A DNA stretch of 64,000 nucleotides from Deltaproteobacteria bacterium. GTDB taxonomy: Bacteria; Myxococcota_A; UBA9160; PR03. Below the pieces are notes generated by a model. The model saw nothing but the letters and a program-made list of their open reading frames with translations, searched no databases and had not been told where the DNA came from. This document shows, in pieces, positions 1 through 64,000 of the stretch. How positions within the stretch are numbered: position 1 is the stretch's first letter; each line of letters starts with the position of its first letter. The DNA is taken from the NCBI GenBank assembly GCA_035063765.1, contig JAPSFT010000021.1, positions 1 through 64,000 of the forward strand, written 5' to 3'. The position numbers and the translations under genes are program-made.

Positions 1-45
1 CTACCTTGCCGCCCTCCCCGCCCCGCCGCCCCCGCGGCGACCTCA

Positions 46-121
46 GCCGACGTAGCTCAGCTGGTAGAGCAGCTGATTCGTAATCAGCAGGTCACCGGTT
101 CGAATCCGGTCGTCGGCTCCA
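46..121 (+). tRNA. tRNA-Thr (anticodon CGT)
   Basis: The 76-nt sequence folds as a complete cloverleaf. The acceptor stem pairs GCCGACG (46-52) with CGTCGGC (111-117), followed by T and an encoded CCA. The anticodon stem GCTGA/TCAGC encloses the loop TTCGTAA, with anticodon CGT at 79-81, which reads ACG (Thr). The T arm carries GGTTCGAATCC. The 3' end of a tRNA gene is a usual attachment site for integrative elements, and conjugation genes begin 5 kb downstream. I did not find a second copy of the tRNA 3' end in the window, so a role as attachment site is inferred. Confidence 0.97.
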
Positions 122-533
122 TTGTTTCGCAGACTTACGGCGGCGATGATAAGCCTCAACGCCGCCAGGTAAGCTTCAGGTAAGCACTCGGCGCCAAACA
201 GACGAGGGGGACCGAAGGACCGCGAGTGGAACGAGATCAGGCCAGCCCGCCTCATCTCGTAGGCGAGAGCTCGCGACGGTTCACTAAAGGCTCGACTAGA
301 TCGTCCAGTGGAATTCCTGACGTCGTCGCGCATGAGAATGCGTGAACATCGGGCGCGCTTCGCAGACTACACCATATGCTGTTGGTCAAAGCTACGGCCT
401 GAGCTTGGTGAAGCTGTGGCGCGGGAACTAGGCAGCGCCGCCAGACCTTAGACGTAGTCGAGCGACGTCTCGGCTAGGTGGCGGCACGCTGGGCTGGGGG
501 CATTGGGCCAGCGCTGCTACCACTTCCCCGCGT
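122..533. other. gene-free stretch after tRNA
   Basis: No supported reading frame is present. The minus-strand frame that covers the tRNA is an artefact. This is where a left attachment junction would lie if an element entered the tRNA-Thr gene, but I see no convincing inverted or direct repeat that marks it. Confidence 0.4.
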
Positions 534-1418
534 ATGGCAGGGGTGATCTACCAAGGCAGCAAGCACGAGGGTCCGCTCCCGGCCGGCGTGGTGAGCATCG
601 CCGACCTCCGCCGTTTGTTCTCCGAGCTACAAGCGAAGGCGCAGGAGATCGGCGAGAAGACGGCCAATGGGCTGAAGCGTCCGCCGGACCAATCGGAGGA
701 ACAGTTCCAGGGATATCAGAACTGGGTTCGCCAGCTCTTCGCCGTAACGTTCGCCGTGAACGGCGGACGGGGAGAGCAGGCAATGTATTTTTCAGCGGAT
801 GCCCTGGACCTCGAAACACTTCCTGAACCCATCGAGTCGATTCACTTCGATACCTCAGTCATGCACAAAATGGCCGTTCAGCGCGATCCGCTGGACCGTG
901 CCGCTATCTTTTTCGACTTCCGCCGGCCTCCGCTCATCGACCTGAGTAACGTCTCGGGAACTCCACCGCCCAACAACAGCTCGTATTTCGTGATCGGCGC
1001 GAACTCGACCTGGGTTTCAGCGGTTCACGAAGCAATCCTAAAGATCATCTCGCGCCGGCAATCGCCGCTGCGTTCAATGATCTACAGGCGCCATGCGTAC
1101 GACGCTTTGCTCGTCGTTCTCGGCCTTCCGATGTCGCTCTGGGCAAGCGCGCGGCTCGGCGCGCTCTTTGACTCCTTTGCCCAGCACGCGCAGCCACTGC
1201 CGGGACTAATGCGCGTCTACTTCTTCCTCTTGGCTCTTCTCACGTTCCGCCTGCTGTTCAGCGTCGCGCGATGGCTGTACCCGTACATTGAGTTGGAGGG
1301 ATCGCGAATCCCAGGCATGAAAACCCGACTCCTCTTCCACGCAGTTGTCCTGTCGACAGTCGCGCGATTCGCGTACGACGTCGGCGCTTGGATCCTGCGA
1401 GGAGCGGCTGTGCCATGA
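534..1418 (+). CDS. hypothetical membrane protein
   Basis: A 294-residue protein of unknown function. The first 180 residues are soluble and contain no motif I recognise. Three hydrophobic segments follow at about residues 188-210, 225-246 and 268-288, so the protein is probably anchored in the inner membrane by its C-terminal third with the N-terminal domain in the cytoplasm. The stop overlaps the start of the next gene by 4 nt (ATGA), so the two are translationally coupled. It is the first gene of a five-gene run that ends with HNH and HEPN-like genes, which suggests accessory or defence cargo; that is inference. Existence of the gene is fairly secure because no alternative frame gives a coherent protein. 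Confidence 0.7.
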   Translation: MAGVIYQGSKHEGPLPAGVVSIADLRRLFSELQAKAQEIGEKTANGLKRPPDQSEEQFQGYQNWVRQLFAVTFAVNGGRGEQAMYFSADALDLETLPEPIESIHFDTSVMHKMAVQRDPLDRAAIFFDFRRPPLIDLSNVSGTPPPNNSSYFVIGANSTWVSAVHEAILKIISRRQSPLRSMIYRRHAYDALLVVLGLPMSLWASARLGALFDSFAQHAQPLPGLMRVYFFLLALLTFRLLFSVARWLYPYIELEGSRIPGMKTRLLFHAVVLSTVARFAYDVGAWILRGAAVP

Positions 1419-1702
1419 GTGAGCGCGCGATCTTCTTCTTAGCGGTGCTCTTGCTTGCTGTCGCGTATTCGATCGTTGCCGGTTCAATCGGCAAGGCTGT
1501 AGGTAGCCTGGTTCTCGTCGTACCGGTTTCGATAGCGCTGGGAGCGATCGCACTTTGGCTCGGACAGCAGATCGCCGGATTCGCCCGCGGCGTTCGACAA
1601 ACAAGCGCCCAAGCTAGGACGCCGGTTAGTGTGTGGCGCCGGCTAACGCTCTCGCTCTTGATCGGCATTTCGATCTGGCTACTCGTGAGCAGGTCCTACT
1701 AG
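1415..1702 (+). CDS. small hypothetical membrane protein
   Basis: A 95-residue, almost wholly hydrophobic protein with membrane segments at about residues 5-22, 28-50 and 76-92. I chose the ATG that overlaps the preceding stop (ATGA). It is preceded by GGAG at 1400-1403, which fits a ribosome site, and the upstream in-frame ATG at 1388 lies inside the previous gene. Function unknown. Together with its neighbour it may form a small membrane complex; this is inference from the tight coupling only. Confidence 0.65.
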   Translation: MSERAIFFLAVLLLAVAYSIVAGSIGKAVGSLVLVVPVSIALGAIALWLGQQIAGFARGVRQTSAQARTPVSVWRRLTLSLLIGISIWLLVSRSY

Positions 1703-1861
1703 AAGGGCTGCACCTGGAGGAAAGTTGGTTCGCGGCCCTCCCCCCAAGGGGGCGGCCGGGTTGCGCATCAATCAACTAGGCCTAGCCTTCGCCGCGCCCT
1801 CCTTCGCACAAGCCCGTGAGGGCCGGTTCCCCTCCTGCTCCGGCCAAGGGCTACGAACGAT

Positions 1862-2527
1862 ATGCAAGGCTCGGTCAGTCCCTGGCCGATTCGCGTTGGC
1901 GTCATCGGCTCGGGGATCTGGTTGCTGTTCTTCCTCGCCTACGCGAGTTGGCAGCACGCCGCAATTCCGACCATGGAGCCGAACGAGACCGGCGATTTCC
2001 TAGCCGGTTGGTTCGCGCCGCTTGCCTTTCTCTGGCTCGTCGTCGGCTACTTGCAGCAATCGAGCGAGCTCCGATTGCAAGTCGAGGAGCTTCGCCTTCA
2101 GGTCGCTGCGACTCAACAAATGGCAGCCTCAGCACTCGCGCGCGACAAGCGCGATGACCTCCTAGCCCAACCGATATTTGTGATGGGTCAAGCACGACGC
2201 AAGGGCGATGGCCCGATCTTCGAGTTTCAACTCACCAACCAAGGTGCCGAAGTAACACACGTGACCCTTGGCGGCGTCACGGGCAGCCTGAAGCTTGCGG
2301 ACGCATCACGCCAGGTCCTTCAAAAGGGAAGCTCACTCCAGATCGCCGTGCAGGAAGCAGGTATGGGTTGGTTCGAGATTTCGTACACAGATCTGCAACA
2401 GAAACGGCGATCCGCCTGGTTCCTGTATGACCGAAGCCGCATCTATGCTCGTGAGTTAGGGGAAGGGCCGATGTCTCCAGAAGACACGGGCGAGTGGCTC
2501 CGATCAAAGGCCAAGGAGGTGCAATGA
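1862..2527 (+). CDS. hypothetical membrane protein with coiled coil
   Basis: A 221-residue protein. Two membrane helices at about residues 10-29 and 48-64 are followed by a short coiled coil (about 65-95, rich in Gln, Leu and Glu), then a soluble beta-rich domain of about 110 residues. The topology resembles small membrane-bound sensor or anchoring proteins, but I recognise no family. The end overlaps the next start (ATGA), so it is coupled to the HNH-type gene. A gap of 160 nt separates it from the gene before. Base composition of this gene and the next two is visibly less GC-rich than the conjugation genes downstream, consistent with separate acquisition. Confidence 0.7.
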   Translation: MQGSVSPWPIRVGVIGSGIWLLFFLAYASWQHAAIPTMEPNETGDFLAGWFAPLAFLWLVVGYLQQSSELRLQVEELRLQVAATQQMAASALARDKRDDLLAQPIFVMGQARRKGDGPIFEFQLTNQGAEVTHVTLGGVTGSLKLADASRQVLQKGSSLQIAVQEAGMGWFEISYTDLQQKRRSAWFLYDRSRIYARELGEGPMSPEDTGEWLRSKAKEVQ

Positions 2528-3471
2528 CCCGTGAGCAGACGCCGCGAGTCTATCGACTTCGAGACAATCAGCCGGTTGTCTGGTTTCATCGATCGCTGTC
2601 GAAGTCGAATCAGTTCTGCCTCTACTGTGCTCGTCCACTGGGTGACGGCACCATCACCTCGGACCGCGAGCACGTGATCGGCCGTTCCTTCGTGCCCGAT
2701 GGATCATTCGGCGATGGCAAGGCTTTCAACTTCATCTTCCGCGCATGTGTGAAGTGCAACGCCGAGAAGGCAAACGCCGAACGACACGTTTCAAGCGTTA
2801 CATTGTGGGTCTCGCCGGCTCGCTCGGATCCGTCGATCGACCAAATCGCGCGCCGCAAAGCATCGCACGACTTCCATCCCGTCGAACGCGGCAGGCTCGT
2901 GTCTGATGTGCGCAGCGAGACGTCCTTCTCGTTCGGGAGTAACGGCCTCTCAGGCACTGTCGGGCTCGTCGGGCCGCCCCCGCTTGATCCCATAGCCGTC
3001 AAACTGTTGGCGTATCGCCAGACACAAGCATTCTTCTCGCTGGTGACAAGCACAGATCCACTTCGGGCCGAGGGAACTCGACTGCTGCCCACCGAGCATT
3101 GGTGGTTCGGTCAATACTTTCTTCACGCCGACTGGGGCAATACCTGGCTTGTTGAGCTCGCGCGGCGAGTCCGAGGCTGGTCCCGCCATGTCAACATTGT
3201 GTCAGCCGAGGGCTACTTTCGTGCGCTTCTAGCCCGAGACGGGGCAGGGAGTGGAGAATGGTTCTGGGCACTCGAATGGAATAAGAGCCTGCGGACCATC
3301 GGCGGCATCGGAGGCCCTGAGGCACAGCCCCGAATATTCAACGATCTCCCTGACCTTGGATGGATGGTTGTTGAGCCCGGCACGCGCATCCGAGCCGAAC
3401 GAGCTCTTGCGCCAGGTGATGACGATTTGTTTGCTGATCCTGAAGACGAGACGGATATATCCGGGGGCTGA
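2524..3471 (+). CDS. HNH-endonuclease-like protein
   Basis: A 315-residue protein with an HNH-type zinc-bound nuclease signature near the N-terminus. A CxxC pair (C32, C35) is followed by DREHVIG with H50, then CVKCN (C74, C77) and a further N/H-rich stretch to about residue 88. The order C2 - H - C2 - N/H is typical of HNH enzymes that cut DNA with one metal ion. The remaining 220 residues are unrecognised. I chose ATG 2524 over the in-frame ATG 2494 because AAGGAGGT lies just upstream and the start overlaps the previous stop. Placement between membrane proteins and a HEPN-like protein suggests an anti-phage or abortive-infection role, which is inferred. Confidence 0.7.
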   Translation: MTREQTPRVYRLRDNQPVVWFHRSLSKSNQFCLYCARPLGDGTITSDREHVIGRSFVPDGSFGDGKAFNFIFRACVKCNAEKANAERHVSSVTLWVSPARSDPSIDQIARRKASHDFHPVERGRLVSDVRSETSFSFGSNGLSGTVGLVGPPPLDPIAVKLLAYRQTQAFFSLVTSTDPLRAEGTRLLPTEHWWFGQYFLHADWGNTWLVELARRVRGWSRHVNIVSAEGYFRALLARDGAGSGEWFWALEWNKSLRTIGGIGGPEAQPRIFNDLPDLGWMVVEPGTRIRAERALAPGDDDLFADPEDETDISGG

Positions 3472-3474
3472 AAC

Positions 3475-4140
3475 GTGTTCTTGTATTTCGTGCAGCTTCT
3501 TGAAGAACTCGACTCTGTAACCGACCTGACCCGATCCGTAGCCTCTGGCTTTGGACAGAGCCAAACACCGCGGAGGGAGGAGCTATCGAACCTCCGCCAA
3601 CGTCTGGCGAACCTCAGAGATACTCTGCCAACCGGGCTCAAGCACTATGAAGAGCTGAATAGGTGCGTTTGGATTCTGGGCAAACTTTGCTCTCAGCCCA
3701 CCTCCGATCCCCAGCACGGGCATGTTTGGTCGGTGGAGGTGGCGCTGGTTCAACTGCGAAGCGACCTCCTTCAGTGGGCCCGGCAGCCAGAAAACTACGA
3801 TAAGGAGCTCGTGGGCGCGATCGCGAATCTGCTTCTGCGGCGAGAGTACGACTCAGCCATTCGCAAGGCGTTCCTCATACTGACCGAGCGGATGCGAGCG
3901 CAGTTTGGCGCTCCTGCCACAGTGGACGGCGAGGATCTCGTGAACCACGCGTTCGGCAAGCAGGCGTCACCTTCGCTGCCGGAACCAACGCGCGTAGCCC
4001 TGCGAAATCTCTTCGCCGGTGTCTACGTACTCTTTCGAAACCGGTTCTCTCACCAGCACGTAGCGCCGACGTTCGCTGAAACGGACGCGGCGATTGGTGT
4101 TGTCAACTGGGCACTCCACGAACTCGACAAGCTGCCCTAG
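3475..4140 (+). CDS. TIGR02391-like protein with HEPN-type RNxxxH motif
   Basis: A 221-residue protein with a GTG start 3 nt after the HNH gene stop. The second half matches what I know of the TIGR02391 (Ymh) family: an AxRKAFxxLxxRMR-like helix at about 128-142, the segment DGEDLVNHAF at 151-160, then FAGVYVLFRNRFSHQH. In that segment R188-N-x-x-x-H193 fits the RNxxxH catalytic motif of HEPN ribonucleases. HEPN proteins often cut RNA in abortive infection and toxin systems. The first 100 residues are unassigned. The family match is by eye; whether it is an active RNase is inferred. It is the last gene of the run and meets the XRE gene tail to tail. Confidence 0.7.
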   Translation: MFLYFVQLLEELDSVTDLTRSVASGFGQSQTPRREELSNLRQRLANLRDTLPTGLKHYEELNRCVWILGKLCSQPTSDPQHGHVWSVEVALVQLRSDLLQWARQPENYDKELVGAIANLLLRREYDSAIRKAFLILTERMRAQFGAPATVDGEDLVNHAFGKQASPSLPEPTRVALRNLFAGVYVLFRNRFSHQHVAPTFAETDAAIGVVNWALHELDKLP

Positions 4141-4166
4141 GTCCGCGGTCGCGACGCGAGGCACCA

Positions 4167-4769
4167 CTACAGCGGTGAACCAATCTCGTTCTCTAGGAAC
4201 GCCTCGGCCGCAGCGCTCCCACCTCGCGAACGAATAAGAGATGCTCGCACCCGCGCCTCAGCTTCCTGCTGAGTCTTCCCCGAAGCAGGCCAGAGGCTGA
4301 TCTGCCGAGCCTCTCTTGTCTTACCCCTGGCAGAGCAGTACCAGAGACCGTAACTCTCCTGCACCGAAATCAGGTCGTAGTCATCGATTGTCGGAAACCG
4401 GGGTTCGGTCGGGCAAGGTCGATCAGACCACCCTCGCGTGTAGCCGCATTCGAACTCCTCGAGTTCGCAATCGCCATACTCATGCGGCACGAAGGTTCGC
4501 TGGACCAAGAGTGCGCCGCAGTGTGGGCACATGAACTGCTCTTCGATTGCGGCGAGGTCTTCTGTAGACAAGCCACGTGAAAGCTCGCTCACGTGGAGCC
4601 CGAACGCGCTCGCCAGGGCGAGGAGGGTTTGCTTCTGAGGGCTCGACTCTGCGGTCTCGATCCGCTGTATCTGGCGCAAGCTGACGCCGCTCGTTGCGGC
4701 TAAGTGTTCCTGGCTCCAGCCACGCCGCTCCCTTTGAAAGCGGATTCGCTCGCCAGCCGGTGTCGACAT
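4167..4769 (-). CDS. XRE-family regulator with zinc-ribbon-like C-terminal domain
   Basis: A 200-residue protein. Residues 8-62 form a Cro/C1-type helix-turn-helix (GWSQEHLAATSGVSLRQIQRI is its core). A second domain carries CPHC (about residues 80-83) with later Cys residues in the ECGY and RPCP segments, resembling a zinc ribbon. I chose the ATG at 4769 because GGAGGTGAG precedes it on the minus strand; the longer upstream frame has no coding character. The gene is divergent from the alpA-traF-relaxase operon across a 340-bp gap, so it is well placed to repress that operon and its own promoter, as many ICE regulators do. This regulatory role is inferred. Confidence 0.8.
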   Translation of the reverse strand: MSTPAGERIRFQRERRGWSQEHLAATSGVSLRQIQRIETAESSPQKQTLLALASAFGLHVSELSRGLSTEDLAAIEEQFMCPHCGALLVQRTFVPHEYGDCELEEFECGYTRGWSDRPCPTEPRFPTIDDYDLISVQESYGLWYCSARGKTREARQISLWPASGKTQQEAEARVRASLIRSRGGSAAAEAFLENEIGSPL

Positions 4770-5108
4770 GGGCTCACCTCCGTGGCGCACAGTCTGCCGG
4801 CAAGGGTGGTACATCACCACGTCATCCTTACGACATGCGAGGCGGCGGAGCCCTGCTGTGTTCTGCGCCGTGAGCTCCTCGAGATGGCTGGCACCGCCCC
4901 AATCGACCTGCAGGCCGGTTGGCCGGCGAGAGAGCCATGCAGAACCAATCGGGTTGGCGGTCGATTGATCGCCATCGGCAACCAGACCCGGGTCGGAAAT
5001 GCGTAGGCCGAGCGTTTCACCCTTCTGCGAACTCCTATTCGGCGAGTGAGAGCTCGTTGAGCTGGAGAGCGTGACCTCCGACTCGGCACGTCCTTTGCTC
5101 TCAGCAGC
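4770..5108. promoter_or_regulatory. divergent promoter region of XRE regulator and transfer operon
   Basis: A 339-bp gene-free region between two divergent regulators. It must hold the promoter for the minus-strand XRE gene and very likely the promoter for the alpA-traF-relaxase genes. I could not pick a clear -35/-10 pair by eye in this GC-rich sequence. A short inverted pair around ACCAATCGGGTTGGCGG (about 4943-4959) could be an operator half-site, but this is weak. Confidence 0.4.
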
Positions 5109-5345
5109 ATGCCTATGCCGGGACTGGTCACAGAGCACGAGGCCTCGGTGATCTTGGGCCTCAGCGTGCGGACGCTCCAGAAATGGAGGCTTCAGGGCAA
5201 CGGGCCGCGGTTCGTGAAGCTCGGCCACGCTGTCCGCTACGACCCGGCTGAGCTCGAGCACTACATCGACAGTGCGCGACGGCGCTCGACTTCCGACGCT
5301 GGATCGGGCCAAGGCGACGGTCAAACTCTCCACCAGCGGGCCTGA
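5109..5345 (+). CDS. AlpA/excisionase-type helix-turn-helix protein
   Basis: A 78-residue DNA-binding protein of the MerR-like AlpA/excisionase group. The core reads EHEASVILGLSVRTLQKWR, followed by GPRFVKLGHAVRYDPAELEHYI, the classic helix-turn-helix plus wing of this family. Such proteins act as directionality factors or as transcription activators of integrative elements. It is the first gene of the transfer operon, 3 nt before traF. An alternative start lies two codons downstream (MPGL); no strong ribosome site distinguishes them. The last 20 residues are low complexity. Confidence 0.85.
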   Translation: MPMPGLVTEHEASVILGLSVRTLQKWRLQGNGPRFVKLGHAVRYDPAELEHYIDSARRRSTSDAGSGQGDGQTLHQRA

Positions 5346-5348
5346 GGG

Positions 5349-5912
5349 ATGCAGGTGGCTCACCGTGCTCGGTTCTCGCGTCGACTCCGCCGTACTGCAG
5401 CTGCCTACGCAACCTTGCTGACGACCGCGGCCATGCACGGAACCTCGTCGTTGGGCCTTCGCTTCAACTGGACCTTCTCCGCGCCGGTTGGTATCTACCG
5501 CGAAATCCCCGGCCCGTCCCGGTGCGGCGACCTCGCGCTTCTGTGCTTGCCGTCCGATCTAGAAAGCTTGGGGCGCGCGCGCCGCTACCTCTCGGCGGGC
5601 AACTGTGGACGCGGAAGCAGCCCGGTCCTCAAGCAGGTCGTCGCACTGCCGGGCGATGAGGTGGAGGTACAGCAGAACTTCTTCGCCGTGAACGGTCGGA
5701 TGCTCGACCGCTCAGAGCTTCGCGAAGTGGACAGTCTCGGGCGACCGCTCGCGCACGTTCCGCTCGGACATCGCAAGGTGCCGGACGGCGAGGCATGGGT
5801 TCTCGGGATCCACCGAGATCGCAGCTGGGACAGTCGCTACTTCGGCCCCATTCCGATCGAGAGCATCGTCGTACGCGTCGAACCGCTCCTCGTCTTTGGA
5901 CGGAGCGACTGA
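5349..5912 (+). CDS. traF: conjugative transfer signal peptidase TraF (S26)
   Basis: A 187-residue serine peptidase of the S26/TraF group, which in RP4-type systems processes and cyclises the TrbC pilin. The motif SAPVGIYR (S45 as likely nucleophile) corresponds to the SMPxGxY box, and LKQVVALPGDEV contains the predicted general-base lysine (K94). A hydrophobic N-terminal segment (about residues 15-30) would place the active site in the periplasm. It lies 3 nt after alpA and its stop abuts the relaxase start. The likely substrate, TrbC, is encoded 31 kb away at 36.4-36.7 kb. Confidence 0.88.
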   Translation: MQVAHRARFSRRLRRTAAAYATLLTTAAMHGTSSLGLRFNWTFSAPVGIYREIPGPSRCGDLALLCLPSDLESLGRARRYLSAGNCGRGSSPVLKQVVALPGDEVEVQQNFFAVNGRMLDRSELREVDSLGRPLAHVPLGHRKVPDGEAWVLGIHRDRSWDSRYFGPIPIESIVVRVEPLLVFGRSD

Positions 5913-7868
5913 ATGGCGCCGCGAGGTCCTCGGTCTACTCGCCCGGGGACCGTTCAGCCGGACGCCTCGCGCGCTCCCGATCACGCGCACCTCCGAGGGC
6001 ACAAGCGGAGCGCCGAGCTTTCGTCGCTGACCCTTGGGCAAACGCGCGAGGGGCCGCCCATTCCGGCGCCCGACGGCCTCAAAATGCGGCTTCGGCCGTC
6101 GCGGATCGCGCGTGAGGAGAGCGGCCACCCCGCGCGCGCCCTGCGCCGCGTGTCAGCGCAACTCGGGGGGCGCCGCGCGCGCGGGCGGCGCGGGTCCGCG
6201 CCAGCCTTCCTTTCATCGCCGTCCGCGCTCCAGCAGCGAAGTCTCGTCAAGGTTTCCTACGCGCGAAACAAGGGACGAGGGTCGTGGAGAGCCCAGGGTC
6301 GGTACCTCAGCCGGACGGGCGCACAGCGGGAAGGCGGGAAGGGACTCGGCTTCGACGCCATGCGAGACGACGTCGAGCTTCCCGACCGACTCGATGCCTG
6401 GCAGAAGGCAAGGGATCAACGCCTCTGGAAGATGGTGGTGTCGCCGGAGGCGGGTGACCGCGTCGATCTCCGCGAGCACGCGCGCCGTCTCGTGATGCAG
6501 GTGGAGGCCGACCTCGGAACCAAGCTGCAGTGGGCTGCGATCGACCACCACGACACGGATCATCCCCACGTACACATCGTCGTCCGTGGCGTCGACGAGA
6601 AGGGCAAGCCCCTCCTCATCTCTCGCGATTATGTGCGTTCAGGGATCCGGGTGCGTAGCCAAGAGCTCTTGACTCGAACCCTGGGCCACCGTCACGAACT
6701 CGATCGGAAACGCGAGCGGGAGCAGGCGATCCACGCTCAGAGGGTCACGGAGATAGACCGCTCTCTGCTCGGCAGAGCCGGTCCCGACGGGGTCATCTCG
6801 TTCGAGGACCCGCCGTCCGCCTCCGCGGCCAGTCAAGAGCGTCGCCTCCACGATCTACGACGACTTCACTATCTCGAAAGACTTGGCCTCGCCGAGAGGA
6901 TCGACTCCAAGCGCTGGCAGCTTTCTCCTGACATCATGCCCGCCCTCCGGCAGATCCAGGTCGCTGGCGACATCCAGAAGAGCCTGGCCCGCTCGTACGC
7001 GCTCGTCACCGATCGTCACGCGCCACTCGTGTTCACGCGCATGGAGGCTGGCGTCGAGGTGACGGGGCGGATCGCTGGCGCCGGCCTGGACGAGGCTCGC
7101 GACGAGCCGTTCCTGATCCTGGAGGGGACTGACGGCAACCGCCACCTGGTGCCCCAGAGCGCCGAGATCCTTCGCGTGCGGGAGCAAGGCCGGCTGCGAC
7201 CTGGCTCGGTCGTGACCCTTCGTGCTCGCGCTTCCGGTCGCGGCCGGGGCCCCCAGCGTACGGAAATCATCGAGCACGGACGCCTCCGGGATCTGCGGCG
7301 GACCGAGACCGGCAGCACGGCCCTGGATCGCGATGCACTTCGTTCCATCCGGCAGACCGGCTCGCTCCCGCCGGCGATCGCAACCGGCGGACGCGGCTTT
7401 TTTCGTCAATGGCGTTCGGCTGTGCTGGCCCGTGGCCGTGTCCTCGAGCGCGAGGGACTGATCCGGCCCATCGAGACCGGAGCGCTCGGACGAACCTACG
7501 AGATCTCGGAAGGAGCAGAGCGGATGGTCGAAGCCAGGATGGACGATCGCGGGCGCATACCGACGAACCTTCGCGAGCTCGAGCGCAGTCACGGGAAGGA
7601 GATCGAGCTTGCTCGGGCGCGAGCAGGCCTTGCCTACCGTGGCGAGCTCGTCGCGTATGCCACGAGCGACGACGGCACCTCCTACGCGGTTCTGGACACG
7701 GGACGACGACTCGCGGCAGTGCCGACCGACCGGCGGGACCTCGAGGTCGGCCACGCGGTGCGCGCGCGTGCGCAGGCCGTGACCGACGAAGAGAGCCGGG
7801 AGCGACGCCGCCTCGCCTGGGTCCTCGACGACATCGAGCATGAGCGTGACCGCGGCCGGGGACGCTGA
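5913..7868 (+). CDS. conjugative relaxase (DUF3363/RlxS type)
   Basis: A 651-residue relaxase that would nick at oriT and pilot the DNA strand. The three-histidine metal site is clear: HHDTDHPHVHIVVRG with H212, H217, H219 and H221. An RYLSRTG segment at about 130-136 is a candidate for the tyrosine motif. The first 105 residues are Arg/Pro-rich and probably unstructured. Residues 270-650 fit the DUF3363-type C-terminal region of relaxases from Tn4371-like elements. The start directly follows the traF stop (TGAATG). The stop codon lies inside the first copy of a 25-bp repeat that recurs 1.17 kb downstream. Assignment as a relaxase is secure; the oriT it acts on is only a candidate at 11.9-12.0 kb. 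Confidence 0.92.
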   Translation: MAPRGPRSTRPGTVQPDASRAPDHAHLRGHKRSAELSSLTLGQTREGPPIPAPDGLKMRLRPSRIAREESGHPARALRRVSAQLGGRRARGRRGSAPAFLSSPSALQQRSLVKVSYARNKGRGSWRAQGRYLSRTGAQREGGKGLGFDAMRDDVELPDRLDAWQKARDQRLWKMVVSPEAGDRVDLREHARRLVMQVEADLGTKLQWAAIDHHDTDHPHVHIVVRGVDEKGKPLLISRDYVRSGIRVRSQELLTRTLGHRHELDRKREREQAIHAQRVTEIDRSLLGRAGPDGVISFEDPPSASAASQERRLHDLRRLHYLERLGLAERIDSKRWQLSPDIMPALRQIQVAGDIQKSLARSYALVTDRHAPLVFTRMEAGVEVTGRIAGAGLDEARDEPFLILEGTDGNRHLVPQSAEILRVREQGRLRPGSVVTLRARASGRGRGPQRTEIIEHGRLRDLRRTETGSTALDRDALRSIRQTGSLPPAIATGGRGFFRQWRSAVLARGRVLEREGLIRPIETGALGRTYEISEGAERMVEARMDDRGRIPTNLRELERSHGKEIELARARAGLAYRGELVAYATSDDGTSYAVLDTGRRLAAVPTDRRDLEVGHAVRARAQAVTDEESRERRRLAWVLDDIEHERDRGRGR

Positions 7869-7889
7869 GCCAGGCCCGGCGGTATACTG
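7865..7889. repeat. 25-bp direct repeat, copy 1 (left flank of cargo gene)
   Basis: The sequence CTGAGCCAGGCCC, one variable base, then GCGGTATACTG is repeated at 9030-9054 with a single mismatch (G here, C there) and continues as GCGC in both after a one-base indel. This copy includes the relaxase stop codon. The repeats bracket a gene not expected between relaxase and coupling protein. Confidence 0.85.
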
Positions 7890-7999
7890 GCGCGTCTAAG
7901 AGTTCAACTAAGCGAGAGCCCGGATGCCTCTTCGGCGCAGAGCCTCACCGTCACGCGTCTCACGGACCCGTTCTGGAACCCGAGACGCGCTGTGAGAAT

Positions 8000-9010
8000 A
8001 TGAACCTGGGACTTGGCGCGCACCCGTGGGATGACGAAGCTCTTCGCGCAGCGTATTGGCGTTCATTCTCGGAAACGCGTGCGGCGATCCAAGCTTCGCT
8101 TGGCGGTCGCGCACAGGAGATCCTCGATGATCTCCGCCTCTCTTTCGAAATCTTCGGTGCGGCTGTCGACGACCTTCTCGCGGCATGTGAGGCGTATCGC
8201 GCGGGCCTTTCTGACCCGCGGTTTTTCGATCGCGTGAACGAAGGTGCGCGAGAGCGCGCGATTCTGGCCGTGCGAAGAGGAACATTCTGCGCCGCTGCGA
8301 GCGCGCTTGCGCTTGTCGATCACAGCAGAAGAGCGCGCGACCGCTGGCAGCTGCCGGGCTACCGGGAGAGGATCAACGCGGAGTTCGCCGAGAACCCAGA
8401 GCATCGTTTCGTGCAGGGGCTTCGCAACTACGTGTCGCACTTCCGGCCTTCGTCATCGACATGGCGGGAGGTGATTACCTACGGCCCTGCCGGAAAACGC
8501 GAGACCAGCTTCGTGCTCCGCGCTGACGAGCTGCTCGCCTGGGACGCGTGGGACTCGTCAGCGCGCGAGTACATCCGCAGCGCACCGAAGAATGTGATCG
8601 ATCTCGAGAGCCTCTTCCGGGGGTATCGCGACAGAGTGGCGCACTTCCAGGGGTGGCTCCGGGATCTAGTTGAATCGATCGCGCGGCCGGAGCTGGCTCA
8701 GTACCGGCACTACAAGGACGTGGTTGACCAGCTGGCCTCGTGGAGCAATTGGAACGTCGTGATTCAGAATTTTGTGCTCAAGCGGAATCTCGACCCGTAC
8801 AAATACCTGCATCGGTACCTCACGCCGGCACAGCTCGAGGAGGTCCGCGCGCTTCCTTCCCAAAGCCGCGAACAGGTGGACCGAATTATCGAGCTAGTCG
8901 ACCGCCACCGGGCGTGCGCCTATAGCCATCGGGGGCTCCCGCAGGGCGAAGAGCTTCGAATGGCGGTTTATCGCGCCTTCGGCGTTGCCCCCGCGGAGGT
9001 GAGCAGTTGA
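8000..9010 (+). CDS. unknown cargo protein with HEPN-like RNxxxH motif
   Basis: A 336-residue, mainly alpha-helical soluble protein that I do not recognise as a named family. Residues 138-150 read VQGLRNYVSHFRP, in which R142-N-x-x-x-H147 fits the RNxxxH catalytic motif of HEPN ribonucleases. The surrounding pattern of long amphipathic helices is compatible with that fold. The gene sits between relaxase and coupling protein, which are normally adjacent in this ICE class, and is bracketed by a 25-bp direct repeat, so it looks like an inserted passenger. An abortive-infection or exclusion role is plausible but inferred. The start has only a weak ribosome site. Confidence 0.7.
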   Translation: MNLGLGAHPWDDEALRAAYWRSFSETRAAIQASLGGRAQEILDDLRLSFEIFGAAVDDLLAACEAYRAGLSDPRFFDRVNEGARERAILAVRRGTFCAAASALALVDHSRRARDRWQLPGYRERINAEFAENPEHRFVQGLRNYVSHFRPSSSTWREVITYGPAGKRETSFVLRADELLAWDAWDSSAREYIRSAPKNVIDLESLFRGYRDRVAHFQGWLRDLVESIARPELAQYRHYKDVVDQLASWSNWNVVIQNFVLKRNLDPYKYLHRYLTPAQLEEVRALPSQSREQVDRIIELVDRHRACAYSHRGLPQGEELRMAVYRAFGVAPAEVSS

Positions 9011-9029
9011 TGGATTGATGGCTCGGCTG

Positions 9030-9054
9030 CTGAGCCAGGCCCCGCGGTATACTG
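9030..9054. repeat. 25-bp direct repeat, copy 2 (right flank of cargo gene)
   Basis: Second copy of the repeat described at 7865-7889, one mismatch. It lies 15 nt upstream of the preferred traG start. The GGTATACT part resembles a sigma-70 -10 box, but I see no matching -35 at the right distance, so its use as a promoter is uncertain. Confidence 0.85.
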
Positions 9055-9068
9055 AGCGCACCCTCTGG

Positions 9069-11243
9069 ATGGCCGGTATTCCCGCTCTTGGGAGCCGGCT
9101 CGTGGCCGCGACTCGTCTCTATCGCCTTCCCTCCTCCGGTGAGCGCAACACTGCCGCCGGCATCTTCCTCGGCTCGATCGCCAGCACGCTTGGCTGCCTC
9201 GTCCTGATCATCTGGACCGGGACGCAGTGGGCCGCCTGGAAGCTCGCCTACCAGCCCGCGCTCGGCACGCCCCTCTACGCACCCGAACCGGACGAACGCC
9301 GTTTGCTGTTCGCTGCAGCCGCCGTAGCCATCGCGCTCGGCCTTACCGCCCTGCTGCACGCGCCTAGTCGCGGCTGGTCCCCTGCCCTGTTCGCCGCCGC
9401 TCTGGCGGCCGGCGCCTGTTGGTGGGGACCGATCTACGCGCCGTGGGACTTCTTGCTCTGGGAACTGCGCTACGGCAGCGTGCCGGAGGCAGAGGCGATA
9501 TGGCGCACCGGCCATTGGCTGATTGGCGCTCCCGCGCACTTCGTCTTCCTCGTCGGCCTGGTCCTGGCCGTACGGAGGGCGCGCAAGCTCGGCGGCCGAA
9601 CGGATAGCCACGGCTCGGCGCGCTGGGCGGACGACAAGGATGTCGCGGGAACCGGCCTCCTCGACGCCGGCGGCGTCTACGTGGGTGGATGGCTGCAAGA
9701 CGGCCGAACGGTCCCTCTGCGCCACGACGGACCGCAGCACGTCCTCGGATTCGCACCGGCGCGGTCGGGGAAGGGAGTCGGCTGGGTCATCCCGAGTCTC
9801 CTCGCCTGGCCGGACTCCGTCGTCGTGAACGACATCAAGGGTGAGAACTGGGCGCTCACCGCCGGCTGGCGGCAGCGCGGGCTCGGCAGCGTCTGCCTCA
9901 AGTTCGACCCCACCTGCGATGACGGATCGGCCGCCCGCTACAACCCGCTGCTCGAGGTCCGGAAGGGGCCGAAAGAGATCCGCGACGTCCAGAACATCGC
10001 GGACATCCTGGTCGATCCCGACGGCAACGGCTCGAAGGATCACTGGGACCTGACGGCGCAGGAGATCCTCGCCGGGACGATCCTGCACGTGCTCTACGCC
10101 GGACGCGACAAGTCGCTTCGCGGGTGTCTGGACTTCCTCACCAATCCACACCGTCCCATCGAGGAGGTGCTCCAGGAGATGATCGACACGCAGCACGACC
10201 CGGCCGGCGAGCGCAACTGGTGCGACGCCCAGACCGGGAAGCCCACCACGACCCATCCCGCGGTGGCCCGTGCGGCGCGGTCGCTGCTGAACAAGTCCGA
10301 GAACGAGCGATCGAGTGTGCTCTCCTCGGCCACGAAGTTCCTGAGCCTCTACCACGACGATGTCGTAGCGGCGAACACCGCGGCCTGCGATTTCTCGATC
10401 GCCGACCTCATGCACCACGATCGGCCGGTGAGCCTCTACCTCACCGTACCGCCCTCCGACCTGAGCCGGGTCCGTCCGCTCCTCCGCCTCCTCATCAACC
10501 AGATCGGCCGCCGACTGACCGAGCGGATGGACTTCGAGGATGGCCGGCACGCTCCCCGCTACCGGCATCGGCTCCTGCTCATGCTGGACGAGTTCGCGAC
10601 GCTTGGGCGCCTGGACTTCTTCCAGACCCAGCTCTCGTACCTGCCCGGCTACGGCGTCAAAGCGTTCCTCATCGTGCAGGACCTCTCGCAGCTCTATGCA
10701 GCCTACGGGCGCGAGGAGAGCATCGTCTCCAACTGCCACGTCCGCGTCGCGTACGCACCCAACAAGGTCGAGACGGCGCGCCTCCTCTCGGACATGGCCG
10801 GAGCGATGACCGTCCACAAGGAGACCCGGACCTACACCGGCAACCGGCTCAACCCCGTGCTCATGCACGTACTCGCCTCGGAGCAGGAGTCGCACCGGCT
10901 GCTGCTCACCCCGGACGAGGTGATGCGCCTTCCGGAGGACGCTGCCCTGGTCTTCGTGTCCAACGCTCGGCCGATCCTCGGGCAGAAGCTCCGCTACTAC
11001 CGCGACCCGGACTTTGCAGGGAGAGCGCGGGTTCCGGCGCCCCCGATGTCCGATCGTTTGACCCAGCGGGCCTGCCCTTGGGAAGCAACAGCCGACGAAT
11101 TCGCGACCGTGAGCACGCCGACAGAGCCGACGCCCGCGACGCCCAAACCGCCCACCGAAAGTGTCTCCGCCGATGCTCCGCCGCCCGACGCCGAGGCTCT
11201 TCTCGCGGGCAACGCTGGGCCCGCTCCGGAGGCTGGCCGATGA
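9069..11243 (+). CDS. traG: type IV coupling protein VirD4/TraG
   Basis: A 724-residue hexameric inner-membrane ATPase that links the relaxosome to the mating pore. The N-terminal membrane segments lie in the first 170 residues. The Walker A is GFAPARSGKGVG (about residues 228-239), the Walker B LLLMLDEFATLG, and a third typical segment is FLIVQDLSQLYAAYG. The C-terminal 70 residues are Pro/Ala-rich. I prefer the ATG at 9069 because the frame upstream (possible start 9015) runs through the direct repeat, whose other copy is noncoding apart from a stop codon. The end overlaps the next gene (ATGA). Confidence 0.92.
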   Translation: MAGIPALGSRLVAATRLYRLPSSGERNTAAGIFLGSIASTLGCLVLIIWTGTQWAAWKLAYQPALGTPLYAPEPDERRLLFAAAAVAIALGLTALLHAPSRGWSPALFAAALAAGACWWGPIYAPWDFLLWELRYGSVPEAEAIWRTGHWLIGAPAHFVFLVGLVLAVRRARKLGGRTDSHGSARWADDKDVAGTGLLDAGGVYVGGWLQDGRTVPLRHDGPQHVLGFAPARSGKGVGWVIPSLLAWPDSVVVNDIKGENWALTAGWRQRGLGSVCLKFDPTCDDGSAARYNPLLEVRKGPKEIRDVQNIADILVDPDGNGSKDHWDLTAQEILAGTILHVLYAGRDKSLRGCLDFLTNPHRPIEEVLQEMIDTQHDPAGERNWCDAQTGKPTTTHPAVARAARSLLNKSENERSSVLSSATKFLSLYHDDVVAANTAACDFSIADLMHHDRPVSLYLTVPPSDLSRVRPLLRLLINQIGRRLTERMDFEDGRHAPRYRHRLLLMLDEFATLGRLDFFQTQLSYLPGYGVKAFLIVQDLSQLYAAYGREESIVSNCHVRVAYAPNKVETARLLSDMAGAMTVHKETRTYTGNRLNPVLMHVLASEQESHRLLLTPDEVMRLPEDAALVFVSNARPILGQKLRYYRDPDFAGRARVPAPPMSDRLTQRACPWEATADEFATVSTPTEPTPATPKPPTESVSADAPPPDAEALLAGNAGPAPEAGR

Positions 11244-11779
11244 AGTCCAACCGTGCCCGCTACGAGATCCGCTCCTACGCGGGCGCCGATCTCTACGGGC
11301 GAATCGTGCGGGAGGCGGCAGCCCGCGGAATGACGGTGTCCGAATGCGTCCGGCGGGAGCTCGAGGACCTCTATGCGTATCGCGACGCGCTCGCCGATGC
11401 TTTGCGCATCGCAGGTGACGAGGGAGGGCCGGCGCGCGGGTTGCTCGAGGCAGCGCTCAAGGGGCTCGAGGCCCGCCTGGTAGGTAACTTCGGTGTTCAG
11501 CTGCAACGTATCGACCGCCTTATCAGCGATCAGTCGCGCCTGGAAGCGATGATCGACCGCTTCTATCTCGGCGTGATGCTGCACCTCGAAGACGTCCCGG
11601 ATCATGTCCGCCCGGCGCGACTCAAGCGGGCGGCAGAACGCCACCGAGCGTGGCGCGAGGTCGTGGACCGGATCGGGAGCGCAACCACCGGTCTGCAATC
11701 CGGCGACACCTCGGGCGTCGCCGACGGCGGGGAAGTGGCGCCGACTCGGGCGGCGGACGTGCGCCCGCAGGGCGAGTAG
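11240..11779 (+). CDS. conjugation accessory protein, ribbon-helix-helix-like N-terminus
   Basis: A 179-residue protein coupled to traG by an ATGA overlap. Residues 5-40 (YEIRSYAGADLYGRIV, then a helix, GMTVSECVRRELEDL) have the strand-helix-helix pattern of CopG/ribbon-helix-helix DNA-binding proteins. The remainder is helical. Tn4371-like elements commonly carry such a gene right after traG, presumably a relaxosome or oriT-binding factor. The candidate oriT begins 130 nt downstream of its stop, which supports that idea; a direct link is not shown. Confidence 0.75.
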   Translation: MKSNRARYEIRSYAGADLYGRIVREAAARGMTVSECVRRELEDLYAYRDALADALRIAGDEGGPARGLLEAALKGLEARLVGNFGVQLQRIDRLISDQSRLEAMIDRFYLGVMLHLEDVPDHVRPARLKRAAERHRAWREVVDRIGSATTGLQSGDTSGVADGGEVAPTRAADVRPQGE

Positions 11780-12200
11780 TCCCACCGGGCTGGCCCGATT
11801 TCGGCGTCTCGTCGCGGGGCCAATATTGCCGTCCGGCGCCACCTGCACCGCATCATCCGAGTCGATTTGGTCGCCGTCTCTTCGATCGAAGGTGGAGGAG
11901 AATCTCTCCGTCGCGTTCGGGTTCTCCCTCGGAAACCCGAACGGAAACCGACACTTCCGCGGATCTCTCCGTCATTTATCTTGCATTCGCAGTCCTCTTT
12001 CCCGATCCTTCTCACGCCCCACACCGCACAGCGACTCCAGACGCACTCGATCTACCGCGGCTCTGCAAGCCGACTGCCGGGTCAGCTACCGCGCAGCTAC
12101 CGGCGAACTACCAAGCCGCTGCAGCCGCCGAGCAGAACAGTGCCCCGAGAACGTGCGCTCGAACGCAAGCGGACCGCACGGCGCTGGTGCTCTTCGGAGG
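11780..12200. other. gene-free stretch with candidate origin of transfer (oriT)
   Basis: This 421-bp stretch has no supported gene. It contains a perfect 10-bp inverted repeat, CGTTCGGGTT at 11914-11923 and AACCCGAACG at 11934-11943, with a 10-nt loop. The 11-mer ATCTCTCCGTC occurs directly repeated at 11902-11912 and 11963-11973. Just past the second copy, TATCTTGC at 11977-11984 resembles the YATCCTG/Y nick consensus of IncP/Ti-type origins with one change. It lies between the coupling/accessory genes and ardC, where an origin with a leading region would fit. Identification is inferred from pattern and position. Confidence 0.5.
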
Positions 12201-12611
12201 TCAGGAGACGACGCGATACTCAGCGTCGATGACCTCGCCGTGGGGCGTGCCGTGCAGCGGTCGAGCCGAGTAAGGCGACATGCGAGCCTCTTCGGCGCCG
12301 TCGGCGGAGGGATTTCGATCGACCGGTCGCTGCTGCAAAGGAGCGGCGAAGACTCCGCCTCGATGGACGCCGAGACCGACCACAAACCCGGCGATCGCGA
12401 GCATCGCCCCGGCAGCGACACCGCCCAGGGCAGCGCCCAAGTGGAAGCCGACCAGGCCCCAGTAGAGGCTCAAAGCGAGCACGAGCGATGCAGAGAGACG
12501 GGTGAAGCGGTAGAGCACGTAGAGGCCGACGAAGGTGCCGAGGAAGCCGAGCCAGGTCTTCGTCATGATGCCCACGACGAAGGCGATCAGGAAGAACTCG
12601 GCGACGACCAT
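12201..12611 (-). CDS. small integral membrane protein
   Basis: A 136-residue protein with about four hydrophobic helices between residues 1 and 95, starting MVVAEFFLIAFVVGIM, and a hydrophilic C-terminal tail ending in EYRVVS. The ATG at 12611 is preceded by GGAGCGG on the minus strand; the upstream extension is Arg-rich and non-coding in character. It lies 119 nt downstream of ardC in the same direction. Small membrane proteins are common in ICE leading regions, but I do not recognise the family. Confidence 0.6.
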   Translation of the reverse strand: MVVAEFFLIAFVVGIMTKTWLGFLGTFVGLYVLYRFTRLSASLVLALSLYWGLVGFHLGAALGGVAAGAMLAIAGFVVGLGVHRGGVFAAPLQQRPVDRNPSADGAEEARMSPYSARPLHGTPHGEVIDAEYRVVS

Positions 12612-12730
12612 GGCACCGCTCCGGACCCGGCCGAGCAAGGAACTCGCTGCCAGGACACGGCGAGGATACCCGACGAAGCCGGGCCCGCAGCGGAGGCGAG
12701 CCCGGCATCGGGCGACCGCCCACGGGCGAC

Positions 12731-13597
12731 TCACGATCCCTCGCGGGGACCATCGGCGGGGGCCATCCCGAGCACATGATCGACGGCCCGCTGCGCGTGC
12801 TGGGCAGCGCGAAGGAGAAGCCGTCGGTCGTCGCGAAGCACCCGCAGCCACGACGCCACGTAGGCGGCGCTGTTCTCGAGGGTACGCTCGGCGATCCCGA
12901 CGTGGGCACAGAGGTACGCGGCGCCGATCTCCGCCACGAGCTCCTCCTCGCTGTAGGCGTGGTCACCGAAGAGGGCACCGTCGGTCACCGCGGGGCGCGC
13001 CAGGCGGGTCGGGTGGCCCGTCGAGTGGACGAGTTCGTGGAAGAGCGTCGCCTGGTAGCCGGCAGCGTCACGGAAGGCCTCCCGGGGCGGCAGGTGGATC
13101 GAGTCCGTGGAGGGCCGGTAGAAGGCGCGCGCGCCACCGTCGTGCCGGATCTCCGGCGGGGCCGGCATCACCGAGACGACGGAGTCGGCGCTGGTGCGCA
13201 CGGTCACGATCGGCGAAGCCACCAACGCGGGCGCCTCGACGCCCTCGATCTGGAGCAGGTTCCAGACGCGGTAGTACCGCACCAAGGGAGCCGACCGGCG
13301 CGGCTCGCGGGCGTCCTCGGTGTCGGCGATGCGTTCGGGCCACTTCCAGAGCAGCACCGGCGTCCCGCGCTCGCCGGCACGCACGCGACCACCGACCTGG
13401 TTCACCTGGCGGAAGGTGAGCCAGAGCGGCGACTCGTAGCCCTGGCAGCCGAGGACGAGGAGGTTGATGCCCCGATAGGCCGTGCCGCGGATGTTTCGCG
13501 GGAGCCCAACAGCAGGGTTCCACGGCCGCTGCCACGGCACGGTCCCGGCCTCGAGAAGGTCGAGGATGCGATCGATCACGACTTCGTACGCCTTCAT
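12731..13597 (-). CDS. ardC: ArdC-type anti-restriction protein
   Basis: A 288-residue protein. The N-terminal half (to about residue 125) matches the ArdC ssDNA-binding domain (DUF1738): VPWQRPWNPAVGLPRN, then YRGINLLVL and LTFRQVNQVGGRVRAGE. The C-terminal half is a zinc-metallopeptidase-like domain with HELVH at 187-191 (YQATLFHELVHSTGH). ArdC proteins protect incoming single-stranded plasmid DNA from restriction during transfer. ATG 13597 is preceded by GGAGGACAG. It is the first strongly recognisable gene after the candidate oriT and carries leader A upstream, as expected for an early-expressed leading-region gene. Confidence 0.9.
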   Translation of the reverse strand: MKAYEVVIDRILDLLEAGTVPWQRPWNPAVGLPRNIRGTAYRGINLLVLGCQGYESPLWLTFRQVNQVGGRVRAGERGTPVLLWKWPERIADTEDAREPRRSAPLVRYYRVWNLLQIEGVEAPALVASPIVTVRTSADSVVSVMPAPPEIRHDGGARAFYRPSTDSIHLPPREAFRDAAGYQATLFHELVHSTGHPTRLARPAVTDGALFGDHAYSEEELVAEIGAAYLCAHVGIAERTLENSAAYVASWLRVLRDDRRLLLRAAQHAQRAVDHVLGMAPADGPREGS

Positions 13598-13850
13598 TAG
13601 AGCTGTCCTCCCTGTTGCTCCGGCCCGTCCGAGAGCCGGCTCCCTCACCGGACCCGGAGAGCCGGGCGAGGCGGGCAGCGCCCGACCGGCGAGGCGCAGC
13701 GCGCGGCCGAGGCAAGGCCCGTGACCGCAGCGCAGCGGAGGGCGCGGGGCTGTGACAAAGGCCGGAGCGGAGTCCGCCGGGAGGGCGTCGGAGGGAGGGC
13801 AGCGGAAGGCGGACGAGGAAAAAGGAGCGTGATTCGAGGGCCGTCACGGG
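13598..13850 (-). promoter_or_regulatory. structured leader A upstream of ardC
   Basis: First of three related noncoding leaders on the minus strand. It contains a stem CCGGCTC (13636-13642) / GAGCCGG (13659-13665) 39 nt upstream of the ardC start, and the motif GAGGCAAGGCCCGTGAC at 13709-13725, written on the plus strand. Relative to leader B the segment from the hairpin through AGCGCAGCGGAGGGCGCGG is clearly homologous. See leaders B and C. Confidence 0.7.
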
Positions 13851-13967
13851 GTGGGAGCAAGGGGCGACGGCGACGCTGACCGGGTACGCGAATGGAGCCA
13901 GCCGGCCCCAGCTGGCGCCCGCCACCGACCGCGGCAACGGCTCGATGCGATGCGCGCGACGCGCGGA

Positions 13968-14450
13968 CTAGAGATCCGCGCCGTGCTTGAAGAGCGTCGC
14001 GTCGCGCTCGCGGAGCGCCACGAACTCGCCCGTGCGCGTGAACACCACCGAGTCGAGCAACGAGATGCCGAGGAGCGCACCCGCCTGGGCGAGTCGCTGG
14101 GTGATCTCGCGGTCCTCGCGGCTCGGACTGGGATCGCCCGAGGGGTGGTTGTGCGCCACGATCACCGCGCAGGCACCGACGAGGATCGCCGGCTGGAAGA
14201 CCTCGCGCGGGTGGACGAGCGACGCCGACGCGGTCCCAATCGAGACGACTTGGTGCGCGATCGGCCGATGGCGACCGTCCAGGTAGAGCGCCACGAAGTG
14301 CTCACGCGCGTCGTCGCGCACGACCCGGCGCAGGAACTCGACGACTTCGAGCGGTCGCCGGATCGAGGTGGCGATGCGGGCGGAGCGCCCGACGTAGCGG
14401 ACCGCGACCTCGCGGATGAAGTGGATGTTCTCGTGCTCGACGCTGGCCAT
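13968..14450 (-). CDS. radC: RadC-like JAB/MPN domain protein
   Basis: A 160-residue protein that is the RadC C-terminal domain alone, without the helix-hairpin-helix N-terminus of chromosomal RadC. The JAMM metal-site motif is VAHNHPSGDPSPS followed by RED (H100, H102). Short RadC-like proteins are frequent on ICEs and plasmids; their function is unproven and probably not DNA repair. ATG 14450 is preceded by GGAGGG. Leader B lies directly upstream. Confidence 0.88.
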   Translation of the reverse strand: MASVEHENIHFIREVAVRYVGRSARIATSIRRPLEVVEFLRRVVRDDAREHFVALYLDGRHRPIAHQVVSIGTASASLVHPREVFQPAILVGACAVIVAHNHPSGDPSPSREDREITQRLAQAGALLGISLLDSVVFTRTGEFVALRERDATLFKHGADL

Positions 14451-14680
14451 AAACCCTCCGTGTCGTTCTGGGCCCGCTGTGGGCCGGCTCTCTCGCCAGC
14501 ACTGGAGAGCCGGCCGCGGCGGGCTGGCCGGAGGGCGGAAGCGGAGCAAGGGGTCGAGGCAAGGGCCGTGACCACAGCGCAGCGGAGGGCGCGGGCCTGT
14601 GTCCGCAAACCCCGCAGCGGAGCCCGGCCAACGGCTGGGAGACACGGAGGGTGTGGCCGTCGGAGTGAGGGGAGACTTTC
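14451..14680 (-). promoter_or_regulatory. structured leader B upstream of radC
   Basis: It contains a perfect 11-bp hairpin: GGCCGGCTCTC at 14482-14492 and GAGAGCCGGCC at 14505-14515, loop of 12 nt starting TCGCC. The motif GAGGCAAGGGCCGTGAC lies at 14556-14572. The hairpin lies 32-65 nt upstream of the radC start. The homologous hairpin in leader C has the same stem and loop length but two changed base pairs, both compensated. Confidence 0.75.
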
Positions 14681-14823
14681 AGCTCACGAGCCGAAGAGGA
14701 AAGCGCGTTCGTGCAGTGCGCCGAGCTGCGATCAACGAGGGGAAGGAGAACTCAGGGCGAGAGAGTCCTAAGAGGGCCATAGCGTCGAATGGTGGTCAAC
14801 CGGACAGCCGCGCGAGAGTGCTC

Positions 14824-17800
14824 TCACCCGGATTGCAGAACCTCGGATAGCAACCGGATTCGCTCGGTAGGGGGCGAATCCCCGGCCCCTCCATCCTCCG
14901 GACTCGGGAATAGCGGGCTCCCAGGCGACCAGAGCTCGGCGCTCCCTGGATGATCCTCGAAGAAGGAGGCGCTCGTCGTGACGCGGAGTCCCTGGCGCAT
15001 TCCGGGCATGGAAAGTTTGTACTCGCCCGGACCCAGCTGTTCGGCCGAGCAGCCAGCCGGCAGGAGGTCGGGCCTCCGGATCAGCCTGTCGAGTGCAGGG
15101 AGGTCATAGAGCGCAGGGGGACGAGGGGGCTCATCGAGATCAGCCTCGGTAGCGGCGTCGAGGTCGAAGCCTTCTTCCTCTTGCTTGCGGATCCGCTCCT
15201 CCAGATCCCGGACCATCTCCTGGCGCTGGGTCTCGTCTCTCGCGCCGAGCACGGCCTCGCTGATGTTGCGCGGAAGAGCAGCCAGGATCGGCTGGAGCTT
15301 CCCGACAAACCTGGTGAACAGACCGATGCGCTGCCGCAGCGCCATGTAGACATCCGTCTCGACCGTGTCTGCGTAGTGGAGGTTGGTGATGGCGATCGTC
15401 TCGTTGCGCTGGCCGAGGCGGTCGATACGGCCAATGCGCTGCTCGACCCGCATCGGGTTCCACGGCATGTCGTAGTTCACGAGCGCCCCGCAGAACTGAA
15501 AGTTCAATCCCTCTGCAGCGGCATCGGTGCAGAGCAGGATCTGGGCAGACCCATCGCGGAACAGGCGCTTCACCTCGTCGCGCTCGATCCGCTTCCAGCC
15601 GCCCGCCTTCTCGCGCAGCTCGCCGCCACGTCCTGAGAAGCAGAGCACCTCGAAACCCTCCGCGACCAGGTGCTCGCGGAGGAAGTCGAGAGTGTCCGTG
15701 AACTGGGTGAAGACGAGCAATTTCTCGTAGCTGGCCTCACGCAGAGCAGCCACGATCTTCACGAGTTCGCGAGCCTTGGTGTCCACGCGCGGCAGCTTCT
15801 TGACGTTGGCGAGGAGAGCGCGGATCTCGTCCTTCTCCTCGAGCGCGAGGACCTGAGCCTCGATCTCGAGCGCGTCCTCTTCGTCCATCGCCTCGTCGAG
15901 GTCGTCGTCCGCGACGTCTTCCTCGACGCTCGTCTCGGACGCGGTCATTCCCTGCAACCGCCGCTCGAGCGTTGCGGCCAGCGCTGCGAAGCTGCTCGCC
16001 AATCGGCGCCGATAGACGGTCATCACGAAGCCCACCGCGTTTCGCTCAGCAGCGCTGGCGGCGTCGTAGGTGTGCGCGATGTAGTGCTCGACGCGCTCGT
16101 AGACCTGGCGCTCCGCGGGACTCAGGTCGATGAAGGCATCGTCCACCTTCCGCTGGGCGATGCGGGTCGATATCTTGCCGGCCTCGTAGTATCGGCGGAG
16201 AAGCTCTCGAGTGTGGCGCGAGACAAGCCGAGACACTGGCGTGTTCGCAATCATCAGGCGGATGGCCGCTCGTCGTTGCTCGTGGCCGAGCTGTTTGAGG
16301 TCCATCATCGCACCGCTACGCAACGCCTTCAGTATCTTTCGGCGCGAAAGCCCCCCGAGTGCGCTTGCACAGCGCTCGATCACGTCGGATGCGGGCTCGC
16401 CGTAGGCTGTCTCGGATGCACGGAAGAGATTCGCCATCGCGTCGAGATCATCATTCGACGGGTTCGGATGGCTCGCGCGCTCGAAGAAGCGCAGGAAGGC
16501 GCCCTCGCTCCAGGCCGGCGGCAGCCCAAGCAGGTCGAGGAGGTCCCAGACCTCGACGGGATCCACCTGCATCGGCGTCGCAGTGAGGAGGACGAGACCC
16601 TGGGTCTTGGCCCTCAGGCGCTGCATGAGGCCGAGGAGCTGGTTCGGCGCGCGGTCCTTCGTGGCGCCGCCTCCCTTGCGGCGCGCGTGGTGAGCCTCAT
16701 CGAGGATCACGAGATCCCAAGGCTCGGCGTCCTCAATGAGCGTGCGGGCACGGTCCGCGCGACGCATGAGCTGGCTCGACGCGAGGACATACGGTTCGCG
16801 GTGCCACTCGTCCTTCGAGACCTTCCGCTCATCACTGCCGACGTTCGCATGGCAGGCATACCAGCGCAGGAACTGTCCGTCGTAGATCGGCCAGTTGAGG
16901 TTGAACTTCTCGCGAAGCTCGATCTGCCACTGGCGCAGGACGGCCTTGGGAGCGAGGACGAGGATCCGCCTCGCCCGGCCGGCGAGCCACGCCTGGCGCA
17001 GGAGCAGCCCCGCCTCGATCGTCTTGCCGAGGCCCACCTCGTCTGCGATGAGGAGTCGCGGAGGCCAGCTCCCGTAGAGTCGCTGGAACGCGCGAACCTG
17101 ATGCGGCCACGGCGTGACGATCGAGGTGGCCTCGCCGACCCGGTCTCCGAGGCCGGGGAGCGCTGGACCATCGCGCACGATCGACCACACGAGGCTGCGC
17201 AGGTCCTCGATCGCGAGCGCCGGCGGCGGCTCCGGCTTCGGATTCGTTGGCGCGTCGGGGACGGCAACGGTCGCGGCTTCGCGCAGGCGCTCCGGCAGGC
17301 GCTCATCGCCGGGCAGGAAGCGCAGGAGATCCTCGCGCATCGCCTGCGGCACGTCGAGCACGCGACAGCGCTCGGTCTTGTCGGCCCAGAGTCGCGCGAA
17401 GCTCTCCTCCTCCTCGACGAGGTGCGGGAGACCCCCGTCCCAGCTCTTGAAGACGTGGAAGCTCTCCCAATTGTGGATCCATCCGGAGGGCGTCTCGTTG
17501 AGGCTCCCGGAGAAGGCGATTCGGTCGCCGGTCTTGTCCTCTATCAGACCAGTCTTCTGGTGGAAGATGGCGGTGCCGGCGCAGGGCTTACGGTCCTTGG
17601 TACAGGGGATCGCGATGCGAACCTCGAGGAAGCCACGCGCCACCATCCAGGAGAGCAGCTCGAGCGCTTGGCGCTCGCCCTCGTTTGCCGCAGCGAGCGG
17701 CAAGCCTTTCGCCTGCGCCTCGAGGACCGCGCGGGCTTCCTCGCCACGCTCGATTGCTTCGGCCTCTGCCTGCTCGAGCGTGCAGCCGACGACGAGGCGC

Positions 17801-18012
17801 ATCCGCCCATCGTTGCGAACGAGGCCCTCGATGCCCCGCGCCGCGAGCGTGAGGACACCAGCGCTGAAGTAGCCTGTTGTCCGGTCATAGCGCGTCGCAC
17901 ACTCCAGGGCCGGCACGAAGAACTCCGTGACGAGCGCACGCCCGTCCGAGTCGTATTTCGCCTTCCAGCGCCGATCCTGGAGGAGACTCAACCGCTCTGG
18001 CTCCCGGTCCAC
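14824..18012 (-). CDS. PLD-nuclease-like / SNF2 helicase fusion (defence)
   Basis: A 1062-residue protein. Residues 1-190 form a phospholipase-D-like domain with H151xK153 and GSxN (169-172), the usual HKN arrangement. Residues 295-620 are the first SNF2 RecA domain with Walker A DEVGLGKT (324-331) and DEAH at 438-441. The second RecA domain contains CTDAAAEGLNFQFC and QRIGRIDRLGQ. SNF2-type helicases with a PLD domain occur in DISARM-, BREX- and restriction-related loci, where they translocate on DNA. It is the last gene of the four-gene operon and overlaps the methylase gene by 25 nt. As part of that operon it is predicted to act against foreign DNA. Confidence 0.85.
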   Translation of the reverse strand: MDREPERLSLLQDRRWKAKYDSDGRALVTEFFVPALECATRYDRTTGYFSAGVLTLAARGIEGLVRNDGRMRLVVGCTLEQAEAEAIERGEEARAVLEAQAKGLPLAAANEGERQALELLSWMVARGFLEVRIAIPCTKDRKPCAGTAIFHQKTGLIEDKTGDRIAFSGSLNETPSGWIHNWESFHVFKSWDGGLPHLVEEEESFARLWADKTERCRVLDVPQAMREDLLRFLPGDERLPERLREAATVAVPDAPTNPKPEPPPALAIEDLRSLVWSIVRDGPALPGLGDRVGEATSIVTPWPHQVRAFQRLYGSWPPRLLIADEVGLGKTIEAGLLLRQAWLAGRARRILVLAPKAVLRQWQIELREKFNLNWPIYDGQFLRWYACHANVGSDERKVSKDEWHREPYVLASSQLMRRADRARTLIEDAEPWDLVILDEAHHARRKGGGATKDRAPNQLLGLMQRLRAKTQGLVLLTATPMQVDPVEVWDLLDLLGLPPAWSEGAFLRFFERASHPNPSNDDLDAMANLFRASETAYGEPASDVIERCASALGGLSRRKILKALRSGAMMDLKQLGHEQRRAAIRLMIANTPVSRLVSRHTRELLRRYYEAGKISTRIAQRKVDDAFIDLSPAERQVYERVEHYIAHTYDAASAAERNAVGFVMTVYRRRLASSFAALAATLERRLQGMTASETSVEEDVADDDLDEAMDEEDALEIEAQVLALEEKDEIRALLANVKKLPRVDTKARELVKIVAALREASYEKLLVFTQFTDTLDFLREHLVAEGFEVLCFSGRGGELREKAGGWKRIERDEVKRLFRDGSAQILLCTDAAAEGLNFQFCGALVNYDMPWNPMRVEQRIGRIDRLGQRNETIAITNLHYADTVETDVYMALRQRIGLFTRFVGKLQPILAALPRNISEAVLGARDETQRQEMVRDLEERIRKQEEEGFDLDAATEADLDEPPRPPALYDLPALDRLIRRPDLLPAGCSAEQLGPGEYKLSMPGMRQGLRVTTSASFFEDHPGSAELWSPGSPLFPSPEDGGAGDSPPTERIRLLSEVLQSG

Positions 18013-20927
18013 AATCCGAGCTGCTCGGGCTCGGGCACACGATCGCTGAAAGCCAGCCGCCGCAAGTGCTCGAGCGCGTCGAAGTCGCCCGCGGCCTCCG
18101 CCACCGCTCCCTTCTCGTCCGCCACCTTCGTGAAGGTGCTCGATACCGGCAGCACCTCGAGCAGCGCCTGGAGTCCCAGCGGGAATGACGGAAGCCGCGC
18201 CGCTCCACCCTCCTCGAGCAGACGCCGGGCCGCCTCGAGGCCGTCCTTGCGCGCCCGGTAGGCGGCGTGGTGGAGCGCGTCGAGGAGTGCGCGACTGCCG
18301 TCCGACGAACCCAGAGCCCCCTTCGCGGCGCGCTTGGCGCTGTCCCAGAGGAGGACGTCGCTCCCCTTCTTCTCGGCGAGGACTCGAATCACGTCGCGAT
18401 CAAGGTCGAGCCCCACCACACGGGCGAGACGCAGCGCTTCGTCGTAGGGGAACTCGGGGGCCTTGAAGGCGTCCCACGCGAGCACGAACCACTCGGTGAG
18501 CGGGTCCAGATCGGCGTGGCGGGTCGTGCGCAGCAGCCGGTCGAGCCGCCACTTCTTTACCTCCCGACGGGCCGCGTCGAGCGCGTCCTCCGGGGTCACG
18601 GCGTAGGGATCGCTCTCGTCGAGGAAGAGCCCCCTCTGGCGCGGCTTCTTGTGCTCGGGAACAACCCTCGGCGTCCCGCGTCGGAGCGGCCAGTGCTTCG
18701 CAAACTCCTCGAGTGCCGGCCCGAAGCAGGAGAGATAGAGGTCCACACCCCGGATCCCAGCCTCTTGAAACTCACCGATCCGCGCCCGCACCGCCTGCGC
18801 TACGCGAGGCTCGACGTCCTCCCAGTAGGTGTTTTCGCCAGCCTGCTGCGCTGCGCGCGGGCGGCACACCAGAAAGATCGTGCTGTTCGCGGCCGACTTT
18901 TCCTTGATGTGCAGGCTGCTTTCAGCCTCGGTATTGATGGGCCACGACGCCGTCACAGTGAAGCCCGCTTCGATCAGGCCTGCGGCGAGCGCATCCCAAG
19001 CGCCGGTAGCCTTGTGCGTGAACATCAAGGTGAGGACGCCGTCGGCCTTCAGTACGCGATGACACTCTGCAAAGATCGCCGCCATGCGCTGGCGATAGTC
19101 GCGATCTGCGCGCTCCTTCGGGTGGTCCTGTCCCTTGAACTTCGCCGGATTGGCGACCGCCTCCTGGTCCTTGTCCGTGAGCCGGGTGCGAAACAGCTCT
19201 GGGAAGACAAGGCCGACTGTACGCTTAAGCCACACGTAGAAGAAGTCAGAAAGCTCGGCGTACATCACGTTGTCGTAGTACGGTGGGTCCATAACGATGC
19301 AATCAACGCTGGCACTGGCGACGCCCTCGAGCTGGTCAGCCGAGCGGCATGTAACTTCCGTTGGTGGTGCCGCCATTATCGAATGACCTAGCGCGAGCTG
19401 TAGCGATCCAGACTTTGTTCGATCACTTAACGCAAACTTTGGGCTGACCAGCTTCTGTATCTCGCCTATGCATTCATCCATGGAGCGGAGCGCCCAATCG
19501 TATCCAAGCCCTTCCACGAGCGGCATCATCTCCGCGTACGACCACGAGAAAGCGAAGTTGTGACGGTTGAAGGTGTTCGCGATGACCTCACGCGTTGACA
19601 TCCAAATTGACATACGAGAGTTGTAATTGAGCATCTTGTCGACCGCGATCGCGAGATAGGCGAACGCCGCGCGAGTGGTGTCATCCAATTGCCCTGATGC
19701 CACGGATCCCTCTAGAAGGTCGCGGAATACCTCAACGCTCGACCCGTGGCACAGCAGTTGGCGCGGAGAGAAAAGATCCCGCCACCGTGTCATCCCGTAC
19801 ATCTTATGACCGCGCTCGTAGTTAGAGAGATCCGGGATTGACTCTGACGGGAGTACGTCCAGGGCCTCCCACTGCGCACACTTCTCCGCCAGGTGCGCAG
19901 CAAGAGAGTCGCTGTCCATGTCCGTGGGAAGAGGAGCGCGGTATCCGCGCTGCCACGCGTCGCGGAGCTTCCCTCCCTTGGTTCTCCGTTGAATCCGCTC
20001 CTTGTAAACAACGGCGAATAGCTGCTCACCCATCCGACCGGCCTGCGCCTGGGCCTTCACCTCGTCGCCATCGACAACCCGACCGCATTCCGGATACGGA
20101 CACTGCGCGTCACCGCCCCGAACGGTGCCAGCAGAGTGGTCGGCAGGCTTCGCAACGATCGCGAAGCTGACGCGTTTGGTGCGCGGATTTGGGTGCAGCT
20201 GTATCCCCGTCCCATCCGGCGCGAGCCGCCAGTTTGGTGAAAGCGGAACCAGGCCCTCGCAGTAGGGGCAGGTGATCGTGCGAGCCCAAAGGTACGTTGT
20301 GTCGATGCGTTGGGGATCTGGGTTTGGGGGGAACAGGTTCGCGAGCCGATCCATCAGGCCCAATCGAAACTTTCGAGCAAGCGTCTCGAAACGCGCGATG
20401 AGCGCGGAGCCTAACTGAGCGGGCCACTCGATTGTCGCTCGGAGGACGAGTGCAGCGACGGGGTTCAGGTCGTTCGCGATTGTCGGGATCCCCAGACGTA
20501 CTGACTCGAACGGGATGCTGCCACCGCCGGCTGTCGGATCGAGTAAAACTGGATTGTTGAGCCCGAGCTTGGCGATCTCCTCGGCCAACCAGCGCTTCTC
20601 AGTTTCGGTCGGCAGGTATCCGAAGGCTCGCCCGTAGGTGTAAGGGTTGTCGATGCGTTCCCCACGTCGCCGCGCCGCGTCCATCGCGAATCGCGCCTCC
20701 GTCGGATCGCCGTGGATACCGATCATGTGAAGAAATTTTTCGCGGTCAGCGGCTGCCGGAAGCAGCGACGCTAGGATCGCTGTGCGCGAAGCGACCAGAG
20801 GTCGGCGGGCCCACCACGCGTGCAAATAGTAAGGCGCCGGAAGAGCACTAATTGAGCGCCTCTCGCGCACACTCTCTTCGCTAACGGCCGCGATCGGAAG
20901 CCAGCGCTCGATGAGCCGCGTCGTCAC
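17988..20927 (-). CDS. DUF1156 adenine-specific DNA methylase (defence)
   Basis: A 979-residue methyltransferase. The DUF1156 N-terminus reads LIERWLPIAAVSEESVRERR. The SAM-binding motif is DPTAGGGSIPFE (130-141) and the catalytic motif DPPYYDN begins at 547, diagnostic of N6-adenine or N4-cytosine methylation. Cys pairs at about 220/223 and 276/281 suggest a zinc site in the insert. A GTG start is chosen because DUF1156 begins immediately and the start overlaps the DUF7680-like stop (GTGA). Base composition of the 5' half (about 19.37-20.9 kb) is visibly less GC-rich than the 3' half. Likely host modification function in the defence operon. Confidence 0.88.
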   Translation of the reverse strand: MTTRLIERWLPIAAVSEESVRERRSISALPAPYYLHAWWARRPLVASRTAILASLLPAAADREKFLHMIGIHGDPTEARFAMDAARRRGERIDNPYTYGRAFGYLPTETEKRWLAEEIAKLGLNNPVLLDPTAGGGSIPFESVRLGIPTIANDLNPVAALVLRATIEWPAQLGSALIARFETLARKFRLGLMDRLANLFPPNPDPQRIDTTYLWARTITCPYCEGLVPLSPNWRLAPDGTGIQLHPNPRTKRVSFAIVAKPADHSAGTVRGGDAQCPYPECGRVVDGDEVKAQAQAGRMGEQLFAVVYKERIQRRTKGGKLRDAWQRGYRAPLPTDMDSDSLAAHLAEKCAQWEALDVLPSESIPDLSNYERGHKMYGMTRWRDLFSPRQLLCHGSSVEVFRDLLEGSVASGQLDDTTRAAFAYLAIAVDKMLNYNSRMSIWMSTREVIANTFNRHNFAFSWSYAEMMPLVEGLGYDWALRSMDECIGEIQKLVSPKFALSDRTKSGSLQLALGHSIMAAPPTEVTCRSADQLEGVASASVDCIVMDPPYYDNVMYAELSDFFYVWLKRTVGLVFPELFRTRLTDKDQEAVANPAKFKGQDHPKERADRDYRQRMAAIFAECHRVLKADGVLTLMFTHKATGAWDALAAGLIEAGFTVTASWPINTEAESSLHIKEKSAANSTIFLVCRPRAAQQAGENTYWEDVEPRVAQAVRARIGEFQEAGIRGVDLYLSCFGPALEEFAKHWPLRRGTPRVVPEHKKPRQRGLFLDESDPYAVTPEDALDAARREVKKWRLDRLLRTTRHADLDPLTEWFVLAWDAFKAPEFPYDEALRLARVVGLDLDRDVIRVLAEKKGSDVLLWDSAKRAAKGALGSSDGSRALLDALHHAAYRARKDGLEAARRLLEEGGAARLPSFPLGLQALLEVLPVSSTFTKVADEKGAVAEAAGDFDALEHLRRLAFSDRVPEPEQLGLWTGSQSG

Positions 20928-21418
20928 CGTGCGGCCGGGCGCAGCTCGCGGGGATCGACGAGCAGATAGCGAAGCGCGCCGAGGACGCGCCGGGGGTAGC
21001 GTCGGTGCATCGCCATCCCGAGCCAATAGGCGGCCTCTTCCTTGCCCATCACCTCGATGCCCTCGATGCATGCGCGCATGAAGGCGCGGTTGCGCATAGG
21101 GGCGAGCGTGCGGAAGGCCAGGCCGAGGCGGAGTGCCAGGTCCTCGGAGATCGGGAAGCGGCCATCCTCGCGCGGGCCAAGGCTGGTCGGGTCCACGTGC
21201 TCGTGCTTGAGATGGCGCAGCACGCGGTGCTCGACGAGCGCGAGGTTGCGTCCGCCGAGCCCGGCGACGCGACGCGGCGCGCGCAGGTGGGGCGTCGCGG
21301 GGGACGGCAGCTGCCAGATCTCGAGGTGGCCTTCGCCGGCGCGCCGGCGCGCGACGCGCACCTCGTAGCGCGGGCGGGCGGTTCCGCGGAGCGATCGAGA
21401 CGGGGCACGCCGGCTCAA
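20924..21418 (-). CDS. DUF7680-like small protein of defence operon
   Basis: A 164-residue basic protein between the DUF499 ATPase and the DUF1156 methylase, overlapping each by 4 nt. It ends with a helical segment ALRLGLAFRTLAPMRNR followed by EAAYWLGMAMHRRYPRRVL and ALRYLL, which agrees with my memory of the DUF7680 family found in such operons. No catalytic motif is visible. Its fixed position between the ATPase and methylase suggests a structural or adaptor subunit. The family name is given from memory and is less certain than the operon assignment. Confidence 0.7.
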   Translation of the reverse strand: MSRRAPSRSLRGTARPRYEVRVARRRAGEGHLEIWQLPSPATPHLRAPRRVAGLGGRNLALVEHRVLRHLKHEHVDPTSLGPREDGRFPISEDLALRLGLAFRTLAPMRNRAFMRACIEGIEVMGKEEAAYWLGMAMHRRYPRRVLGALRYLLVDPRELRPAAR

Positions 21419-24400
21419 GGTGCTGCCTCCGCGATCGCCTCGACGAAAGCGGCGCCAGTGGCGAAACGGGCGAGCTGCTGTACGAGCTTGTCGGGCTCGT
21501 CACCGGCCAGCGCAAGGCCGTCCGGGAAGGCCAGCGCGAACCACGCCGTCAGGTCCTTGTCGCTGGCCGCATTAAACTGAGCGGAGAGGAACTCGCGGAC
21601 CGGGGCGACATCGGCCGGCACACCGCGGAAAACGAGCTGCGCCTCGCTCCCGCCAGATGTTTCATAGGCACCCTCAAGCTCGATCCGCTTCTCGGCGCCT
21701 TGCACGACGCCGATGCCGCTCATCAGTTTGAAGGCATCGCTCCACTCAGCGACACGCAGGCGCAAACTCGTGAGCTTCGTCACTCCTGCCGCGCGCGCAT
21801 CCTCGACGATGCGGGTCACCGCCTCGCGAAGCGGCGCCTCGTGGCGGAACGTGCGTACGCCGGGCGCCGGCTCGGGCGCGACCGCACTGCCCGGCTGCGG
21901 ACTGAGGCCGGGAAGCGGAAGCGTGCCGCTCCCACTGGGCCCGGAGGGTGCTGCGGGCTCGGGCTTCTTGTGCGGCCAGATCCCTTGGGACTCCGCGTAG
22001 GCCGTCGTAAAGACGAAGGACTGCTGCTCGATCTTGAACTGGCAGGGCGGGTCACCCTTGCCGGCCACGAGATCCCCGCTCTGGTAGACGTAGAGCCCTT
22101 CCTCGATGCCCTTGCGCAGCAGCGCGAAAAAGTTCTCGTCGCCGATCAGGATCGGAAGCCGCGGATCCTTACGGAACTCGGCGCGTAGGTCGGCGGTCGT
22201 GATCGAGCCCTTCTTGAGCGGCGTGCGGTCACGCACATAGCTCGGAGCGAGCGGATGGTCGTCCGCGTGGCGGAGTTTCTGGTTGTCGCTGAGCGCCCGC
22301 AGCACCTGCTGCTGGCCTTGGCCCGGCCGCTCGGAGGCGCTGCCGGCGTCTACGGCGACGTGCGCGAGATCGATGCCCGCACCCTCGACGCGGTTCTCGC
22401 GCGACGGAAAGAAGACGTGTCGGTACGCCTGCTGGATCGCGACCGCCAGCTCCTGTTCGGAGCGGCGGAAGCGCTCGTCCACCTGATCCTGCTGGTGCGG
22501 CGAGAGCTGCGCCTTGCGGTCCGGGGAACGCAGCGCCTCGAGCGCGAGGCGCCGAAGCATGCGCTGCTTCATCGCCTCACGCTGGGCGGCATCGGCGAGC
22601 ACGAAAACCAGGTTGTTCTGGTGCTGGCGGAAATCGCCCGTGCTTCCTTTGGTGCGGAAGATCCGGTCCACAAGCGGTGGCACCGCGAGCTTCTCCGCCT
22701 GCACGGCCTCGGCGTCGTGGTGAAGGAGAACGAGATAGGGCCGCCCGCTCCCGGCGTCGTCCGGCACGTCCGCGGCGTCCGACACGAACGGCACCAGCTC
22801 GAGCGTCGCTCCGCCGAAGATCGAGCGAATGCGGTCCTGGAGCTGCGCGCGGGCCTCCGCCGGATCCACTCGCGTCTCCTGCTGGCGAACCATCTGGTTC
22901 AGGTTCGCTTCGGCGAGGAAGCGCAGGGGGGCGCCGGCTCGATCGTCCAGGTAGGCGGAATCTGCGACGAATTGTGTGCGCGCGTCGTTCACGAAGTCCG
23001 CGTCGAGGCCGGGGGCGAGGATCGAGAAGCGCAGCTGATCAGGTGTGACTCCCTGGAGGTCGTCGTTGAAGGCGAAGGTGTTCCAGAGCGCGGTGCGCGC
23101 GACGAACGACGCATAGGTCGCCATCCCGGCGTACTTCTTGGCATCGATCTGCTGGGCCAGCGAGAGCGCCTCGTCCGGCCCGGCAGCCACGTCGTTGCGG
23201 ATCGCGGGCTCGAAGCGACCGAGCTCGAGGCGAGTCAGGACCTCGTTGCGCGTCGGGCCGTAGCCCGGGTTCACATGGTGGACCTGAATCGCGTGCGTGC
23301 GCGGAGGACGCTCGGCCCAGAGCTGGGCGACGGTTTGGGTGAGGAGGCGCAGCATGCCACGCACGCGTTGGAAGTTGGCGAGCGTCGACAGCTTGTCCGT
23401 CAGGACCGACATCAGCGCCGGATGGAAGGGATAGCCGCGGCGCAACTCCTCGACGCGGCTCTCGTTGGCCCGTTCGGAGGGTAGGATGCCGGCGTGCTCG
23501 ATCCAGAGCTGCTGGAAGGCGGCGATCACCTCTTCGGCTCCGGCCCCATCGATGCGGGCGAAGAGCCGACGGCGGAGGACCTGCGCCGTCTCCTGCGGCT
23601 CGGTGGGATCGACGAGCGTCGCCTTGCGCGCGGCGACGGACTTCGCCTCCTCCAGCCGTTGCTCGATTGCCTCGTTCTCAGCACCGTAGGCATCTACGGC
23701 CTTTCCTCCCTTACCGATCGCGAGCGTAAACACGATCGCCGCGCGGGGTGCGCTCTCGACCGCGGTGAAGAGGCTGGTGAGGAACGGCGTGAGCTGGTCC
23801 GCGTCCGGAAGGCCGCGCACCTTGCGCAGGTAGATTGAGAGCTCGTCGAGGAGTATCAGGGTTGGGTCGTTGCCGAAAATGTTCCGGATCGTTTCGGCGC
23901 CCGGCGCGCGCCGCTCGCGATCGCTCTGCTCGACCGCACGGAAGCCCTCTTCACCGGCGAGCGCCCAGGCCAGCTCGCCCCAGGGTGTGAAGGCCCGGAT
24001 ACCCGGCCCCATCACCCGGCCGTTGGCAGGGTCGGCATTCTCGCCGTCGAAGGCGGCGACGCGGGTCCGAGCCTTCGGCACGAGAGCCGGATCCACGAAC
24101 TCCCCAGCGTTGGTGACGCCAGGCATGCCGCCGGCCACGTGCGAAAGGGCGATCAGGGCATGGGTCTTCCCGCCCCCATACTGGGTATCCAGCCGGAAGA
24201 TCGCCGGCGCCCCCCCGAGGGCCCCTAGCCGGCGGCAGACGTTGTCGATGAGGCGCTTGAGTCCCGTGGTCGGGTGCGTGTTCGCGAAGAAGACCGCCGG
24301 GTTCTGGTATTCCGGGGGAGCCTGGCCGCGCAGGACCTGGGCTAGGTCCGCGGCGAAGTCGGACTCCTGGAGGCTCCCTCTTAGAACGTCGTCTCGGGGC

Positions 24401-24426
24401 GAGCAGAGATCGAAGATCGTGCGCAT
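21415..24426 (-). CDS. DUF499 P-loop ATPase (BrxC/PglY-like, defence)
   Basis: A 1003-residue ATPase, first gene of the defence operon. The N-terminus contains the Walker A QYGGGKTHALI (82-92) and Walker B TLILLDELSIYL (189-200). The long remainder fits DUF499, the domain shared with BREX BrxC/PglY proteins. Such ATPases are thought to load or regulate the methylase and effector on DNA. The C-terminal 160 residues after a Pro/Gly-rich linker (about 800-840) form a separate domain. Start ATG 24426 gives a typical DUF499 beginning (MRTIFDLCSPRDDVL). A divergent gene lies 570 bp away. Confidence 0.87.
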   Translation of the reverse strand: MRTIFDLCSPRDDVLRGSLQESDFAADLAQVLRGQAPPEYQNPAVFFANTHPTTGLKRLIDNVCRRLGALGGAPAIFRLDTQYGGGKTHALIALSHVAGGMPGVTNAGEFVDPALVPKARTRVAAFDGENADPANGRVMGPGIRAFTPWGELAWALAGEEGFRAVEQSDRERRAPGAETIRNIFGNDPTLILLDELSIYLRKVRGLPDADQLTPFLTSLFTAVESAPRAAIVFTLAIGKGGKAVDAYGAENEAIEQRLEEAKSVAARKATLVDPTEPQETAQVLRRRLFARIDGAGAEEVIAAFQQLWIEHAGILPSERANESRVEELRRGYPFHPALMSVLTDKLSTLANFQRVRGMLRLLTQTVAQLWAERPPRTHAIQVHHVNPGYGPTRNEVLTRLELGRFEPAIRNDVAAGPDEALSLAQQIDAKKYAGMATYASFVARTALWNTFAFNDDLQGVTPDQLRFSILAPGLDADFVNDARTQFVADSAYLDDRAGAPLRFLAEANLNQMVRQQETRVDPAEARAQLQDRIRSIFGGATLELVPFVSDAADVPDDAGSGRPYLVLLHHDAEAVQAEKLAVPPLVDRIFRTKGSTGDFRQHQNNLVFVLADAAQREAMKQRMLRRLALEALRSPDRKAQLSPHQQDQVDERFRRSEQELAVAIQQAYRHVFFPSRENRVEGAGIDLAHVAVDAGSASERPGQGQQQVLRALSDNQKLRHADDHPLAPSYVRDRTPLKKGSITTADLRAEFRKDPRLPILIGDENFFALLRKGIEEGLYVYQSGDLVAGKGDPPCQFKIEQQSFVFTTAYAESQGIWPHKKPEPAAPSGPSGSGTLPLPGLSPQPGSAVAPEPAPGVRTFRHEAPLREAVTRIVEDARAAGVTKLTSLRLRVAEWSDAFKLMSGIGVVQGAEKRIELEGAYETSGGSEAQLVFRGVPADVAPVREFLSAQFNAASDKDLTAWFALAFPDGLALAGDEPDKLVQQLARFATGAAFVEAIAEAAP

Positions 24427-24996
24427 GCGGGACCTCGGACGGGCAAGCGATGTGACACGGCTTCAGGCGGCCGCGGGGCGGCCGGCGGGCAGTCTATCAG
24501 CAAGCTCGGGCCGGATGCCGCTCCGGAGGCGCGGCAACCTGCCCACCGGTGGAGAAGCGGGCCGAACATGGTCCGGTGCCCGAAACCTCTGAGAGAAGCC
24601 GCCCTACGGCGGCTCAGCGGCTCTCGCGGAATCAACCCACGATCGCTGCGCATGACTATCCCCCGGACGATTGGAGCCTCCGGCAATCCAAGGAGGGTTC
24701 CACTTCGGGCATCTCGCGCCGTTGCTCGGCCACATCGCTACGGCTATCGACGGATCGAGGCTGCGTCCTGCGCGCGCACCCGCCCCCCTTTCCACCAACC
24801 GCCTTCGCGGGGGCGCCTCACTAATCTCGACCTTCACTCGCCTACCGATCTCGCCCTATCGACACATCTTGCGGTTCCGGTCGAGATGCGACCACAATGA
24901 AACAAGCGAGATGCGTCGCTGCGGGATACCTACCGGCTCGGAGGGGCAGCCAATCGCTATTGTCGCCTCGCAAGGAAATCGATATGGGGGAACCCA
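24427..24996. promoter_or_regulatory. divergent intergenic region between two defence loci
   Basis: A 570-bp region without a supported gene. It separates the minus-strand DUF499 operon from the plus-strand Sll1717-type gene, so it should carry promoters for both. The right half (about 24.7-25.0 kb) is less GC-rich, like the gene that follows. I see no terminator or clear operator. Confidence 0.4.
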
Positions 24997-27354
24997 ATGA
25001 TCCGCACGCCTCCGAAGTACTGCCAGTACGCTGGCGGCGCTTGCGACCAGGCCTTCGAGGGGATCAAGCCCTCCGTCGGCATATTTCTTTATCCGTCAGA
25101 GCCCCAACAGATCGCTGCTGCGATTGAAAGCGCAGCGGAGGATCTAGAGCTGTCGCGCGGAGGCAACTGGCTCACTTGGAGGAAGTTCGCGATCGCCGGC
25201 CAAGTGATCTTCTGCGCGATCTGCAAGAGAATGCGTTTCGCAGATTTCGTCGCTGCTGACGTTACCACGCTCAACTTCAACCTACTGTTCGAAATAGGGT
25301 TCGGCATCGGCCTTGGCCTTCCAGTGATTCCCATTCGCGATGCATCTTACCTTCGTGATAAGGATGCATTCAACGATCTCGGCTTACTCGACACCCTCGG
25401 CTACACAGATTTCCGGAATGCTGAGGATCTGGTCCAAAAGATCGGCGAACTTCGACCCGAACCTTTGCCACCACTGGTGTCATCCAGCCCGGATTCTGCT
25501 CTCTACGTACTGCGAAGCCGGCACGAAACCGAGGGGGAAGTCGTGCTTGCGTCTATTCTGCGTCGGTCGTTTCTGGAGTTCCGAACGTTCGATGCCGACG
25601 AGACGCCGCGACTTTCACTTCACGAGGCTAGAAAGCAAGTTGCCACGTCGGTGGGCGTGATTGCCCACCTCCTGGATGCTGCACGCGAAGGCGCGACCGT
25701 CCACAACGCTCGCTGTGCGCTAGTTGCTGGGCTTGCGATGAGCCAAGGTAAGACAGTTGTCCTTCTTCAAGAGGGCGAGCGGGTACAGCCGATCGACTAC
25801 CGTGACGTTGTTTCTTGGTATTCGCGGCCAGATCAGATCGAGCGCCTCATTGAGAAGCCGCTGCGCCAGGTAATGCAGCGATTTTTTGACCGGTCACTGA
25901 CCACCGTTGAGTCGCCTCGAGGGCTATTGCAGAAGCTCGACATTGGCGACGTGGCGGCCGAGAATGAGGTTCGGCCTCTACAATCGTATTTCGTTCCAAC
26001 GGGCCAATACGAGGAGGCCAAGCGAGGCCACGCTCGTCTTGTCGTCGGCCGCAAGGGATCCGGCAAGACGGCAATCTTCTACGCTCTGAATGCCGCCTTC
26101 GAATCGCGGACGTCCCACGTAGTTCTCGCCTTAAAGCCGGAGGGGCATCAGTTGAGCCGTCTCCGCGAATCGGTTCTCGAGCAACTTACTCCCGGTGTGC
26201 GCGAGTATTTGCTGACGGCATTTTGGAACTCGATCCTTTTGGCTGAGCTCGCACGGAAGATTACCGAGGATGAAATCAGCTGGGCGCACCGAGATGAGGC
26301 AAGACGGCGACCTTATGAGCGGGTCGCGTTGCTTCATGAACAGTTCGGAATGGCGGAAGAAGGTGATTTCTCTCAAAGGCTACTGCACCAAATAAATCGA
26401 GTAATCGCGGTCTTCTCAACTCGTGACTCCGTTGAAGTCGGCGAGATCACCGAACATCTCTTTCGTGTCGATCTCCGCGAACTAACTGATGCAGTAGGAG
26501 ACTTCCTCTCGCTGAAGGAAGAAACCTGGATGCTTGTCGACAACCTCGACAAAGGCTGGCCGACGCTAGGTGTCACGGCGATTGATATTCTCATCGTTCG
26601 CACACTCCTAGAGGCTACGAGAAAGCTGCAGCGTCAGTTGGACCGCAAGGGCGTGGATTTTCGCGCCATGGTCTTCCTCCGGAACGACGTTTACGAGCAT
26701 CTAGTGGACCAGACTCCAGATCGAGGCAAGGAGACCGCGATCGTTCTTGATTGGGATGATCGCGAGGTCCTTAAGGAAATGGTGCGAAGACGGATCATTG
26801 CAACGACCGGCCTCGACGGAACGTTTGATGCGATCTGGGGAGCGCTTTTTGAATCGACAATCGGAGCACAGCAGTCGTTTCACTACATGGTCGACCGCAC
26901 CCTAATGAGGCCTAGAGATCTTCTCATGTTTATACGCAGGGCCATCGAGGTTGCCACGAACCGAGGCCACGAGAAGGTGACCGCTGAGGACATCCGCCAC
27001 GCAGAAGAGAGCTATTCGAACGACATGCTCCAGTCAGTGACGTTCGAGCTTCGAGACGTTCAGGCCGGATCTACTGATTGGGTGTACGCGTTTCTCGATA
27101 GCGAGGTACGGATCTCGCAGCGCCAAGTTCAGGAGCGGATCCGTCCGCTCTGCGGAGAGGCAGACGTCGATCGAGCGATTGAGCTGCTGGTATGGTTTGG
27201 TTTTTTGGGCGTAGCGCGCGGCCGCATGGAGGATTCTCGTTACGCTTTCGATGTCAGATACGACATGAAGAAGCTACTGGCACCACTAACACGCGAGGCA
27301 GGCTTCTTCGTTATCCATCCGGCTTTCCGCCGCGCCTTGGAGTGCCGGATGTAG
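24997..27354 (+). CDS. tandem TIR-like domains fused to P-loop ATPase (Sll1717 type)
   Basis: A 785-residue protein. Two nucleotide-hydrolase/TIR-like units are visible at the N-terminus: residues 25-150 with LLFEIGFGIGLGLPVIPI (E99), and residues 165-260 with HNARCALVAGLAMSQGKTVVLL. Both end in the 'xxGLxxGK/LPVxxI' pattern of TIR-like and deoxyribosyltransferase-like folds. Residues 330-700 are a P-loop ATPase with Walker A VGRKGSGKTAIF (350-361), of the type annotated as 'P-loop ATPase, Sll1717 family'. ATG 24997 follows GGGGG. The gene is less GC-rich than its surroundings. It is probably a stand-alone STAND-like immune sensor in which the ATPase senses and the TIR-like part acts; this is inferred. 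Confidence 0.75.
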   Translation: MIRTPPKYCQYAGGACDQAFEGIKPSVGIFLYPSEPQQIAAAIESAAEDLELSRGGNWLTWRKFAIAGQVIFCAICKRMRFADFVAADVTTLNFNLLFEIGFGIGLGLPVIPIRDASYLRDKDAFNDLGLLDTLGYTDFRNAEDLVQKIGELRPEPLPPLVSSSPDSALYVLRSRHETEGEVVLASILRRSFLEFRTFDADETPRLSLHEARKQVATSVGVIAHLLDAAREGATVHNARCALVAGLAMSQGKTVVLLQEGERVQPIDYRDVVSWYSRPDQIERLIEKPLRQVMQRFFDRSLTTVESPRGLLQKLDIGDVAAENEVRPLQSYFVPTGQYEEAKRGHARLVVGRKGSGKTAIFYALNAAFESRTSHVVLALKPEGHQLSRLRESVLEQLTPGVREYLLTAFWNSILLAELARKITEDEISWAHRDEARRRPYERVALLHEQFGMAEEGDFSQRLLHQINRVIAVFSTRDSVEVGEITEHLFRVDLRELTDAVGDFLSLKEETWMLVDNLDKGWPTLGVTAIDILIVRTLLEATRKLQRQLDRKGVDFRAMVFLRNDVYEHLVDQTPDRGKETAIVLDWDDREVLKEMVRRRIIATTGLDGTFDAIWGALFESTIGAQQSFHYMVDRTLMRPRDLLMFIRRAIEVATNRGHEKVTAEDIRHAEESYSNDMLQSVTFELRDVQAGSTDWVYAFLDSEVRISQRQVQERIRPLCGEADVDRAIELLVWFGFLGVARGRMEDSRYAFDVRYDMKKLLAPLTREAGFFVIHPAFRRALECRM

Positions 27355-27793
27355 TTCACTAGTCGCCAGCGGGCGCGGATCGTAGACTCGGGAGATCGGT
27401 CTGTGTTCTCGGCGGGAAGACGTCTCGAGCACCTCGCCACCCAGAGCGACTTTGCGGCGTGCTGCGGGGCTACGAGCCAAATGAGAGCGCCATTTCGAGC
27501 TGCTACCCGACCTGGATGACAACGACTTCACCGCCCCACTTGTGCAAGTGCCCTTCTACCGACAGCTCAACTGCTGAAAGCTAGACGAAGGGGCGCTGCG
27601 CCGTACGCGCGCTGAGCCCGCAGTTTGCCTGGAGGTGGCGTTCGCCGAGCGATTTGTTCATCTGCTGAACTCGAGCGAAATCGAGCGGAAGTTGGACTTT
27701 TCTACTGGAACTAAACACGGGCGCCAGTCGCTTGCGGCAACATGGTGGGAGCTCGACCGGCGGAGCCGCGACTCCGCAGCTCCGCCGGCGCTG
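27355..27793. other. gene-free stretch between defence island and transfer genes
   Basis: A 439-bp stretch with no supported gene; the frames that cross it have no recognisable domain or ribosome site. It probably marks the right edge of the inserted defence island. No insertion sequence or clear repeat is visible. Confidence 0.4.
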
Positions 27794-28021
27794 TCAGCTG
27801 GTCGAGGTCCCCGGCGTGCTGCGCACGCCCTCCCCGGCTTCGTCTGCGCTCCTGACCGGCCGCATCTGGATCGTCACGGCCCGGTCCGTGGGGAGATAGT
27901 CGAAGCGCAGATTCCAGCTGCCGTCCTGGTTCTGGAAGGCGGTGCCGATGCGGGTCCAGAAGCCCTTCTCCATGCCCTCGCGCTGCACGACGCCGAAGAG
28001 TGCCTGGGTGTTGACTGCCAT
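27794..28021 (-). CDS. 75-residue conserved ICE small protein
   Basis: A 75-residue protein whose core reads GFWTRIGTAFQNQDGSWNL followed by FDYLPTDRAVTIQMRP. I have seen the pattern FWTxIGxAFxNxDGSxNLxxDxLP in short proteins of conjugative elements, with no known function. The ATG at 28021 is preceded by AAGGAGACACATC. It is included because it carries leader C, homologous to the leaders of ardC and radC, which suggests shared expression with those early genes. Confidence 0.7.
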   Translation of the reverse strand: MAVNTQALFGVVQREGMEKGFWTRIGTAFQNQDGSWNLRFDYLPTDRAVTIQMRPVRSADEAGEGVRSTPGTSTS

Positions 28022-28330
28022 GATGTGTCTCCTTCGTTGGGTTTGAGGCCCCTTTGGGCCAGGTCTCTCGCCCACCCCGGAGACCTGGCCAGACGGGGCC
28101 GGGAGCCGGAGGGCGCCAGTGGAGCGAGAGGCGCGGCGATTGGGGGGTGAGCCGCGCCGTGGTGCGAGGCAAGGGGCGTGAACGAGCAGAGTCCTCGGAG
28201 TGAGGGCGCGCCAACTTGTCCGAAGGGCCGAGTGGAGCCAGGCCGACGGCGAATGACACCGAAGGAGATCACACGGCAGTCGACCATAGTGTTGCACGAC
28301 GCGCTGCGCGGGGGCATGGAGCGGCGGAGT
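28022..28330 (-). promoter_or_regulatory. structured leader C upstream of the 75-residue gene
   Basis: It contains a perfect 11-bp hairpin: GGCCAGGTCTC at 28057-28067 and GAGACCTGGCC at 28080-28090, with a 12-nt loop starting TCGCC. The motif GAGGCAAGGGGCGTGAA lies at 28166-28182. The hairpin is 36-69 nt upstream of the start codon. Compared with leader B, stem positions 5 and 7 are changed on one arm and compensated on the other, so structure is conserved. Confidence 0.75.
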
Positions 28331-28392
28331 CAGTCGGGGTGAGCACAGCGTGCGCCCAGGACCGTGCGGGAGCGCTTCCAGCCCACAGGCGA

Positions 28393-28626
28393 TCACTTGC
28401 CACGAGCGTCAGGCGGCGGCTGCTGGCGGCGCCAGCTACGGAAGTCGCGATCGACCTCGAGGAAGTGCTGGAGGATGGCGATGGTGACCGCGGACACGTC
28501 GATGGGCTCGCCATAGGTCACCTCGTAGTAGCGGCAGTAGGCCTTGAGCTGCGAGACGGTCTCTGCCGGCACGGTGACGCGGATCTCGATGGGCGGCTCG
28601 TCGGGCCGCCGGCGCTGCAGCTTCAT
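28393..28626 (-). CDS. DUF2274 protein
   Basis: A 77-residue protein beginning MKLQRRRPDEPPIEIRVTVP, then a helix (AETVSQLKAYCRYYE) and SAVTIAILQHFLEVDRDF. This is the DUF2274 pattern, a small ribbon-helix-helix-like family that follows trbI in Tn4371-type transfer operons. It lies 28 nt downstream of trbI in the same direction, at the end of the trb operon. A regulatory DNA-binding role is possible but not established. Confidence 0.85.
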   Translation of the reverse strand: MKLQRRRPDEPPIEIRVTVPAETVSQLKAYCRYYEVTYGEPIDVSAVTIAILQHFLEVDRDFRSWRRQQPPPDARGK

Positions 28627-28654
28627 GGGTGCTTCCTCGTGCTCGTCGGTGGAA

Positions 28655-29887
28655 TCAATGCGCCGGGTACGGACCGGGCAGGACCAGGTCTTTCATCACG
28701 GCGATGTTGAAGCGGTAGCCGGAGCGGATCTCGAGCGTCGGTTGGACGTTCAGGTTGCGGCGTGCCATCTCGATGCCGAGGTCGCCGAGGTTCTGACCGA
28801 GCGCGGCGGCGAGGATTTCCCGCAGATCGTGCGTGTCGGTTGCCTGGTTGCCCGCCGAGAACGTGCCCTGTGAGATCTGGAGGCCGGCGCTGATGGCGCT
28901 CAGCAGGACGGCGCTACCGAAGATGCGGAGGTAGTCGCGCTGGACGCGATCGTGGAAGCCGGCGGCGCCGGCGACATCGGTCCCGGGCATGGATTCGAGG
29001 TTGAGGCTGGAGCCGTTGGGGAAGATGAGCCGCTGCCAGGCGACGAGGACGCGCTCCTGGCCGAAGGCGACGACGCTGTCGTAGACGCCGATCGCGCGGG
29101 TGCCCTGCGGAATCAGGAGGTGGGCGCCCGTGGCCGTGTCGAAGACGTTCTCGCGTACCTGGGCGATGAGCTGGCCTGGGAGGTCGGAGTTGGCCTGGGT
29201 GATCAGGACGGCGGGCACTAGCGAGCCGGCCTTCACCTCGTAGGGCGTGATGGACGGCCGGACGAGGTGCTCGAGGACCTCGTCCTGCGCGCCGAGCTTC
29301 GCATTGCGCAGGAACTCGGCCTTCTCGCGCTGGAGGTTCTGCGAGACCGTGGGGTCTTCCTCGCGTTGCCCCTCGACGATGTCCCTGGCAGCCTGGAATA
29401 CGTTCGCGGGATCGGCCGAAGGCGGGGCACCGGGCCGTTCGGCGCGAGTCGGCGCCGCGCGGGGTTCGACGCGACCCTCGTAGACGACGGGGCGCGATGC
29501 CAACGCGCGGCGAAGCGTCTGGTCGGCAGCGTCGGAAGCCGGCTCGAGGAGCTGCGGCGAGCCGGCCGCGTCGAGCACAGGGACCTCGGGGGTCTCCGCG
29601 GCGACGGGCGCGGGCTCGGGAAGCGCCGGCGACATGGGGAGACGCGGAACGCCGTCCGGCTGGTTCTCCCAGAAGCGATCCGCGGCCGCGCTGGCACCGG
29701 TCGACTCCCTCCGCTCGGCGACTCGCCTGCTGCGGTCCGAGAGAGTGAAGACCGATGCGAGGATGACGGCCGTCGCGAGGCCGCCGGCGACGAAGATCGC
29801 ACGGCGGTTGAGGCGCACGACTCGAGGCTTGGGCTCGAGCTCGACCGGTTCGCCGTCGGGATCCGGAAGCGTCGGTTGGTCGCTCAT
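28655..29887 (-). CDS. trbI: conjugal transfer protein TrbI (VirB10)
   Basis: A 410-residue envelope-spanning core subunit. A single membrane helix (about residues 30-50) is followed by a Pro-rich periplasmic linker and a C-terminal VirB10 domain from about residue 205, with AGSLVPAVLITQANSDLPG and LLIPQGTRAIGVYDS, both typical. The start at 29887 overlaps the trbG stop (ATGA); the longer upstream frame is antisense noise. It forms the core channel with TrbF and TrbG. Confidence 0.93.
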   Translation of the reverse strand: MSDQPTLPDPDGEPVELEPKPRVVRLNRRAIFVAGGLATAVILASVFTLSDRSRRVAERRESTGASAAADRFWENQPDGVPRLPMSPALPEPAPVAAETPEVPVLDAAGSPQLLEPASDAADQTLRRALASRPVVYEGRVEPRAAPTRAERPGAPPSADPANVFQAARDIVEGQREEDPTVSQNLQREKAEFLRNAKLGAQDEVLEHLVRPSITPYEVKAGSLVPAVLITQANSDLPGQLIAQVRENVFDTATGAHLLIPQGTRAIGVYDSVVAFGQERVLVAWQRLIFPNGSSLNLESMPGTDVAGAAGFHDRVQRDYLRIFGSAVLLSAISAGLQISQGTFSAGNQATDTHDLREILAAALGQNLGDLGIEMARRNLNVQPTLEIRSGYRFNIAVMKDLVLPGPYPAH

Positions 29888-30852
29888 TTGCGGCTCTGGC
29901 GGGAGAGGCGGCTCACGGTGACGCGCTGCTGCTTTCCCCCGACGCCGAGCACGAGGACGGCCTCCGAGAAGAGCTTGTCGACGACGAAGTAGCGGCCGCG
30001 CAGCCGGTAGTTGACAAGGGCCCGATCCTTGCCGCCACCGGCCTGGACGAAGAGCGCCGGTGCCTCGGTCGCGCTCATGGCGCCCGGCATCTGGATGAAG
30101 ACGCGGGTGCCGTCGTCGAAGGCCTGGATCGGGCGCCACGGCACGCGATCGCCCGCGATGCGGTAGCCGAAGTTCAGGCCCTCGGGGCTCACGAGCGGGA
30201 GCCGCGCGACCTCGCGCTCCCGCTCTTTGCGCGCGCCCTCGCGGGCAGCCGCAGCCGCGTCGGTCCAGCGCTGGACGGTGTCCTGCGGGTAGTAGAAGCG
30301 GACGCTCCGGAAGTAGCCGCCCGTCTCCTCCTGCGAGCTGATGAGCCCGAGGTGGTAGACACGGCGGTCCGTCGTGATGACGAGGTTGGTGCTGAGTTCA
30401 AACTCGGTGGGCTTCACGACGACGTGGGCCTGCCGAGCGTCCTCGGGCCCGCTCTCCATCTTGGAGGCGATCCAGCGCTCCGAGTCACCGAGCGCGATGT
30501 TGAGGACGCCCTCCCCTGCCTCGAGCTGGATGTCGCAGACGCGAAGCGGTTTGCAATAGAGGATCGGTTGGCGCTCGCCGTACGGGAAGACCACGAAGCC
30601 GGGCTTGCGCACGATCGGGGCCTTTCCCGTCTGCTGGAACTGGCGAACTGCCTCGGCCAGCTCCGCGTCGTCTTCGCCGAGCAGAGCCGTCTTGTCGGCC
30701 GGAAGCGCGCCGGGCTCGGGCACCGCGATCTCTTCCGTCACTCGGTTGGCCTCGGCGAAGTCCTCGGGCCCGAGCTCCGGAGTCGTTGCGCACCCGGCCG
30801 CCACCGCCATCCCACCGGCGATCACGAGCTGCGTCCAATGCGAGCGGTCCAT
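29884..30852 (-). CDS. trbG: conjugal transfer protein TrbG (VirB9)
   Basis: A 322-residue outer-membrane core subunit. The N-terminus is a lipoprotein signal ending AAGC (Cys 21). The VirB9 domain follows with FPYGERQPILYCKPLRVCDI and the C-terminal LNFGYRI and PWRPIQAFDDGTRVFIQMP segments. ATG 30852 is preceded by GAGGGGATCG. It lies 11 nt after trbF and overlaps trbI. Confidence 0.93.
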   Translation of the reverse strand: MDRSHWTQLVIAGGMAVAAGCATTPELGPEDFAEANRVTEEIAVPEPGALPADKTALLGEDDAELAEAVRQFQQTGKAPIVRKPGFVVFPYGERQPILYCKPLRVCDIQLEAGEGVLNIALGDSERWIASKMESGPEDARQAHVVVKPTEFELSTNLVITTDRRVYHLGLISSQEETGGYFRSVRFYYPQDTVQRWTDAAAAAREGARKEREREVARLPLVSPEGLNFGYRIAGDRVPWRPIQAFDDGTRVFIQMPGAMSATEAPALFVQAGGGKDRALVNYRLRGRYFVVDKLFSEAVLVLGVGGKQQRVTVSRLSRQSRK

Positions 30853-30863
30853 CGATCCCCTCC

Positions 30864-31514
30864 TCACAGTTGCTTGGTCCACTGGATATTGGTCACGTAG
30901 AGTCCGAGGGGGTTCTGCTCGATCTGCTCCGGCGTGTTGCTCGGCCGGACCTCGACGGCGAGGAGCGCTTGCCAGCGCTCGCGGACGAGGACGGCACCGT
31001 CGAGTCCGCGGTGCGTCTCGGTCCACTGGATCTGCCATGACTCGCTGGCGGGGAGCGGCAGGACGCTCGTCACGTCGACGCTGACCGTCCGCTCCTGCAT
31101 GCGAACAAACGGGTTGTGTTCCTGGAAGTGGTCGTTCAGGAACTGCATGGCCGCGCCCGCCGCGTGGGCGTAGGCCGAGTCGAGGATCTGCTTCTCGGCG
31201 GCGCCGTCGGCGACGATCGAGCGCACCTTGCGGATGAACTCGGCGACCTGGTAGCGGACGAGGCGCGGATCGGTGCTCCGGGCCTTATCGGCCGGACCGA
31301 TCACGAGCGTCTGTGCGAGCTCGTCCACCTCGATGACGTAGGGCGTGACGCGGCTCTGCGAGGCCTGCCAGAGGATGCCCAGGCCGAGCATGGCGTTCAC
31401 GACCAGTGCTACGAGCGCGATGACCTGCCAGTTGCGCTTGGCGCGAATGAAGCCGTGGTAGCGCTCGTTCCATTCGAGGCGGGCGGCCAGGTAGGGATTC
31501 TCGGGTGCCTTCAT
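30864..31514 (-). CDS. trbF: conjugal transfer protein TrbF (VirB8)
   Basis: A 216-residue bitopic inner-membrane assembly factor. One membrane helix at about residues 29-50 follows a short cytoplasmic tail with YLAARLEWNERYHGFIRAK, the usual TrbF start. The periplasmic NTF2-like VirB8 domain follows (WQIQWTE, GLYVTNIQWTKQL at the end). Lies 11 nt after trbL and 11 nt before trbG. Confidence 0.93.
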   Translation of the reverse strand: MKAPENPYLAARLEWNERYHGFIRAKRNWQVIALVALVVNAMLGLGILWQASQSRVTPYVIEVDELAQTLVIGPADKARSTDPRLVRYQVAEFIRKVRSIVADGAAEKQILDSAYAHAAGAAMQFLNDHFQEHNPFVRMQERTVSVDVTSVLPLPASESWQIQWTETHRGLDGAVLVRERWQALLAVEVRPSNTPEQIEQNPLGLYVTNIQWTKQL

Positions 31515-31525
31515 GATCGTTCACC

Positions 31526-32773
31526 TCATCGAGTGTCGCGGTCGTCGTCGCTCGGGGGCTGCGTGGTCGTCGTTGCCATGGGAGCGGTCTCGCGGGAGCG
31601 CTCGGCGCGCGAGGGGACGCGCGCACGCGCGATCGGCGCGCGAGAGACCACGCCGGCGTCCGGCGGACCGCCGCCACCGACCTGGCGCCGCGAATCTCCG
31701 AAGCGAGCGATCCGCCGCTGGCGCAAGCTCTCTGTCGTGCGCGCCGCCGGAATGCCGGCAACGCGCCGGGCGCGAGCAGCTACCGCTTCGGTGGCGAGCG
31801 CGGTGAAGCCGCCGGCGACGGATCCGATCATCCCCGCACTTCCGGCGGCGCGCGCAGCGCGCGCGTAGCGGCCGGCCTCGAGGACCGCCGTGGAGCCGCG
31901 CACGCCCGCCGCGGCGGCCCGCACCGCGATGCCCTTCACACCGAGGGCCATCGCGGCCATGGAGCCGCCCGTGTAGAGGGCGCTCCCGAGGGTGAGGTTC
32001 ACCGAGCCAGCGATCAGCGAGGAGGCGAAGGACGGGATCTGCCAGGAAACGATCATGTAGACGAGCGAAGCGCCGAGGATCGCGAAGAGATCGGAGGGCG
32101 AGGTGCCGGCGTTGGCGAGCGTCGGCGCCCACGAGGCCGCCAGCGCGGTGCCCACCCCGATGATCAGGTAGAGGACGAAGAGCTTGATCCCGATCGCGAC
32201 GGCGTAGCTGAGGTACCGCTCGGCGAATGGCATCGTCCAACGGGAGCCCGCGAAGCCCAGGAGCAGCACGCCGCCGCCGATCACGATGTACATCTCGATC
32301 AGGGAGAGGGCGAGCTGGCCGGCGATGATCACGAAAGCCAGGAACGTCAGGAGCGATGCGATCGCCGCGACGAGGTTGCCACCCGGCGACGTGAACCAGC
32401 CGGCGACGCTGATGCTGGCGATCAGCGTCGAGGCGACCGCGATGCCCTGGTCGATCACGGTGCTCGGGTTGAGCTCCGGAAGCCCGCCGGCCGTGCGACC
32501 CGCGGTCGCGAAGCCGTCGATGATCGCGGGCACCCAGACATCGGCGAAGATCAGGACGGCGAGAAAGAAGCCGATCGCGATGATCCGCTTGAGGAGCTGG
32601 ACCAGGATCTGCGTCGGATCATCGCGCTCGACCACCCACCACGAAGCCGCCCAGACGATCTCGATCGCCGCCAACGTGAAGAACAGGTTCCGCGCGATCG
32701 GGAAGAGCGCGCCGAACCAGCCGGCCGTGGCAGCCTGGAAGGCATTGACGAGGTCGGTGAGGATCGTGGTCAT
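31526..32773 (-). CDS. trbL: conjugal transfer protein TrbL (VirB6)
   Basis: A 415-residue polytopic inner-membrane channel subunit with about six membrane helices between residues 20 and 260 and a long Ala/Arg-rich cytoplasmic tail (about 290-415), as in other TrbL proteins. Segments such as LFFTLAAIEIVWAASWWVVE are characteristic. It lies between trbJ and trbF as expected. Confidence 0.92.
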   Translation of the reverse strand: MTTILTDLVNAFQAATAGWFGALFPIARNLFFTLAAIEIVWAASWWVVERDDPTQILVQLLKRIIAIGFFLAVLIFADVWVPAIIDGFATAGRTAGGLPELNPSTVIDQGIAVASTLIASISVAGWFTSPGGNLVAAIASLLTFLAFVIIAGQLALSLIEMYIVIGGGVLLLGFAGSRWTMPFAERYLSYAVAIGIKLFVLYLIIGVGTALAASWAPTLANAGTSPSDLFAILGASLVYMIVSWQIPSFASSLIAGSVNLTLGSALYTGGSMAAMALGVKGIAVRAAAAGVRGSTAVLEAGRYARAARAAGSAGMIGSVAGGFTALATEAVAARARRVAGIPAARTTESLRQRRIARFGDSRRQVGGGGPPDAGVVSRAPIARARVPSRAERSRETAPMATTTTQPPSDDDRDTR

Positions 32774-32791
32774 CGGCCGGCTCGCCCTGCG

Positions 32792-33595
32792 CTACGGCCG
32801 CGGGACCGTGCCGAGGCCCTCGCTCGCTCGCGACACGGGGATCGCCTGCGGCGCATTCCCGACCCACGCGTCGAACGCTGCAGCGGAACCCGCGGCCTTC
32901 GCCTCCTGGGCTCCGAGGTACGCGTTCTGAGCATTGATCTGCGCGGCGAAGAGCTGGCGGAGCTTGGTCATCTCTCCGACCTGGAGACTCGCGATCTGGT
33001 TGCCGATCTGGAGCGCCTCGAGCCGGCCCTGGGTGCTGTCGTTGGCGCTTCGCAGCGCGTCGAGAGCGGCCTGCACGCTCGGGGCGTCGGCCACGTTGCG
33101 ACCGGCAGAAGCGAGCGTGCCGCGAAGCGTGTCGAGGGCGCTCGTGGACCACGAGTCGTAGGCGGTCGGCCAGTCCGTCGAAGCGACGTAGCCTGGGAAG
33201 CGGCCCTCGAAGACGTCCGCCACGTTCGAGAGCGTGTACGGGATCGAGAGACCGACCTGCACCGCCTGGCCGAGCGCGTCGAGAGCCGCCTGCGTCTCGC
33301 CCCAGGCAACCGTCGGCGCCGCCAGCGTGTTCACGGCCATGTTCTGGAGCATCTCGAGCTCGTGCTGCAGCTGCTGGACCTGCTGCGCGATCTGGGTGCC
33401 CTGGTTGGCCACCATCTGGACTTCCTGCGCGACGCTCAGCGTCTGCTGCACGGCCGTGATGATGTTGTGGACCATGTTCCGCGGGTCGAACACGATGTCG
33501 AGGCTGCGCGCCGTGCGCGGAGGGAAGAGCGCGGTTCCGACCAGGCCGATAGCGACGACGGCGTGGCATACCCGAATTCCCCTACTCCGAGACAT
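32792..33595 (-). CDS. trbJ: conjugal transfer protein TrbJ (VirB5)
   Basis: A 267-residue secreted minor pilus component. A signal peptide (about residues 1-31, ending TARS) is followed by the typical FDPRNMVHNIITAVQ start of mature TrbJ and a long helical region with QQVQQLQHELEML. The start overlaps the trbE end by 14 nt. Confidence 0.92.
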   Translation of the reverse strand: MSRSRGIRVCHAVVAIGLVGTALFPPRTARSLDIVFDPRNMVHNIITAVQQTLSVAQEVQMVANQGTQIAQQVQQLQHELEMLQNMAVNTLAAPTVAWGETQAALDALGQAVQVGLSIPYTLSNVADVFEGRFPGYVASTDWPTAYDSWSTSALDTLRGTLASAGRNVADAPSVQAALDALRSANDSTQGRLEALQIGNQIASLQVGEMTKLRQLFAAQINAQNAYLGAQEAKAAGSAAAFDAWVGNAPQAIPVSRASEGLGTVPRP

Positions 33596-36014
33596 CTCTC
33601 TTCTCCTTGTGGGCCCGCCATTGCGCGGCCCCTTCCGGCAGGCCGCGGCTCGCCAGCCACTCGGCGGGCCAGTCGCTGCCGTGCGATGCGATGAGGGCCC
33701 GCGCGTGCTGCAGCTCTTCGCGGCCCGAGGCTCCGACGAAGCTCAGCGCTACGGGACCGAGGCCGAGGTCGATGAGCCGGCGCCCGAGCGGCGATGCGTA
33801 GTAGTAGTGGCGCTTGGGAATCGCCCCGGCGAGGATCTCGATCTCGCGCCGGCTGAGACCGATTCGCTGGTACAGCTCGCCGGTCTGGTCGGTGCGCGCC
33901 GCTGGATTGGGAAGGAAGAGCCGTGTCGGGCACGACTCCAGAAGGAGGTCGCGGCGCGGCGAGCGATAGACCTCCGCCAGGCTCTGGGTCACGAAGACGA
34001 CGGCGGCGTTCGCCTTGCGCAAGACCCGCAGCCACTCCTCGAGCTTTTCTGCGAAGAGGCCGTGGGTCAGCATGAGCCATGCTTCCTCGATCACGATCAG
34101 CGTGGGCCGGCCCGTGAGGCGCTGCTCGATCCGGTGGAACAGGTACGTGAGGACGGGGGCGGCGTTGACGTCGCCCTTGTTCATCACTTGCTCCATCTCG
34201 AAGACCTGGAAGCTGCCCTCGCGCAGGCCGTCCTCTTCCGCGTCGAGGAGCCGCCCCATCGCGCCCTGAAGCGTGTAGTGGCGCAGGCCGTCGCGGATCT
34301 CCCGGTCCTGCACGGTGTTGAGGAAATCCGTGAGCGTGCGGCTCTCGCTCGCGCCGAGTCGCTCGAGCGCCACGTGGACCGCCTGCCGATGGGCAGGCGT
34401 CACCGTCACGCCCTGGAGTCCGAGCAGTATCTCGATCCAGCCCTCGGCCCAGAGTCGTTCCTCAGGCCGGTCGACCGCAGCGAGCGGGCAGAAGGAAAGC
34501 TCGTCCGCGTCGCTGCTCGCGATGTCGTAGTGGTCGCCGCCAGCGGCCTCGGTCAGGACGAAGCTGCTGTAGCCCTTGTCGAAGGCGAAGACCTGGGCGC
34601 CGGGGTACCGGAAGAACTGGGCCATGATGAGGCCGATCAGCGTCGACTTGCCCGAACCGGTCGGGCCGAGCACCAACGTGTGGCCGACGTCCGCGACGTG
34701 GAGGTTGAGGCGGAACGGCGTCGAGCCGGAGGTGTTCGCGTAGAGGACCGCGGGGCTGCCCGGCGGGTAGTACGGGCACGGATTCTCTTCGAGCCCCGGC
34801 CAGACGCTCGTCGTCGGGATCAGGTCCGCGAAGTTGAGCGTGTGGACCAGCGGGCGGCGGACGTTTCGATAGCCGTGGCCCGGGATCGAGCCGAGATAGG
34901 CCTCGAGCGCATTCACGTCTTCGACGCGAGCAGCGAAGCCGTGGTGTTGAAGGCTCCGGCAGACCTGGCGCGAGGCGGCTTCGAGCGCCTCGGGGTCCTC
35001 ATCGAGGAGCAGGATGACGCTCGTGTAGTAGCCGAAGCGGACGGTGCCCGACGCCGCTTCCTCGACCGCATCATCGGCGTCCTCGGCCATCGCCACGGCG
35101 TCGCGGTTGCCGAAGGTCGCCTCACCCATGTTTAGCGCCTGCTTGATCAGGCCAGAGAGCCCTTGCCGCTTCTGGAACCAGTTGCGCCGCAACAGCTTGA
35201 GACGCGCCTCGGCAGTGTTGGGATCGAGGGGGATAAGGCGGTTTGACCAGCGGTAGTCGACCGCGAGGCGGTTCAGGAAGTCCAACGTTCCGGGGAAGCT
35301 TTCAGCGGGGAAACCGACGACAGCGATCGGCCGGATGTGGTGGCGGCCGACTCGCGGTCGGAAGCCGCCGACCAGGGCTTGGCTGCCGATCAGCGCATCC
35401 AGGTACATGGGCGCCGCCCCAACGCTTACCGGCTGCGAGATGCCCGTAACGCAAAGGTGGAGGAAGCTGAGAAGATCTTCGGAGCCCATGCGGCTCACGG
35501 AGAGCCGATCGCTCAACGCGTCCTCGAGCTCCACGATGTGCCGCTGGAAGAAGCGCAGGACCGCTTCGTAGCCGGCGCGATCCTGCGTCTCGCCCTCGAC
35601 GAACCAACCGCCGAGGCGTGCCTGGACATCGCGCGGCGGCAGGAAGGTGACCGTGAGCGCGTACACGCTCTCGTAGGTGCTCCGGCCCCCGACGTACTGC
35701 CGCCGGCGCTCTTCATCGATCAGGACCGTCGTCGGGTCGGGGAAGGCGCCCGGCGGCGCATAGCCGCCGGCAGGCCTGCGCACTGCGTCGGCCTGGAGCA
35801 TCCAGCCGTTGCCCAGCCGGACCAGGGCCGCGTTCACGTGCGAGGAGAGGATCGCCAACTCCTCGTGGCTCGCGGCCTCCATGTCCGGGCCGGCGTACCA
35901 CCAGCCCGCGAGCAGAGCGCCGTCCTTGTTCAGGACCACGCCCTCCTCGACCAGGGCCGCGAAGTTCAGGAGATCGGGCAGGCCGAGTGCGCTCGCGCGG
36001 TACTCGCGGAGCAC
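33582..36014 (-). CDS. trbE: conjugal transfer ATPase TrbE (VirB4)
   Basis: An 810-residue ATPase that powers pilus biogenesis. Walker A is GPTGSGKSTLIG (450-461), Walker B LIVIEEAWLML, and the late motif VVFVTQSLAEVYRSP is also present. Length matches RP4 TrbE. It starts 4 nt after trbD. Confidence 0.95.
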   Translation of the reverse strand: MLREYRASALGLPDLLNFAALVEEGVVLNKDGALLAGWWYAGPDMEAASHEELAILSSHVNAALVRLGNGWMLQADAVRRPAGGYAPPGAFPDPTTVLIDEERRRQYVGGRSTYESVYALTVTFLPPRDVQARLGGWFVEGETQDRAGYEAVLRFFQRHIVELEDALSDRLSVSRMGSEDLLSFLHLCVTGISQPVSVGAAPMYLDALIGSQALVGGFRPRVGRHHIRPIAVVGFPAESFPGTLDFLNRLAVDYRWSNRLIPLDPNTAEARLKLLRRNWFQKRQGLSGLIKQALNMGEATFGNRDAVAMAEDADDAVEEAASGTVRFGYYTSVILLLDEDPEALEAASRQVCRSLQHHGFAARVEDVNALEAYLGSIPGHGYRNVRRPLVHTLNFADLIPTTSVWPGLEENPCPYYPPGSPAVLYANTSGSTPFRLNLHVADVGHTLVLGPTGSGKSTLIGLIMAQFFRYPGAQVFAFDKGYSSFVLTEAAGGDHYDIASSDADELSFCPLAAVDRPEERLWAEGWIEILLGLQGVTVTPAHRQAVHVALERLGASESRTLTDFLNTVQDREIRDGLRHYTLQGAMGRLLDAEEDGLREGSFQVFEMEQVMNKGDVNAAPVLTYLFHRIEQRLTGRPTLIVIEEAWLMLTHGLFAEKLEEWLRVLRKANAAVVFVTQSLAEVYRSPRRDLLLESCPTRLFLPNPAARTDQTGELYQRIGLSRREIEILAGAIPKRHYYYASPLGRRLIDLGLGPVALSFVGASGREELQHARALIASHGSDWPAEWLASRGLPEGAAQWRAHKEKRDVSE

Positions 36015-36018
36015 CGCC

Positions 36019-36372
36019 CTACTCCGAGACCGTCACGGAGGGATGCACGAGCGGCGCCCTCCGAAGCTCGCGCGGCGTCGCCGGGTAGTACGCCGCCAGA
36101 CCGACGTGGCGGACATAGACGCGTCGGAGCTCGGGATCGTGCTTCGCGAGCAGCACCAGGCCCCAATGGCCGATCACCAGGAGCGCGGCGGAGACCGACG
36201 CCGTGTACCAGGAGAGGCCGATCCCGAAGAGGAGCGCGGCGACGACGACCCCGTTCGCCAGAGCGAGCTCGCGATCGGCGCCAGCCAGCAGCAGCGGGCG
36301 AGTGAGGGCGCGGTGGACGGGAACAGTTCTCGGGCGCTCGAGGGCGGCGCTGTGCTGGGTGCGCCCTTCCAT
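36019..36372 (-). CDS. trbD: conjugal transfer protein TrbD (VirB3)
   Basis: A 117-residue inner-membrane protein with two adjacent hydrophobic segments (about residues 37-75) and a charged C-terminal tail. PVHRALTRPLLLAGADRELA is the conserved TrbD/VirB3 N-terminus. The start codon shares one base with the trbC stop. Confidence 0.9.
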   Translation of the reverse strand: MEGRTQHSAALERPRTVPVHRALTRPLLLAGADRELALANGVVVAALLFGIGLSWYTASVSAALLVIGHWGLVLLAKHDPELRRVYVRHVGLAAYYPATPRELRRAPLVHPSVTVSE

Positions 36373-36728
36373 CAGAAGGTCGCTCCCACGAACCCGAGGC
36401 TCGTGAGCACCGTGAGAGCGCCGAGCGCGATCGCGGCGCCGAAGGCGATTCCGAAGACGCGCCGGAAGGCGCCTCCCGACTCGCCGAATGCGAACAACAA
36501 CCCGGTAATCACGACCGCGACCGTCACCAGAATCCGCGCGACGGTGCCCTGGAGGTTGTCGAGAAGCGTCTGCAGGGGGGCGTCCCAGGGCATCGACGGC
36601 CCGGAGGTCGTCGCGAATGCCGTGTCGGGTATCGTGAGCGCGAGCATGGCTCCCAGCACGACTGACTTGATGAGAACGCTATTCCAACGCTTGCTCGACC
36701 CCGACCCGAGCGCGATTCCTGCGTTCAC
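36372..36728 (-). CDS. trbC: conjugal pilin TrbC (VirB2)
   Basis: A 118-residue prepilin. A signal segment ends near DTAFA (about residue 39), followed by SGPSMPWDAPLQTLLDNLQG and two hydrophobic helices of the mature pilin. A GTG start at 36728 is chosen because GAGGAGAG precedes it and it follows the trbB stop by 10 nt; the only upstream ATG would overlap trbB by about 90 nt. Probable substrate of TraF, which cyclises TrbC in RP4. Confidence 0.88.
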   Translation of the reverse strand: MNAGIALGSGSSKRWNSVLIKSVVLGAMLALTIPDTAFATTSGPSMPWDAPLQTLLDNLQGTVARILVTVAVVITGLLFAFGESGGAFRRVFGIAFGAAIALGALTVLTSLGFVGATF

Positions 36729-36738
36729 GCCTCTCTCC

Positions 36739-37719
36739 TCAGCATCCCACCTCGATGCGGGACAGCTGGTATCCCCGACCCTGCTCGTACCCCTCCACCT
36801 GGAGGAGTTCCTCCACCCGCCGCCCGCCATTGCAGCGGGCGATGGACACGATCAGATCCACGGACTCGGCGATCAGCTGCGGCTGCGACGGAACGCCGGC
36901 TTCCTGGATCAACTGGTCGATACGGGAGAGGGCTGCCCCGGCGCTGTTGGCATGGACGGTCGTCACCCCCCCTGGATGGCCGGTGTTCCACGCCTTCAAG
37001 AGCGCAAGAGCCTCCCTCCCCCGTATCTCACCGATCACGATCCGATCCGGGCGCAACCGCATCGTCGCCCGAACCAGTCGCGTGAGATCGATCTCGTCGG
37101 TGGTGCGCAGCTGGATGTGATTCGCCGCCGTGCACTGCAGCTCGACCGTGTCCTCGAGGATCACGAAGCGCTCGCACGGACCCGCCAGCTCCACAGCCTC
37201 TCGCAGCAGCGCGTTGGCGAGCGTCGTCTTCCCGGAGCCGGTGCCTCCACAGATGACGATGTTCTCGCGGCGGCCAAGCGCGGCCCGAAGGGCATCGCGT
37301 CCGCCAGGAGCGAGGATTCCGCCATCGACGTAGTCGTCGAGCGTGTGGACCCGCACCGCTCTCTTGCGGATCGCGAACACGGGTGCGCTCGAAACTGGAG
37401 AGACGACTCCGTGGAAGCGGCTGCCATCGAACGGCAGCTCCACCTCGAGCAGCGGCCGACCCTCATTGATCTCGGTCTCCGCGAGCGCCGCCACCGTGCC
37501 CAGGAGGTTCTCGGCCTGGGACCGGCTCATCGTCCCGCCGAGCGGAGCTACCCCCGAGCCGAGCCGCTCGACCCACAGCTCACCATCGGCGTTCAGCATC
37601 ACTTCGACGACGGATGCGTCGGAGAGCGCAGATAGGACGTCACCGCCAAGTTCGCGACGAAGCTTGTCGCGCAGGCGGCGGTCTCGCTGATCGCGGAGGT
37701 CGATCGCGGAGGGGCTCAT
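36739..37719 (-). CDS. trbB: conjugal transfer ATPase TrbB (VirB11)
   Basis: A 326-residue traffic ATPase, first gene of the trb operon. Walker A GGTGSGKTTLANALL (158-172), IRGREALALLKAWNTGHPGG (the His-box and Walker B region) and VELQCTAANHIQLRTTDEID are present. I prefer ATG 37719 over 37830 because the protein then begins just before the conserved DRRLRDKLRRELG helix and matches the usual TrbB length of about 320. Promoter expected in 37720-37900, not identified. Confidence 0.92.
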   Translation of the reverse strand: MSPSAIDLRDQRDRRLRDKLRRELGGDVLSALSDASVVEVMLNADGELWVERLGSGVAPLGGTMSRSQAENLLGTVAALAETEINEGRPLLEVELPFDGSRFHGVVSPVSSAPVFAIRKRAVRVHTLDDYVDGGILAPGGRDALRAALGRRENIVICGGTGSGKTTLANALLREAVELAGPCERFVILEDTVELQCTAANHIQLRTTDEIDLTRLVRATMRLRPDRIVIGEIRGREALALLKAWNTGHPGGVTTVHANSAGAALSRIDQLIQEAGVPSQPQLIAESVDLIVSIARCNGGRRVEELLQVEGYEQGRGYQLSRIEVGC

Positions 37720-38149
37720 CGCGAGGAAGGCGCTGAGCAAGGGGCGTGCCGCATACTCAAGGCTGCGATGGTCTCGGCTGCCGTCCCTCTCAACTTGGTG
37801 GAATCGTGCAAGTTCCAGCGAGTTGGTCACCGAAGCGTTCAGGCTTCACTCGATCGCCCGGTCGCCTTTTTCCTCTCCCCGTTGGCTGCGTCGTCGAAGC
37901 CAATCACCACCAGGACAGCAGTGTGCGCGTGCTCGTGTCTCGCCGCCTCCCGCACGCTCCGTCCCGGTCCCCTATGTCGGGCTTGCTCCCTCCTTGCGAG
38001 CGCATGCGAGGACCGGCATCGAGGTGCCCCGACGACGGCCGACGGCACCATACGGCCGCTCGAGAGCGAGCGGTTCAGCGCTCGCCCGGCTCCTGTGCTT
38101 GCGCCCGCCTCTGGGGTTCCGCACGCAGGGGGCTCGCCCCGGGTTCGGT

Positions 38150-38590
38150 CGCCTGGCTGCGGGCGCGCCTTGCGCACCGCGCGGATCGCATCCCAGACCG
38201 AGTTCACGCCGGCTGCGAGCCCGTTCGCGTCTCCATAGCCACCCATGTGCAGGAAATAGACGGGCGTTCGATCGAAGACGAAGTAGTCGTGGAGCGCCCT
38301 CATTTCCAAACCGGACGCGAGAGCGGCGTCTAGGGCAGGCGTGATCTCGTCCTCGAAGGCCACCGTGTCGCCCACCACCACGGCCGCGCCGTCCGCCGGC
38401 CAGAATGCAGCCCAGGAACCGGGTCCGGCGGCGGGATCCAGCGGCGCACCGTCGACGACCACCCGCTCGTCGGTGCGCGGCCACGCGATCGGACGACGCA
38501 TCTGGACCCGTCCGAGCCTCGGCGCCCGCGACCTCTCCGATCGCCGCTGCGTCGAGCCCCTCTGCGGTGTGGCCGGCGCATGGCGACGGT
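38150..38590 (-). pseudogene. frameshifted DUF1259 (LppY/LpqO-like) remnant
   Basis: The frame from about 38507 to 38151 encodes a clear DUF1259 core: VVVDGAPLDPAAGPGSWAAF, then VVGDTVAFEDEITPALDAAL and LHDYFVFDRTPVYFLHMGG. The expected beginning, GLDAAAIGEVAGAEARTG, is found in another frame at about 38510-38590, so a frameshift separates the two. The C-terminal side runs on without a natural stop. A further in-frame scrap, IAAIDVALDPEELKGLTDRI, sits after a stop at about 38620-38705. The region between trbB and 38.9 kb therefore looks decayed. It may mark the border between the ICE and the metal region. Confidence 0.55.
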
Positions 38591-38890
38591 CGGCCAGCGG
38601 TTCCACTCGAACCACCCTGCCTAGTCCAGGACCGCGATGCGATCCGTGAGACCCTTGAGCTCCTCCGGGTCAAGAGCCACGTCGATCGCCGCGATGTCGC
38701 TGTCTCAGAGACGACACGGAACAGCGAGAGCAGATCCTTCCCAGGGCGCCTTCTACAAAAAGGGCATGGAGTGCCTGCAGTCGAAGAGCACCGCTTGCAC
38801 ACGCGGAAATGTCGTGAGGGCCCAGGCGCTTTGCGCGCGCCGGGATCGAGAGCTTGACGTGCCGGCAAGCATCTTGCACCGCCACGGCCA

Positions 38891-40273
38891 GTGCTCACCG
38901 GATTGCGCGGCTCCGTCGTCTCCGCCGTCTCCGCCATCCTCGCGCTCAGCGCGAGCGCGATCGCCTGCGGTACGGAGGGGCCCTTGCTGCAACAACGCAA
39001 CGAAGCGTCGTTCGTGCGGGGGCCATACAACACAGCGTTCTTCTGGCGGCATCCCGAACCCTACCGGTTCCAGGCCGCCGTCCACATCGCGCACGCTGTC
39101 CAGCACGATCGCCTCGAGCTGACGCCTCTCGATCGGCACGCGGCAGTCGATGAGAGGACCGACGCCGAGTACCTGGACGTCACGCGCAATCCTCCGCGCA
39201 TCGGGCCGCACATGATGCCGTACGGCCCCCATGTGGGACAGGCGATCTGGAAGCTCTATCTGGCGATCGACTGGACCCACCAGCATCACGATCAGACCTA
39301 TGACAGTCTCATGTCGCAAGACGTGCCGTGGAGCGAGAAGGAGCGCTGGACGCGCCGCTCCGTCGATCGCTATCTCGCGCGCCGCGCTTCACTGCCGCGC
39401 AGCCCGGCACCGCTGGACGTCACCATGCGACGAGCCGCCGTGATGGGGAAGCCCTATTTCACCCTGTTCCGCAACCGCTACCCGCTCTCGAACAACTACT
39501 TCTTCGTTGCGCACTGGTGGCATCCCGTCATCTACGAGGCCGTGATGATCGCGGGCAACGACGAGGAGCAGGAACAGGCCGTCCGCGAGACACACGCGCT
39601 CACCGAGGAGGTCCTCCGCGACCGGCCCCAGCGCATGCTGCTCGCGCGCGAGGTGATGCCGCGCTACGCGCGCTTCTCGCCCGAGTCGGCCAACATCTTC
39701 GACAACCTGCACATGCTGCATGGCATCGCCTACGACATCCTGGCCTACGAAGGCTGGTCGATGGAGGAGAAGCGCCGCGAGCTGGAGCGGGTGATCGAGG
39801 CGATGTCGTACCAGCCGGGCGACGAGGCGCTGGCGCGCAAGTTCGCGCTCCCGTACCCGGAAATGGACCCGCGCGTGTACGCGGATTGGATGAAGCCGGC
39901 GAAGGGCGCGATGAGCCGGATCATGGAGGAGATGCTCGAGGAGATGTGGCCCGGGATGAGCCCGGACGGCTCCTCCGTCCCGCCGACCAAGGTGATGGAC
40001 CAGTTCCGCAAGAAGATGACGCCGGGCATGCAGCCGGGGGAGCACGCCGGCTCGCTCATGCAGGCGCTCGGCGAAGTGGCGCCCGGGATGCACCACGACC
40101 CGGCGTCCATGAAGCCGGGAGAGGTCGCGCCCAAGATGGTCGCGACCATGCTGGACGGCTGGCGGCGACGACACGAATCGCAGCCGGACGTGGCGCCCCT
40201 GCCCATGGAGGAGGACCCGGCGCTCCCGCCGGTCGGGTCCCAGCACGCCACCGTGACGGAGGGCCTGCAATGA
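38891..40273 (+). CDS. secreted Met/His-rich protein of copper island
   Basis: A 460-residue exported protein, GTG start with no clear ribosome site. The N-terminus is a signal sequence with a possible lipobox ending AIAC (Cys 26). The middle is unrecognised. The C-terminal third (about residues 325-430) is rich in Met and has recurring PGM units (MWPGMSPDG, MTPGMQPGE, VAPGMHHDP, MKPGEVAPKM), similar in style to Met-rich Cu(I)-binding segments of PcoA/CopA-type periplasmic proteins. Coupled to an outer-membrane barrel gene by an ATGA overlap. A periplasmic copper-binding role is inferred from composition and context. Confidence 0.7.
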   Translation: MLTGLRGSVVSAVSAILALSASAIACGTEGPLLQQRNEASFVRGPYNTAFFWRHPEPYRFQAAVHIAHAVQHDRLELTPLDRHAAVDERTDAEYLDVTRNPPRIGPHMMPYGPHVGQAIWKLYLAIDWTHQHHDQTYDSLMSQDVPWSEKERWTRRSVDRYLARRASLPRSPAPLDVTMRRAAVMGKPYFTLFRNRYPLSNNYFFVAHWWHPVIYEAVMIAGNDEEQEQAVRETHALTEEVLRDRPQRMLLAREVMPRYARFSPESANIFDNLHMLHGIAYDILAYEGWSMEEKRRELERVIEAMSYQPGDEALARKFALPYPEMDPRVYADWMKPAKGAMSRIMEEMLEEMWPGMSPDGSSVPPTKVMDQFRKKMTPGMQPGEHAGSLMQALGEVAPGMHHDPASMKPGEVAPKMVATMLDGWRRRHESQPDVAPLPMEEDPALPPVGSQHATVTEGLQ

Positions 40274-41022
40274 ACCGACTCGCGGCGGCCGCCGTGATGT
40301 TCGCGCTCCTCGCGCCCGCCGCAGGGCGCGCCGGGGATCACACGAATCTCGAGGAGGACCTGCCGATCGCGGTCACGGATGCAAAGCCGATCGGCTACCT
40401 CGGGCGCGAGATCCAGAGCCTGTTCCGGTACGAGCACACGGACGAGGACGAGGACAGCTTCCTCACCGAGCTGCGTCTCGAGCTCGGCTTCCCGCGCAAT
40501 GGGCAGATCTCGATCTCGGGTGCGTATCTCTTCGGAGAGGTGGAGCCCGACGGCTTCCAGCCGGTGCGTGCCGAGTTCCTCTACAACGTGAACCAGGAGA
40601 CGACGCTCCTGCCCTCGTTCGCGTTCGCGGCCGCCCTCGACTTCCCTGTCGGCAACGACGCCCACGGCTTCGACCCCGCCGTCAAGGCAATCCTCACCAA
40701 GACCATTCCCTTCACCGAGCTCTTCCAACAGGTGCATCTGAACTTCGAGGGGCGCTTCAACCACGAGACCAGGAGCGACGAGCGGACGCAGGCGTGGCGG
40801 GCGGTCGCCGGCTACTCCGTGCGCCTCGGACCCCAGACGATCGGCCTGCTCGACGTGGTGCGGGAGGTCACGTTGAAGCGCGACCACGAGGAGAACCTGG
40901 TCGAGGCGGGCCTGCGGCACCAGCTCACGCCGCTGCTCGTGATCACGGGCGGGGTGGGCGCTGGCTTCGGCGACGAGTCCCCGGCCATCCGGAGCACGGT
41001 GGGGTTCCAGTACGCCTTCTGA
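40270..41022 (+). CDS. predicted outer-membrane beta-barrel protein
   Basis: A 250-residue protein with a signal peptide (cleavage near AGRAGD, about residue 22) and alternating amphipathic strands throughout, ending in FQYAF, the terminal aromatic signature of outer-membrane barrels. Its start overlaps the preceding stop, so it works with the Met-rich secreted protein, perhaps as a pore or anchor similar in role to CopB/PcoB. I do not see a PcoB signature, so this analogy is only from context. Confidence 0.7.
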   Translation: MNRLAAAAVMFALLAPAAGRAGDHTNLEEDLPIAVTDAKPIGYLGREIQSLFRYEHTDEDEDSFLTELRLELGFPRNGQISISGAYLFGEVEPDGFQPVRAEFLYNVNQETTLLPSFAFAAALDFPVGNDAHGFDPAVKAILTKTIPFTELFQQVHLNFEGRFNHETRSDERTQAWRAVAGYSVRLGPQTIGLLDVVREVTLKRDHEENLVEAGLRHQLTPLLVITGGVGAGFGDESPAIRSTVGFQYAF

Positions 41023-41102
41023 GCGGCGCGTCCCGATCCTGGGCCTGTCCGGACTAGAGATGGAGACCAGCGAGAAGCATGCACCCGTCGGATTCGACGT
41101 GG

Positions 41103-41660
41103 TTACTTCACGGCGTCCTGGATGTTGCGCATCGTGTCCGCGCTGAGTTCGGCCGAACGCGCGGGAAGGACGGCGTCACCACGCTCGCCGTTCCGCTGAA
41201 TCTCGTCGATCAACAGTTTCATCTCTGCGATCTCGCGCACCTGGCTCGCGATGATCTCATCGGCGAGCTTGCGCACGCGTGGATCGCTGAGCGCGGCCTT
41301 CCGCGCATTGTTGATGGCGATCGAATGGTGCGGGATCATGGACCTCATGAAGGCGATGTCGCCAATCAGGGTCTGGCTGCGGTTGATCCACAGGAGGGAG
41401 ACGCCAAGCACCAGCGCTACAGCAAGAACAGCGAGCTTCGTGCCGAGGCCGCTATACATCGACCACATGAAGCCGAGCATGATGATCGTCATGACACAGC
41501 CCATGACCAATGAGGCGACGAGCCGGTTCATGCTGAAGCTGGCATGATCGAGGCTGTAGATCAGCTGGTACATCAAGAAGAACATGAGGAAGGTCGACGC
41601 CGCGATCATCGACGTAAACCGCCCCCAGGACATGCCCATCCCTCGACTCGGCATTCCCAT
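41103..41660 (-). CDS. membrane-anchored DUF305 protein
   Basis: A 185-residue protein. Three membrane helices (about residues 13-35, 45-67, 73-92) are followed by a DUF305 domain: [20 protein letters not shown] then [22 protein letters not shown]. The PHH and SQxxEIxxM elements resemble ferritin-like helices that may bind metal, and DUF305 proteins are common in copper-resistance islands. The N-terminus [10 protein letters not shown] is Met-rich. It lies convergent to the outer-membrane gene. Confidence 0.85.
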
Positions 41661-41918
41661 GTCCTTCCTCCAGCTCGTCGATTTCTCTCTCCCCCATGCA
41701 ATCGCCGTGCCTCCGCTTTCCCGGTCGGGCCCATTGTGCCGAGATCCTATCCAGAGCCGCCCCGCGCTCGTAGGACCGGTCCGAGAACCACTTGCCAGGG
41801 GAAGTGGTCGCCGCCGCAGTCGAGCTCACGGGGCTGTGCCTGATCCGGCCGCCGCCTCCGCTGTGGGCGGATGCTCTCGGCTCCTCGCTCCGGCGGACGC
41901 CGTTGCTCTGCGCTCCGC

Positions 41919-42626
41919 TCAGCGTGCCAGGAACGAGCGGAGCCAACTCCCGCTCGCGACACCCGCGTAGGCACCCACCGCGGTGCCGAGGAGCCAGCTC
42001 GAGAAGACGCCCCACGAGGTGTCGAAGGATTGGAGCGCCACGCCGGGCAACAGAAGCACGACCAGCATCGCCGCCGGCAGCAGCGGTCTGCCAGCGGACC
42101 GGCCTCCGAGGACGAGAACCGACGCAACCATGCCCACGAAGAGCGTCGTTGCGAGCCCGAAGCAGAGCGCGCTCAGCGCGAGTCCACCGACCTGCGAGAG
42201 CGAGCTTCCGGGCCCGGTCCCCGACCACCACACGAGGAAGTGTTGATCGGGACAGACGGCCCCGCAGATGCCGGCGATGCCGAGCCCCAGGATCCCCACG
42301 CAGGCCGAACGGGCGAGCGGAAGTGAAGCCGTCCGCACTTGCAGGAACACGAGCGCGAGGCTGACCACGAGGAGGCCCGCCCATGCCGCGGTGAACACGA
42401 CCACGTGCCAGGACGGGTGGTGGCCAAATGGGTGGCCCGACAGCATCAGGGTGATGCCCAGCGCGCCGAGGACGCCGATCACTCCAGCGGCCAGGAGGAG
42501 CCGCGCGGTCCGCCCCCCCCGCAGCTCGACGTCCTGTCTGAGGGTCGCGAGGATCCCGGAGCGTACGCCCTCCCGTAGCTCCCCCGGCGTATCTCCGTTC
42601 TGCATCTGGGCCCCTACCGAATCCAT
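41919..42626 (-). CDS. NrsF-like (DUF1109) anti-sigma factor
   Basis: A 235-residue inner-membrane protein with a cytoplasmic N-terminus and about six helices. It follows the ECF sigma gene by 15 nt. The CGAVCPDQHFLVWW segment (C121, C125) matches the Cys/Pro/Trp patch of NrsF/DUF1109 anti-sigma proteins, in which conserved Cys residues serve metal or oxidant sensing in Caulobacter. Several His residues (67, 69, 70, 74) could also bind metal. It would hold the sigma factor inactive until copper or silver is sensed. Placement between sigma and DUF305 in a copper island supports this. Confidence 0.8.
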   Translation of the reverse strand: MDSVGAQMQNGDTPGELREGVRSGILATLRQDVELRGGRTARLLLAAGVIGVLGALGITLMLSGHPFGHHPSWHVVVFTAAWAGLLVVSLALVFLQVRTASLPLARSACVGILGLGIAGICGAVCPDQHFLVWWSGTGPGSSLSQVGGLALSALCFGLATTLFVGMVASVLVLGGRSAGRPLLPAAMLVVLLLPGVALQSFDTSWGVFSSWLLGTAVGAYAGVASGSWLRSFLAR

Positions 42627-42641
42627 GAGATTCCCGACAGG

Positions 42642-43226
42642 CTAGCGGGAGCGGAGTGCGATCGGGACCATTCCAGGACGCGGCGTAGCGCGGACCCGCT
42701 GCATCGCGCGCGAGGCCATCTTCTTGACGGCATCGATCGACTTCCCGAGCTCGACCGCGAGCTGCGGATAGCCGATGCCCTCGACCTTCGAGGAAACGAG
42801 GACGTAGCGCTCCACCGGCGAGAGCACGTCGAGCGCCTCCGTGAGCTGTTCACGATCCGCCAGCCGATCGTCGCTCCTCGGCTGCTCGGCTCGCGGCTCG
42901 CTCCCGTCGAGCGCGACCTCATGGGAGCGGTGGGCGCGGCGGAACTCGTCGATGAGGATGCGATGGGCGATCTGGAAGAACCACGGCGTGAACGGCCGGG
43001 TCGGATCGTAGGCGTCACGGCCTCGGTGGATGCGAAGGAAGAGCTCCTGATAGAGATCCTTCGCGCGCTCGGCGGACGAGGTCCTCCGGACGAAGAAGGC
43101 GTAGGCCCGGCCCTCGTAGCGCCGGAAGAGCTCCTCGAAGGCCGCCTCGTCGCCAGCCGCGTAGCGCTCCATGAGGGTCTCATCCGGAAGCTCTCTCGCC
43201 CTCGGCTTGCCTTCCCCTCCCGCCAT
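42642..43226 (-). CDS. ECF RNA polymerase sigma factor
   Basis: A 194-residue sigma-70 family factor with region 2 (GDEAAFEELFRRYEGRAYAF, then RAKDLYQELFLRIHRGRDAY and PWFFQIAHRILIDEFRR) and region 4 (LSPVERYVLVSSKVEGIGYP then a helix-turn-helix). ATG 43226 is preceded by GGGAGGT; the longer frame upstream overlaps the promoter region. The gene runs divergently from nothing and lies 208 nt after cusA in the same direction, followed by its NrsF-like anti-sigma. It most likely controls the metal genes around it. Confidence 0.9.
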   Translation of the reverse strand: MAGGEGKPRARELPDETLMERYAAGDEAAFEELFRRYEGRAYAFFVRRTSSAERAKDLYQELFLRIHRGRDAYDPTRPFTPWFFQIAHRILIDEFRRAHRSHEVALDGSEPRAEQPRSDDRLADREQLTEALDVLSPVERYVLVSSKVEGIGYPQLAVELGKSIDAVKKMASRAMQRVRATPRPGMVPIALRSR

Positions 43227-43433
43227 GCGCGTACCTCCCTCGAGGTTCAGATAGCATGAACGGGCTGCACGGGGCGTGCCGCTCCAGACGCGCCGTGTAT
43301 GGGTCTGTCGAGGAGGCGCGGCTGGGTCCTGGGGCAAAGGTGGACTTCAATGAGGCAAACTGCCCCACTGCACGTCCTCGGCTCGTCCGATCCGATGACC
43401 GCGCTCCCCCGCCCCCGGCGCCTTTCCCAGCCT

Positions 43434-46400
43434 CTAGGATGCGGAGGATGCATCGTCCGCTGCCGACTCCCGACGGAGCTGCCAGGCGCGCCAGATCTCG
43501 TAGACGATCGGGATGATGATCAACGTGAGCACGGTCGACGTGACCATCCCGCCGACCATCGGCGTTGCGATCCGCTTCATGACGCGTGCGCCGGTTTCGT
43601 TGCTCCACATGATCGGGAGCAGGCCGGCGATGATCGCGCTCACGGTCATCATCTTCGGGCGAACGCGCTCGACCGCGCCCTCCATGATGGCGTCGTAGAG
43701 CTCCTGTCCGGTCATCCGGGGGCTCCGTCCGCGTCTGGCCTCGAAGGCGTGGTCGAGGTAGATGATCATCACCACTCCGGTCTCGGCCGCCACGCCCGCC
43801 AGCGCGATGAAGCCGACCACTACCGCCACGCTCATGTTGTACCCGAGGATCCACATGAACCAGATTCCGCCGACGACCGCGAACGGCAGCGCCAGCATCA
43901 CGATCAGAACCTCCGTCATGTTCCGGAAGTTCAGGTAGAGGAGCAGGAGGATGATCAGCAGAGTGATCGGGATGACCACCTTGAGCCGCTCGTTCGCTTC
44001 CTGGATGTACTGGTACTGGCCGCTCCACTGCACCGTGTATCCAGCGGGGAGCTTCACGTTCGAAGCCACCACCTGCTTCGCGCGCTCCACGTAGCTCCCC
44101 ACGTCCTGGTCCGGGTCGATGTCCACGTAGATCCAGGCTTGGGGCTGGGCTCCCTCCGTCTTGATGGACGGCGGCCCCATACGCGGGAAGATGTCCGCCA
44201 CCTGACCGAGCGGCACCTGCGCTCCGGTCGGTGTCGCCAGCAACACGCGGCGCAACGCCTCCGGGCTCTGGCGCAGCTCGCGCGCGTAGCGCACGTTCAG
44301 CGGATAGCGCTCGAGCCCCTCGATCGTGGTCGTCACGTTCGTGCCGCCGATCGCCGACTGGATCACGTCAAGGACGTCCTCGACCGTGAGCCCGTAGCGG
44401 GCCGCCTCCATCCGATTGACCACGAACGACATGTAATAGCCTCCGGCGACGCGTTCGGCGTACACGCTCCGCGTCCCGGCAAGCCCCCGGACCAGAGGCT
44501 CGACCTGCTTCCCCAGCTCCTCGAGAACCGTGAGATCGGGACCCGTCAGCTTGATTCCGACCGGTGTCTTGATCCCCGTCGAGAGCATGTCGATGCGGGT
44601 CTTGATGGGAAGCGTCCAGGCATTCGTGACCCCGGGGAACCGGATGAGGTCGTTGAGCTCCGTCGTGAGCTTCTCGATCGTCATTCCCGGCCGCCACTCG
44701 TCCTCCGGCTTCAGGATGACGGTGGTCTCCATCATCTCGAGCGGCGCCGGATCGAGAGGCGTTCGTGCCCGCCCGATCTTGGCGAGGGCGTGCTTCACCT
44801 CGGGCACGGTCATGATCAGCTTGTTCGCCTGCTGCGCCACCGCCTGCGCCTCCGTGATCGAGACGCCGGGCAGCAGCGACGGCATGTAGAGCAGGTCTCC
44901 CTCGTTGAGCGGCGGAATGAACTCGGATCCCAGCCGGGAATAGGGAAGCCAGGTCAGCGCGAGGAGCGCCACCGCCGCGGCCAGGACGGCCCAGCGCCAG
45001 CGCAGGGCCCCGCGCAGCAAGGGGCGATAGGCCCAGATCAGGGCGCGATTGATCGGGTTCCGCGCCTCCGGAGGGATGCGCCCGCGTACCAGGTATCCCA
45101 TCAGCACCGGCACCACGGTGATCGAGAGGGCTGCGGCGGCCGCCATGGCGTAGGTCTTGGTGAAGGCAAGCGGCGAGAACATGCGCCCCGACTGGCCCGT
45201 CAGGGCGAAGACCGGGAGGAACGAGACGGCGATGATGGCGAGCGAGTAGAAGAGCGCGGGACCCACCTCCTTGGTCGCGTCGACGATGATGTCCCAGTGC
45301 GGCTTCTTCCCTCGGTCCCGCTCCAGGTGTTTGTGCGCGTTCTCGATCATCACGATGGCGCCGTCCACCATCGCACCGATTGCGATCGCGATCCCGCCGA
45401 GCGACATGATGTTGGCCACCAGTCCCTGCCAGTACATGATCGCCATGGCGACCAGGATCCCCACCGGCAGCGTGAAGATCGCCACGAAGGCCGAGCGCAG
45501 GTGCAGCAGGAAGATCATGCAGACGGCGGCGACGATCAGGCTCTCCTCGAGGAGCTTCTTGCGGAGCATCGCCTGGGCGCGGCCGATCAGCGCCGAGCGG
45601 TCGTAGATGGGGACGATCTCCACGCCTTCCGGCAGGCCGGGCTTCAAGGACTCGATCTTCGCCTTGACCCGATCGATCACCGCGAGGGCGTTGTTCCAGT
45701 AGCGCATCTCGATCGTACCGGTGACCACCTCCCCATCTGCATCGAGCTGCATCGCTCCCCGCCGGATGTCGGGACCGAGCCTCACGTCTCCGATGTCGCG
45801 GAGCAGGATCGGCGTGCCGTGACCGTCCACCCCGACCGGGATCTGCTCGACGTCGCGGACGTTCTGGATGTAGCCCTTGCCCTCCACCATGTATTCGGCT
45901 TCGGCGTACTCGACGACGCGCCCCCCGGTGTCGTTGTTGCTACGCCGGATCGCCTGTACGACGGTGCCGAGGGGGAGGTCGTAGGCCAGCAGCCGGTTCG
46001 GATCGATCGTCACCTGGTACTGCTTCACGAAGCCGCCGGCCGACGCGACGTTGGCGACACCCGGAACGGTCTGGAGCTGGTAGCGCACGTACCAGTCCTG
46101 GATGCTGCGGAGCTGCGAGAGGTCGTGGCGGCCGGATCGGTCGATCAACGCGTACTGGAAGACCCAGCCAACCGGCGTCGCGTCCGGCCCGAGAACGGGC
46201 GTGACGCCTTGCGGGAGCTGGTTCTGTACGAAGCTCAGGTACTCGAGCACGCGGCTGCGGGCCCAGTAGATGTCGGTGCCATCGTCGAAGATCACGTAGA
46301 CGAAGGAGAGGCCGAAGAAGGAGTAGCCGCGCACGACCTTCGCGTTCGCGACGGCGAGCATCGTGGTCGTGATCGGATAGGTGACCTGGTCTTCGACGAT

Positions 46401-46577
46401 TTGAGGCGGCTGACCCGGCCACTCGGTGAAGACGATGACCTGGACGTCGCTCACGTCGGGCAGCGCGTCCAGGGGGATGTTCCGGAGTGCGTAGATCCCG
46501 GCCCCGATGATCGCGGTCGTGAACAGGACCACGAGGAGCTGATTGCGGACGGACGCGTCGATGATCTTCTCGAGCAC
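43434..46577 (-). CDS. cusA: CusA-type heavy-metal RND efflux pump
   Basis: A 1047-residue inner-membrane proton-driven transporter of the HME-RND group. The N-terminus LEKIIDASVRNQLLVVLFT and IPLDALPDVSDVQVIVFTEW are typical of CusA/SilA. The TM4 motif GAMVDGAIVMIENAHK carries the Asp and Glu of the proton relay; this MVD..IEN variant marks monovalent Cu/Ag pumps. It lies 5 nt after cusB. It extrudes Cu(I)/Ag(I) through CusB and the outer-membrane channel. Confidence 0.95.
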   Translation of the reverse strand: MLEKIIDASVRNQLLVVLFTTAIIGAGIYALRNIPLDALPDVSDVQVIVFTEWPGQPPQIVEDQVTYPITTTMLAVANAKVVRGYSFFGLSFVYVIFDDGTDIYWARSRVLEYLSFVQNQLPQGVTPVLGPDATPVGWVFQYALIDRSGRHDLSQLRSIQDWYVRYQLQTVPGVANVASAGGFVKQYQVTIDPNRLLAYDLPLGTVVQAIRRSNNDTGGRVVEYAEAEYMVEGKGYIQNVRDVEQIPVGVDGHGTPILLRDIGDVRLGPDIRRGAMQLDADGEVVTGTIEMRYWNNALAVIDRVKAKIESLKPGLPEGVEIVPIYDRSALIGRAQAMLRKKLLEESLIVAAVCMIFLLHLRSAFVAIFTLPVGILVAMAIMYWQGLVANIMSLGGIAIAIGAMVDGAIVMIENAHKHLERDRGKKPHWDIIVDATKEVGPALFYSLAIIAVSFLPVFALTGQSGRMFSPLAFTKTYAMAAAAALSITVVPVLMGYLVRGRIPPEARNPINRALIWAYRPLLRGALRWRWAVLAAAVALLALTWLPYSRLGSEFIPPLNEGDLLYMPSLLPGVSITEAQAVAQQANKLIMTVPEVKHALAKIGRARTPLDPAPLEMMETTVILKPEDEWRPGMTIEKLTTELNDLIRFPGVTNAWTLPIKTRIDMLSTGIKTPVGIKLTGPDLTVLEELGKQVEPLVRGLAGTRSVYAERVAGGYYMSFVVNRMEAARYGLTVEDVLDVIQSAIGGTNVTTTIEGLERYPLNVRYARELRQSPEALRRVLLATPTGAQVPLGQVADIFPRMGPPSIKTEGAQPQAWIYVDIDPDQDVGSYVERAKQVVASNVKLPAGYTVQWSGQYQYIQEANERLKVVIPITLLIILLLLYLNFRNMTEVLIVMLALPFAVVGGIWFMWILGYNMSVAVVVGFIALAGVAAETGVVMIIYLDHAFEARRGRSPRMTGQELYDAIMEGAVERVRPKMMTVSAIIAGLLPIMWSNETGARVMKRIATPMVGGMVTSTVLTLIIIPIVYEIWRAWQLRRESAADDASSAS

Positions 46578-46582
46578 GGCGG

Positions 46583-47962
46583 CTACTCGGGGGCGTGTCC
46601 GGAGTGGGCCGGGCCTGGAGCCTGATCGGCGTGCGGGCGAGGAGCCTCCTCGCCCTCCATCGCTCCATCGCCCTCCATCGGCTTCGCTGCGGCCTCCGTC
46701 GCGGTCATCATCTTGCGGACTGCCGACTGGAGGTTGCTCTCGGAGTTGATCAGGAACTGCGCGGAGGTGACGACGCGCTCGCCCTCGGCCAGGCCGTCGA
46801 GCACCTCGAATTCGTCACCGGCCTCCGCGCCGAGCTTCACCTCCCGCGGCTCGAAGCGGCCTCCTTCGAGCGCAACGAGAGCCAGGTCGCGCCGCCCGGT
46901 GCGAATGACCGCCTGGAGGGGAATGGCGAGACCCCCGCGCACCACCTCGCTGTGAAGCATGACGTTCGCCCACATGTCGGGCTTGAGATCGAACTCCGGG
47001 GTGTTCGGGAACTCCATGCGGACCTCGATCGTCCGGGTCTTCTCGTCGAGGTAGGGGTACACGTAGGTGACCTTGCCGCGGTGCTCGACGCCCGGCTGGT
47101 AGGCCAGGGTCATCGTGGCCTGCTGACCGACGCGCAGCCATGGCGCCTCGTACTCGTAGACGTTCGCGTAGACCCAGACGGTCGAGATGTCCGCGAGGGC
47201 GTACACGGTCTGCCCCGGCTGGAGGAACCCGCCCTCCGGGATCATGCGCTCCACGACGATGCCGCGGAACGGCGCGTGCAGGACCATGGTGCGCGTGATC
47301 TCGCCGCGCTGGCGCAGCGCCTCGATCTGGTGGTCGGTGATGTCCCAGTACCGGAGCCGGGCCTCCGCCGCGCGAACGAGGTCGCCGGCTCCCGCCACGG
47401 CGTCGTGCAGCGTGCTCTCGTGGAGTCGATTCTGGTAGCGGAGCGCCACCAGATACTCCTCCTGGGTCGCCACGAGCTCCGGGCTGTAGATCGCGAGGAG
47501 CGGCTCCCCGCGGCGCACGACCTGCCCCGGGAAGTTCACGTGCTGCTCCTCGATCCAGCCGCCGACCCGGGGCGCGATGCGGCGGACCTTGGTCTCGTCG
47601 TAGCCGATGCGGCCGACGGTGCGGATCTCGCGGCTCAGATGCTTGCGCTCGACCACGGCTGTGGTAACGCCGATGTTCTGGATCGTGGCCGGATCGATGC
47701 GCACCGTCCCCGGCGGTCCCTCGGGCTCCTCGCCCTCGTAGACGGGCACGAGGTCCATGCCCATGGAGTCCTTCCCCGGGCTCTTGGAGATGAAGGTCGG
47801 GTCCATGGGCGACTTCCAGTAGAGGACCTTGCGCTGCTCGCCCTGCTCGGCGGCGGGCCGGCCCTCCACGGTCCCGGAGTCCGGGGCGCGCGTGTCTTCG
47901 GAGCAGGCCAGCAGCAGGGACAGCAGCAGAGCGGAGGCGAGGAGAGTGGTGATCTTGCCCAT
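46583..47962 (-). CDS. cusB: CusB-type periplasmic adaptor
   Basis: A 459-residue membrane-fusion lipoprotein (lipobox LLLAC, Cys 20). Residues 46-75 carry the metal-binding segment YWKSPMDP then SMGMDLVPVY, typical of CusB. Lipoyl, barrel-sandwich and beta-barrel domains follow (VGGWIEEQHVNFPGQVVRRG; LHAPFRGIVVERMIPEGGFL). The tail is His/Met-rich, ending HADQAPGPAHSGHAPE. ATG 47962 lies 17 nt after the outer-membrane channel gene. Confidence 0.93.
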   Translation of the reverse strand: MGKITTLLASALLLSLLLACSEDTRAPDSGTVEGRPAAEQGEQRKVLYWKSPMDPTFISKSPGKDSMGMDLVPVYEGEEPEGPPGTVRIDPATIQNIGVTTAVVERKHLSREIRTVGRIGYDETKVRRIAPRVGGWIEEQHVNFPGQVVRRGEPLLAIYSPELVATQEEYLVALRYQNRLHESTLHDAVAGAGDLVRAAEARLRYWDITDHQIEALRQRGEITRTMVLHAPFRGIVVERMIPEGGFLQPGQTVYALADISTVWVYANVYEYEAPWLRVGQQATMTLAYQPGVEHRGKVTYVYPYLDEKTRTIEVRMEFPNTPEFDLKPDMWANVMLHSEVVRGGLAIPLQAVIRTGRRDLALVALEGGRFEPREVKLGAEAGDEFEVLDGLAEGERVVTSAQFLINSESNLQSAVRKMMTATEAAAKPMEGDGAMEGEEAPRPHADQAPGPAHSGHAPE

Positions 47963-47979
47963 GGCAGTGACACCCAGAC

Positions 47980-49398
47980 CTAGGGCGTGAGACTCGAGAG
48001 GGGTCGTCCGACAGCGCGCTCGAGGTCCGCCACGGCTCGCTGGTAGTCGCGCACGGCACGATCCCGCAGGAGACGCACGTCCTCGAGGGACCGGAGGCTG
48101 TCGATCAGGGTGAGGAAGTCCACCTCCCCCGTCTGGTAGCCGGCGCGCGCCGCCGCGATGCGCTCCGTGGTCTGCGGGATCAGTGTCGCCCGGTAGATCT
48201 CCTCGCTGCGAGCGGCGACCCGCACGCGCTCGTAGTGCCGCTGCACCTGGTCGACGACTTGGTTCGTGAGGTCTCGCCGGCGCGATTCCTCGCGCCGCAC
48301 GCGAAACTCCGCCTCGTCGACCTCGGCGCCGATCCGGTTCAGCCACAGCGGGATCGAGAACCCGAGCTTGACGGCCCAGATGTCGTCGCCGTCGTCCGGG
48401 AAGGTCGGGTTCGTTCCGCCCCGCACCTCGATCCACTGGGCCCCGATCGTCAGGTCGGGCAGGTAGCCCATCCGCGCCAGCCGTCGGGAGTGCTGGCTCG
48501 CGTCGACGATGCGATCCTGGGCCCGCAGCTCCGGCCGTTCCTGGCCTGCGACCTCGACCAGGCGTTCGAGCGAAACGGCGAGAGGCTCTGCCTCCAGATC
48601 CGCCGGAGGCCCCAGCGGAGCTCGCGGCGGGCGGTCGAGCAGCGCGTTCAGGGCTCCGATAGCGGTCTCGAAGTCTCCCTCGGCCACCACCCGCTCCGCC
48701 GTGAGGCGGCTCAGCTGCTCCTGCGCGAGGATTACGTCCTGCTGGGCCGCGGTCCCCACCCGGTACTTCGCCTGCGCAACGTCGGCGAACTGGCGCGTCA
48801 GGGCGGTGGTCTCGTCGTTGATGACGAGCGCTCGTCCCGCGAGGTAGTAGTCCGCATAGCGCGCGCGGACCTGACGCGAGATCTCCTGGATCGTCGCCCC
48901 GTGGACCTGGTACGTCGCCTCGGCTCGTGCCTGCTCGACCCGCCCGCGCAACGTGAGCTTCCCCGGGAACGGGATGGCCTGTGACACCTCGACGCCCTGC
49001 ATCTGCGGGCCGGCGCGGGTCTCGGCCATGGCCCCCGTGTCCGGCATGTACATGACCATGGGGTTCTCGTACCAGCTCTGCGACGTGATCCGCTCCTTCG
49101 CTCCCTCCCATTCGAAGCGAACCGCACGAATGCGCGGGTTGTGCTCGATCGCATACTGCACGACGACCTCGAGCGACGGACGCGCGAGGAGATCGGCTTC
49201 CGTCACGGCACCCGGCTGGCTCGACCGCGGCTGGGCTCCCACTGGCGCGGCGGCGACGTGCAGGATTCCGAGTGCGCAGACCAGCGTAGGCGTCGCCCTG
49301 CGTGAAAGAAGGGGTCTCCGCGGACCCGTCGGCGGAAGCGATTGCAGCTGGTCACGATCGAGGCGAGCTCCGGTCGGCACGGCCGCCAGCGAGCTCAT
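47980..49398 (-). CDS. cusC: CusC/TolC-type outer-membrane channel
   Basis: A 472-residue outer-membrane efflux protein with a signal segment (cleavage near VGAQ, about residue 55) and two TolC repeats. Typical elements are AIEHNPRIRAVRFEWEGAKE, LTLRGRVEQARAEA and FSIPLWLNRIGAEVDEAEFR. The start overlaps the preceding gene stop (ATGA). With cusB and cusA it completes a tripartite copper/silver pump. Confidence 0.9.
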   Translation of the reverse strand: MSSLAAVPTGARLDRDQLQSLPPTGPRRPLLSRRATPTLVCALGILHVAAAPVGAQPRSSQPGAVTEADLLARPSLEVVVQYAIEHNPRIRAVRFEWEGAKERITSQSWYENPMVMYMPDTGAMAETRAGPQMQGVEVSQAIPFPGKLTLRGRVEQARAEATYQVHGATIQEISRQVRARYADYYLAGRALVINDETTALTRQFADVAQAKYRVGTAAQQDVILAQEQLSRLTAERVVAEGDFETAIGALNALLDRPPRAPLGPPADLEAEPLAVSLERLVEVAGQERPELRAQDRIVDASQHSRRLARMGYLPDLTIGAQWIEVRGGTNPTFPDDGDDIWAVKLGFSIPLWLNRIGAEVDEAEFRVRREESRRRDLTNQVVDQVQRHYERVRVAARSEEIYRATLIPQTTERIAAARAGYQTGEVDFLTLIDSLRSLEDVRLLRDRAVRDYQRAVADLERAVGRPLSSLTP

Positions 49399-49892
49399 TG
49401 CCGCTCCAGGATCCACCGGTGCTCGTCCTGATCCGGATCGAAGCCGTAGACGGGTGCCATCTCGCGCACGATGGTTCCCGCACGCTCGACCTTCTCCAGG
49501 ACCGGCTCGCCGAGATAGAGCTTGCGCATTTCTTCGGCACAGTCGCGCCGCAGACCCGCGAGCCGCGCGAAGGCCGGCCGGGTCTCGTCCCGGGTCGCGC
49601 CGGAGGCGAGAGTCTGGTGGAGGTAGGCGGCCTCGCTGGCAATGAGGCGCAGATCGTCGCGCAGGCGATATTGGCTCCAAGCTGCGAGCGAGGCGATGTG
49701 CGGCCTCACGCTCCCGACCTCCTGGCGCAGATCCTTCACCGTCGCGTGCAGATCGGCCGCCAGGCTGGTCATCTTCGCCTGGTCCCACTGCGATTCGTCC
49801 TGTGGGGAGGACGGGGAAGGCCACGCGAGCATGATTGCAAGAGCAGCAGCGCTCGTGATCGGCGCGGCGAAGAAGGTTCGCAGTTCTCTCAT
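49395..49892 (-). CDS. periplasmic helical protein of cus operon
   Basis: A 165-residue exported protein with a signal sequence (about residues 1-28) and a mostly helical mature domain. No family recognised. It has one Cys (about 117) and few His residues, so it is not an obvious metal chaperone. It overlaps the cusC start and is likely co-transcribed with it. Its role in the pump operon is unknown. Confidence 0.65.
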   Translation of the reverse strand: MRELRTFFAAPITSAAALAIMLAWPSPSSPQDESQWDQAKMTSLAADLHATVKDLRQEVGSVRPHIASLAAWSQYRLRDDLRLIASEAAYLHQTLASGATRDETRPAFARLAGLRRDCAEEMRKLYLGEPVLEKVERAGTIVREMAPVYGFDPDQDEHRWILERQ

Positions 49893-50026
49893 GTCGCCTC
49901 CCCGAACGGCGGCCCTGGAGGCACCCGGGCCTCGGCAAGCGCCTCCCTCGCTTCATACGGGCCGCGCGCGCGGAAGTGACCGCGGACCGCCTCCGATCCC
50001 GAACGATCCCGGAGAAGACGATGAGT

Positions 50027-50563
50027 TCAGGGGTGCCGGCCTCGGTTCGCCTCCTCCTGGCGCCGACGGATCTCCGGGGGCCAGTAGCTCTTGATGAAGG
50101 CCAGCACCGCATCGATCTCCTCGTCGTTCAGCTTGTCACCGAACGCGGGCATGCCGCTGCGGAAGCCCGCGGTGGCTCGCGCCTGCCCTCCCTCCCTGAT
50201 GATCGACCGGAGCTGCCAGTCCGGATGGTGCCAGGTGTGTCCCGTTTCATCGTGCGGCGGCGCCGGGTAGGTGCCGTCGGGTCTGCGGTGCTTCCAGTGG
50301 GGCTGCCCTTCCAGACGACTGCCGTGGCACTCGGCGCAGTGAGTGAGGTACAGCGCAGAGCCGCGTTCCGCGGCCTCGCGCTCGCGCGGATCCAACTCGT
50401 CCGTAGCCGGCCCAGGCCCACCCACGTTCAGGGCGTAGAGCGCGGTCAAGGCAGTCGCGACTCCTCCGAGCATCAGCGCGATCCGCGTCCCACGACCTGC
50501 GCGCCGCGGGCGAGCCCGTGCTCGCCGTGCTCTCCGCCGCCTCGGGCGCCGGCGTCTCATCAT
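50027..50563 (-). CDS. membrane-anchored cytochrome c
   Basis: A 178-residue protein. An Arg-rich N-terminus is followed by a membrane anchor (about residues 28-47). The haem-binding motif is CAECH (C76, C79, H80) and the distal ligand is M138 in GMPAFGDKLNDEEIDAVLAFIK, a class I cytochrome. The second in-frame ATG (50560) is an equally good start. It lies upstream of the cus genes on the same strand. It may feed electrons for copper oxidation, which is inferred. Confidence 0.85.
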   Translation of the reverse strand: MMRRRRPRRRRARRARARPRRAGRGTRIALMLGGVATALTALYALNVGGPGPATDELDPREREAAERGSALYLTHCAECHGSRLEGQPHWKHRRPDGTYPAPPHDETGHTWHHPDWQLRSIIREGGQARATAGFRSGMPAFGDKLNDEEIDAVLAFIKSYWPPEIRRRQEEANRGRHP

Positions 50564-50622
50564 GTCTGGCTCCAGCACGGCGGTCCGAGCGGGGACGGCG
50601 CCAGCTCCCACTTCCCCTCTCT

Positions 50623-52140
50623 TCACGGCTGCTGCTCGCGCGCCTCGAAGCGCTTCCGCCGCACCAGGGCGAAGCGAGCGGTGATCCGATCCGAGTCGTA
50701 GTGGCGTGCCACGCCGCACAGGTCGTCCGCGCCCCCGAAGCGTACGTCGCCTCCGACCAGCGCCTGGAGGTGGAGCTCGCGGGTCACCTGATAGCCGTCG
50801 AAGTGCGTCCACTGCTCCCTTCGCCCCCAGCCGAAGTCCCCGGCGATCCTCATATACACGTCGAAGGGTATGCACACCAGGCGGTAATCGGCTGGGTCGA
50901 CGCCGAGCTCCTCGCACAGCGCCCTCCCGTGCCGCAGCAGCGCGTCCTCGATCCGAAGTCGGGGAAGCCCCCTCCGCCGCGGGATCCCGAGCTTCTCGAG
51001 GAGCCCCGTCACCGGCTCGCTGTCTTCCTCGCGGAAGGTCTCCACGAGCACGGTCTCCGCGCCGAACCACGGCAGGTAACGTGTCCCACCGGACGTCACG
51101 AACGGGTGCACCATCAGGGCGTCGAGACTGCTCTTCAGGCTGCTGGATACGCCCGGCGGGCAGGCATGCCCGCAGGTGCATTGCTCGGGCTCGCGGTGGC
51201 CGGCGTCGAGCGGCGCGGCCGGCAGCGTCGGGCGGTCGGCGCACGCGCAGCTCAGGTAGGCGTTCAGCTCGGGGCGCACGGGCACAGCGACGGACTCGAG
51301 GCCGAGCTTCGCGGCTCGGCCCACGGCATCCGGCGGGAAGGCGTAGCCGAGGAACTCGACCCAGCCCGAGCTCGGGCGAGGCGCGCGGGCCCGACCGGAG
51401 GAGTCCCGGCCCGTCATGCCGGCTCGCCGGGCGAGGCGGATCATCTCCTGGAGGTTGCCCGCGTCGGCCGCGGTCAGGGCGGCCTCGCGGAGCTCGGCGG
51501 GATCCGACCCTGCCGTCGCCACTTCCTCCGCATCGAACTCCAGCCGCTCGAAGTGCTGCGCCCTCCTCTCGTAGAACGATCGCGATCCACCGTCACTCTG
51601 CGCGAGCCCGCGAAGCAAGCTCGTAAGCTCGCGGACGCAGGAGCGAAGGCCCGAGACCGAGAAGGAAACGGCTCCGGCAACCGCGAGCGCCGCGGGCTCG
51701 GGGGAGAGCGACCGCGCTCCGTAGACGGCCGCTCCCGCAGCGAGAAGGCGTCCCTCGCCCTGCAACGCTCGCTGCGACCGAAGCGCATCCTCGGCCAGCT
51801 GCTCAGCCTCCTGCCAGGCGCCCCGCTGCACGGCCCGTCGCGCGTCCTCGACCATCCGTGGAACCGCGTTGTGTCGCGACTCGAGGGCGCGGAAATCCTC
51901 CTCGGTCAACACGTGGCGGAGCGCCCGCTCGGCGTTCCGTAGATACAGATCTGCGTAGCCCCAGTCGAGGCGGCCCAGGCCGACGAGCGCCTCGGCTTCC
52001 CGAAGCCAGTCGCCGCCGGGGTGCTTGTCCACCTCGTCCGGAGACCGGGAGCGCTGTTCGATTGCAGCACGGGCCCGCGACCAGAATCGAAGGACTCTCG
52101 AGACGGAACGCCTTCGCACGCCTGTCTCCTTCGCGCTCAT
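50623..52140 (-). CDS. unknown 505-residue protein with Cys cluster
   Basis: A 505-residue protein I cannot assign. The first 230 residues are helical. A Cys-rich segment at about residues 305-340 reads LSCACADR and later CTCGHACPPG, which could bind metal. The C-terminal 150 residues form a mixed domain ending VRRKRFEAREQQP. No signal peptide is visible, so it is probably cytoplasmic. Start ATG 52140 shares a base with the LOG gene stop, so the two are coupled. A link to metal stress is suggested only by position. Confidence 0.65.
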   Translation of the reverse strand: MSAKETGVRRRSVSRVLRFWSRARAAIEQRSRSPDEVDKHPGGDWLREAEALVGLGRLDWGYADLYLRNAERALRHVLTEEDFRALESRHNAVPRMVEDARRAVQRGAWQEAEQLAEDALRSQRALQGEGRLLAAGAAVYGARSLSPEPAALAVAGAVSFSVSGLRSCVRELTSLLRGLAQSDGGSRSFYERRAQHFERLEFDAEEVATAGSDPAELREAALTAADAGNLQEMIRLARRAGMTGRDSSGRARAPRPSSGWVEFLGYAFPPDAVGRAAKLGLESVAVPVRPELNAYLSCACADRPTLPAAPLDAGHREPEQCTCGHACPPGVSSSLKSSLDALMVHPFVTSGGTRYLPWFGAETVLVETFREEDSEPVTGLLEKLGIPRRRGLPRLRIEDALLRHGRALCEELGVDPADYRLVCIPFDVYMRIAGDFGWGRREQWTHFDGYQVTRELHLQALVGGDVRFGGADDLCGVARHYDSDRITARFALVRRKRFEAREQQP

Positions 52141-52883
52141 CAGCCAGCTCGGCGCTGCAGAGGAGGCTTGTGCAGGTCGGCGCAGAGTCCTTCGTGGCAG
52201 CGTCTCAGGATCGCGACGGCCTCGTCCACCTTCGATACGAGCCGCACGTGCTGGCGCTCCTCTGGAGTGACGAGGGCGCTCCGCACCATTTCGTCTAGCT
52301 GCGCGATGACGCCCTTCCAGAAGTCGCCACCGAAGAGCAGGACCGGGAAGTGGGGGATCTTGTGGGTCTGGACGAGCGTCAGCGCCTCGAAGGTCTCGTC
52401 GAGCGTGCCGAAGCCGCCGGGAAAGACGAGGAAAGCGCACGAGTAGCGCACGAACATGAGCTTGCGGACGAAGAAGTACCGGAATGCGCAGGCCCTCTCG
52501 ACGTAACGGTTCACACTCTGCTCGCGCGGCAGCGCGATGTTGAGGCCCACCGAGAGCCCGCCGCCCTCGCGGCAGCCTCGGTTGGCCGCCTCCATCACGC
52601 CTGGCCCGCCGCCCGTGATGACGTTGAAGCCCTCGCGGGCCACCGCGCGCGAGACGGCACGAGCCAGCTCGTACTCGGGCGACTTCGGTGTCGAGCGCGC
52701 AGAGCCGAAGAAGGCCACTGCGGGCTCGACGTCTCGAAGCGCGTCGAAGCCGGCCTCGAGCTCGCGAAGGATGCGCGAGAGGCGCTCCTTCTCTCCCAGC
52801 GGGTCGGGCGCCCCGCCGATGCTCTCCAGCGCTTCGGCGTCGACGCGACAGCCAACGCCCGACTCCGGCTCTCGTTCCGCCAT
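52140..52883 (-). CDS. LOG family protein (TIGR00730-like)
   Basis: A 247-residue Rossmann-fold protein with the two diagnostic LOG motifs: GGGPGVMEAANRG (about 91-103) and PGGFGTLDE (about 154-162). LOG proteins hydrolyse nucleotide monophosphates at the N-glycosidic bond, for example cytokinin ribotides or AMP; many are annotated as lysine decarboxylases in error. The N-terminal 50 residues are an extra extension. Coupled to the 505-residue protein gene downstream. Confidence 0.9.
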   Translation of the reverse strand: MAEREPESGVGCRVDAEALESIGGAPDPLGEKERLSRILRELEAGFDALRDVEPAVAFFGSARSTPKSPEYELARAVSRAVAREGFNVITGGGPGVMEAANRGCREGGGLSVGLNIALPREQSVNRYVERACAFRYFFVRKLMFVRYSCAFLVFPGGFGTLDETFEALTLVQTHKIPHFPVLLFGGDFWKGVIAQLDEMVRSALVTPEERQHVRLVSKVDEAVAILRRCHEGLCADLHKPPLQRRAG

Positions 52884-53164
52884 GAAGAACGCCGCCTCCA
52901 GTCTCGGGCTTTAGACCGCCTCGAGGTCCAAGGAAGGAAGGGCCCGCCGCGAAGCTTCCCGAAGCGCTCCACGAGATCGTCGAAGACCCTCCACGAGATC
53001 GCATGCAGGCGGGCCCTACGTCCCGTGAGCGAAAGTCGGCCAGCCGTGCTCGCCGGCGGCGATCCTGCCGACGCTTCCGTCTGGTCAGTCGAGACGCAGC
53101 TCGCGCTTCCTTCCTGAGTCCTACGGCTCAGATTGGAATGCGTGACTCGCGACGCGGCAGAAGC

Positions 53165-55198
53165 TCATATGTCCGCCCGCTTCAGGAGCTGCGCGTTGAT
53201 CGCGACGATCACGGTGCTGGCAGACATGAGGACGGCGCCCACGGCCGGACTGAGAAGAATGCCCCAAGGGGACAGCACTCCTGCCGCCAGCGGGATGGCG
53301 AAGACGTTGTATCCGGCTGCCCACCACAGGTTCTGCACCATCTTCCGGTACGTGGCTCTGGAGAGGCTGATGATCCTCGGAATGTCACGAGGATCCGAGC
53401 GGACGAGCACGATGTGCCCCGCCTCGACGGCGACGTCGGTCCCTGCGCCGATCGCGATCCCGATGTCGGCGGTGGCGAGCGCGGGGGCGTCGTTCACGCC
53501 GTCGCCCACCATGGCCACGCGCTTCCCGCGACCCTGGAGCTCTCGCACCTTCGACGCCTTGTTCTCGGGCAGCACCTCGGCGAAGACCGTGTCGATGCCG
53601 AGCTCCTCCGCGACCGCGTCCGCCACGGCCCGGGCGTCGCCGGTGAGCATGGCGACCTCGATCCCGCGGTCGTGGAGCGCCTGGATGGCGGCGCGGCTCT
53701 CCTCCCGTATGGCATCGGCAACGGCGAACACGGCGAGAGCTTCGCCATCTCGGAGCAGGTGGATGGCAGCCTGTCCGCGCCGCGCTGCTGCTTGTGCCGC
53801 CTCCTGGAGCCTGGCAGAGAGCTTGGCCTCTTCCTCGCGAAGGAGCGCGGGACCACCCATGTGGTACTCGACGCCCGCCACCGTCGCTGCGACGCCCTTC
53901 CCGGTGAGGGCACGGAACCCGCTGGCGGCCGGGGTCTCGATTCCACGCTCCTCGGCCGTCGTCACGATGCCGCGAGCGATGGGATGTTCGGACTCTGACT
54001 CCACGCCCGCGGCGATGCGCAGCGCCTCCTCTTCGGAGACCCCGTCCGCTACCGCCATGTCGACCACTCGGAACTCGCCCAGGGTGAGCGTCCCCGTCTT
54101 GTCGAAGATCACGGTGTCGAGGTGCCGGGCCTCCTCGAGACCCCGCCGGTCCCGCACCAGCAGACCACCTCGGGCGCCGAGGGTCGTCGAGATGGCCACG
54201 ACCAGGGGCACGGCCAGGCCCAGTGCATGGGGACAGGCGATCACGAGCACTGTCACCGTGCGCACGATCGAGAAGTCGATCGCTGCACCGAGAAGCTGCC
54301 ATCCACCCAGGGTGGCGAGCCCCGATACGATGGCTGCGACCGTCAGGAGCTGCGCCGCGCGATCTGCGAGATGCTGAGCTCTCGACTTGGACTGCTGCGC
54401 ATCGGCCACGAGGCGCATGATCCCCGACAGCTTGGTCTCGTCCCCGGTGCACGTCACCTCCACGCGCAAGGAGCCTGCGCCGTTGATCGTCCCGGCGATG
54501 ACCTCGTCTCCTTCGCTCTTCTCGACCGGGCGGGACTCGCCGGTGATGATGGCTTCGCTGACCTCGCTCGTTCCGCTCCGGACCAGTCCGTCCACGGGCA
54601 CGCTCTCTCCCGGACGCACGAGCACCACGTCGCCCATGCGCAACGCGTCCACGGCCACCGTCTCCTCCCCTCCCTCGGTGATGCGGGTCGCCGTGTCCGG
54701 GAGCAGTCGCGCGAGCTCCTGGAGCGCACCCTGGGCCTGCGAGATCGAGCGCATCTCGATCCAGTGGCCGAGGAGCATGATCGTCACCAGGGTCGCTAGC
54801 TCCCACCAGAGCGCGTTGGCCTCGATCAGGCCCGCCTCCACCACCCACGAGAAGACGAAGGCGACCGAGATCGCCAGCGAGATGAGGGTCATCATCCCCG
54901 GCAGGCGGTCGCGGAGCTCCCGCCACGCCCCCTGGAGGAAGACCCATCCGCCGTAGAAGAAGACGGCCGTGCCGAGAACGGGCGGAATCGATGCCGAGCC
55001 AGGAAAGGACGGCGCCCGGTAGCCCAAGAGCTCTTCGATGTGCCGGGACCAGAAGACGACCGGAAGGGTCAGGAGGAGCGAGAGCCAGAACTTGTCGCGG
55101 AACATCGCCGGACTGTGGCCCTCGTGCCGGTCGTGGCCCCCGTGCCCACTGCCATGGCGGCTCGACCCCGCGCGGTCGTGGTGGTGATGGCGGCTCAT
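53165..55198 (-). CDS. copB: CopB-type copper/silver P1B ATPase
   Basis: A 677-residue transporter. The N-terminus is His-rich (residues 4-28) and takes the place of a heavy-metal-associated domain. The metal-path motif in TM6 is ACPHALGLA with CPH at 322-324, the signature of the CopB subgroup. TGES (219-222), DKTGTLT (phosphorylated D366) and GDGVNDAPALATADIGIA are intact. It exports copper or silver from the cytoplasm to the periplasm, from which CusABC can remove it. About 100 nt separate it from the small exported protein gene upstream (55672-55298). Confidence 0.94.
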   Translation of the reverse strand: MSRHHHHDRAGSSRHGSGHGGHDRHEGHSPAMFRDKFWLSLLLTLPVVFWSRHIEELLGYRAPSFPGSASIPPVLGTAVFFYGGWVFLQGAWRELRDRLPGMMTLISLAISVAFVFSWVVEAGLIEANALWWELATLVTIMLLGHWIEMRSISQAQGALQELARLLPDTATRITEGGEETVAVDALRMGDVVLVRPGESVPVDGLVRSGTSEVSEAIITGESRPVEKSEGDEVIAGTINGAGSLRVEVTCTGDETKLSGIMRLVADAQQSKSRAQHLADRAAQLLTVAAIVSGLATLGGWQLLGAAIDFSIVRTVTVLVIACPHALGLAVPLVVAISTTLGARGGLLVRDRRGLEEARHLDTVIFDKTGTLTLGEFRVVDMAVADGVSEEEALRIAAGVESESEHPIARGIVTTAEERGIETPAASGFRALTGKGVAATVAGVEYHMGGPALLREEEAKLSARLQEAAQAAARRGQAAIHLLRDGEALAVFAVADAIREESRAAIQALHDRGIEVAMLTGDARAVADAVAEELGIDTVFAEVLPENKASKVRELQGRGKRVAMVGDGVNDAPALATADIGIAIGAGTDVAVEAGHIVLVRSDPRDIPRIISLSRATYRKMVQNLWWAAGYNVFAIPLAAGVLSPWGILLSPAVGAVLMSASTVIVAINAQLLKRADI

Positions 55199-55297
55199 CG
55201 ACGAGACCTCCTGCCGAGGACGGTTCGTGCGCGCGAGGCTCGCCCTCCCAGCGCGACCGGCGTATGGGGGTGAGATGACTGCCGAGAATGCGCGCTG

Positions 55298-55672
55298 CTA
55301 CGGCGTGGCAGCCGCGGATTGATGCGCCTGGGCGAGCTCTTCGAAGAGCTTCGCCTGCGTGTCGTAGAGACGCGCGAGCTGCGTGCAGTGCCTCTTCTGC
55401 TGCGCCGCGATCGCGGGCTCGAGCGACCCCGAGTAGTGCTCCGACATCCATCGGTGTCCATCGGCCTTCTGTCTGGCCGCCGACGCCTTCGCCCGGAAGT
55501 GCTCGGCGAGAGCCTCGTGCTCGGCGGGCTCGTCGGCCGATTCGACGAGCGCCCGTTCGAGAGCTGCCTCGTCCTCGTACCGGGTCTGCGCCGACACCGC
55601 GAGCGGGAGCGCTACCAGGATGGCGCCCGATAGGAGTAGCGCGATCCGAGTGGACCGGGCGTAGCATTCCAT
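55298..55672 (-). CDS. small exported helical protein, paralogue 1
   Basis: A 124-residue exported protein (signal about residues 1-29, ending VSAQ). The mature part is helical and shares with the next gene the pattern EHYSGxLxPxxAxxQxxHC, then DxQAKxxEExAxAH. The single conserved Cys preceded by His could bind Cu(I) or haem. The start may be one codon upstream (GTG). Function unknown; tandem copies beside a copper ATPase suggest a periplasmic metal role. Confidence 0.7.
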   Translation of the reverse strand: MECYARSTRIALLLSGAILVALPLAVSAQTRYEDEAALERALVESADEPAEHEALAEHFRAKASAARQKADGHRWMSEHYSGSLEPAIAAQQKRHCTQLARLYDTQAKLFEELAQAHQSAAATP

Positions 55673-55787
55673 CACGAACTCGTTGCTGACCACCCGCGCT
55701 CCTTTCGTCTCGGCAGGAACCGACGGCACACGATCTCGCGGGGGCGTACGAGGGGCGAGGCCGCCTGCGAGCGGCCTCGCCGCACTC

Positions 55788-56153
55788 TCACTGCTGGGCT
55801 GCCGCGTCCGCGTGGGCTTTCGCCATCTCGTCGTAGATCTTCGCCTGCTGGTCGTTCGTCGCCGCCAGGTCGCTGCAGTGCTTCTTCTGCACGTCGGCGA
55901 CGGTGGGCTTGAGCGTCCCGGAGTAGTGTTCGGCCATCGATCGGTGGACCTTCGCAGCGTTGCGCGCCTCCTCGGCCTTGGCCTTGTAGTGGTCGGCGAG
56001 CGCCTGGTGCTCGGCCGGGGTGTCCGCCGAAGCAGCAAGGACCTCCTCGAGGCCTCCCGTGCCGTGGTGCATTCCCTGAGCAGCCGCGAGCAGCGGCATC
56101 GCGAGCAGCAGTGTCCCGGCCACGATCCAGGACACGATCGAGAAGTTCTTCAC
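55788..56153 (-). CDS. small exported helical protein, paralogue 2
   Basis: A 121-residue exported protein (signal ending LLAAAQ, about residue 26). It is clearly related to the preceding gene over the mature region, including the KHC motif and the KIYDEMAKAHADAAA end. The GTG start is chosen because AAGGAGATCACC lies just upstream, a strong ribosome site that the upstream ATG lacks. A MHHGTG segment follows the signal and may bind metal. The two copies probably arose by tandem duplication. Confidence 0.75.
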   Translation of the reverse strand: MKNFSIVSWIVAGTLLLAMPLLAAAQGMHHGTGGLEEVLAASADTPAEHQALADHYKAKAEEARNAAKVHRSMAEHYSGTLKPTVADVQKKHCSDLAATNDQQAKIYDEMAKAHADAAAQQ

Positions 56154-56367
56154 GGTGATCTCCTTTGGACGAGCATGCACAACGCTGCACCACGCAGCAT
56201 CGCTTCATGGGAATACGGCGCGGGTCGATCACGGTGACAAGCCACCGCGACTGCGTGCTCGACGTGGTCGCGTGGGGCGGGAAGCCCACGCTGTCGGTCA
56301 GGACGAGCGGAGTGCTTGCTCGGCCTTCACCAAGGTGAGGACCTGCGAGGAGAGACGCGCAGAGGCC

Positions 56368-56694
56368 TCAGTCCGAAGTGATCTGCCTCTCGCGCGACGG
56401 CTCGACCGCACCAGGGGCGGGCACCTGCCACGGCATCGCCACCCACGCCTTGGGCGCCAACGATCGAGTTCCGACGGGCGGCTCGGCGACCCGGGGCGCC
56501 ACGGGCCACGGCATCGCCACCCCTGCCTTCGGCGCCAATGATCGGGTGTCCTTCGGCGTGATCGCGACCTCCCTGTCCTTGTCGACCCGGTAGGGGCCGT
56601 TCTCCTCGAATCTCCATGCGGCCGACGCGACGAGCGGCGGCCACAACACCGCGGATGCGATCAGGGCCAATGAGAGTCGCCGAATGAAGCGCAT
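56368..56694 (-). CDS. small exported protein with internal repeat
   Basis: A 108-residue exported protein (signal ending ASAA, about residue 26). The mature part holds two copies of TRSLAPKAxVAMPW followed by a Pro-rich linker; at the DNA level the copies are 56427-56469 and 56505-56548, nearly identical, so the duplication is recent. No family recognised. It lies between the paralogue pair and the second NrsF-like gene in the same orientation. Confidence 0.55.
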   Translation of the reverse strand: MRFIRRLSLALIASAVLWPPLVASAAWRFEENGPYRVDKDREVAITPKDTRSLAPKAGVAMPWPVAPRVAEPPVGTRSLAPKAWVAMPWQVPAPGAVEPSRERQITSD

Positions 56695-56803
56695 CGACAC
56701 CTCCTTGACCGCGCCCTCCGGCGGTTTCCGACCGGCACGCGGCTTCCTGTACCGGAATACGCACACGGTCCTCTCGTGGTGACAGGGGCCGGCAGAACGA
56801 CGT

Positions 56804-57532
56804 TCACCACGCCCGATGAAGGATCTGGAGTCCGCGCCGGACGCCTCGGGCGGCCCCCACCCCGACCCAGCAGCCCACCGCAAAACCCGTGGTCCAAGAG
56901 ATCAGCGTGGTCCACGAGGAGCCCAGCGACTGGACGGCCACGGCCGGCCACACCAGCACGAAGAGCAGCGCGGAGGAGAGCAGCACGCCCGGGACAGCCC
57001 AGCTCGCTAGCGAGGCGACGAGCGACGCCCCTGCACCCGCGATGATCGCGAAGCACAGGCCCAGGCAGAGGGTGCTGGCCTCGAACCCCAAGCGCCCTTC
57101 GGCAAACGAACCGACCGGGCTTCCGATCCACCAATCCAGCATCTGGGGATGGGGGCAGGCGATCCCGACCGCGGATGCCACGGCGAGTCCCAGGAGCGCT
57201 ACAGCGGACGCCTGCGCGACCGGCCACCGGCGTGAACCCACTCGCAACAGGATGAAGGCATACGCCACCACGAGAACGCCGGACCACGCAGCGGCGCAGA
57301 GGGCCAGCTGGAGCGGTTGCGCCCGATCGTCCGAACCGCGCGCGAACAACGCAACGGCCATCGAGGCGGAGATGAGACCCAGGGCGCCCGCGACGGCCAG
57401 CCGTCGGATGGTGCGGCCGCTGGTCCGATCGACGTCGCGGGCAAGGGCGTCGCGGATGCCGAGGCGCACTCCCTCGCGAACTGCCTCGCTGGCTCGCAAC
57501 GATTTACGAGGATCGCCTTCATCTCCGATCAT
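56804..57532 (-). CDS. second NrsF-like (DUF1109) membrane protein, orphan
   Basis: A 242-residue polytopic membrane protein related to the NrsF-like protein at 41.9-42.6 kb. Shared features are the charged N-terminal helix (EAVREGVRLGIRDALARDVD) and the ACPHPQMLDWW patch. Here only one Cys is present in that patch (C126) instead of two. No sigma-factor gene lies upstream: the 390 bp before it hold no supported gene. It may act on the sigma factor 14 kb away or be a remnant of a duplicated pair. Confidence 0.75.
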   Translation of the reverse strand: MIGDEGDPRKSLRASEAVREGVRLGIRDALARDVDRTSGRTIRRLAVAGALGLISASMAVALFARGSDDRAQPLQLALCAAAWSGVLVVAYAFILLRVGSRRWPVAQASAVALLGLAVASAVGIACPHPQMLDWWIGSPVGSFAEGRLGFEASTLCLGLCFAIIAGAGASLVASLASWAVPGVLLSSALLFVLVWPAVAVQSLGSSWTTLISWTTGFAVGCWVGVGAARGVRRGLQILHRAW

Positions 57533-57927
57533 GCTCGATTCCCACCGCGCTGTCGCGAGTGCGTCGGGGCCCGCGACCCGGCCTGCTCCAGGCGCACCAC
57601 CGGCGCCCCGAGCGCAGGAGATCGCCACAAGTCGCGGAGGCTGCGATGCGCTCGACATGTCGAGGGACGGGATGGAGCCGCAATGACCGCGCCGCGACCA
57701 GAGCACCCCGCTCTCGTCGGCATGCGGAACGCTCCACGACGAACACGCCAGGACCGCGTACCCTGCGCCTCAAGCGCGTGTCTCGCGTAGCGGCCGACTC
57801 GTCCGGCGTCCGGATGTCGCATGAGGTCCCTGTCATCAGGGCATACGCGACCGCGCACCAGAAGGTGACCGCGTTCTAGAAGGTCATGGCTCGCGGATCT
57901 TCCTTGCGGACCTGCAAGTGCCGGCCC
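57533..57927. other. gene-free stretch
   Basis: A 395-bp stretch between the ABC transporter operon and the orphan NrsF-like gene. Several overlapping frames exist on both strands but none shows a domain, ribosome site or codon pattern. A sigma-factor remnant was looked for and not found. Confidence 0.4.
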
Positions 57928-59313
57928 TCATCCACTGGCCGGCCCCTCAACGGTTCCCGGCGCCTCCAGCGGCAGGTGCCACGGCCGTCCGCAGCAGGCG
58001 CAGGTGCGCCCGAACCCCGCCGCGCGACAGCTGCAGCTCATGCGCCACCAGCTCTCGAGCAGCAGCGCGACCGGCGCTGCGGCGTCGTGCAGGCGGCGCT
58101 CGTCGTCGGCATCGAAGGCGCGGCCTGCGGCTCGGAAGACTTCCACCACCGCGAAGACCTCCGCCCGCGAGTCCGCGAGCGGGAGCGCGAGGAGCGCTCC
58201 CGAGGCCGGCCGGCCGGGGAGGTCCACGGAGGCATCGAAGCGCGCGTCGTGCTCGATTGCGCCCACGCGCACCGCCTCCCCACTTCCGGCGGCAGCGCCC
58301 GCGATGCCGCGATCGAGCGGAGCGAGGGGCGGGCGGCCCACCGCCGCGGCGGGGCCGCCGGGCTCGCGGAACCGCAGGGTCGCGGCGTCGGCGTCGAGCA
58401 GCGCTGCGATCCGGGTCGAGAAGGCCTCGACCACTTGCTCGAGCAGGCCCTCGAATGCGTCGCTCTGCACCAGGTCGACGACGTCGAGCAGCGCGCGCGT
58501 TTCCCCCGTGATCTCGGCAAGAAGATCGCCGAACGCGGTCGCCGGGAGCGCCGCCAGACGGCGCACGAGATCTCCGTTGCGGATCTCGCGCACGAGGAGC
58601 CGGAGCCCGCGCTGGGTGTCGTTGGTGACGGCGCCCATCAGCGACGACAGCCGACCGTCCTCGAGCGCCAGGATGCGATCGGCCACATCCAGGATGCGGC
58701 TGTCGTGCGTGACGAGGACCACGGTGACGCCGTCGCGTCGTGCGAGCGTCTGGAGCAGCTCCACCACTCCGCGGCCCGTGGCGCGGTCGAGCGACGCGGT
58801 GGGCTCGTCGGCGAGCACGATCTCGGGCCGCCGGGCCAGCGCGCGGGCGATCGCGACGCGCTGGCGCTGTCCGCCGGAGAGGCGGCTCGGATGGGCATCG
58901 GCCCGGTCCGCGAGCCCCACCGCGTCGAGCGCCTCCCGGGCGCGGCCCGCGAGCTCCGCGTCGCCGAGCGCACGGTCGAGCTCGAGCGACATCCGTACGT
59001 TCTGGAGCGCCGAGAGCGACTCGAGCAGGTTGTGCGCCTGGAAGACGTAGCCGATCCGGCTCCGCACCGACGCGAGCTCGTGCTCGCCGGCACCGCGCAG
59101 CTCGCGCCCCAGCACGCGCAGGCTCCCGGCCTGCGCCGAGCGCAGCGCGCCGATCAGCGTGAGCAGCGTGGTCTTGCCCGAGCCCGAGGGCCCAGTGAGG
59201 ATCACGATCTCGCCCTTCCGGATCCTGGCGCTCACGTCGAAGAGCACCTGCCGGCGCAGCTCCCCCTCTCCGAAGGCGTGGTCCAGGTGCTCGACGACGA
59301 TCGGCTCGCTCAT
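57928..59313 (-). CDS. DevA-type ABC ATPase with C-terminal GAF-like extension
   Basis: A 461-residue protein, about twice the usual DevA length. Residues 1-225 are the ATPase: Walker A GPSGSGKTT (41-49), signature LSGGQRQRVAIARAL and Walker B IVLADEPTASLD. Residues 255-430 look like a GAF sensor domain (RIAALLDADAATLRF, ending LHDAAAPVALLLESWW). The last 35 residues are Cys-rich (CSC, then CACC). DevBCA-type pumps export glycolipids or peptides with a TolC partner. The fusion suggests ligand or metal control of transport. Start overlaps the devC stop (ATGA). Confidence 0.85.
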   Translation of the reverse strand: MSEPIVVEHLDHAFGEGELRRQVLFDVSARIRKGEIVILTGPSGSGKTTLLTLIGALRSAQAGSLRVLGRELRGAGEHELASVRSRIGYVFQAHNLLESLSALQNVRMSLELDRALGDAELAGRAREALDAVGLADRADAHPSRLSGGQRQRVAIARALARRPEIVLADEPTASLDRATGRGVVELLQTLARRDGVTVVLVTHDSRILDVADRILALEDGRLSSLMGAVTNDTQRGLRLLVREIRNGDLVRRLAALPATAFGDLLAEITGETRALLDVVDLVQSDAFEGLLEQVVEAFSTRIAALLDADAATLRFREPGGPAAAVGRPPLAPLDRGIAGAAAGSGEAVRVGAIEHDARFDASVDLPGRPASGALLALPLADSRAEVFAVVEVFRAAGRAFDADDERRLHDAAAPVALLLESWWRMSCSCRAAGFGRTCACCGRPWHLPLEAPGTVEGPASG

Positions 59314-60467
59314 CCGAAGACCTCCGCCGGGTCGGCCGCGCGCACCTTGCGCAGAGCCATCAGCGCCGAGACGCCGCACATCGCCAGCGTCAGCAGGAAG
59401 ACTCCCGCAGCGCGCCCGGGTGTCATGTGCAGCGGCAGGCGCGTCGCCTCGGTCGTGACCGCGTAGAGGACGAGCGCGATGCCGAGTCCCGGCACGAAGC
59501 CCAGCACCGCGAGCAGCGAGGCCTCGCGCAGGACGACGGCGGCCAGGTGGCGGTTGGTGTAGCCCATCGCCTTGAGCGTCGCGTACTCCGCGAGGTGCTC
59601 GGATACATCCGCGAAGAGGATCTGGTAGACGACGACTCCGCCGACCACGAGACCCATGATCGCGCCGAAGCCGAAGACGTACCCGATCGGCGTGGTCGAG
59701 CCCCAATAGCTCACCTCGCGCGCGACGTACTCGTCTCGTGTGAGGATCTCGACGTCGCGCTCGAGCGCCGCGGCGAGCCGCGCGCGCACCTCCGCCGCAT
59801 CGGCGTCCTTCCGGAGGTGAATCAGACCGAGGTCGATGAGGCCGGGCGCGCGATCCGGGAACAGGCGCAGGAAGTTCAGGTCGCTCGTCACGAGGCTGCC
59901 GTCGATCCCGAACGACGTGCCCAGATCGAAGAGCCCGACGACTGTGATGCGCCGATCGTTCACCTCCGCTACGAGCGGGCCCCGCGCGCGCACGGCCGCT
60001 GCCACCGGGCCGAACTCGGGGCGCGCGGCGGCGTCGAAGAGCGCGACGTCTGGCTGCGCGAGCGCCGCGAGGCGCCGCTCGACGGCGGGCAGCGCGAGCA
60101 CGTCGTGGGCGGGGTCGAAGCCGACGACGAAGACGTTGCGAGCTGCGAACGTCCAGGGGTTCTTCCAGAAGGCCTGCGACAAGTAGATGGGCGTCACGGC
60201 GTCGACCTCGCGATCGCCCAGGGCCTGGTAGAGCCGCCTGCGCGTGAAGCTCTCGGGAAACCCGATGAAGGGCGTCTTCGGGCTTACGAGCACCAGGTCG
60301 TATCGGAAGCGCTCGTGGTAGCGGACGGCGCTCTCGTACATCGCGCGCTGGAAGCCGAGCTGCATGGAGACCAGGATCACGGCGAAGCCGACGCCCGCGA
60401 GTGCAACGGCGAGCCGCAGCGTGTCCTGCGAGAGCTGCAGCCAGGCGAGAGGGACCCTGCGTGCCAT
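59310..60467 (-). CDS. DevC-type ABC transporter permease
   Basis: A 385-residue permease of the MacB/FtsX superfamily, DevC branch. One N-terminal helix (about 18-38), a large periplasmic domain and three C-terminal helices (about 260-290, 305-335, 348-370). LKAMGYTNRHLAAVVLREA and QLGFQRAMYESAVRYHERF are typical DevC segments. Lies between the adaptor and ATPase genes of the same operon. Confidence 0.88.
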   Translation of the reverse strand: MARRVPLAWLQLSQDTLRLAVALAGVGFAVILVSMQLGFQRAMYESAVRYHERFRYDLVLVSPKTPFIGFPESFTRRRLYQALGDREVDAVTPIYLSQAFWKNPWTFAARNVFVVGFDPAHDVLALPAVERRLAALAQPDVALFDAAARPEFGPVAAAVRARGPLVAEVNDRRITVVGLFDLGTSFGIDGSLVTSDLNFLRLFPDRAPGLIDLGLIHLRKDADAAEVRARLAAALERDVEILTRDEYVAREVSYWGSTTPIGYVFGFGAIMGLVVGGVVVYQILFADVSEHLAEYATLKAMGYTNRHLAAVVLREASLLAVLGFVPGLGIALVLYAVTTEATRLPLHMTPGRAAGVFLLTLAMCGVSALMALRKVRAADPAEVFG

Positions 60468-60481
60468 GCCGTGCTCCCGGG

Positions 60482-61360
60482 TCAGGGCCCGATCAGGACC
60501 TCGACGCGCAGGTTGGTGAGCGCGGAAGCGAGCTCCGGCTCGAGCAGGCGGACCTCGACCTCCACCACGCGCGCGTCTGCATCCGCGACCGGATCGGTGC
60601 TGAGGACGTCCTTCTTGCCGATCTTGAGCCCGACGCGCTCGACCGCTCCCGCGAGCTCGTGCGGGAGCGCCGGGCTGCGGATGCGCGCCGGCTGCCCGAC
60701 CTCCACACGACCGATGTCGGTCTCGTAGACCTCGGCGACGGCGTACATCGCGTCCGTGTCGCCGAGCTCGAGGATGCCGTCCGGCCCGACGCGCTCACCG
60801 GGTCGCGCGTGGACCTCGAGCACCCGGCCCGCGAGGGGCGCGCGCACCGTCAGGAGCTCGAGCTCCGCCTCCGCGCGCGCGAGCGCGGCGCGCGCCACGT
60901 CGCGCGCGAGAACCACGTCCTCCAGGGTGGATTCCGCGACGACACCCCGCCGGCGCAGCGGTTGCTGGCGCTCGACCTCGCGCTCGGCGCTCCGCAACTC
61001 GGCGCGCAAGCGCGCTGCTTCCGCGCGCTCGACGCCGATGCCGGCCAGCGTAGCGAGCACCTGTCCGCGCTCGACGCGGTCGCCCTCCTCGACGCGGAGA
61101 TCCTCGATCACCACCGCGGGGCGCGGAGGGCCCGCCACGCGCACGACGCCGCGCCGCGGCTCGAGGCGTCCGAGCGCCGCCACCTCGGCGAGCGTCTCCG
61201 GTACGAGCGCCACCGGGCCCGGCGGGCGCGGGGGCGCGGAGGCGACACCCTCCAGCGCGCCGATCGAGATTGCGCGCAGCTCGAGCCACCAGAACAGAGC
61301 CGCGCCGCCGAGCACGAGGACGACGACGGCCACCGCGAGACTTCTCGTCGGGCGTCTCAT
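60482..61360 (-). CDS. DevB-type periplasmic adaptor (HlyD family)
   Basis: A 292-residue membrane-fusion protein: one N-terminal membrane anchor (about 8-26), a lipoyl half-motif (VIEDLRVEEGDRVERGQVLA), a helical hairpin and the second half LTVRAPLAGRVLEVHARPGE. ATG 61360 is preceded by GGGAGGTCG. It is the first gene of the three-gene exporter, followed by devC 14 nt downstream. Confidence 0.88.
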   Translation of the reverse strand: MRRPTRSLAVAVVVLVLGGAALFWWLELRAISIGALEGVASAPPRPPGPVALVPETLAEVAALGRLEPRRGVVRVAGPPRPAVVIEDLRVEEGDRVERGQVLATLAGIGVERAEAARLRAELRSAEREVERQQPLRRRGVVAESTLEDVVLARDVARAALARAEAELELLTVRAPLAGRVLEVHARPGERVGPDGILELGDTDAMYAVAEVYETDIGRVEVGQPARIRSPALPHELAGAVERVGLKIGKKDVLSTDPVADADARVVEVEVRLLEPELASALTNLRVEVLIGP

Positions 61361-61644
61361 CGACCTCCCACCGGAACGCGGCCCGGCGCTCGTCACCTGA
61401 GCGCCGGCGCCGGGATCCGCTACGCCACCCTACCCCGCTCCGCGCACACCGCTAGCGGTGTCGCACGAAGCAGTGGACACCGATCAGCCCCGTCGCAACG
61501 AGCGCAACCTGGATCGCCACGTCTGGTCTCGGCAGATGGCGGAGACGCCTGCTCCTGCAGGTGCTCCGCCTTGCCACGGCGAGCTCCGGCGGAGCTCGGC
61601 AGGCTCGCATCGGTATACGCCTCTCCGGGCGGAATGGTGACCGC

Positions 61645-62082
61645 ATGGCAGGCATCCAGAGACGAAGCCCGGTCCGCATGTCCCCGGATGCAACGAGGCT
61701 CCGTATCCACGAAGGTCGAGGGAGTAGACGGCCCAGCGACGCACGGAGGCGACCATTGGCTCAGTTCCTGGGCGACATCGCTTTTCTGCTGGAAATGGCG
61801 CTGCTGGCTCTCGGGCTCGTACTGCTCGAGCGGGCCGCGAAGGAACGAGCCGGCCTGATGCGGCTCGCGGGCGTTCTGCTGGTCACCACCGGAATCCTAG
61901 GACCCCTCTGCACCGGCTACTTCTGGTTCCGCTACTACGGGCAGGGCGGCTTCGACCACGCGCATCCTCCGATGGTGGACGCGATGGGTGAGATGCCGAT
62001 GCCCATGCCCGAGGGCGGGATGCCGGGAGGCATGCGAGGCGGCCCGACACCAGACCAGGGCGCCCACCAGCACAGCCCCTGA
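61645..62082 (+). CDS. small membrane protein with Met/His-rich tail
   Basis: A protein of about 145 residues with two hydrophobic helices (LGDIAFLLEMALLALGLVLL and LAGVLLVTTGILGPLCTGYF) and a C-terminal tail rich in Met, His and Gly (HAHPPM, MGEMPMPMPEGGMPGG, AHQHSP). The tail is likely to bind copper. The true start is uncertain: ATGs at 61645 and 61678 and a TTG near 61756 are possible. It is the only plus-strand gene between 41.1 and 63.4 kb. Confidence 0.6.
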   Translation: MAGIQRRSPVRMSPDATRLRIHEGRGSRRPSDARRRPLAQFLGDIAFLLEMALLALGLVLLERAAKERAGLMRLAGVLLVTTGILGPLCTGYFWFRYYGQGGFDHAHPPMVDAMGEMPMPMPEGGMPGGMRGGPTPDQGAHQHSP

Positions 62083-62119
62083 TCGCCGCCGCGCGCCCAG
62101 TAAGGCCACGGCCCGCCGT

Positions 62120-62722
62120 TCAGGCGGGCTCGGCCTCCCACGCCCGCACAACGTCGAGGTAGACGTTCTCCTCACGAATGATGCGGAAGCCGGCGCGTGT
62201 GACATTCGTCGCCGTGTCGCGGTTCATGTCGGGCCCGAAGCGGCGGGTGATCGGGGTCAGCAGGTCCTGCATGACCGCGATGGGGGTCCACCGGCTGCGG
62301 ACATGCTCGAAGAGGAGGATGCGGCCGCTGGGAGAGACCACGCGCCGAAGCTCGCGCAGCCCGAGCACGGGCTCCGGGACCGAGCAGAACGTGCAGACCG
62401 TGACGACGGTGTCGAAGGTTGCGTCGGGGAACGCAAGACGCCGGGCATCCATTCGCGCCAGGGCCAGGCGGCCCGGATACGCCGCCGCACGCAGTCGGGC
62501 GCGTTCCAGCATTCCCGCGCTGATGTCGATCGCCACGACATCGAGACCCGGGGGAAAGTGGTGGAAGTCGCCGCCCGTGCCGGTGGCGAGCATCAGGCAG
62601 CGGCCCTCCATGCGGGCAAAGAGCCGCCGCTTGGCGGCGCCGAAGCGGTAGTCGTCGGCGCGCGTCTGCCGATCGTAGACGCGGCTCGCGCGATCCCACT
62701 TCCGCGCAAGGAGAGAGGGCAC
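62120..62722 (-). CDS. class I SAM-dependent methyltransferase
   Basis: A 200-residue methyltransferase of the UbiE/Methyltransf_11 type. Motif I reads LATGTGGDFHHF (about 45-56), followed by VVAIDISAGMLERARLRA and DTVVTVCTFCSVPEP (motif II area) and LFEHVRSRW. GTG start. The substrate cannot be inferred. It is followed upstream by a small membrane protein gene 9 nt away on the same strand. Confidence 0.85.
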   Translation of the reverse strand: MPSLLARKWDRASRVYDRQTRADDYRFGAAKRRLFARMEGRCLMLATGTGGDFHHFPPGLDVVAIDISAGMLERARLRAAAYPGRLALARMDARRLAFPDATFDTVVTVCTFCSVPEPVLGLRELRRVVSPSGRILLFEHVRSRWTPIAVMQDLLTPITRRFGPDMNRDTATNVTRAGFRIIREENVYLDVVRAWEAEPA

Positions 62723-62731
62723 CCGGGAACG

Positions 62732-63106
62732 CTAGCCACTGCCCGAGCGGAGTGCCCGGTCGTACACCTGGCACGACGCCACGACCGCGACGCCCACCAC
62801 CAGGGCGACCCAGATGACTTGCGGCCACGAAGCCGCCTGCATCGAGTCGCGCATGCCGAAGAGCATCCCGCCGTACATGCCGACGAGGCTCCCCGGCACC
62901 ATCACGTGGAAGAGGCCGACCAGCGAGCCGAGGGCGACGAGGACGATGAGGTGGACTGCAATTCCCAGCGCAGCGCCAACGCCCATCGCGAGGACGAGGT
63001 CCCAGCTCGGATCGACGATTGCATGAACCACCGCCGCGACGAGCACCGCCGTAAGACAGCCGGCGGCGTAGTCCCCCACCGCCGAGGCCCAGAGCCGGCC
63101 GATCAC
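62732..63106 (-). CDS. small polytopic membrane protein
   Basis: A 124-residue membrane protein with about four hydrophobic helices (VGDYAAGCLTAVLVAAVVH at the start). The GTG start at 63106 has GGAGGGGAGAA just upstream; the upstream part of the frame lacks coding character. It likely forms an operon with the methyltransferase. A central Met-rich stretch (GMYGGMLFGMRDSM) is notable in this copper context. Family not recognised. Confidence 0.65.
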   Translation of the reverse strand: MIGRLWASAVGDYAAGCLTAVLVAAVVHAIVDPSWDLVLAMGVGAALGIAVHLIVLVALGSLVGLFHVMVPGSLVGMYGGMLFGMRDSMQAASWPQVIWVALVVGVAVVASCQVYDRALRSGSG

Positions 63107-63411
63107 TTCTCCCCTCCCTCCGGAGCCCAGGCCTGGATCCGGACTCCGATCGTTGACCCGACCGTCGGGCGACTCGTGGCCGAAGCCGACGCGTGCGACG
63201 AGGAGAGCATAGGGCGTCAGGCGATAGCGGCCTTCACCGCATCCACCGACTCGCCCCGCGCAGAGGCGATCTCCCTGTACTCGAGGCCCCAGACTTTGCG
63301 TCGAGCGGGATGCGTCCTGCTCACGAGCGATGGCCTCAGCTGGTGCTCCCGATGTCACTTCGGGAACCTTCGCTCCGTAGGGAGATGGAGAATCGGGTGA
63401 GGGAGATTTGA
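63107..63411. promoter_or_regulatory. divergent intergenic region
   Basis: A 305-bp region between the minus-strand membrane protein and the plus-strand cytochrome gene. It should hold both promoters. I see no clear promoter boxes or operator by eye. Confidence 0.35.
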
Positions 63412-63969
63412 ATGCGATCCATAGCCGCGGCCCTACTGCTGCTCTCGGTCGCCATGACCGCCGGTGCGGCTGCCTTGTTCCTTGGCCTCTACGACGTCGC
63501 GGCCACCGAACCGCATTCCGCGGCCGTCCGTTGGCTGCTCTCGACGGCGATGGAGCAGGCCGTCGAGCGGCGCGCGGATGGGATCGTGGTTCCGAACGGC
63601 CTCAGCGATCCGCGGCGTATTCACTCCGGGTTCGTGGGGTACGACGACATGTGTGTCGGATGTCACGGCGCACCCGGGATCGAACGCGGCGTCGTCGGCG
63701 CCGGTCTGAACCCGCGACCGCCGGAGCTGCATACCAGCGAGCAAAGCTGGGAGGCGGCAGAGCTCTACTGGATCATCGACCACGGCATCAAGATGACGGG
63801 CATGCCGGCGTTCGGCCCCACTCACGACGACGAGCAACTGTGGGATCTGGTCGCCTTCGTGACGGCGCTGCCGCACCTGTCCGCCGAGGACTACGCCGAT
63901 CTGCGTCGGCAACGGACCGGCTCGCGCACTAGCGATGGCAAGGCAGGAGGAGGGCATGAGCATCGCTGA
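63412..63969 (+). CDS. periplasmic cytochrome c
   Basis: A 185-residue exported class I cytochrome c with an N-terminal membrane segment (about residues 4-26). The haem motif is CVGCH (C81, C84, H85) and the distal ligand M131 in GMPAFGPTHDDEQLWDLVAFV. The tail is Gly/His-rich (GGGHEHR). GGGAGATTTG precedes the ATG. It overlaps the start of the next gene, so they are coupled. Confidence 0.88.
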   Translation: MRSIAAALLLLSVAMTAGAAALFLGLYDVAATEPHSAAVRWLLSTAMEQAVERRADGIVVPNGLSDPRRIHSGFVGYDDMCVGCHGAPGIERGVVGAGLNPRPPELHTSEQSWEAAELYWIIDHGIKMTGMPAFGPTHDDEQLWDLVAFVTALPHLSAEDYADLRRQRTGSRTSDGKAGGGHEHR

Positions 63970-64000
63970 CTGGAAGCCCGCGCCGCGGGCTGCGAGCGCG
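63956..64000 (+). CDS. start of a gene that continues past the window
   Basis: ATG 63956 is preceded by GGAGGAGGGC and opens a frame (MSIADWKPAPRAA) that runs to the window edge. It overlaps the cytochrome gene end by 14 nt. Too little is present to name it. Confidence 0.5.
   Translation, partial: MSIADWKPAPRAASA

Follow-up and report, generated by a model that had tools for sequence, protein, structure and literature searches.

A single cargo gene for a HEPN-like protein, flanked by a 26-bp duplicated junction, between the relaxase gene and traG of a Tn4371-related ICE

Introduction

In ICEs of the Tn4371 family, the interval between the relaxase gene and traG is known from the literature to hold variable cargo (PMC2789088, PMC11448139). 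A description from 2009 called this interval after the relaxase gene a hotspot; it is the main variable region of these elements, and insertions into it spare the neighbouring genes (PMC2789088); traG itself is equipped with its own regulated promoter (PMC11448139). The alphaI and alphaII Tn4371-related ICEs (PMC11448139) and Agrobacterium pAtK224b are organised differently in that their relaxase and traG genes are adjacent, with no traR between them.

Here, we analyse a locus in a stretch of 64,000 nucleotides (the window; contig JAPSFT010000021.1 of assembly GCA_035063765.1, a Deltaproteobacteria bacterium), in which one additional gene, the cargo gene, and nothing else lies between relaxase and traG. 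Its location corresponds to accessory region 3 of the Tn4371 family (traI/rlx-traG; PMC2789088, PMC11448139), and in both systems the DUF3363 relaxase gene is whole and traG is likewise undamaged, with a leader or promoter of its own. In contrast to the Tn4371 family, however, the window possesses a single gene along with a 26-bp duplication of the junction, lacks traR between cargo and traG, has its trb genes not directly after traG but 17 kb away on the opposite strand, and belongs to an element that resides with 47-bp ends in tRNA-Thr rather than in the family attB site TTTTTCAT. Judged by attachment site, traR and trb layout, this element is not a member of the Tn4371 family; it is an ICE related to the Tn4371 group. 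Its own relatives resemble the alphaI/alphaII ICEs and pAtK224b in gene adjacency and in the lack of an intervening traR; unlike the window, the latter carry neither a cargo gene nor a duplicated junction.

The original prediction, made from the DNA sequence of the window, assumed that relaxase and traG genes are normally close together in Tn4371-like elements, which is wrong for the family proper (PMC2789088, PMC11448139); such adjacency is limited to the alpha types and to the window element's own relatives. Among the plasmid relatives that we checked, two have genes in the interval and one does not. The prediction also envisaged a cargo slot that preserves the expression of traG. The slot is real and the traG leader is intact, but as a documented cargo region of the Tn4371 family the slot is not new, and preserved expression is what we infer. 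New is the duplicated junction scar, not the location of the cargo.

Results

Host element

A tRNA-Thr gene is detected by ARAGORN at positions 46-121, and the 47-bp part of it that forms the left end of the ICE (Table 1) recurs identically at contig positions 82116-82162, beyond the window, where a tyrosine integrase gene adjoins the right end. The window past position 75 therefore lies entirely within one ICE of about 82 kb. This ICE encodes a TraF-type peptidase, the relaxase and TraG, along with an MPF set (matches to trbI, a CagX-type gene, trbL, trbE and trbB) at 28.7-37.8 kb on the minus strand; an ArdC antirestriction gene, radC and metal-type efflux genes are carried as well.

A three-gene cluster on the minus strand (14824-24426) encodes a PLD/SNF2 helicase (PbeA, BrxH, DrmD-like), a DUF1156-type methylase (HmaB-like) and a DUF499 protein, and is probably a phage-defence system; a 785-amino acid AAA/STAND-type NTPase (24997-27354) adjoins it. 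At 2494-4140, a gene for an HNH protein with weak similarity to PtuB precedes one for a HEPN protein of the Ymh family (PF09509, E=2e-12, motif RNRFSH), and the pair is possibly a second defence unit. Ahead of ardC and of radC stands a common leader of about 173 nt (76% identity; 13590-13766 and 14436-14612, both on the minus strand) with a core of 47 bp (13708-13754 and 14555-14601) and a strong hairpin, CCGGCTCTC...GAGAGCCGG, ahead of the start codon. Leaders of this type are also present upstream of ardC or radC in genome G002 and twice in G021 (loci L082, L084, L085); the leader has no match in Rfam and could be a shared leader or a single-strand promoter of early-transferred genes. An imperfect 40-nt direct repeat with a spacing of 78 nt is found at 56427-56544.

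The duplicated junction and its insert

Direct reading and a repeat search revealed the 26-bp direct repeat GCTGAGCCAGGCCC[G/C]GCGGTATACTG on both sides of the cargo gene, with a single mismatch between the copies (7878 G versus 9043 C) and a similarity that ends sharply on either side. This bears out the predicted near-identical repeat with its one-base difference and sets its length at 26 bp. As likewise anticipated, the relaxase stop codon (TGA, 7866-7868) lies within copy 1, and traG follows directly upon copy 2, with 14 nt between the repeat and its ATG. The longest traG reading frame begins further upstream with TTG at 9015, so that the true start of traG is uncertain. When up to three mismatches are allowed, the 26-mer has exactly two matches in the 64 kb (none in 100 shuffles); its count across the genome (4.4 Mb) is also exactly two. 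Only four direct-repeat pairs of the 82-kb element, this one included, score at least 20, a value reached in none of six random-sequence controls. A 25-mer of the repeat found no match in viral contigs.

Table 1. Features of the ICE end and the relaxase-traG locus (positions in the window).
Feature	Position	Strand	Basis and remarks
ICE left end	75..121	+	47-bp 3' part of tRNA-Thr(CGT); ARAGORN and exact repeat on full contig
Relaxase (MobA/VirD2 nuclease + DUF3363)	5913..7868	+	Pfam PF03432 E=7e-10, PF11843 E=3e-19
Repeat copy 1	7864..7889	+	End of relaxase with its stop codon, then intergenic; TATACT at 7883-7888
Inserted segment	7890..9028	+	G+C 62.4%; neither terminal inverted repeats nor an attC pair
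HEPN-like cargo gene, 336 aa	8000..9010	+	ORF; distant homologues in Vibrio, Micromonospora, Miltoncostaea, haloarchaeal plasmids
R142-NYVS-H147, Rx4H motif	8423..8440	+	Same alignment column in family: R 7/7, N/S/H 7/7, H 4/7 or K 3/7
Repeat copy 2	9029..9054	+	Relaxase-end relic (GCTGA) and traG leader; TATACT at 9048-9053
Conserved element GGATGRCCGGTNTTCC at traG start	9067..9082	+	In relatives in different reading frames; after copy 2 only
traG coupling protein (from ATG)	9069..11243	+	Pfam PF02534 E=1.6e-99

The G+C content of the insert lies below that of the relaxase gene (69.0%) and traG (68.5%), and the segment has no second copy in the genome. Its ends show no inverted match of at least 8 nt, its sole ORF does not encode a transposase, and no recombinase is present, all of which speaks against the insertion of a transposon or IS element. 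An integron cassette came into consideration through a Vibrio homologue of the cargo gene that is located among small genes and through GTCTAAGAGTTCAAC; this candidate was dismissed because no attC pair (RYYYAAC ... GTTRRRY, 40-160 nt apart) exists in 7860-9060 on either strand. Without inverted repeats, attC sites or a recombinase, recombination over short homology, illegitimate recombination or an exchange with a related element is likelier than transposition. Because the genome is distributed over 57 contigs, an assembly fault at the locus is possible and may underlie the structure of repeat and insert.

Comparison with related loci

Relatives of the relaxase were collected from 13 other genomes, plus public MAGs by pattern search; a single-sequence query with the relaxase retrieved nothing from genome contigs. 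In five loci from four genomes (L018/L033, L006, L019, L007/L034, L011/L039), the relaxase gene and a traG closely related to that of the window are adjacent without any gene between them, spaced by roughly 70-125 nt with a single leader, and neither the cargo ORF nor the repeat is present. The comparison of junctions that had been proposed thus yields five cargo-less loci without a duplication. The two genes overlap, or nearly so, in a sixth, more distant locus (G065, L012). Relaxases of 44-46% identity (L008-L010, L020) were left out as not comparable; the gene after them does not resemble traG. Searches for relatives of the cargo protein gave none in 147 related genomes, none in the 90 other genomes of the class and, with a profile, none in 236 others of the phylum. 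Missing from every other genome searched, the cargo gene is accessory, and the notion of a core gene is ruled out.

The nearest relaxase is 65% identical, and no near-identical element carrying an empty site turned up; the empty site was consequently reconstructed rather than observed. When the flanks of the window are joined through one repeat copy, they align with the corresponding junction of this nearest relative, G002:C163, over 100 nt (74%, E=1.5e-12), the order there being relaxase end, TGA, 17-18 nt, TATACT and traG start; the actual sequence on the copy-2 side aligns with that junction over 44 nt only. The longer alignment of the rebuilt junction argues that the gene was acquired and that the repeat is the duplicated junction. 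Copy 2 retains the conserved downstream element GGATGRCCGGTNTTCC, which is missing from copy 1, and therefore copy 2 and the sequence to its right represent the ancestral traG leader. Copy 1 and its left side correspond to the ancestral relaxase end, as expected of an insertion that duplicates 26 bp.

The locus of G002:C163 resembles the window in that its interval is occupied. About 11.7 kb of other genes, which from their ORFs we named by eye as encoding TetR, metallo-hydrolase-like and cytochrome P450-like proteins and an RND-type pump, separate its relaxase gene from a 5' fragment of traG, and a second relaxase 3' end (57 nt, 82% identical) is located directly before traG. This likeness is suggestive only, as traG is truncated and the locus may comprise the remains of two degraded ICEs separated by chromosomal genes.

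Signals before traG

In the relatives, a TATACT, CATACT or TATGTT hexamer precedes the conserved traG-start element by 14-16 nt. The -10-like hexamer TATACT is thus conserved before traG; its distance from the relaxase stop codon is about 50-70 nt in most relatives versus 16 in the window. A sigma-70 promoter was rejected at either repeat copy, as no -35 box was found, and a promoter role of TATACT is accordingly a guess. The intact leader next to traG fits preserved traG expression. The occurrence of GGATGRCCGGTNTTCC in different reading frames among the relatives points to conservation at the level of DNA or RNA. This element also nearly matches the reverse complement of the His-box codons (WNTGHPG) of trbB in the same ICE (36974-36995). 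A structured leader before the cargo gene was considered and discarded: the region folds no better than shuffled sequences (z=-0.28) and has no match in Rfam.

The cargo protein

The predicted ORF of 336 residues with R142-NxxxH147 is present between the repeat copies, and its motif reads R142-NYVS-H147. No family of Pfam, NCBIfam or PADLOC accommodates the protein, and Pfam yields one trace only, to Adenyl_transf below the threshold (E=0.008); neither the protein nor its homologues found a match in viral contigs, and the protein has none in phages either. Plasmid searches stepping from homologue to homologue led to an alignment of seven sequences, the cargo protein and six others, all on plasmids. 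The Vibrio homologue (24% identity over 143 amino acids) is part of an array of small genes beside a putative AbiC and a HigBA pair, that of Micromonospora adjoins a tyrosine recombinase, and the remainder stem from Miltoncostaea and three haloarchaeal plasmids. In this alignment, the R of the motif is invariant, N, S or H follows it in all seven members, and the +5 residue is H in the four bacterial and K in the three archaeal members. A second Rx4H motif, R210-DRVA-H215, is not conserved in the homologues. Single-sequence models of the protein reached pLDDT values of 49.5 and 59, confidences too low for fold searches (best Foldseek E=0.6); in the weak model, the motif is situated at a helix end and is followed by a beta hairpin.

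Discussion

Our data lend themselves to a model, which we regard as probable, in which a single gene, encoding a probable HEPN-type RNase, was acquired where the relaxase stop codon meets the traG leader, so that the gene became flanked by two 26-bp copies of this junction. A Tn4371-related ICE would have taken up the gene exactly at this point, and gene capture and junction duplication may have been one and the same event. The ancestral traG control region would survive in copy 2, which runs into the conserved traG leader, and copy 1, holding the relaxase stop codon, would be a duplicate or a remnant on the relaxase side. As copy 1 keeps the stop codon and copy 2 the leader, both neighbouring coding sequences are intact. 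The cargo gene may be transcribed together with the transfer genes, either from the relaxase transcript or from the upstream TATACT copy, and traG would keep its own start signals after the insertion. Its product may act as a HEPN-type RNase in abortive infection or in an addiction-type defence, beside the other defence cargo of the ICE. We read the course of the insertion, a promoter at TATACT, the RNase activity and the defence function from sequence, and all four are presumptive.

The 82% identity between the relaxase ends in G002:C163 is too low for a recent duplication, and the second of these ends resembles the relic of another element. ICEs of this kind are known to recombine as modules (PMC2789088), and the window could accordingly stem from recombination between two related ICEs, the left part with the relaxase and the right part with cargo, relaxase-end relic and traG coming from different elements, and the repeat being the homologous junction carried by both. 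We nevertheless judge such an exchange unlikely, since the copies in the window differ at one of 26 positions and their similarity ends abruptly to either side, since the relaxase to the left and traG to the right have the same close relatives, and since G002:C163 with its truncated traG may be a degraded relic instead of a true parallel. The repeat copies might also be functional control sites: the cargo gene would have received a duplicate of the promoter or operator of traG, or selection would have kept one there, and a common signal would govern the two genes. TATACT in both copies and the hexamer before the traG-start element in the relatives would agree with this, as would the regulated traG promoter of the Tn4371 family (PMC11448139) and the duplicated leader before ardC and radC in the same ICE. 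The copies, however, differ in their spacing to the gene that follows (110 nt for cargo and 14 nt for traG), they have neither a -35 box nor an extended -10, and copy 1 lacks the conserved downstream element, all of which makes a control function very improbable. The junction might further be a favoured site of entry, where a cassette-like process acting in trans captures genes one at a time and duplicates the junction with each of them, so that the core genes stay intact and a duplicate of the transfer promoter drives the cargo; we consider this reading improbable.

As to the cargo protein, HEPN domains carry an Rx4-6H motif in which N, D or H, a polar residue, follows the R (PMC3710099), and RNYVSH obeys this rule. 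Further hallmarks of HEPN proteins are a fold of four helices, with the motif closing helix 3, and an RNase activity that does not depend on metal. The same Rx4H motif with a polar residue after R is found, again on mobile DNA, in HEPN toxins and Abi proteins, such as Ymh (PF09509) and the integron-cassette HEPN protein 3jrt (PMC3710099), and a true Ymh HEPN protein with RNRFSH is encoded 4 kb upstream of the cargo gene in the same ICE. From described HEPN families, the cargo protein differs by the lack of any detectable sequence relation and by the K that replaces H in archaeal members of its family. An R[NDH]x3H pattern arises in 13% of shuffles of the protein, so that the motif alone is not strong evidence. 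The protein might thus be some other helical accessory protein, for instance a transfer inhibitor or an exclusion factor, in which Rx4H occurs by chance; the database searches, with their single Adenyl_transf trace, and the Foldseek search without a significant match are in line with this. Yet the motif column is conserved throughout the family, the rule for the +1 residue is obeyed, and the weak model places the motif at a helix end before a beta hairpin, so that a chance match appears somewhat unlikely. The HEPN-type RNase of the original prediction hence gains plausibility from the conserved column, although it is backed by neither a domain match nor a usable structure match. On the basis of sequence, we consider it quite likely that the protein is a HEPN protein, and a role in RNase-based defence or addiction about an even chance. 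The HEPN-like family to which the cargo protein belongs has not been described before and is widely scattered over the mobile DNA of bacteria and archaea.

An insertion of one gene with a readable scar, together with a comparable junction relic in a relative, makes the locus amenable to direct comparison and bench test. If the promoter role of TATACT is true, the transfer genes and the cargo gene may be expressed together, and traG would retain its own start signals.
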